Source: a virus. Taken from it: a stretch of 26,404 nt of DNA. Location of the stretch: positions 1 to 26,404 of the IMG/VR virus record IMGVR_UViG_3300030104_005155; one strand, written 5' to 3'. Below, piece by piece: positions 1 to 26,404 of this stretch. The notes beneath the pieces are model-generated. The model did not search any database. It was not told the origin of the DNA and saw nothing but the letters and a program-made list of their open reading frames with translations. How positions within the stretch are numbered: the first letter of the stretch is position 1; every line of letters starts with the position of its first letter. The position numbers were made by a program, and so were the translations under genes.

Positions 1-3000
1 CATACTACAGGAGCAAATCCCGTGTTGGGGTCAAGATTTTCTGTCTGCTGGAGTAACTGAACCTGAGCAGCATAATTACCCTCAACATCAATGACCTTAG
101 CCTCAATTCTTACGGTATCAACCCAAGTATCAGACGCAGGATTTAATTCCATCGTTCCTTGCCAGAAACTAATCAGGAAGGGAGTGACACTCTCTGTTCT
201 GGTTGCGAATGGTTGATTAATGTATTCAACCTCACTGTAATCCAGTGTGATTACATCATTTGCCTTTCTTATGTTATTTCCCTCTGGTTCAGCGAATAGT
301 AAATCCCTTTGGAAATCCACAGGATTATTAGGATCAAAAACATTAACTACAGGTCCAAATATAAGATCAACTGAATTGGTATAATGTCTTGGTCTCAATT
401 CCTTTTGAGCCCTATCAATACTATTTTTAATTCGTGCTTTATCCTCTTGAGCATCGAATCCAGTAAAATTGTCAACAAAGAAACCGGATTTAAATCTATT
501 CAATCCCTCAGAGTCTGGAACAAAAAGATTTGCTGTGTTTGCTTCCAGTAAAGAGAGCGATGTATAATACTCAAGACTTGAAATTCTATTCTCAAGTTGC
601 TTGATATCCTTCATCTGATATCTCTTATGCTCCAAGAATCTTACAGATGCTTGATTGACATTATAGAGATATGGTGGAAGGGTAACTGTGGCAACCTCCA
701 AGGCATCATCAATTGGATTTGGTGCCTGTGGTAGTTCTGATGGGGTTCCGTAAATAATTTGGAACTTACCTTTCTGATCCAAGAACACTCTATCAATTCT
801 TCCAAGATAATGAGTGAATGATGTAAGAATTGCCTCATCTGATGCCAAAGCATTAGATGCAGAATTACCAGCACCATCAAAGGTTCTTCCAAAGAATTCA
901 AGTGGAGATCTTGATCCTTCAGTAAGAGTATAATCAGAAACTCTTGGTCTGATATCAATTATATCGCTATTCGCATCTCCATTAACCGCCTTAATTTCAG
1001 TAGAGTAATCAAAGTTTTTATATGACTCAACAGTGGTAAGATCCCCATTATCAGTTGAATCAAAAAAGGCACTCTTATAATAAATTTTTAATTTCTTAGA
1101 AGGAAGAGTTTTACCCTCTTTGACTACAATTCTTCCATGATCATAGAAAGTATCTTCCTGACCAGTTCTAAATTTGTAATTATCAGAGATATCAAAACTA
1201 TCGTCAGAAAGGACGGATACTACTGCTCCGATTCCAGTGTTCTGGAAGATCACTGATTCTCCCTCAACAAACTTCTTATCATTCTTAGAGAGATATGAAA
1301 TTTGTGCGGAAGATAGTTTCTCTGCTACGATAGCACTCGCACCTGATACCTGTCCGATAAAGGACTCTCCAATTATAAGTTCCCCAGTGGTGGTTGATGT
1401 ACTATTAATAGTAGTCAGAGATACTTTAGGTGCGGTAGCAGCATTAGTATCGGAAGATTCAAAAATGCCATGGACCTCAATTACATCCGGGACATTTAGA
1501 GATATGGTAGCATCTTGAACCCTAGTTCCATAAGGGAATTTACCCTCACCAAAATCTAATCCGTCATTTAGAGTTGTTGACCCAATACCAGATGCTTTGT
1601 TATTTGATTTTTCAACAACTATAGACTTAACACTATTCTTAATCTTAACTTTTGATGTTGGTTTAACCTTCTTCAGAGATACAATCAGGGAGGCACCAGT
1701 ATCGTTAGCACCAAGACCAACAATATTCAGTCCAGTTCCTGCTGTAGTAATATTAAATTTACCCCCATCCAGGGCTTCAGTTTCGCCATCTGATCTGATC
1801 AGAGCATATCTTTCCTCATCAAAGGGCAGGAATGACTCATTCGGACCAGCAGTTATCTGAGCACTGAGTTGACCATTAACAATGTCAACGGTTAGAACTT
1901 TTCTTATAGTCAGACTTGCATTTGTAAAATCTACTGATTCAACATCTGTTCTTGGTAATCTAGTATAAAGGGTGCTGTCAGAGGAGGGATCTAGTTTGGT
2001 GGTTACAAGTTTAAAATCACTTACATCAAGAGATGCAGTTGGAAGAGCACCAACAGCAATTCCAGGCACAGGAGTTACCGCACTAATTCCAATACTATCA
2101 ATTCCAACCTTTGTAACTCTTCCGACCGAAACATCAGTTATTGTTAGGTTAGTATTTGTATATTCTACAAGGTCACCAATCTTAAATGCTCCTGGGATAG
2201 CATTACTGGTGCTTCTTACCGTGCTCATACCACCAGATGCGGGGGATATGGTAGCAACACCAACAGTAACTAATGGAGATTGAACAACGTCAGCAGCAAA
2301 AGTACCGACGCCAAGTGCTCTATTATTACTGCCAAAAACGGATTTTACATCTGATAATGTGTATGCTGTAACTGCTATCGCAACTCTGCTCTGTTGGAAT
2401 CCAGAAGAACCGTCAAGAACCCCATTAAATATCAAAGCTTCATTGGGAATAAAGTCTCCCTCAACCTCATAAACTGACAAAGCATTAGAGTCAGTAATCG
2501 CATCCTTAATAAATGCGGTTGCTCCACTTCTATTTCCCTGAACATGTGTGGGAACAGTAAGGGTGGTTGCCTGATTAAGAACAAAATCTACTGTTGTCTG
2601 AACATCATACAGTGCTAGATTCCACTCATTAAGACTACTATTGCTGGTATTATAAGATCCAGACTCTAATCTATAGTCATATACCCTAGCAACACCAATC
2701 TCTCTACCAGGAGGATTAGGAGTACCACCAGTTCCATCTGTGGTGAGACCAACCCTTTGATCCCTCAAACTTAGAACGTATGTGTTACCAACTCCAACAT
2801 CCGGTGATCTCCAAGTTCTATTAACCCTCAGTGTTGGACCAGTATTATAAATTATTGATTGATCTTCAATGGTTGCCGTTGTTCTTGGTTTGGGAACATC
2901 AATAAAAGTTGAACTTGAAATATCAATATCGTAACCACGAACAAATGCCCTACCAGGAGAGAACTTGTAAAGCATCAAATCATCAGATGGAGTCTGTCCA

Positions 3001-4049
3001 CCATAGGTCAATTGACCAGAGGTAAATACTCCTCTATTTCCCTTTCCGTTGTTAAGAGATTCCTTAAGTGATATATCAAATGCTTTTACGTAGTAATCAC
3101 CAGATTCTGCATATGTTCTTCTTGCCAGAACGTCCGTCCAATCTTTATATCCTACTCCTCCACCTAAATCTCCCCTCTTATATGGGGATTTGATATTTCC
3201 TTCCTCAATAATAGATAATTCTACAAACTGATCATCATTGTAATCAGTTACTGGTTTTTTAAACAAACTTAAGGAGATCTTAAGTCTATCCGCACCTGGA
3301 GATGAGTAATTATTAAAACCCTGTGAGTTATCATTTAGGTTTTCATCCTCATCAGCGTTTACAATAGATTCATTTACAAATAGACCAACCCTATAACTTG
3401 GATTGCTATTATATTGATCCAGAATTAGGGTTTCTGTAGCAACATTGACAAAATGTCCACGAACAAAATATACACCTTCTTGAATCTGGAAAGCAGATCC
3501 TGTGGCAGCTGCCTCATCCGCAATGGTCGTCGCAAAGGGAGCTCCAATAGCAATAGTGGAGTTTCCAAGCAAACCAGAAGCGATAATTTGATTACAAGTT
3601 AGATTTTCCCCATCAGAGAAAACTTGAGTAGCATTATTAGTTGTGCTTGAATTAAGATAATTGATATAAAGTGTAAGATTTCCTCTTTCAGAATCCTCAG
3701 GTAAAAGAACCTTATCTACAACAGCACTTACCCCAGATGTCACTCCAGTAATTTTAGTTCCAACTAACTGCTGAGCGTATGCCGCAACAGGAACTCCCAA
3801 ATAAGTATTCTGAAGTTGAATACCATAATACAACTGGGTATAACCAGTATTACCTGGAATTACCTTAGCACCCTCTTTAAAAAAGTGTTGACCAAACTTT
3901 TCAATCTGATTCTGAAGAATAGATTGTAAGGTAGTTAATTCTCTTGCCTGGACCGGATATCCAGGTTTGAATAGCACCTTATGATAATCATCTACCGGAT
4001 CAAAGTCATCAAAATATGGTGCTACGTTGAGGTTCGTTTGCTGTGGCAT
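1..4049 (-). CDS. DUF4815-type virion structural protein, 3' end beyond the window
   Basis: The ATG at 4047-4049 opens a frame that I followed by translation at several points down to the left edge without meeting a stop, giving at least 1349 codons; the C-terminus is missing. The N-terminus reads MPQQTNLNVAPYFDDFD, then FKPGYPVQARELTTLQSI and NQIEKFGQHFFKEGAKVIPG. Later come YFVRGHFV, SPGRAFVRGYDI, YQMKDIKQLENRISSLEYY and RHYTNSVDLIFGP. These are recognisable signatures of the large DUF4815-like structural proteins that follow gp8 in cyanophage baseplate clusters. The likely role is a virion (baseplate or tail-fibre attachment) component; which T4 protein it replaces is not clear. It begins 6 nt after the gp8 stop with no obvious promoter, so it is probably co-transcribed with gp8. 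Family recognition is from memory of conserved motifs, not a search. Confidence 0.9.
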   Translation of the reverse strand, partial: MPQQTNLNVAPYFDDFDPVDDYHKVLFKPGYPVQARELTTLQSILQNQIEKFGQHFFKEGAKVIPGNTGYTQLYYGIQLQNTYLGVPVAAYAQQLVGTKITGVTSGVSAVVDKVLLPEDSERGNLTLYINYLNSSTTNNATQVFSDGENLTCNQIIASGLLGNSTIAIGAPFATTIADEAAATGSAFQIQEGVYFVRGHFVNVATETLILDQYNSNPSYRVGLFVNESIVNADEDENLNDNSQGFNNYSSPGADRLKISLSLFKKPVTDYNDDQFVELSIIEEGNIKSPYKRGDLGGGVGYKDWTDVLARRTYAESGDYYVKAFDISLKESLNNGKGNRGVFTSGQLTYGGQTPSDDLMLYKFSPGRAFVRGYDIDISSSTFIDVPKPRTTATIEDQSIIYNTGPTLRVNRTWRSPDVGVGNTYVLSLRDQRVGLTTDGTGGTPNPPGREIGVARVYDYRLESGSYNTSNSSLNEWNLALYDVQTTVDFVLNQATTLTVPTHVQGNRSGATAFIKDAITDSNALSVYEVEGDFIPNEALIFNGVLDGSSGFQQSRVAIAVTAYTLSDVKSVFGSNNRALGVGTFAADVVQSPLVTVGVATISPASGGMSTVRSTSNAIPGAFKIGDLVEYTNTNLTITDVSVGRVTKVGIDSIGISAVTPVPGIAVGALPTASLDVSDFKLVTTKLDPSSDSTLYTRLPRTDVESVDFTNASLTIRKVLTVDIVNGQLSAQITAGPNESFLPFDEERYALIRSDGETEALDGGKFNITTAGTGLNIVGLGANDTGASLIVSLKKVKPTSKVKIKNSVKSIVVEKSNNKASGIGSTTLNDGLDFGEGKFPYGTRVQDATISLNVPDVIEVHGIFESSDTNAATAPKVSLTTINSTSTTTGELIIGESFIGQVSGASAIVAEKLSSAQISYLSKNDKKFVEGESVIFQNTGIGAVVSVLSDDSFDISDNYKFRTGQEDTFYDHGRIVVKEGKTLPSKKLKIYYKSAFFDSTDNGDLTTVESYKNFDYSTEIKAVNGDANSDIIDIRPRVSDYTLTEGSRSPLEFFGRTFDGAGNSASNALASDEAILTSFTHYLGRIDRVFLDQKGKFQIIYGTPSELPQAPNPIDDALEVATVTLPPYLYNVNQASVRFLEHKRYQMKDIKQLENRISSLEYYTSLSLLEANTANLFVPDSEGLNRFKSGFFVDNFTGFDAQEDKARIKNSIDRAQKELRPRHYTNSVDLIFGPVVNVFDPNNPVDFQRDLLFAEPEGNNIRKANDVITLDYSEVEYINQPFATRTESVTPFLISFWQGTMELNPASDTWVDTVRIEAKVIDVEGNYAAQVQLLQQTENLDPNTGFAPVV

Positions 4050-4055
4050 AATTCT

Positions 4056-5606
4056 TTAGAACTGCAAAATAATTTTGATATCTTCTTTTTGGTTAGATGA
4101 TCTGGTGATTGAGGGTCTGTTATCAACGTAAATAATATTTCCAGCATGTTTCTTAACCTCTGGACCCGCAACTCCACTTGTAAATGACTGACCAAGATAA
4201 TATGTACGATTATTTATTACGCTTGTGATACCAGTAAAACCTGTATCAATTAACAAGTTAGATCCACTTGAGGGTACAATAGTAACTGATCCACCCGCCG
4301 CAGGTGATGATGTAAATTCTTCTACATTAAATCCATAGGTAGGATTAGAAATACCAATTCCAGCATATGTGAATCCGAAATTCGTTTTATCCTGCCAGTA
4401 TTTTAAAACACCTGTCGTTTGATTGTAACTTACAACCCTACCAACAGCAGTTGCTCCTGTTCCAACAGTTTGAATAAATGTTGAGTCAGCAGTAAATTGA
4501 GCAGAACTATATCCAGCTCCAGTGAGTTTAAGAGCATTTAGAACACTTGCCTTATCTGAAGTTAATACGTTTCCAGTCGAAACCTCTGGATTTTCAATAA
4601 CACCTACTCTGGCAATTTGATTTCCTGTAATAAAATCGGGGTTTTCATTATCATTCTCAATTCTAGAATACAGTAGAACATTATATGCTCCCAATTCTCT
4701 GTAAATGTCTTTTCCATGACCACCCTGAGGGGACATGATAACATCAAATGTTGGAATAGTTGTTCCCGTTGGAACATTACCACCAACCAAATTTACACTT
4801 CCATAAGAGTAATTTGATCCTTGATTTGAAACTGTAACTCCACTAACCTTAGAATCTGCTCCAATTGTAATCGTACATTCAGCACCAGAACCATCACCTT
4901 GAATAGGCACCCTTGTATAAGTTGAGTTAGCAGTTCCAAGACCAACACCACCACCGGTCACAGTTACGATCTTAACCGATCCATCTACAGCATTATCTCT
5001 GACTGGGGCATTGTCGCTACTAGATCCCCAATTAGCGGGAACTGGCATAAAATCAGTAGATTCAAACTTTACAACTTCATTTGCCTTAATAGTGTACAGA
5101 TATTTCCAAATATATCCATCACCACTTGATCCAGCAGATCTTGGTTCTAAATCAGTAAATGTTGGTTCATCAAGAGATGGCCTTCCATTAGGGTTATCTG
5201 GATCAGTTCCATTTTGTAAGCAGATATAAACCTTGAAATCACTATTCAGCACATAGAAGAATGATGAATATAGATTTGTAGCGCCAGATACAGATGCTGG
5301 TTTTGTTACACTATAATCATGACGATACATGTCATAGGTAGTTCCTGATGCCCAAGTTCTCTTGGGTATCACCTGTCTAACGTCAGAAGAATTAATCTTC
5401 TTCACAGCGATCATTGTGTCCCAATAATCATTCTCCTCCTCAAAATTATCTTTTGGTGCTGGTGGCGTTGTATCCCAATCACTTTGATAATCTGCTGGAT
5501 TAGGTAACCCAATAAAAGAATAATATGCATTGGAACTGGAACTAACTCCAGATACAAAATTCTTTGCATTCAAAATTCTAATTTGATCAGTTATAATTGC
5601 AGCCAT
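4056..5606 (-). CDS. 8: Baseplate wedge subunit gp8
   Basis: 516 aa, starting MAAIITDQIRILNAKNFV, with YYSFIGLPNPADYQSDWD at about residues 28-45 and IWKYLYTIKANEVVKF near 166-181. These match gp8 proteins of cyanophages. In T4, gp8 (334 aa) is a wedge subunit that joins gp7, gp10 and gp6 during baseplate assembly. This version is about 180 aa longer; the added part is rich in G/S/T and contains GSNYSYG and GAGYSS turns like those of the giant protein upstream. The ATG at 5604-5606 has no strong Shine-Dalgarno, but a GATAAATA late-promoter-like octamer lies 28 nt upstream. It sits between the gp7-position giant and the DUF4815 protein, the expected T4 order (6-7-8). The assignment is confident by context and N-terminal motif; the extra length is characteristic of cyanophage copies. 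Confidence 0.88.
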   Translation of the reverse strand: MAAIITDQIRILNAKNFVSGVSSSSNAYYSFIGLPNPADYQSDWDTTPPAPKDNFEEENDYWDTMIAVKKINSSDVRQVIPKRTWASGTTYDMYRHDYSVTKPASVSGATNLYSSFFYVLNSDFKVYICLQNGTDPDNPNGRPSLDEPTFTDLEPRSAGSSGDGYIWKYLYTIKANEVVKFESTDFMPVPANWGSSSDNAPVRDNAVDGSVKIVTVTGGGVGLGTANSTYTRVPIQGDGSGAECTITIGADSKVSGVTVSNQGSNYSYGSVNLVGGNVPTGTTIPTFDVIMSPQGGHGKDIYRELGAYNVLLYSRIENDNENPDFITGNQIARVGVIENPEVSTGNVLTSDKASVLNALKLTGAGYSSAQFTADSTFIQTVGTGATAVGRVVSYNQTTGVLKYWQDKTNFGFTYAGIGISNPTYGFNVEEFTSSPAAGGSVTIVPSSGSNLLIDTGFTGITSVINNRTYYLGQSFTSGVAGPEVKKHAGNIIYVDNRPSITRSSNQKEDIKIILQF

Positions 5607-5633
5607 TTTGTGCCAGTTTAATGGAGTTTTTTT

Positions 5634-5641
5634 TATTTATC
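5634..5641 (-). promoter_or_regulatory. Late-promoter-like GATAAATA before gp8
   Basis: Minus-strand GATAAATA followed by an A-run, in the 40-bp gap between the giant gene and gp8, 28 nt before the gp8 ATG. One mismatch to the T4 late octamer and identical to the site before gp25. Confidence 0.5.
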
Positions 5642-5646
5642 ACACA

Positions 5647-8600
5647 TCAAGTGATGTAATTCTTAAATTTAAGCGGAGCAGATCTTTCAACCCTCATTGA
5701 GGTAGTAATTCCGAGAACACCGTCATTAGTGTATGCGGTGTAACTATTTAATCCTGCCCTAGAAGCGAGTGATGCCCTACCCCAACTATATTCACCAAAA
5801 CCTGCGACAGTAGATTTGGTTTGTGTGGTAATTCCTAATGCTTCTGACCTATCAAACGAATCATCAATATTGACAGACACCCTTCTACAAACTGTAGTGC
5901 CAATTCCTACACCAGCCGCATCTAAACGAATTGTTCTTTCAATGTTTTCGGCAGCCGCAACAACATATACATTATCAATATGAGACTTACCAACACCTGC
6001 TGTGTCACCATTGGGTGCGAGTGATATAATTGATGTTGTTGCCATTCCCACGTTAGAATTAGAAACTATGAAATAATCATTTACTTGTAATCCACTCAGG
6101 GTTGCTGCGGTTGAAACCAAGGAAGTATTTCTTAGTGCAGAATCAAATGGGATGTGCAGGTCAAATACAAACTGTGTAGTGACACCCGCGTTAATTGTTG
6201 TAGTTCCGAATCCAACAATAATTCCAGAGTCGCCCACAATGTTAGATGTGTTTACTAGGTTCTCCTCCTCACTATAACCTGGTTCACTTATCAGAACGAC
6301 GGGTGGGTTTGTATTTGTATATCCAGTTCCAGCGTTTGTAATTGTGACGGAAGAAATAGTTCCACCAGCACTTATAACTGGATTCGCTGTTGCTGTGACA
6401 AGACCGGCAGAAGGAACACTTTGAGCGATTGATCCGACAACCACCACGGCGGTGCTATATCCAACACCACCATCAGAAATAACAATGGAAGAAATAGTAC
6501 CAGTATCACTTACAACAGCAGTTGCGGCTGCTCCTGAGGTGACTGTCTGGGATGCGAACCTTATCTTTTCCTGGAATTGAAGCGAAACATTATTTTCGTT
6601 CTGTCCATTAAAGAGAGGTCTCATCCGATCAACATAAATTTCTGTTGATCCAATACCAACAGACTTGGTAATATATGCGTATGGATGAATTTGGGGTTCA
6701 TAAAGTTCCCTATCTTTACCAACACGTTTTAAGTTAACAAGTTTGTCTTCTGTCTGTCTACACCACTTGATCCTTCTCGTCAGAGTTTCATCCTCAGTAT
6801 TTCCTGGACCAAAATATGGATATGTTTGAACTTGGTCGGTAGAATTGACATTAGTTACTGTTCTTGCTTCCTCCTGTAAGGTTGAATCTTGACCAGCATT
6901 AGCATCATATCCAATGGTCAGGGTATCACCTTCTTTAACAGTTTCAATAACCTCTCTAAAGATAACATCCTGATCATCTCCGGTTCCCTTGTAGAAAATA
7001 ATCTTACAACTATCGCCAACTTTTGGTGGTTCAGTGAATCTGATTACACTACCACCTGGGAACTCATAACCCTTTCCAGGTTCCTGTAAAATATCATTAA
7101 TGGTTACGATGAGAACTTTTTCAACATCAACTTTAGATCCTCTTGGTGATCTGATAGAGATTTGTGACCCGGCAAGGGTAAGGTTAAATGCTCTAGTCGC
7201 TCCATCAAAAAGAACTGATGGATCATCGAGCATTTGAAGAACACCAACACTCCATCCAGTAAACTCATCAGAGAATACCTTCTGAACTGTCGCTTCAAAG
7301 TTGTTTCCGGTATACTGTTGTGTTGTAGGAATTCCAGTAAGTCCACCAGTTGGAATGGTAAGAATCTCACCTTCCTTATATCCGACACCCTTATTATTAA
7401 TAGAGAAATCAATAACACTAGACCCCTGACCAACGACAATATCGATAGTTGCGTTCAATCCAGAGTTTGCCGCACCAACATAATTAAGTGGAATGTTAGT
7501 GTAAGAAAGTGGGTCATCAACAAACAGGGACAGTGGTCTACTGACCTTACCACACCTATTATAGAAGTGGGGACATGTTGAGATTCCCGTATTTACAACG
7601 AACTGGGTGGGAGAAAGAACTGCTATAACTGAGGAACCACCGGACGCGAAGTCATTTCCACTAGCAGACTTATTCTTCTTCCTTGGCGCATTAACAATCG
7701 CACCCTGTATCGTTCCACTATCCTTATAGAAGGTTGGAACTGTTGAAGGACCGGTGTTAACGACAAACTTAGTAGAATTAACAATCTCAATAACCCGAAC
7801 TCCGCAGAATGCGGGATCAGTTGTTCTTGGATAAAGGTGTTCGGATGCTCCATTATCAAGACCACAAGTGAATGCGAGACCTGTCAATACAACACCTTTA
7901 CCAACCTGTAAGAGGTGTGGTGTTGCTGTGGTGATTGTAGTAACACCAGTTAAATTATTATAATCGGCATCAGAGACATTAACAGGTGGAGCATAAGAAC
8001 AGGTAAATGCGATACCAGATAACTTAATTGCTTCACCCTCAGTCAATCCATGAGCAGTAGATGTGGTAACTGTGGTGATTCCCGTAATGGAACTATATCC
8101 AACGTTAGTGATTGATTTTGTGGGATAGAACCTTGGAGTAGAATTATTTGTTACAGATATAGCAGTTGAAACGTGTCCATTGATAATGGTCGCAAATCCA
8201 ACATGATATACTGAGGTTTCAACACCAACACTTGTAGAGGCAGCACTAACATTAACAAATCCAATCGGAGGACTATCTACAACAATACGGGCTTGAGTGC
8301 CTGTAGGAATTCCTACAGTCAGTGCCTGAGTTGAGAGAACTCTAGCAAAGGTTGATGAGGAAGATACGATAGTTCCTCCATAATAGGCATCAGCAACTCT
8401 TCCAAATTCAATCGTACAGTTAGCTCCTGTATTCAGTTGAGGTAAGAGATCAAGAACGCTTCCCGTATTAGGGATGAATATTTCAGTAGATCCAATACCC
8501 ACAAACTCATTTGTTTTGACCAGGAATTCATACTGATCAGCAACCCTATATCCTGATCCAGTATTACCAATCGAAACATCTGTGAGGACACCAACGTTAG

Positions 8601-11600
8601 TAACCTTAGCAGTTGCTCCAGCAGAAACTAGAGGTTGATAACCAAATCCTTCTGTTGATCCAATAGAAAGGAGAACACCGCCAAGAGGTAAGTTTGTAGT
8701 ATTAGCATCTGTGGTTGTAGAGGTTGCGGTTCCAGTAAAGGAGATAGTGGTGATACCAGATACTTCACCCATGGTAAAGTCTCTGGTGATTCCAGGACCC
8801 TGTAAAATATCATTAATCAGGATAATCGCATTTCCAGTAGAAATTCCAGAAACATCCGATGATCCACCGGCAGACAATGGATATGTGTCAGTGTTGCCAT
8901 CAAATTTACCTGAGATACTATCAAAGAGGTAGTTTGTATGATAGGTGTCGGTTGAGGTTCCTGTGACACCCGATCTCATAAACATTCTTCCCTGGAAGGA
9001 GGAACTTGAAGAAACACCTTCCCAATCCCTTTCATCGGGCCTATTTGTTGTACTACCAATGGGTTGACCACCATAAGGTGCTTCGGCAAAATGAAGGACA
9101 CTTTCAGTAATGTTGTAGTTTCCGACAACTTTAGTTACTGGATCCCCAGTATTTGCGGTGCCAACCTTTGTTCCTAATTGAGCTCTTTTTACAGTAAGTC
9201 TATTTGTGCTTCCAACACCAACAGCGGTGATTTTCATAATCTCATTACCAACCTGAACAAGATCAGAACCGAAGTAAGATTGTATACCACTCAGGTTGAT
9301 AGCATTATCAACAGTGGTAACATTAGTGGTGAGTCCGGTTGTCTGTGATGTAGCAACAATTGGAGATTGAATCAAATTGTCAAGTGCGAGCAAACATCTT
9401 GAGTTTTGATTGGTTGCCACAAATCTATGTGAGGTTCCAACTCCAACACTTGCGATTTCCATAGGAATCGCAATTTTCTTAAGTGCATTTTCTGCCGAAG
9501 ATGCGAGTTGAATCCTATCATCACCAAGTTTAATCGCATAAAGATCAGTCTCAATGGGTAGGAAGGTTGTATTGCCAACCCCAGGAATATTTGTCAGACC
9601 AATACCAATGGAGGATGTAATACCACCATTTCTGTCATAACGAATCCTTTCTCCAGAAACAAAGAAGTGATTTGGAATTCTAATGCTATTAGCATCAACA
9701 CTAACAATGGAGGAGTCATCTCCCAAGAAATACTTCTCAAATATGGGTGCTGATCGATGCTCCAGCATGAAGGTTTTTCTAACAGCATTCTCTGTTCCTT
9801 CATACCTTGCGTAGTTAGAGGTAAGGAATCCATTACCAAATTCTCTATCATCCCTACTATCATCCTCAATCCTAAGTGCCTGCGTGTATACTTTAACATC
9901 AACACCAATATTTGCTTCTGGTGTAAAGGTTAGAGATATCCCACCACCAGCATTAAATCTGGAACCAAAGGTTCCAAGTCCACTTATATACGGCATCGGT
10001 GTATCAGTTTCTACAATACCAAATTCCGTAAGTTCTAAGTCCCCTGTTCCATCCTCATTACTATCAGTGTCCATGAGAACAATTTCTCTCATCTCATAGG
10101 TATCATTTGTGGTATCGGTTATTGATACCATGAAATACGCTGAATCATAGATGAAGTTGTATTCGGCAACGGTGGTTATGCCTGGAGTTCCTGAGGATGC
10201 GATTGTTGTTGATCTACCCTCAAGAAGGGCATGTTTCATCTGATCTGTGCTAATTCCAGATATTCCATCAGTTCCAAAACCAATCCTCACGGTATTAGAA
10301 GTTAGCGCAGCACCAACACTTGGTATAAAATCAACTTTTAGTTGATTACTATCAAGGTATGCGAAGTATGTTCCAAATCCAGGTCCGGTGAAGGATGTGC
10401 TATTTTCATTACTTACCAATCTACCAAATTCAGTTATACTTACATTGGTATCATCATGAATAATGTTTAATTCGTCATATTGGTGATCAATACTGTTCTC
10501 ATCAGAAATGAGAGCCATAAGTTTCATTGATCTGGTTGTAGCAGCAGTCGATACCACATTTGTTCTAGATCCAGCACCCGCAGGAACAGCAACGCTAGTT
10601 GTGCGAATGTCTACGGCACCATTACCCAATACGATAGAGGTTCCTAGACCAACAACATTATCATCCAGATGATATGCGAGACTTACGAGTTGATAATCGT
10701 TAACAGCAAATTTTCTAGGGAAGAACTGTAGGGATCCTTGTGTTCCAGAGATTGTAAAATCAAAATCACCAAGATCATTGATGGAATACATTCTTCCATA
10801 TTGGTTCATGAATGCGATCTGTCCATCCTGAATCATGGACACTATTCCAAATTGCCTTTCACTAGTAAATCTTTCATCCTTAAAGTAGATGAAATACTTA
10901 AGGAATCTACTTTGAGTAGCATTAAAACTATCAATGAGGGTAAATCTGGTTGCCCTTGGATTGCTATTAAACTGACCACTAAAATCATCAAAATCAACAG
11001 CTCTATTTCCGAATGACTCAAAGAAGTCTGTTAGAATTCTACTTGAGAAAATAATTTCATCGGAAAAGACCTGTCCAGAAGCATTAAGTGAATTTTCTAA
11101 TGCCAGATCAAAATCATAGAAGCAATTAAAGTCTCCAATGCTATAGAGATCATTAACCACATCAAAGTATGAGAGTTCTGTGGACAATCCAACCCTCATT
11201 GAGTTCTGTTGAACTTCACTGAAATCTGCTGGAGTTTCTAATTGATAATCACAGAATTTCTGGAATCCTGCTGTATGATTTGTCGTACTTACTACATCAT
11301 TCCAGGTATCAAAATTAACTCTTGATCTCAATGAATATGAGAAGTTCTGATAATAGAAACTATCCTGAATTCTTTGTATATTAGAATTAAGGAACCCAGA
11401 ATCAGTGGTGGATCCTCTAACAACCCTTGATGACGCATCAAGAGTGAGATTAGACTGATATACAGTCACCTCATCGGCAACTCCTTGAGTTTTAGAAGCG
11501 AGTCCTTCAATTACCTCACCCTCTACGAAGTTTTTGGATGAGGAAACTCTAAGGGTTCCACTCTTTCTATCCCAACTCTCTACCCTTCCTGAGGCAGTCG

Positions 11601-14600
11601 AAGATCTGACTTCTTCACCATTAAGGAAATTGTTATCTTTAAGTAATATATTAAATTTGGGGAAATGTCTTTCAGAGATAACTCTTCCAGCAGAATTGAA
11701 TTTGTCGAATTTACCAACAAATTCACCCTTAGACTCATCAAACAAACCATCAAGAGAATAACTGAAGGTAGCTCCAACTCCACCCAAATTCTTATCTACA
11801 AAGATAACAGGGAATAATTTGTAATTGTGGTCGATTGAGTTATACCCTATTCCGGTAGAACCGATACCCACACTGATATTTTCAATCAGAATCTTATCAC
11901 CAACCTCAACAGGGAAGTCTTCACCAGCACTATATCCGGTGTCTAATTCTACGGTTACTTGTTTAGTAACTGTATTGAATCCAACCGTGCTGATTCCACA
12001 TCCGTTGCTGTTATTAATTGGTATAATGTTGGGAAGAGTATTACTCATTCCCTTTGTATTTTTAAGGATGGTTACCTGATCGTCACCAAGATCATAATCA
12101 AGATCCACATCAGTGATGAGTTGATTGGTTTTTCCATCAAACGCTAATAGTCTTGGCGCTGAGGAATAACCTTTTCCAGCTGAAGTTATCCCAATAAACT
12201 CAAAGGATTTTAATGATCTGATACTAATCAGATTGGGAAGTGTGATGGATGGTCTAAGTGTTTTATCTGAAGGGAAATCATACCCAATATCTTTGATTTG
12301 AGTTTTAGTTATTTTTCCAATCAGATCACTTTCGGATTCTAAAATTGCTCCTACTCCTCTAGAAGTAGTAACCGTGTTGATACCGGGTAGTGATTGGTAT
12401 CCCTTTCCAGGGTTTATAATTTCAATCCTTCTAATTGGACCATCTGTATGGGTACAATCAGTTTCATATGAAAGTATAGCAGAGGAAGTTGTAGAGATAT
12501 AAGATGCTTTCTCTGGGGTTGGACCCATACTAAAACTGAATGAATTTGGTCCAGCAACGGAAATTTTATGCTTTCCATTGTAGATACTCTCCGCAACAGA
12601 CAAGGTGTTGTTTTCATGAACCTCATCATCAATGTTAACTTCCGATTTTACTTCAGGAACATCACCACTTTCATATGTTGGGTCAAGTCTATAATATATT
12701 TCGGAAGGAGTTTTATCATTAACAGTTAAAGTAACTACTGCATTTGAATCAACACCAGGTGTTCCATTTCTAGTTAAATCATATCCAGTATTACCAACTT
12801 TTCCAACATACTTGTTAGTAAAATTCCTGTCAGCGTATAGGTTAAATTCAAAGGATGCGTAATCTGTAGACTGAATTTCGTGGGAAAGGGTTGAACTCGA
12901 TAAATCAAATGTGACTGTAGAATCTTTATATACTTTTAATGGAGGGTTAATTGGATTAATTGTACCACCATCACCAGTGCTTCCAATTCCCACCGTAGTT
13001 GGAATCGGGTTGACAGATTTCTCAAATGTTTCAGAAAGTTTGAAGGTATTCTCATCAACTATGGAAACATAGTAAATTTCATTATCAGTAAGTCCTTCAG
13101 TGGGATTACTACTGTCTGCGGTATAAACAATCTTTTGCCCATCAATAAATCCATGCTTATTGAGGGTGATGGCATCAGTTGAAGTGTTAATTCCAGTGGA
13201 TGTGTATGACCTAGCGTCTATAATCAATTTTCTATTAAAATCATTGTAAGAGACCTTAAACGCAGATGTCACACCTGGATTTACATCTAGAGTTATCTCA
13301 TGTCCAATATGGATTCCATGGGTCACCGCAGTAGCTACAGTAACTGTATTCCTGCTAATATCTCCAGTGATAACACTATGATTAGTTTTGAGACTATGCT
13401 TAACTCCGGTTCCTATTCCAAGGAAGGAGACAGTGGTAATGGTGTCAATACCAACCACACCCTCATATATTCCGGTGGTTCCAAGACCAACCCTAGCGGT
13501 TGCTAATCCAATGAGATTATCTGCAATCTTAGCTACAAAGAAGGTAGTCCCATCGGTGACTGTCTGTCCAATTCCAATAAGACCAAACGCAGATGGATCC
13601 GCGCTATAATTAAATCCACCACCAGCGAGAGTGCTGGTGTGATTATCTTGGGCAATGAGTGCTTTTCCTCCATTTACTGAATAGGTGACTCTATCGCCAG
13701 TCTCAAGACCATGATCCTTGATAAAAATGGTTTTGGTTGGTATTGTAATAGAAGTCGCACCACTTCCAGGATTGTTAAAGAAAATGGTACTTCCAATACC
13801 AACTCCACCAGTGCTTCCTAATCCAACAGATTCTACTGGATTAAAGTATATCTCCTTGTTTACCCGATAATCAATATCAGTTTTAAACCCAGCAGAGATA
13901 CTAATTTTTCTCTGAGTAATCGTTGCTGCGGTTCCGACAGTGTGGGCAACTCCAACGACACCATTTATAGATCTCTCAACCCTAACCCGCGATAGACGTT
14001 TATCAACATTGAGAACCCTTACCTGTTCGGTTCCAATCTCAAGGATGTCATTTTCCCTAATATTTGGATAATTAAGATTTCCAGTTAGGTTAAAGTGTGT
14101 GACCACCCCTGTAAATTGAGCGGTTCCAATACCATTGGTCGAAACCCCTACACCAGTAACCTTAAACACATCTGAACTGATACCTATAGAGTAAGTACCC
14201 TCTAAATCTGATGCACTTGTTGATAGTCCACTTATTGTTACAATATCCGCATTATTAAACTGATTTGGGTTTTCTGAGAATATAAGATACTTCCCTTTCC
14301 CATTGGGATAGAATTCAACATTCTGAATGGAACTAGTTGCAACACTTACACTATCAACAGGTCTTCCTAAGACGTGTGAGACCCTCGCAGAAACGCCTCC
14401 ACCACCTGTTGCGACCTCATTAAATACGATTGTGTCCCCTACCTTGTAATTATCTCCACCGGTATTAATAGCGACCCTATTAACTCCACTTTTTGTGGTA
14501 TTTTTAACTTCAATTTTTTGACTTAAATTTCCTGGAAGAGAAAGATACTTATACTTAATATCTTGGTCGTCAAAGAAATTGTATGGAGAAGTATTTTTTA

Positions 14601-17600
14601 TATAATTGGTTGAGTTAATCTTATAAGCATCTTGGTTTGATACCTTTTGGAAGTTAAACTCATTTACTTTTGCGTGGAAATTTTCTCCAACCAAATACGG
14701 GAATTTCGGTCTTCTAAAATTCGTAAATGGAGATTGTGTATCTGCCTCGTCAGTTGCTACAGTGGCAAAATAAGCATAAGTTCCGTTAGGATACTCTGGA
14801 GTGATACAATGTCTTCCGTTGTTTTCATCGAGACAAGATTCACTAGATTTGTTCTCATAAACAAAATCATTAACAAAGAACCCAGATGGCCATATTGTCA
14901 GAGGAGGTCTTTGATCCGCATTTGCTCTTTCAACATATCCAGACTCCATAAGGGTGACTGCTCCACCAGATCTAGTGGTGTATCCGTAAGGTCCATAGAT
15001 CGGGTGACCATCATATGACCATCCAATAATTGGGGAATGGTTTTGTGAGATTGCTTCTTGTTTAGTATTGACGTTTATTTCCAGATCAGACTTTCCATAA
15101 AGTTGGTTACCATCACCATCAACAGAATATACCAATTCTCTTAATTTTCTTGGAGCATATATGTGGCAATACTGCATGCCAAAATCTTCGTTCGTCCCCG
15201 TTTCAATTACCGCATCATCATCACCGAGAGCAAAAAGATATTTTTGGAATAGATTAACTCTCCATGTTTGTAGTTTTGCTTTTAATACCTCACCATCACC
15301 TGGATGAATGATATTAATACTGGTCGTGCTCTGTACGTATCCTGCACCAGGTTCAATAACTTTAACTTCAGTCAAAGTACCATTGTTCAGTATTGGAGTG
15401 ACAACAGCACCAAGACCTTCTCCTATAATTGAGATATCTGGAGGGGAGAGGTATTGTCTACCAGAATTTAGTACAAGAACTTCCTCTATTCTTCCGTTGT
15501 TAATAATTGCTTGACACTGTGCATCCTCTCCAGGGACTGCTATAACAGAAGGAGATCTATCAAGGTTTAAAACTTCGGACGCGCCGTAACCGACACCACC
15601 ATGTGACAAATTAACTGATGTAATCTCTCCTCTAAAGATTGGTTGTAGTTCTGCCTCAAAAGTTTCTAAACCAATAGAGGATATGCCAATCTGGCCAGAA
15701 ATTGTTACAGAAATGTCAGGATAGTTAAAACTATGTGTTCCAACACCTATGGATTCTAAATCAATATATTGATTGGTTTCATAGAAAGTTTTCTTCGTTG
15801 CCGTAGTCAGTCCGACATTTGCTAATCTAAATTTACTATCGTCTAATTTAATGACATAATATTGACTACCATCAGTCAAACCACTAACGGGAGTTGACCC
15901 AGCAGTGTATTTTATTAACTCACCAGATTTATAATCATGATTTTTAATTTCAATGCAATTTTGTGAGGTGCTTACACCAGTCAATGCTGGAGCAGATCTT
16001 TTCTTATTTTCATATCCAATACCACCAGAAATAACTGAAACGGATTCTACAACTGATTTTTTATTTACAGTTTGGAAACTATGGGTTCCAGATCCATGCG
16101 ATAGTAATACTACAGTGTTAATTCCAGATATAACATCAGCAAGACTATTATGTAATTTGATTGTAGTATTATTAACGGTTTTGGCAAAATACTTCGCATC
16201 GGTTGTTAATCCACCAACACCAGGCTGACTACTGGTCCTATAAATGACATGTTCACCATCTCTAAATTTATGGAAGGTTGAGAATCCAATTGTAGAGGTG
16301 GCACTACCGGTGCTAATACCAGCAGATGCTTTATCAGAGAAGAATGAAGCTGAGTGATCAATCAACTTCATATTTGCTCTAGCAACTGCCCCAGAACCAT
16401 TACCACCAGTGATGTTAATGATCGGATCCTCATCATAATCAAATCCTGGATCAGAAACCCTTATATTTTCTAGGGAACCAGAAACAGCGATGTTTCCGGT
16501 GGCACCTGTTCCTACTTCATCACTAATGAGTAGATTTGGTGGATCAATAATATCAAAATTTTGTCCAGAAGCAAGAACTTCAATGTCCTCAATCTTGCCG
16601 TGATAAACAACATCAGGTGCCTTATAATTTAATATCTCAACACCATTGACGAGAATTCCAGTAAATCCAGGTTTTGTTGGAGTTAAAAATCCGGTATGCT
16701 GAGCACGTTTTGGAATCTCTCTTAAAAGTTTTTGTCCCTGTAAGTCCTTTCCTTGGAAAACAAATGGTTTTAATGTATTATTAGTTACTGTAACAGAACT
16801 CTCAACATTTACAAATTGATTATTGTAAACATCATTCCTACTCTTTGCTAATTTAACACTTGAATCAGATAATCTCTTAACATAGTACAAACCATCCGGG
16901 AAGTTAGCACCCAATGATTCATTTCTAAGTTCTCTTACCTTACTTGATCCATCATAATCAATATATGCTTCTGTTGTGATTCCTGCCGAATAATATACAG
17001 CATCTCCTGAATGAAAATTATGTTTTGTTCCAGGAGAGATAACTAACTCCTCCCCTAAAAATGTTCCAGAGAAAGTGACTGATCTATCTGTAGCATTAAG
17101 TCTTGATCCAAAATATGAAGGTATGGATGAAGATGCTACAAGGAAATTATCTGGACTATCAAAGACAGCCTGGACATTTGCTTGGTGTAACTGAGCTGAG
17201 GGGAAATTAGCAGCATCACCACTCAGTACGACTCTTGCGATATAGTATGTGACATTAGGATTTAAAGGACCAGATCCTTTTATGGAGATTGATTTTTCAG
17301 AGTTAACCGAATATACCACACCTCCGGCAGCGATGACGCCATTAAGGGTGACTATATTGATTTTATCACTTTCTTTAAAAAAGTGTTTCTGATTTAAAAT
17401 TAATTTGTAACTATTATCAGAGGAGTCTAACAGCGAGAAAGAATTAACAAGATGATTGGATGCAACGTTATAGATCCAATTATTAAATCTGAAGTCATCT
17501 TTACTATCGCCCAGAGTTTTAATCTGTGCAATATCCCCATCTCTGAAATTCTTGGTATCTGTTGGATATACGAAATCACTGATAACTGAATTAATTCTTA

Positions 17601-18846
17601 CTTTAATAATCTCTTCTTGATTACGGAAAGATCTTCCATAAGCAAAAGTATTGATACCGATGGTTGCAGCATCAGATATCGTTCCTGTAATATTACTACA
17701 TCCAAAAAACTGAGTGAAGTTTTTTGAGGTATAAGATACGATTCCAATTGTTTCATCATTATAAGTTACGGTCAATTCTCCAGTTGTTCCAAAACCAACA
17801 GTGGAATCAACAAAGAGGGTGGTTTCTCCAGCACCAATCTGTCCGATTATTCTGGTTTTAGGATGAATTCCAAATGCTCCACGAATCGCACCCTGAACCT
17901 CAACGTCCCTATCATATCCACCATCAAGTCTTAGTTTATAAAAACTACCTGCTACTCCTACTCCTGTTCCGATACCTACATCAAATACCTGAAGTTTTTC
18001 TACTGAGGTAATCGGAGCATATGCCTTTACAAGACCAGCATCATCATACTCATCCTGAAAAAGGGTTGCTTGCTCAAGGTCTAAGGGATCACCCTCATAA
18101 GACTCAACAACCAAATCATTCGTAATTCTAAAATCAGAGTTTGATGGCGTAAAGAGAAATTCTCTTGGTTTGACTACGGTTACGTCCTCATTATATAAAG
18201 CTCTAAACAGGATTTTAAATGAGGCGTCGGTTCCCCTACTCAGATAAAAGTCTTTAGACTGTTTAATGAATAAATTTTGATTTAATTCATCAACTAATGG
18301 TCTTTCGTCAAGAAGGGGTAAAAATTGATGTTTTGTTTTTATTAAAAACTCTTTTAGGAATAAATTGCTCAGGTTTACAATCTTAACACCTTTTTGGTGC
18401 TCTTCCCTTAGTGATTCGGTAAATACTAATCTTTCTTGATTTGCTAATTCTTTTTGAGAGGTAGTTCCAGAGAAACCTCTAATACAACCAGTAAAGGATG
18501 ATTTTGTTTTTCCAGTATATGTTATAACTTCATCATCAATTTGAATTAATCCATAAGAATCCGGGAATCCATCAGTTCCCGTTCTAGTTTGACCGAAGTC
18601 AACACCTATGGTCGTGTCATATTCATCAATGTCGTCTAACAAAATAACAGAATCATTGAGACCCGTTGTTTCGTCAAGTTTAATATAACGATCAATATTT
18701 TGAATCAAATCAGCAGGAGCACCCTGAAATTCAAGTGCCTGATAATATGATTTTAAAAATTCAGAAATAAGGGGGAACTCATCCCTAACATAATTGGGGA
18801 GCTGGTTCTGAACTATGTTGTTAAACTGAACTCTTGTTTCTGACAT
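5647..18846 (-). CDS. Giant baseplate structural protein in the gp7 position, YHYH-type
   Basis: 4399 aa, half of this window. The N-terminus (MSETRVQFNNIVQNQLPNYV, then LISEFLKSYYQALEFQGAP, and FIKQSKDFYLSRGTDASFK near residue 200) is the conserved start of cyanophage proteins annotated as gp7-like wedge initiators or YHYH structural proteins. A YHYH-type segment (SPIIGWSYDGHPIYGPYGY) lies near residues 1270-1288. The rest is modular: about thirteen turns of the form GxGYxxxP (for example near 800, 943, 1082, 1165, 2148, 2225, 3429, 3820, 4125, 4168) and about seven YYV...FKLA modules (near 537, 657, 895, 1002, 1775, 1930, 3110). A different, F/D-rich section spans about 2490-2740. No signal peptide or membrane segment was seen. 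T4 gp7 is 1032 aa, so this is four times larger. It starts 8 nt after the gp6 stop, without a clear ribosome site. The role (virion baseplate wedge or periphery) is inferred from position; receptor contact by the modular part is possible but unproven. Confidence 0.9.
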   Translation of the reverse strand: MSETRVQFNNIVQNQLPNYVRDEFPLISEFLKSYYQALEFQGAPADLIQNIDRYIKLDETTGLNDSVILLDDIDEYDTTIGVDFGQTRTGTDGFPDSYGLIQIDDEVITYTGKTKSSFTGCIRGFSGTTSQKELANQERLVFTESLREEHQKGVKIVNLSNLFLKEFLIKTKHQFLPLLDERPLVDELNQNLFIKQSKDFYLSRGTDASFKILFRALYNEDVTVVKPREFLFTPSNSDFRITNDLVVESYEGDPLDLEQATLFQDEYDDAGLVKAYAPITSVEKLQVFDVGIGTGVGVAGSFYKLRLDGGYDRDVEVQGAIRGAFGIHPKTRIIGQIGAGETTLFVDSTVGFGTTGELTVTYNDETIGIVSYTSKNFTQFFGCSNITGTISDAATIGINTFAYGRSFRNQEEIIKVRINSVISDFVYPTDTKNFRDGDIAQIKTLGDSKDDFRFNNWIYNVASNHLVNSFSLLDSSDNSYKLILNQKHFFKESDKINIVTLNGVIAAGGVVYSVNSEKSISIKGSGPLNPNVTYYIARVVLSGDAANFPSAQLHQANVQAVFDSPDNFLVASSSIPSYFGSRLNATDRSVTFSGTFLGEELVISPGTKHNFHSGDAVYYSAGITTEAYIDYDGSSKVRELRNESLGANFPDGLYYVKRLSDSSVKLAKSRNDVYNNQFVNVESSVTVTNNTLKPFVFQGKDLQGQKLLREIPKRAQHTGFLTPTKPGFTGILVNGVEILNYKAPDVVYHGKIEDIEVLASGQNFDIIDPPNLLISDEVGTGATGNIAVSGSLENIRVSDPGFDYDEDPIINITGGNGSGAVARANMKLIDHSASFFSDKASAGISTGSATSTIGFSTFHKFRDGEHVIYRTSSQPGVGGLTTDAKYFAKTVNNTTIKLHNSLADVISGINTVVLLSHGSGTHSFQTVNKKSVVESVSVISGGIGYENKKRSAPALTGVSTSQNCIEIKNHDYKSGELIKYTAGSTPVSGLTDGSQYYVIKLDDSKFRLANVGLTTATKKTFYETNQYIDLESIGVGTHSFNYPDISVTISGQIGISSIGLETFEAELQPIFRGEITSVNLSHGGVGYGASEVLNLDRSPSVIAVPGEDAQCQAIINNGRIEEVLVLNSGRQYLSPPDISIIGEGLGAVVTPILNNGTLTEVKVIEPGAGYVQSTTSINIIHPGDGEVLKAKLQTWRVNLFQKYLFALGDDDAVIETGTNEDFGMQYCHIYAPRKLRELVYSVDGDGNQLYGKSDLEINVNTKQEAISQNHSPIIGWSYDGHPIYGPYGYTTRSGGAVTLMESGYVERANADQRPPLTIWPSGFFVNDFVYENKSSESCLDENNGRHCITPEYPNGTYAYFATVATDEADTQSPFTNFRRPKFPYLVGENFHAKVNEFNFQKVSNQDAYKINSTNYIKNTSPYNFFDDQDIKYKYLSLPGNLSQKIEVKNTTKSGVNRVAINTGGDNYKVGDTIVFNEVATGGGGVSARVSHVLGRPVDSVSVATSSIQNVEFYPNGKGKYLIFSENPNQFNNADIVTISGLSTSASDLEGTYSIGISSDVFKVTGVGVSTNGIGTAQFTGVVTHFNLTGNLNYPNIRENDILEIGTEQVRVLNVDKRLSRVRVERSINGVVGVAHTVGTAATITQRKISISAGFKTDIDYRVNKEIYFNPVESVGLGSTGGVGIGSTIFFNNPGSGATSITIPTKTIFIKDHGLETGDRVTYSVNGGKALIAQDNHTSTLAGGGFNYSADPSAFGLIGIGQTVTDGTTFFVAKIADNLIGLATARVGLGTTGIYEGVVGIDTITTVSFLGIGTGVKHSLKTNHSVITGDISRNTVTVATAVTHGIHIGHEITLDVNPGVTSAFKVSYNDFNRKLIIDARSYTSTGINTSTDAITLNKHGFIDGQKIVYTADSSNPTEGLTDNEIYYVSIVDENTFKLSETFEKSVNPIPTTVGIGSTGDGGTINPINPPLKVYKDSTVTFDLSSSTLSHEIQSTDYASFEFNLYADRNFTNKYVGKVGNTGYDLTRNGTPGVDSNAVVTLTVNDKTPSEIYYRLDPTYESGDVPEVKSEVNIDDEVHENNTLSVAESIYNGKHKISVAGPNSFSFSMGPTPEKASYISTTSSAILSYETDCTHTDGPIRRIEIINPGKGYQSLPGINTVTTSRGVGAILESESDLIGKITKTQIKDIGYDFPSDKTLRPSITLPNLISIRSLKSFEFIGITSAGKGYSSAPRLLAFDGKTNQLITDVDLDYDLGDDQVTILKNTKGMSNTLPNIIPINNSNGCGISTVGFNTVTKQVTVELDTGYSAGEDFPVEVGDKILIENISVGIGSTGIGYNSIDHNYKLFPVIFVDKNLGGVGATFSYSLDGLFDESKGEFVGKFDKFNSAGRVISERHFPKFNILLKDNNFLNGEEVRSSTASGRVESWDRKSGTLRVSSSKNFVEGEVIEGLASKTQGVADEVTVYQSNLTLDASSRVVRGSTTDSGFLNSNIQRIQDSFYYQNFSYSLRSRVNFDTWNDVVSTTNHTAGFQKFCDYQLETPADFSEVQQNSMRVGLSTELSYFDVVNDLYSIGDFNCFYDFDLALENSLNASGQVFSDEIIFSSRILTDFFESFGNRAVDFDDFSGQFNSNPRATRFTLIDSFNATQSRFLKYFIYFKDERFTSERQFGIVSMIQDGQIAFMNQYGRMYSINDLGDFDFTISGTQGSLQFFPRKFAVNDYQLVSLAYHLDDNVVGLGTSIVLGNGAVDIRTTSVAVPAGAGSRTNVVSTAATTRSMKLMALISDENSIDHQYDELNIIHDDTNVSITEFGRLVSNENSTSFTGPGFGTYFAYLDSNQLKVDFIPSVGAALTSNTVRIGFGTDGISGISTDQMKHALLEGRSTTIASSGTPGITTVAEYNFIYDSAYFMVSITDTTNDTYEMREIVLMDTDSNEDGTGDLELTEFGIVETDTPMPYISGLGTFGSRFNAGGGISLTFTPEANIGVDVKVYTQALRIEDDSRDDREFGNGFLTSNYARYEGTENAVRKTFMLEHRSAPIFEKYFLGDDSSIVSVDANSIRIPNHFFVSGERIRYDRNGGITSSIGIGLTNIPGVGNTTFLPIETDLYAIKLGDDRIQLASSAENALKKIAIPMEIASVGVGTSHRFVATNQNSRCLLALDNLIQSPIVATSQTTGLTTNVTTVDNAINLSGIQSYFGSDLVQVGNEIMKITAVGVGSTNRLTVKRAQLGTKVGTANTGDPVTKVVGNYNITESVLHFAEAPYGGQPIGSTTNRPDERDWEGVSSSSSFQGRMFMRSGVTGTSTDTYHTNYLFDSISGKFDGNTDTYPLSAGGSSDVSGISTGNAIILINDILQGPGITRDFTMGEVSGITTISFTGTATSTTTDANTTNLPLGGVLLSIGSTEGFGYQPLVSAGATAKVTNVGVLTDVSIGNTGSGYRVADQYEFLVKTNEFVGIGSTEIFIPNTGSVLDLLPQLNTGANCTIEFGRVADAYYGGTIVSSSSTFARVLSTQALTVGIPTGTQARIVVDSPPIGFVNVSAASTSVGVETSVYHVGFATIINGHVSTAISVTNNSTPRFYPTKSITNVGYSSITGITTVTTSTAHGLTEGEAIKLSGIAFTCSYAPPVNVSDADYNNLTGVTTITTATPHLLQVGKGVVLTGLAFTCGLDNGASEHLYPRTTDPAFCGVRVIEIVNSTKFVVNTGPSTVPTFYKDSGTIQGAIVNAPRKKNKSASGNDFASGGSSVIAVLSPTQFVVNTGISTCPHFYNRCGKVSRPLSLFVDDPLSYTNIPLNYVGAANSGLNATIDIVVGQGSSVIDFSINNKGVGYKEGEILTIPTGGLTGIPTTQQYTGNNFEATVQKVFSDEFTGWSVGVLQMLDDPSVLFDGATRAFNLTLAGSQISIRSPRGSKVDVEKVLIVTINDILQEPGKGYEFPGGSVIRFTEPPKVGDSCKIIFYKGTGDDQDVIFREVIETVKEGDTLTIGYDANAGQDSTLQEEARTVTNVNSTDQVQTYPYFGPGNTEDETLTRRIKWCRQTEDKLVNLKRVGKDRELYEPQIHPYAYITKSVGIGSTEIYVDRMRPLFNGQNENNVSLQFQEKIRFASQTVTSGAAATAVVSDTGTISSIVISDGGVGYSTAVVVVGSIAQSVPSAGLVTATANPVISAGGTISSVTITNAGTGYTNTNPPVVLISEPGYSEEENLVNTSNIVGDSGIIVGFGTTTINAGVTTQFVFDLHIPFDSALRNTSLVSTAATLSGLQVNDYFIVSNSNVGMATTSIISLAPNGDTAGVGKSHIDNVYVVAAAENIERTIRLDAAGVGIGTTVCRRVSVNIDDSFDRSEALGITTQTKSTVAGFGEYSWGRASLASRAGLNSYTAYTNDGVLGITTSMRVERSAPLKFKNYIT
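7530..8110 (-). repeat. Tandem module duplication inside the giant gene
   Basis: Around residues 3580-3770 the protein repeats paired modules: SITGITTVTTSTAHGL with FTC, then NLTGVTTITTATPHLL with FTC; and FVVNTGPSTVPTFY, then FVVNTGISTCPHFY. The pairs align without large gaps, indicating local duplication. Boundaries are approximate. Confidence 0.6.
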
Positions 18847-18854
18847 TTTTTATA

Positions 18855-20993
18855 TTAGTAACCTGATGAATAACCGCCGCCACCGCCGCCACCGGAAGAT
18901 GGAGAAGGGCTAGGTGATGGTGTTGGTGATGCTGCAGAACCTGCGGTGGTCCCTCCAGTGGGTGTAGGTGTGGATGAGGATGTGCTACCTGATACGGTGG
19001 CAAGCGTTGTATTACCAGTTGCTGTGGTAGTGGTTGTCGTCGTGGAGACTGGAACACTACCCCTACCACCAGGACGTACTAGAACGCCATTTGCATAACT
19101 TGAAGATACTATGTAGTTAGACGCTGAGGGATCAACCCCAGAAGCAATTTCATCAGTTATAGTCTCAAAAGTGCTATTCGCAACATCTAACTGTAAATAG
19201 AGATCCTGTAATCCAACCACATCATTTGAAACTGGACTACCGGATATTTCAATAATTGTTTGACCAGTTTTTGTTTTACCTGATAAAACGTTTATTGGAT
19301 TCAATGTCAATACACCCCTCTTGTAATCAATCGTTCCAATGTTCCTTCTAATAATAGTAGGACTTGATGAATTTATGGATGGTACAGAGAATAGGAATAA
19401 TTCACCTGTTTCTTTATCCGTATTTGGTAAATCTGAAATATAAACGTCAGATCCGATACCATCAACCCTGAACGCAGAGGTTTTAATATTATATCCACTC
19501 ATTCTCTTAATATAGAAAGAGTTTCCAAAACCAATTTGATATTCGACTAAAGCATTCAATGCTACTCTTAAATCACGTCGCATCTGAATAGTTGTAATAT
19601 TAGATGTAACAGATTCATGACTATCATCAATTACTTTCAAGAATTTACTATACTTGAACCTTGCTCCATACTTATTTAACTCCGTTGATTCAGAGTATTT
19701 TGTGATATTATTTTGAACCAGTGTTGACACCAATTCTGACGTAGTTGCCAGATTTGTGTTGTAATATATCTTACTATCGCTCTCAAGATACAGATATTTC
19801 AGATCAAGTATCTCTGGTACAATACCAGCAACAGAATATTTCTTTAATCTTGTTTTTATATTCTCTTTAATCAGGTTTGGCAGGTAATCGCCAAAGGTTG
19901 GTTTGATACTGATGAAAACCTTTCCATATTGGGGAGGAACCAGCTCCTCACCACCAAAAACTGAGATGGATTCCGTTTCCGGGTATATTTTTGCTGGAAT
20001 AAGTGTTTCATAGTCATTAGAAGTCAATGCCCTGTTCTGTGTGGCATATATTCTTGGTGCGAACTTCTTAATTGACTCAACCGTTTCAATATTCTCACCA
20101 CCAGAGGAAACAAGACCCGTGCTAACGAGTGATATTCCCGAGGTTACATTAAATTCGACCCCATTCCTATTATATACCACCCTACCGGCAAAACTGAAGT
20201 TTGAGACGCCATTTGCGGCATCACCATTACTTACGATGTAATTTGCGGTAATATAGTTACCTTCCTCAAGTGCTTTTCCAAAAACACCGTCTCCGAAAAT
20301 CAATTCATATCTCTCATCGGAGATTTCCTGAAGATAATAGACTTTTGATTCCGGGTTAACATCAAAAAGACTATCCTGAAGGGAATATTTTGCTCCTACC
20401 GTGGCAAATTGATTATTTTTAACCGTAACACGGATTAATTCAGTATCAATACCAGCATTTGGTAAAATATACTTCTGATTTAAGTTTGTAGAGGATTTTG
20501 TAAAGTTCGACTCTAAAAGAACACCCTCATAAATCAATAAATCATCAAAATTCGCAACACCGCCAAATGCGGGGACGGTTACATCCTCTAAAATCGAATA
20601 TATGAACGATTGTCCGGCAAAGTTTCCAGAAGACGATGCTACAACACCTTTTTTAAGTGTAATTGTTGATGGTGCCGGAGATACGTCCGAAACATCAACA
20701 CTAAAACTGATAGATGATAATGCCGACTTCCTTGATCTAGGAACATAACCAATATTTCTTGCGAGGGCAACAACATTCTCCCTTAAAGTCGCACTATCAA
20801 TAAAAACCTCATTCGCAACCATGTTTGCGTTGTATGAGGTAATATATGTGTTGTATGCCAAAAGGTCTAGGATCGTTGAAAGGTTCGATCCTTCAAAATC
20901 ATAATCCGTAAAGTTGGAATTTGACTTTAGATACTCTCTAAGTGATGTTTTAATCTGGTCAAAGTCCAGATTGGCGAAATTTACTAACTGCAT
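18855..20993 (-). CDS. 6: Baseplate wedge subunit gp6
   Basis: 712 aa. The start MQLVNFANLDFDQIKTSLRE, then ILDLLAYNTYITSYNANMVA at 41-60 and SATLRENVVALARNIGYVPR at 67-86, is the diagnostic opening of T4-type gp6 and baseplate-J-like wedge proteins. ELIFGDGVFGKALEEGNYI at about 230-248 and ALTSNDYETLIPAKIYPE further on are also family hallmarks. gp6 forms the inner ring of the baseplate wedge with gp7 and gp53. T4 gp6 is 660 aa; this protein adds a C-terminal low-complexity tail from about residue 640 with a threonine run, PTPSPSPSPSS and seven glycines, ending YSSGY. The ATG lies one base after the gp25 stop (TAAC ATG), so the two genes are translationally close and probably coupled. Confidence 0.95.
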   Translation of the reverse strand: MQLVNFANLDFDQIKTSLREYLKSNSNFTDYDFEGSNLSTILDLLAYNTYITSYNANMVANEVFIDSATLRENVVALARNIGYVPRSRKSALSSISFSVDVSDVSPAPSTITLKKGVVASSSGNFAGQSFIYSILEDVTVPAFGGVANFDDLLIYEGVLLESNFTKSSTNLNQKYILPNAGIDTELIRVTVKNNQFATVGAKYSLQDSLFDVNPESKVYYLQEISDERYELIFGDGVFGKALEEGNYITANYIVSNGDAANGVSNFSFAGRVVYNRNGVEFNVTSGISLVSTGLVSSGGENIETVESIKKFAPRIYATQNRALTSNDYETLIPAKIYPETESISVFGGEELVPPQYGKVFISIKPTFGDYLPNLIKENIKTRLKKYSVAGIVPEILDLKYLYLESDSKIYYNTNLATTSELVSTLVQNNITKYSESTELNKYGARFKYSKFLKVIDDSHESVTSNITTIQMRRDLRVALNALVEYQIGFGNSFYIKRMSGYNIKTSAFRVDGIGSDVYISDLPNTDKETGELFLFSVPSINSSSPTIIRRNIGTIDYKRGVLTLNPINVLSGKTKTGQTIIEISGSPVSNDVVGLQDLYLQLDVANSTFETITDEIASGVDPSASNYIVSSSYANGVLVRPGGRGSVPVSTTTTTTTATGNTTLATVSGSTSSSTPTPTGGTTAGSAASPTPSPSPSPSSGGGGGGGYSSGY

Positions 20994-20994
20994 G

Positions 20995-21396
20995 TTACCT
21001 TGTTGGCTGCAAGACGAATTCTAATTGCTGTGCTGGTATATCCGCACCGATAATGTCATATACGATTTTTACATCAAAAGCATTACCCACAAAATCGGGT
21101 GTTGTTTTCACCGACCTTAATCTTACCCTTGGTTCAAATCTACTAATCGAGGATTGAATCTCATCCCTGATATTAGATGCTGTTAGGTCATCAAGATTGT
21201 CAAATAACAACCTTGATACCCTTGAACCAAAACTTTCATTAAAGGGTTTTTCTCCAGGAAAGGTAAAAACTATATTTTTGATTGAACGGGCAATCGCATT
21301 CGCATTTTTGAGCAAGATTAAATCGTCATTCAAGGGATTTTTCTTGAATGACATACTCACATCTCTAAAACCCTGACTTACCCTTTCTAAAGGCAC
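20995..21396 (-). CDS. 25: Baseplate wedge subunit gp25, gp25-like lysozyme fold
   Basis: 133 aa, starting MPLERVSQGFRDVSMSFKKN, with PLNDDLILLKNANAIARSIKN at 21-41 and the conserved PGEKPFNESFGSRVSRLLF at 47-65. It matches the GPW/gp25 family, and its length agrees with T4 gp25 (132 aa). gp25 is a wedge protein beside gp6 and, in contractile injection systems, helps nucleate the sheath; the lysozyme-like fold name does not require enzyme activity here. The start is GTG at 21394-21396: the next in-frame ATG would remove the first 14 conserved residues. No strong Shine-Dalgarno is visible. A GATAAATA octamer overlapping the stop of the preceding gene, 22 nt upstream, could be its late promoter. 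Confidence 0.95.
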   Translation of the reverse strand: MPLERVSQGFRDVSMSFKKNPLNDDLILLKNANAIARSIKNIVFTFPGEKPFNESFGSRVSRLLFDNLDDLTASNIRDEIQSSISRFEPRVRLRSVKTTPDFVGNAFDVKIVYDIIGADIPAQQLEFVLQPTR

Positions 21397-21416
21397 AATG
21401 ATACGGCAAATATAAG

Positions 21417-21617
21417 TTATTTATCAACGAATTCGTTAATTATATTTTCATATATCCTTACCAAACGGTCCACCTGCTTCTTTTCTACCCCAATATGTGG
21501 GTTTTTGAGGCAGGATAGTATACATTCATTGTCAGTGATGGATGGTTTGATGGTAAATCCATGTTTATCCACCCTTGGTATCACCTCTTTATCAGTCTCA
21601 TGGATGAATTCACTCAT
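21417..21617 (-). CDS. Conserved small phage protein, 66 aa, unknown function
   Basis: 66 aa, starting MSEFIHETDKEVIPRVDKHG. It is acidic at the start and has a predicted helical second half (KQVDRLVRIYENIINEFVDK). There is no membrane segment. I do not recognise a domain. It begins 1 nt after the stop of the 51-aa gene and ends 20 nt before gp25, so it belongs to the late operon that leads into the baseplate genes; an assembly or structural accessory role is inferred only from that. The last codons and stop (GATAAATAA) double as a late-promoter-like octamer. Confidence 0.8.
   Translation of the reverse strand: MSEFIHETDKEVIPRVDKHGFTIKPSITDNECILSCLKNPHIGVEKKQVDRLVRIYENIINEFVDK
21418..21425 (-). 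promoter_or_regulatory. Late-promoter-like GATAAATA before gp25
   Basis: Minus-strand GATAAATA (7/8 to TATAAATA) overlaps the stop of the 66-aa gene and lies 22 nt before the gp25 GTG, the same spacing class as the sites before gp8 and the 240-aa gene. Confidence 0.42.
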
Positions 21618-21618
21618 C

Positions 21619-21774
21619 TTAGTCCTCGATCAGGATTGATTTTTGAGTTGCGGGGTCCCAGATCTCAGATTCCTTGACCTTATCGGTTTTTTTGGGTGTT
21701 AAATCGTCATTTGAGAGTTCACGGAGCATTTTTTGATGCTGATCATTTGCTAGGTTGTCTAAAAAGTCGTTCAT
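21619..21774 (-). CDS. Small acidic phage protein, 51 aa, unknown function
   Basis: Translation from the ATG at 21772-21774 gives a 51-aa protein starting MNDFLDNLANDQHQKMLREL, continuing through SNDDLTPKKTDKVKESEIWD and ending SILIED. It is highly charged and soluble-looking, with no recognised domain. Its ATG overlaps the TGA of the 240-aa gene (ATGA), and its own stop is followed after one base by the ATG of the 66-aa gene. This tight packing supports it as a real, translationally coupled member of the late operon. Confidence 0.78.
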   Translation of the reverse strand: MNDFLDNLANDQHQKMLRELSNDDLTPKKTDKVKESEIWDPATQKSILIED

Positions 21775-22493
21775 TTTTCTAAAAAAGGAGTGTGATCGGT
21801 GATTTCTCTAAATCTTTCGTTTGTGGGATCGGTTTTTTCCTCAATTTCGCGTTCCTGGGCTGTTTTCCAGAAATATTCGTCCTCACGACCCATCCCAAGT
21901 CGCTCAAAACCGTTCTCAACCTGATAATATTGGGTCGAAACCTTAAAATCAGGCATCTTTGGATCAACAGGTGTCAGACTATTGTCATAGATCCGCATCC
22001 TATTGTTAGGATACAGCGCATATTGTCCATTTTCAAGTTCGATCAGGTTATGTGACTTGTGTTCTGCTGGATTTTCACTCGTCGCATAGTCAACCACCTC
22101 AGGATCCTGATGATAATTGTCAATGGTACAGATATATGTACCCTTCTGGGTGCCAAAGTCCCTTGTATACAACTCATAATCCATCGAACCGATGAATTGC
22201 TTCGTGATCGATACGACCCCGTAATCCATACAATTCCAGAATTGGAGGTTAGGTAGGTTCATATCAGGTGAGGGCGTCTCAGGGGCGCTTACGAAGGCAC
22301 TGATAGGCAATTTATCATACATTGCCGCATACTCAGGTAGATAGGTCTCAAAGTAAAAGGTACGTCCCGGTATCGATTTACATGATACCCAGACACCCTT
22401 CACAAATTCACCGTGACCTGATTGATGATCGGTGAGATATTCCTTACGAACCCAGACCTCAACCGATGGGAGGTTACAAATAAGAGCTGCCAT
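21771..22493 (-). CDS. Conserved phage protein next to gp25, 240 aa, probably late structural or assembly
   Basis: 240 aa, starting MAALICNLPSVEVWVRKEYL. It contains HGEFVKGVWVSCKSIPGRTF (about 27-46) and FETYLPEYAAMYDKLPISAF (about 48-67), and ends in a charged tail (WKTAQEREIEEKTDPTNERF). It has many aromatic residues and reads as a compact globular protein without signal peptide or membrane segment. I recognise it as a conserved neighbour of gp25 in cyanophages but cannot name a function. A TATAGATA late-promoter-like octamer lies 20 nt before the ATG, directly downstream of a hairpin terminator, so it probably opens the late baseplate operon. A virion or assembly role is inferred from position. 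Confidence 0.88.
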   Translation of the reverse strand: MAALICNLPSVEVWVRKEYLTDHQSGHGEFVKGVWVSCKSIPGRTFYFETYLPEYAAMYDKLPISAFVSAPETPSPDMNLPNLQFWNCMDYGVVSITKQFIGSMDYELYTRDFGTQKGTYICTIDNYHQDPEVVDYATSENPAEHKSHNLIELENGQYALYPNNRMRIYDNSLTPVDPKMPDFKVSTQYYQVENGFERLGMGREDEYFWKTAQEREIEEKTDPTNERFREITDHTPFLEK

Positions 22494-22512
22494 ATAAAAT
22501 AATCAGTTAGTA

Positions 22513-22520
22513 TATCTATA
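22513..22520 (-). promoter_or_regulatory. T4-type late promoter variant TATAGATA before the 240-aa gene
   Basis: Minus-strand TATAGATA differs from the T4 late consensus TATAAATA at one position and lies 20 nt before the ATG at 22493. The 20-28 nt spacing recurs for the octamers before gp25 and gp8. It follows a terminator-like hairpin, so it probably starts the late baseplate transcript. Confidence 0.55.
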
Positions 22521-22553
22521 AACTAAAAATGCCCCTAGAGCATTCCCAGGAGC
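22520..22553 (-). terminator. Candidate intrinsic terminator after the glycosyltransferase operon
   Basis: On the minus strand GCTCCT, an 11-nt loop and AGGGGC form a 6-bp stem with one G-U pair, followed by ATTTTTAGTTT. It lies between the 29-aa gene, whose stop it contains, and the late promoter of the 240-aa gene, a sensible place to separate an early-promoter unit from the late operon. The stem is short, so efficiency is uncertain. Confidence 0.42.
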
Positions 22554-22624
22554 ATAATCATAAAACATAATATGGTAAAGGAGATTATAATCGCGCAACC
22601 GATAATTAATCCCTTATACCCCAT
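22535..22624 (-). CDS. Predicted 29-aa single-span membrane peptide
   Basis: Translation from the ATG at 22622-22624 gives a 29-aa peptide starting MGYKGLIIGCAIIISFTILC and continuing FMIMLLGML. Nearly everything after residue 4 is hydrophobic, so it would span the inner membrane once. AAGGG lies about 10 nt upstream, and the start is 4 nt after the stop of the 43-aa gene, consistent with one operon. Its stop codon lies inside a terminator-like hairpin. Micro-proteins this short can arise by chance; the hydrophobic composition and spacing are the only support. Confidence 0.5.
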   Translation of the reverse strand: MGYKGLIIGCAIIISFTILCFMIMLLGML

Positions 22625-22628
22625 CGCA

Positions 22629-22760
22629 TTATCGCCCTTGTCCACGATACTTCTTCTTACGTCCATTGCGAGAGGTCGCGGATAACAAAGTATACTGCGA
22701 GCTACCCTGCCGGGTCTTCTTGGGTTTCCCCTTCACATAACCGCCGTCCTTTAACATCAT
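22629..22760 (-). CDS. Small basic cyanophage protein, 43 aa, unknown function
   Basis: Translation gives MMLKDGGYVKGKPKKTRQGS, then SQYTLLSATSRNGRKKKYRG and QGR, 43 aa. It is very basic, with lysine/arginine clusters at both ends, and resembles a conserved cyanophage micro-protein with the YVKGKPKKTRQG and SATSRN...KKYRGQG elements (recognised from memory). A nucleic-acid-binding or virion-packing role would fit the charge but is a guess. A strong AAGGAGG lies 8 nt before the first of two consecutive ATGs, and it overlaps the stop of the glycosyltransferase gene, implying coupled translation. Confidence 0.82.
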   Translation of the reverse strand: MMLKDGGYVKGKPKKTRQGSSQYTLLSATSRNGRKKKYRGQGR

Positions 22761-22773
22761 AATTCAGTCCTCC

Positions 22774-23550
22774 TTAAATAACGCGAGTTTTTTCGTGGCC
22801 AACCCTGATACGAGGATCGCACCAGATCTCAAATCCTTCCTCCTTGGCATCAAGACAGAATGAGACATCCTCACCACACATGTCCTGTACATCACCACTC
22901 TCAAAGACCTGCATCTTCGGAGCAAACCAGGGATACTCAAGATTCTCAAAGACACCGTTCTTGATCAGTACCCATCCAAATCCGGTATAATCAACCGTGA
23001 ATGGTTTCCGACGCTTCTGAATGGTCTCCACGGTCTCGTGATTCATGACCCCACCATTCTTACGGAAGTCATCCTCCTCTAACCAGTGTGCGACAGAGGT
23101 CGTGTGACCATCCTCAGTCGCATACCATCCTGCCACAACCTGCTTCTCCTCCCCCTTACCTTCAGCAGGGATTGCCATATCACATAGTTGCCAGAACTTC
23201 TCAGTGTTGAATACAATATCACTATCAATCCATAACTGATAGTCGTATTCCAGTTTGCCATCCCAGGGAACCTGTTTGGGACCGCGAAGGACATTCGCAC
23301 CCAGAACCTTACACCGGGCAAAGTTAACCATGCTTGAATAATCCTGACTGATCTGAATGCTCAGTCCACTTTGTACCATATCAAAACAGAGTTGAACAAA
23401 GTTCTTCAGAAATACAAAGGAACATCCCCGTCCAGGAAGACAGAACACAATGGTCTTGCCCCTCATCCTTTCCTTGATTGCAGGAATATCCCACTCTGCT
23501 TCTTGCTTCTTCTTGGGCGCATTTGCCTTTACCGTAAATCCTTTAGCCAT
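22774..23550 (-). CDS. Phage glycosyltransferase-like protein, GT-A fold
   Basis: 258 aa from the ATG at 23548-23550 (MAKGFTVKANAPKKK). An N-terminal basic stretch leads to a Rossmann-type strand (GKTIVFCLPGRGCSFVFLKN, about 31-50). YQLWIDSDIVF near 104-114 carries the DxD metal/nucleotide-sugar motif (D109-S-D111). DYTGFGWVLIKNGVF (about 187-201), CGEDVSFC (about 225-232) and RIRVGHEK (about 247-254) fit the acceptor loop, catalytic-region acid and metal-binding histidine of GT-A enzymes. It would transfer a sugar from a nucleotide sugar to an unknown acceptor (phage DNA, virion protein or host surface). A TTG four codons upstream is possible but would sit directly on the AAGG ribosome site, so the ATG is preferred. 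It has its own consensus sigma-70 promoter, unlike the late genes around it. Confidence 0.85.
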   Translation of the reverse strand: MAKGFTVKANAPKKKQEAEWDIPAIKERMRGKTIVFCLPGRGCSFVFLKNFVQLCFDMVQSGLSIQISQDYSSMVNFARCKVLGANVLRGPKQVPWDGKLEYDYQLWIDSDIVFNTEKFWQLCDMAIPAEGKGEEKQVVAGWYATEDGHTTSVAHWLEEDDFRKNGGVMNHETVETIQKRRKPFTVDYTGFGWVLIKNGVFENLEYPWFAPKMQVFESGDVQDMCGEDVSFCLDAKEEGFEIWCDPRIRVGHEKTRVI

Positions 23551-23573
23551 AGTTTGAATCAACCTTCAGATCA

Positions 23574-23602
23574 ATTATAACAGTGTATGTATGTAATGTC
23601 AA
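23574..23602 (-). promoter_or_regulatory. Perfect sigma-70 promoter for the glycosyltransferase
   Basis: Minus-strand TTGACA (23597-23602), a 17-bp spacer, then TATAAT (23574-23579): both hexamers match the bacterial consensus exactly. Transcription would start near 23567, about 17 nt before the glycosyltransferase ATG. This is an early-type promoter read by unmodified host RNA polymerase. Confidence 0.85.
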
Positions 23603-23619
23603 CCAACGTTTCGTGATAC

Positions 23620-23829
23620 TCAACAAGAATGGTCGGTGCCTGCCGGTAGACCATAGACCTCCTCATATGACAAATCCTCAAGTTCATAATCGGTCCTCAT
23701 TAGACCAACCATTCCCTTGAGGGTTTCCCATGTCTTATAGAATTGTTCCTTACTTAGATTGTTATATAAACACTCATCCTTAGCATAGATGTGATAAACG
23801 ATTGTCTCACTCTGTTCAACCTTTTCCAA
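23620..23829 (-). CDS. Conserved small phage protein, 69 aa, possibly with a lost 5' extension
   Basis: 69 aa from a TTG at 23827-23829: MEKVEQSETIVYHIYAKDEC, then LSKEQFYKTWETLKGMVGLM and an acidic end. GGAGG lies 8 nt before the TTG, and no ATG occurs in-frame before residue 40, so TTG is the only usable start of the short form. The same frame stays open 30 codons further upstream (to GTA at 23917-23919) and reads VTYRGDKSTYRYKTKKK..., with a YRG motif reminiscent of the YRG-containing small proteins of cyanobacteria and their phages (DUF4278). It then meets TAA at 23929-23931 with no start codon in that frame. An ATG in a different frame at 23927-23929 would join if one C of a CCCC run were skipped. 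The function is unknown; the true 5' end is uncertain. Confidence 0.75.
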   Translation of the reverse strand: MEKVEQSETIVYHIYAKDECLYNNLSKEQFYKTWETLKGMVGLMRTDYELEDLSYEEVYGLPAGTDHSC

Positions 23830-23884
23830 AGTTTTTACCTCCGGGAATTTTTTTTCTGGACGGGAATTTTTTTTTTTCGTTTTA

Positions 23885-23892
23885 TATCTATA
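23885..23892 (-). promoter_or_regulatory. Possible late promoter TATAGATA before the 69-aa gene
   Basis: Minus-strand TATAGATA, one mismatch to the T4 late consensus, 56 nt before the TTG start. If the upstream extension of the 69-aa gene is truly coding, this octamer simply encodes part of YRYK and may not be a promoter. Confidence 0.33.
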
Positions 23893-24004
23893 GGTCGATT
23901 TGTCACCTCTGTAGGTTACGGGGACCCATTAATTTTATATCACGCCCGCCGCCGATATAAACGAACGCCCCATAATAACTGTCTGTTCACTGATACCCTC
24001 CTCC

Positions 24005-24033
24005 ATCATATCACGGAGGCAAACTGATGTCAA
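24005..24033 (-). promoter_or_regulatory. Sigma-70 promoter upstream of the 69-aa gene
   Basis: Minus-strand TTGACA (24028-24033), 17-bp spacer, TATGAT (24005-24010): a perfect -35 and a 5/6 match at -10. The predicted start near 23998 gives a leader of about 170 nt before the TTG, or about 70 nt before the out-of-frame ATG at 23929. Confidence 0.75.
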
Positions 24034-24070
24034 CCCCCGTGTTATAAAGTATCACTAATGAACTGCTAAT

Positions 24071-24247
24071 CTACCATCTGACAGGTGTGCTCAGGTCCTC
24101 TACGTAGCTATCAATCACATGCTCAGATCCTTCCAGTTCAAACAACTGATGCCAGTCAATCTGATGGGGGTTGAAGTCCTCTAAGGTCTCCAATTCTAGC
24201 GTAATTCTATATCGCTGCTTCTGTGCCTGACTGATAACGACTGACAT
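24071..24247 (-). CDS. Small cyanophage protein, 58 aa, unknown function
   Basis: Translation from the ATG at 24245-24247 gives a 58-aa protein starting MSVVISQAQKQRYRITLELE, continuing TLEDFNPHQIDWHQLFELEG and ending DLSTPVRW. It is acidic, with no membrane segment; the YRITLELETLEDFNP stretch suggests a beta strand followed by a helix. No domain is recognised. Two promoters precede it, a perfect sigma-70 site and a perfect T4 late octamer, implying expression both early and late. The Shine-Dalgarno is weak. Confidence 0.75.
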   Translation of the reverse strand: MSVVISQAQKQRYRITLELETLEDFNPHQIDWHQLFELEGSEHVIDSYVEDLSTPVRW

Positions 24248-24276
24248 AGGACTGACCCCGTGAGTGATACTTGATT

Positions 24277-24305
24277 ATTATAGAATACCAGAGAGATTCT
24301 GTCAA
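24277..24305 (-). promoter_or_regulatory. Perfect sigma-70 promoter for the 58-aa gene
   Basis: Minus-strand TTGACA (24300-24305), 17-bp spacer, TATAAT (24277-24282), exact at both hexamers. Predicted start near 24270, about 23 nt before the ATG. It lies just downstream of a late promoter octamer. Confidence 0.85.
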
Positions 24306-24317
24306 CCTGCTGTCAGG

Positions 24318-24325
24318 TATTTATA
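24318..24325 (-). promoter_or_regulatory. Perfect T4-type late promoter TATAAATA
   Basis: Minus-strand TATAAATA matches the T4 late promoter exactly (the site used with the late sigma gp55 and the sliding clamp in T4). It stands in non-coding DNA 71 nt before the 58-aa gene and 12 bp upstream of that gene's sigma-70 -35 hexamer, making a tandem late/early arrangement. Confidence 0.72.
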
Positions 24326-24376
24326 AGGTCGGTGTGTGTTTTTTCTTAAATCCTCACAGGACTGACATCGGGGTGC

Positions 24377-24405
24377 TTGACATTTCTGCGGAGTGGTGAT
24401 AGACT
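24377..24405 (+). promoter_or_regulatory. Plus-strand sigma-70-like promoter with no gene downstream
   Basis: TTGACA (24377-24382), 17-bp spacer, TAGACT (24400-24405; 4/6) with a TGN immediately before the -10 (extended -10). It is the only promoter-like site found on the plus strand and points into the DnaA-box cluster and AT-rich tract, where no plus-strand gene exists; it could yield a non-coding or priming transcript. Confidence 0.45.
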
Positions 24406-24447
24406 GCTCGCCAAGATCACAAGACCTGAGTACATTAAAATCAATAC

Positions 24448-24491
24448 TTTTCCACAATTAGGCATAGTTTTTCCACACACATTGTGGAGAA
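24448..24491. other. Cluster of three DnaA-box-like sites
   Basis: TTTTCCACA occurs at 24448-24456 and again at 24469-24477, 21 bp apart (about two helical turns); TGTGGAGAA at 24483-24491 is an inverted 8/9 match. TTTTCCACA is the DnaA-box form known from cyanobacterial origins. Boxes 2 and 3 also form a TCCACA/TGTGGA hairpin. Next to them lies an AT-rich tract. The function is inferred. Confidence 0.5.
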
Positions 24492-24570
24492 CTATAAACA
24501 ACGCATATACATTTAAAAAACCTTTTTTAATATAAAAAAAGACTAATCTTTATATATTCTACCAAAAAAG
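24492..24570. other. AT-rich tract, candidate DNA-unwinding element
   Basis: A run of A/T-dominated sequence with several A or T stretches of six or seven, directly beside the DnaA-box-like cluster. AT tracts in phage intergenic DNA are common, so it gains weight only from its neighbours. Confidence 0.4.
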
Positions 24571-24588
24571 GGGCAAAAAATGCCCCTT
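24564..24588 (-). terminator. Intrinsic terminator ending the right-hand small-gene block
   Basis: On the minus strand AAGGGGCA, a 5-nt T loop and TGCCCCTT form an 8-bp stem, continued by further Ts to give a six-T run. The T-tract is on the minus strand only, so it ends leftward transcription from the small-gene block, 63 nt after the last stop. Confidence 0.85.
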
Positions 24589-24626
24589 CGGTGTCCCACT
24601 TACTTACTTAAACAAAAGAAGTTTAA

Positions 24627-24642
24627 TGTCTTACTTAGGACA
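24627..24642 (-). repeat. Octamer hairpin, copy 1, after the 30-aa gene
   Basis: Minus-strand TGTC-CTAAGTAA-GACA: 4-bp complementary arms around the octamer CTAAGTAA, 8 nt after the stop of the 30-aa gene. Its partner at 24784-24799 keeps the octamer but has different complementary arms. Confidence 0.5.
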
Positions 24643-24650
24643 ATTGACTA

Positions 24651-24743
24651 TCACATATCAGACGCAATCACCTCCAGGATAGCAAGCAGATCATTGCCGT
24701 TATTCGCCACTTTGAGCATACCGATTGCGGTTTCTTTGGTCAT
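24651..24743 (-). CDS. Cyanophage micro-protein, 30 aa, unknown function
   Basis: Translation from the ATG at 24741-24743 gives a 30-aa peptide starting MTKETAIGMLKVANNGNDLL and ending AILEVIASDM. It is probably one or two amphipathic helices. Short proteins opening MTK.TAI.ML...N.G are familiar from cyanophages and cyanobacteria (recognised from memory). The leader is C/A-rich (TTAACTAACACAAACCC) with no Shine-Dalgarno. It is the last gene before the terminator. Confidence 0.65.
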   Translation of the reverse strand: MTKETAIGMLKVANNGNDLLAILEVIASDM

Positions 24744-24783
24744 GGGTTTGTGTTAGTTAAGGTGTGAAGGGTAAGCAGTTTAG

Positions 24784-24799
24784 AGACTTACTTAGGTCT
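24784..24799 (-). repeat. Octamer hairpin, copy 2, after the 53-aa gene
   Basis: Minus-strand AGAC-CTAAGTAA-GTCT, 6 nt after the stop of the 53-aa gene. Same octamer as copy 1, but the four-base arms differ while remaining complementary, which suggests selection for an RNA hairpin. Confidence 0.5.
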
Positions 24800-24805
24800 A
24801 TCAAT

Positions 24806-24967
24806 TCATTTTAGGAAACTATCAATCTTCTCACCAATCGTCTGATTCCTGTTGTTAGCCGGTTCGATGATTTCGCTGGCACCTTCTAATACATTAGCGG
24901 TGAACTTTCTTGCGTCGGTTGACTGCCAGAGGAGGACGCCGATGATGATTACGAGGGCAGTTTTCAT
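24806..24967 (-). CDS. Small protein with N-terminal membrane or signal segment, 53 aa
   Basis: Translation from the ATG at 24965-24967 gives a 53-aa protein starting MKTALVIIIGVLLWQSTDAR. MK followed by about 12 hydrophobic residues is a typical signal peptide or single membrane anchor; the remaining ~35 residues (KFTANVLEGASEIIEPANNR, then NQTIGEKIDSFLK) are polar. It would be anchored in, or exported across, the host inner membrane. No lipobox cysteine was seen. The leader is C/A-rich without Shine-Dalgarno and follows copy A of the 36-bp element. Confidence 0.68.
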   Translation of the reverse strand: MKTALVIIIGVLLWQSTDARKFTANVLEGASEIIEPANNRNQTIGEKIDSFLK

Positions 24968-24998
24968 GAGGTGGTGATTAGTTTGTTTTGGTGTGGTG

Positions 24999-25034
24999 CT
25001 TATACTATGGGGACACTTTGAGCGTCCCCCCTTT
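24999..25034 (-). promoter_or_regulatory. 36-bp conserved element, copy A
   Basis: Minus-strand order: AAAGGGGGG, a GAC...GTC middle, then CCATAGTATAAG. It lies 7 nt after the stop of the 116-aa gene and 31 nt before the 53-aa ATG. This copy alone also folds as a 9-bp hairpin (GGGGACGCT/AGTGTCCCC). 24 of 36 positions are identical in copies A, B and C. Confidence 0.55.
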
Positions 25035-25041
25035 GAGTGAC

Positions 25042-25392
25042 TTAGGCGAAGGTGTAACCGTTCACAAAATCATCGCAGTTGAAGACCTTACCGGTGATGG
25101 AGGATTGTCCGATCAACTTTCTTACATACCACTTAAAGTCTTTCTGAAAGACTCCTTCTCCAGCAATACAAAACTCATCACAGAGTGCATTCAGTCTGCT
25201 TTTAGTTGTGTTAGACTGCCAACCACCATCATAGATCGTCATGCTATCATCACCAATCTCAGCAATCTTGTTACCGTGAAGGCGAACAATAGAGACGTTT
25301 TCTTCCTCGTTAAAGTGAACAGTTGTGTTAGCAGATGACCAGTTCTTTGACTGTTGAATTGCCTGGCACATTTGCTTTTCGATTTTACGCAT
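25042..25392 (-). CDS. Cyanophage protein of unknown function, 116 aa
   Basis: 116 aa from the ATG at 25390-25392: MRKIEKQMCQAIQQSKNWSS, then ANTTVHFNEEENVSIVRLHG, NKIAEIGDDSMTIYDGGWQS and NTTKSRLNALCDEFCIAGEG. It reads as a compact alpha/beta protein with four cysteines and no membrane segment; similar hypothetical proteins occur in cyanophage small-gene regions. An upstream GTG in the same frame falls inside the 36-bp element and would add 21 residues of poor quality, so the ATG is preferred. The leader (CCCAAACAAACAAATC) has no Shine-Dalgarno. Confidence 0.82.
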   Translation of the reverse strand: MRKIEKQMCQAIQQSKNWSSANTTVHFNEEENVSIVRLHGNKIAEIGDDSMTIYDGGWQSNTTKSRLNALCDEFCIAGEGVFQKDFKWYVRKLIGQSSITGKVFNCDDFVNGYTFA

Positions 25393-25450
25393 GATTTGTT
25401 TGTTTGGGAGAAAAAATGTTTTGGTGTGGGTGCCGGTGTCTTGCGCGTCC

Positions 25451-25486
25451 CTCACACTATAGGAACAGTTTCAGCGACCCCCCTTC
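25451..25486 (-). promoter_or_regulatory. 36-bp conserved element, copy B
   Basis: Same register and length as copies A and C; minus-strand ends AAGGGGGGTCGC and TCCTATAGTGTGAG. It overlaps the last codons and stop of the 48-aa gene and precedes the 116-aa ATG by 58 nt. This copy does not fold into a good hairpin, which favours a DNA-level (promoter or protein-binding) role. Confidence 0.55.
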
Positions 25487-25598
25487 TATCCTCTTGCCAT
25501 GCTCCCTCTGTAATCTCTCTTTCATCATCATATTCTGTCGAATAATATGAATCAAACTTGGACCAGGATTGACCGTTACAGAATGATGTTGTTGACAT
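25452..25598 (-). CDS. Small acidic protein, 48 aa, unknown function
   Basis: Translation from the ATG at 25596-25598 gives a 48-aa protein starting MSTTSFCNGQSWSKFDSYYS, continuing TEYDDEREITEGAWQEDRRG and ending VAETVPIV. It is acidic and rich in aromatic residues, without membrane segment or recognised domain. Its final codons lie within copy B of the 36-bp element. A longer frame over the same bases on this strand (25457-25687) has arginine/leucine-rich, non-protein-like composition, so this frame is preferred. Confidence 0.6.
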   Translation of the reverse strand: MSTTSFCNGQSWSKFDSYYSTEYDDEREITEGAWQEDRRGVAETVPIV

Positions 25599-25658
25599 GT
25601 TTTGAGGTTGATGAATGACAAAAAAATCGGCGTAGCGTAACTCGGAAGAACTCGGAAA

Positions 25659-25793
25659 CTATCGCAGTTCCTTGATAGTTTTTTCAATAGATTCGTTTCT
25701 CTCGTTGATCATCTCAAGCATGTTAGAATCTAAGAGATCGATCATTAGATTTGCCCCGAGGATAACAACAATGGCACTTAGAAAGATTCTCAT
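25659..25793 (-). CDS. Small membrane-anchored protein with helical tail, 44 aa
   Basis: Translation from the ATG at 25791-25793 gives a 44-aa protein starting MRIFLSAIVVILGANLMIDL and ending with a charged helix (INERNESIEKTIKELR). The first ~20 residues form one membrane span; the rest would be a short coiled or amphipathic helix. The ATG directly follows the TAA of the 54-aa gene (TAAATG), indicating translational coupling. The function is unknown. Confidence 0.68.
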   Translation of the reverse strand: MRIFLSAIVVILGANLMIDLLDSNMLEMINERNESIEKTIKELR

Positions 25794-25958
25794 TTAGTAG
25801 TGTGCCTCTGAGGTGTCAAGTTTGTCGGACCATTCTGCGATCTTATCATAACACTTTTTGTAATCTACAAAAGTATCATTGAAGTTGTCGAGAAAGTGAA
25901 AAGAATAGTTGATGCGATTTTCAGGAATTGAGAGATGATGTTGGAGTTTAATGTTCAT
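25794..25958 (-). CDS. Small soluble protein, 54 aa, unknown function
   Basis: Translation from the ATG at 25956-25958 gives a 54-aa protein starting MNIKLQHHLSIPENRINYSF, continuing HFLDNFNDTFVDYKKCYDKI and ending KLDTSEAHY. It is aromatic-rich and probably helical, with no recognised domain. It starts 2 nt after the stop of the 67-aa gene and abuts the 44-aa gene, so the three form one tightly packed unit. Confidence 0.68.
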   Translation of the reverse strand: MNIKLQHHLSIPENRINYSFHFLDNFNDTFVDYKKCYDKIAEWSDKLDTSEAHY

Positions 25959-25960
25959 AA

Positions 25961-26164
25961 TCAGTTAGAATAAATGGGTGAGACGGTGAATCTTTTGTGT
26001 GGAATGTTTCTGAGTTGGATGATGGTCTCATCTACAACCCTTTCCATTTGATTGTGGAGTCCGTTGAAAGTCTTACAGCGTCTCTTTTTAACCTTGTAAA
26101 CTTTGGTGGGTTGATCATCATAATCAACCTCGATTTGATAGAATCCTGTGTGTTGCTTTGGCAT
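25961..26164 (-). CDS. Small basic protein, 67 aa, unknown function
   Basis: 67 aa from the ATG at 26162-26164: MPKQHTGFYQIEVDYDDQPT, then KVYKVKKRRCKTFNGLHNQM, ending HKRFTVSPIYSN. Beta-strand-like first half with a strongly basic KVKKRR patch, then a helix. No domain is recognised. An ATG six codons upstream (MRVNQS) lies inside copy C of the 36-bp element; if that element is a promoter, the internal ATG must be the start. No clear Shine-Dalgarno. Confidence 0.72.
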   Translation of the reverse strand: MPKQHTGFYQIEVDYDDQPTKVYKVKKRRCKTFNGLHNQMERVVDETIIQLRNIPHKRFTVSPIYSN

Positions 26165-26177
26165 CGATTGATTGACT

Positions 26178-26213
26178 CTCATACTATGGTGACGCTTTCG
26201 ACGACCCCCCTTC
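26178..26213 (-). promoter_or_regulatory. 36-bp conserved element, copy C
   Basis: Third ungapped copy; minus-strand AAGGGGGGTCG at one end and ACCATAGTATGAG at the other. It starts 3 nt after the stop of the 60-aa gene and ends 13 nt before the chosen start of the 67-aa gene. Confidence 0.55.
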
Positions 26214-26216
26214 GAC

Positions 26217-26399
26217 TCAGTTAAAGACGAGTCCGGCTATTTCACAACAATTGTGGGCAGATTCCCAGGTATCATAAAAAGAATCCCAGGCACTCTCGTT
26301 ATCAACAAAGGAGGAGATATTGAGCATCTCACATACCCAATCGTGTGCCATATCACAGTCGGCATTTGTATCACTTACAAAGGCAAACATCTGGGACAT
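26217..26399 (-). CDS. Small acidic protein, 60 aa, unknown function
   Basis: 60 aa, starting MSQMFAFVSDTNADCDMAHD and continuing WVCEMLNISSFVDNESAWDS, then FYDTWESAHNCCEIAGLVFN. It is acidic, rich in W/F/D with four cysteines (one CC pair); two helices are likely. No recognised domain. The upstream context is outside the window, so its promoter and ribosome site cannot be judged. It leads the row of micro-genes. Confidence 0.68.
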   Translation of the reverse strand: MSQMFAFVSDTNADCDMAHDWVCEMLNISSFVDNESAWDSFYDTWESAHNCCEIAGLVFN

Positions 26400-26404
26400 T
26401 ACAT

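Follow-up and report, generated by a model that had tools for sequence, protein, structure and literature searches.

A conserved antisense promoter and AT-rich block, usually accompanied by DnaA-type boxes, as a candidate replication origin of marine T4-like cyanophages

The window analysed here, that is, the whole stretch of DNA under study, is a 26,404-base virus fragment from IMG/VR (IMGVR_UViG_3300030104_005155). Almost all of its genes are carried by the minus strand, and T4-type baseplate genes are present, namely a gp8-like gene (4056-5606), gp6 (18855-20993) and gp25 (20995-21396). Between the gp8-like and gp6 genes, at the position of T4 gp7, an open frame of 4,399 amino acids was observed (5647-18846, minus strand), which is very large for a baseplate protein. 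The protein family encoded at 21771-22493 (minus strand) bears the PHROG label ferredoxin, whereas in S-SM2 and SynMITS9220M01 the corresponding gene carries the annotation purM at this position; one of the two labels is probably wrong. By DNA, the nearest named relative is S-SM2 (Kyanoviridae), which matched 66% of the tested 2.9 kb at 74%. A tRNA scan of the window found none.

The element described below lies in a gap bounded by small genes, with ends near 24247 and 24657. The first-pass annotation had called it the only large non-coding gap; it is indeed the largest non-coding stretch of the window, but not the sole one, as positions 23830-24070 are also open. On the minus strand, a divergent sigma70 promoter, TTGACA-N17-TATAAT (24277-24305, 12/12 match), drives the leftward genes, and a T4-type late promoter word, TATAAATA, is seen in the sequence at 24318-24325; the late-promoter motif of cyanomyoviruses is NATAAATA (PMC2984593). 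A 24-nt direct repeat (AAG.AGTTTA....CTTACTTAGG) was also observed at 24616-24639 and 24773-24796, the two copies being 157 bp apart and flanking a small minus-strand gene.

On the plus strand, pointing against the surrounding genes, a sigma70-type promoter (P), TTGACA-N17-TAGACT, was located at 24377-24405 (10/12 match). Its -35 hexamer TTGACA (24377-24382) is followed after 17 nt by the -10 hexamer TAGACT (24400-24405), with the TG of an extended -10 at 24397-24398; the promoter is present as it had been described, and no credible plus-strand gene follows it in the window, again in agreement with the earlier description. A GC-rich discriminator and a conserved 5' leader (GCTCGCCAAGATCACAAGACCTGAGTACATTAAAA) extend over 24406-24440 on the same strand, and transcription would start at about 24411-24414. 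P and its leader are the most conserved bases of the element. TTG[AC] is found at the -35 in 126 of 128 related cores, and TTGACATTT is kept at positions left free by the core search pattern. In 77 non-redundant loci, the conservation of the leader includes the unselected positions +24 and +34 to +40, and the end of the leader, CACATTTAA, is kept at positions outside the constraint of the search pattern.

The leader is followed by three DnaA-box-type sites. Two of them are exact copies of TTTTCCACA, the known cyanobacterial form of the DnaA box; they lie on the plus strand at 24448-24456 and 24469-24477, which confirms the pair spaced by 21 bp from start to start that had been reported. The third site, TTCTCCACA (8/9), is inverted (24483-24491, minus strand) and lies about 8 nt before the AT-rich block. 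This site had been presented as an additional box and is indeed there, but it is not independent of site 2, because the two together make up an inverted repeat able to fold into a hairpin, ATAG-t-TTTTCCACA-cacat-TGTGGAGAA-CTAT (24464-24495). The inverted pair was also considered as an intrinsic terminator and rejected, as no T-run comes after it on either strand.

Beyond sites 1 and 2, no further exact TTTTCCACA was present in the 26.4-kb window, and these two compare with a mean of 0.6 expected from 300 first-order Markov simulations of the window. Two exact copies within 40 bp were found in none of the 300 simulations, and the analytic chance of such a pair is about 5e-4. One-mismatch box words were at background (12 found versus 12.8 expected, no excess), so that the signal lies in the clustering and not in the words. 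No second cluster occurs in the window, and S-SM2 and S-BM3 likewise have a single one.

Next to the boxes, an oriented AT-rich block (D; AACGCATATACATTTAAAAAACCTTTTTTAATATAA) occupies 24500-24535 on the plus strand; it is conserved, as followed with an nhmmer profile, and is probably an unwinding element. In the nearest-neighbour stability profile of the whole window, the least stable DNA lies at 24505-24565, and the AT tract ranks first in instability for windows of 50 and 60 bp, starting at 24505-24506. The AT-rich tract noticed beside the boxes on first pass is thus borne out, with the lowest stability of any 50-60 bp in the window. The D of S-SM2 belongs to the top 0.02% of that genome for instability. 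The D profile was matched at 62 of the 77 loci, always on the plus strand and 57-240 bp past the core, with almost no matches elsewhere in about 580 kb. On the minus strand, an intrinsic terminator (AAGGGGCATTTTTTGCCCCTT then TTTTGG; 24568-24588) would stop an incoming operon before D, and an opposite-strand terminator beyond D was detected at 32 of 69 loci versus 1 of 159 control stretches.

Over 100 IMG/VR contigs and hundreds of Kyanoviridae records, including those of S-SM2, S-PM2, Syn9 and S-RIM2, carry homologous elements. The core pattern search in IMG/VR gave at least 119 stretches, and the comparative set consists of the 77 non-redundant loci already mentioned, one of which (L093) is a probable chance match. 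When at most two mismatches were allowed, the core had one match in each of 10 out of 11 complete genomes; in the remaining one, Sf-FS3, BLAST revealed a diverged copy. The element occupies 200 places in 198 records. It sits in a small-gene island beside baseplate genes; its neighbours in Syn9 and S-SM2 are a helicase gene on one side and the baseplate wedge genes on the other. The position of the element is about 52.5-52.7 kb in Syn9 and about 19.2-19.4 kb in S-PM2. A blastn search with the gap of the window matched intergenic stretches of about 12 Synechococcus phages, several of which share the promoter and leader alone. The element, previously unremarked, appears to be carried by almost every marine T4-like cyanophage, once per genome.

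A diverged version was recognized in S-PM2, Syn9, S-CAM22, S-IOM18, S-RIM2, S-RIM32, Syn1, S-RIM8, Syn33 and S-SSM4. Here TTGAC(A/T) is separated by about 14-15 nt from a GCTAAG leader, after which come an AT stretch and then either two inverted boxes or a triple; in Syn9, TTGTG stands instead of TTGAC(A/T). The string TATATTTTTTAATACATTTTTAAT is common to the D of S-PM2 and to S-SCSM2R, which belongs to the first class. By blastn, the S-IOM18, S-PM2 and Syn9 versions matched 198, 72 and 176 phage records, respectively; these sets overlap and nearly all of the records are cyanophages. In S-PM2, a tRNA-Asn and a tRNA-Leu are annotated over the element (19177-19333; L198:3178-3334); these are probably false calls, and the place is free of features in the more recent S-PM2 record. 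The small ORFs annotated over the element in Syn9 and Syn1 are doubtful.

Among the 77 loci, the density of TTTTCCACA reached 4.22/kb immediately past the core, compared with 0.88/kb on the upstream side and 0.016/kb elsewhere, which corresponds to an enrichment of about 260-fold next to P, and an unbiased 7-mer ranking gave as top words TTCCACA and TTTCCAC, part of a TTTTCCACA-containing motif; since the loci are related, these enrichments reflect shared descent as well as selection. An exact TTTTCCACA is present in 47 of the 77 loci. The usual order of the boxes is direct-direct-inverted, then D. In 34 loci a box comes before D; the closest such box is inverted in about 25 of these, its end being 7-10 nt away from D. 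A few further loci have it overlapping the D edge, and in a minority D precedes the boxes. Boxes also recur in divergent versions of the element.

A search for the boxes in homologous gaps of related phages had been suggested as a check, with gaps retained but boxes lost as the refuting outcome. About half of this outcome applies: the boxes are kept in most of these gaps, but 29 of the 77 loci have the promoter, and usually the AT block, with no recognisable DnaA box, and so do five isolates (Bellamy, Sf-FS3, S-SCSM2R, S-RSM4 and S-CAM4). Therefore, the promoter and the AT block constitute the common part of the element, and the box array is swappable. In six box-less loci (L057, L074, L078, L102, L116 and L121), the boxes are replaced by TTCTCAAT-type words, which form direct-direct-inverted or direct-inverted arrays in the box position beside the AT block; S-RSM4 has an array like these. 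Two or more such words were counted in 12 of the 77 loci versus 2% of control stretches. An array of the TTCTCAAT word was also seen in L206 (about 1082-1125), and in L028 repeated GTGTTACA words stand in place of boxes 20-180 bp past the core, possibly as another array type.

On the host side, WH7803 encodes one DnaA. Its chromosome has no excess of TTTTCCACA (14 sites versus 15 for the reversed word). Beside its dnaN, only the near matches TTTTCCACG and TTTTCCCCA were found, and the dnaN regions of WH7803 and RCC307 contain one-mismatch versions only (TTTTCCACG, TTCTCCACA). The host oriC was considered as the source of the boxes, for which the dnaN region offers near matches only. Away from dnaN, an inverted pair of exact TTTTCCACA, 44 bp apart, was observed at 1819368-1819420 of WH7803 (L299:1069-1121). 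It had also been considered that cyanophages lack gp59 and thus need DnaA for helicase loading, an idea which was dropped, as Syn9 and P-SSM2 carry gp59. Judged from the boxes, host DnaA appears to be a likely partner of the element without being a universal one; its involvement is probable for the window phage and not general.

With its antisense promoter, its AT block and its usual DnaA sites, the element is built like an origin and is therefore a strong candidate replication start. The first-pass annotation had already proposed an origin here. The recurrence of the promoter, boxes and AT block, with a conserved layout, in the homologous Kyanoviridae gaps considerably strengthens this proposal and widens it to the family, except for its DnaA part, which is not universal. 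From the sequence, we consider it fairly probable that the gap is an early replication origin, in which a promoter transcript and a melting element would act with host DnaA bound to an array of two direct boxes and one inverted box. P, as a host-RNA-polymerase promoter, would fire counter to the gene direction, through the box array and into the unstable D. The transcript, probably as an R-loop at D, would open the duplex and supply the primer for the T4-type replisome. In the window phage and in most relatives, host DnaA would occupy the two direct TTTTCCACA boxes and the inverted box beside D, where it may help to melt D or time the firing, and the minus-strand terminator would keep the incoming operon out. 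What the sequences establish is the anatomy, its conservation, the presence of about one copy per genome and the instability of D; from these we infer origin function, R-loop priming and DnaA binding.

This proposed mechanism can be compared with known systems. Replisome genes are common to T4 and the cyanomyoviruses (PMC3016281, PMC2984593). T4 oriF consists of a promoter and a DNA unwinding element (DUE) and is primed by an R-loop (PMC3016281). As in T4 oriF and oriG, the present element belongs to a T4-like phage and has a promoter firing into an unstable element, which is the arrangement of a T4-type R-loop origin. However, T4 has several origins and relies on MotA middle promoters, whereas the element has an unmodified sigma70-type promoter and about one copy per genome, and adds an array, of DnaA boxes or of an alternative kind, which lies between P and D or next to them. 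The TTGACA -35 is conserved, which does not fit a MotA-dependent middle promoter, and cyanomyoviruses are without motA (PMC2984593). As an origin, the element would depart from the multi-origin MotA scheme of T4.

The element also resembles the basal unwinding system of bacterial oriC (DnaA boxes beside DnaA-trios/DUE) by its oriented DnaA-type boxes, clustered in the window and, at the 25 or so loci mentioned above, separated from the unstable AT block by a short and fixed distance. As to DnaA-trios, a short tract was seen between site 3 and D in the window. In contrast with oriC, it is phage-borne and tied to a conserved promoter, its boxes are swappable or absent, and it is not next to dnaA/dnaN. 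The GC-skew switch of an oriC was not seen: in six complete relatives, neither GC skew nor third-codon-position skew changed polarity at the element. The skew thus lends the origin no support; such a switch is not required in phages that later replicate by recombination. Lambda ori and P1 oriR are phage or prophage origins aided by host DnaA or transcription, as is proposed for the element; they differ from the element, beside which neither an adjacent initiator gene (O, RepA) nor its iterons were seen.

According to a review, a single theta origin was predicted for Syn9 (PMC2984593), and the element would likewise provide one origin per cyanomyovirus genome. In the literature searched, the predicted Syn9 origin was not linked to the conserved element or to DnaA boxes, no marine cyanomyovirus was found to have its replication origin described at the level of sequence, and nothing relevant to cyanophage origins or to DnaA boxes in these phages came up. 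As the parts of the element are defined in culturable phages (S-PM2, Syn9, S-RIM2), the replication start and its dependence on the host initiator are directly testable. A second origin was considered at 101.6 kb of S-SM2, where a third copy of TTTTCCACA is close to the point of lowest stability in the genome; it was rejected, as this region is coding and is without P or D. The TTTTCCACA in question adjoins a late-promoter-like gap.

In their distribution, P and D look like a common module and the boxes like a replaceable one. More tentatively, and with a chance that we would put somewhat below even, all versions may represent one shared modular origin with a common promoter/leader and AT block, whose array has been re-keyed between DnaA (TTTTCCACA), TTCTCAATA-type inverted and other repeats. 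If true, phage replication would be licensed by different initiators via the same scaffold. The retention of P and D in most box-less loci is also what would be expected of a pure T4-style R-loop origin, which would need no more than P and D, the boxes being accessory or the target of a factor other than DnaA; T4 oriF requires the promoter and DUE only (PMC3016281). Against this, the boxes are strongly enriched, positioned beside D and recurrent in divergent versions of the element. Such an origin seems rather unlikely to us, and the weight that we give it overlaps with that of the DnaA-assisted origin, because it is a variant of the latter.

The strong conservation of P and leader could instead reflect a regulated early transcription unit with no replication role, in which P would produce a conserved small ncRNA, or else, as may be the case in some phages, an mRNA for the plus-strand gene that comes next, and would be tuned from the array by DnaA or a different host factor. 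Plus-strand genes do come after P in S-BM3, S-8S53/55/56 and S-PRM1, but the window, S-SM2 and Bellamy have none downstream of it. Furthermore, folding of the leader RNA revealed no excess structure (mean z -0.13; -0.83 for the longer transcript) and Rfam gave no match, so that a structured RNA at the locus is unsupported, the box hairpin excepted. As this explanation also leaves unaccounted for a conserved, oriented and very unstable D with boxes at a fixed distance, it is considered unlikely. A datA-like sink, in which the array would titrate host DnaA and block initiation on the host chromosome as phage copies build up, would agree with the clustering of the boxes at one place and with a presumed rise of phage copy number in infection; it is quite improbable, since two or three boxes make a weak sink and P, D and the fixed spacing would stay unexplained. 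Finally, the background frequency of one-mismatch words in the window would agree with boxes that arose by chance in an AT-rich gap. This reading is refuted by the family-wide conservation and by the clustering chance calculated for the window alone, and its probability is negligible.

The leader (ATCACAAGACCTGAGCACATTTAA-like) is present two or more times after the core in L041, L049, L057, L086, L114 and L126, as if the leader were itself a binding site.
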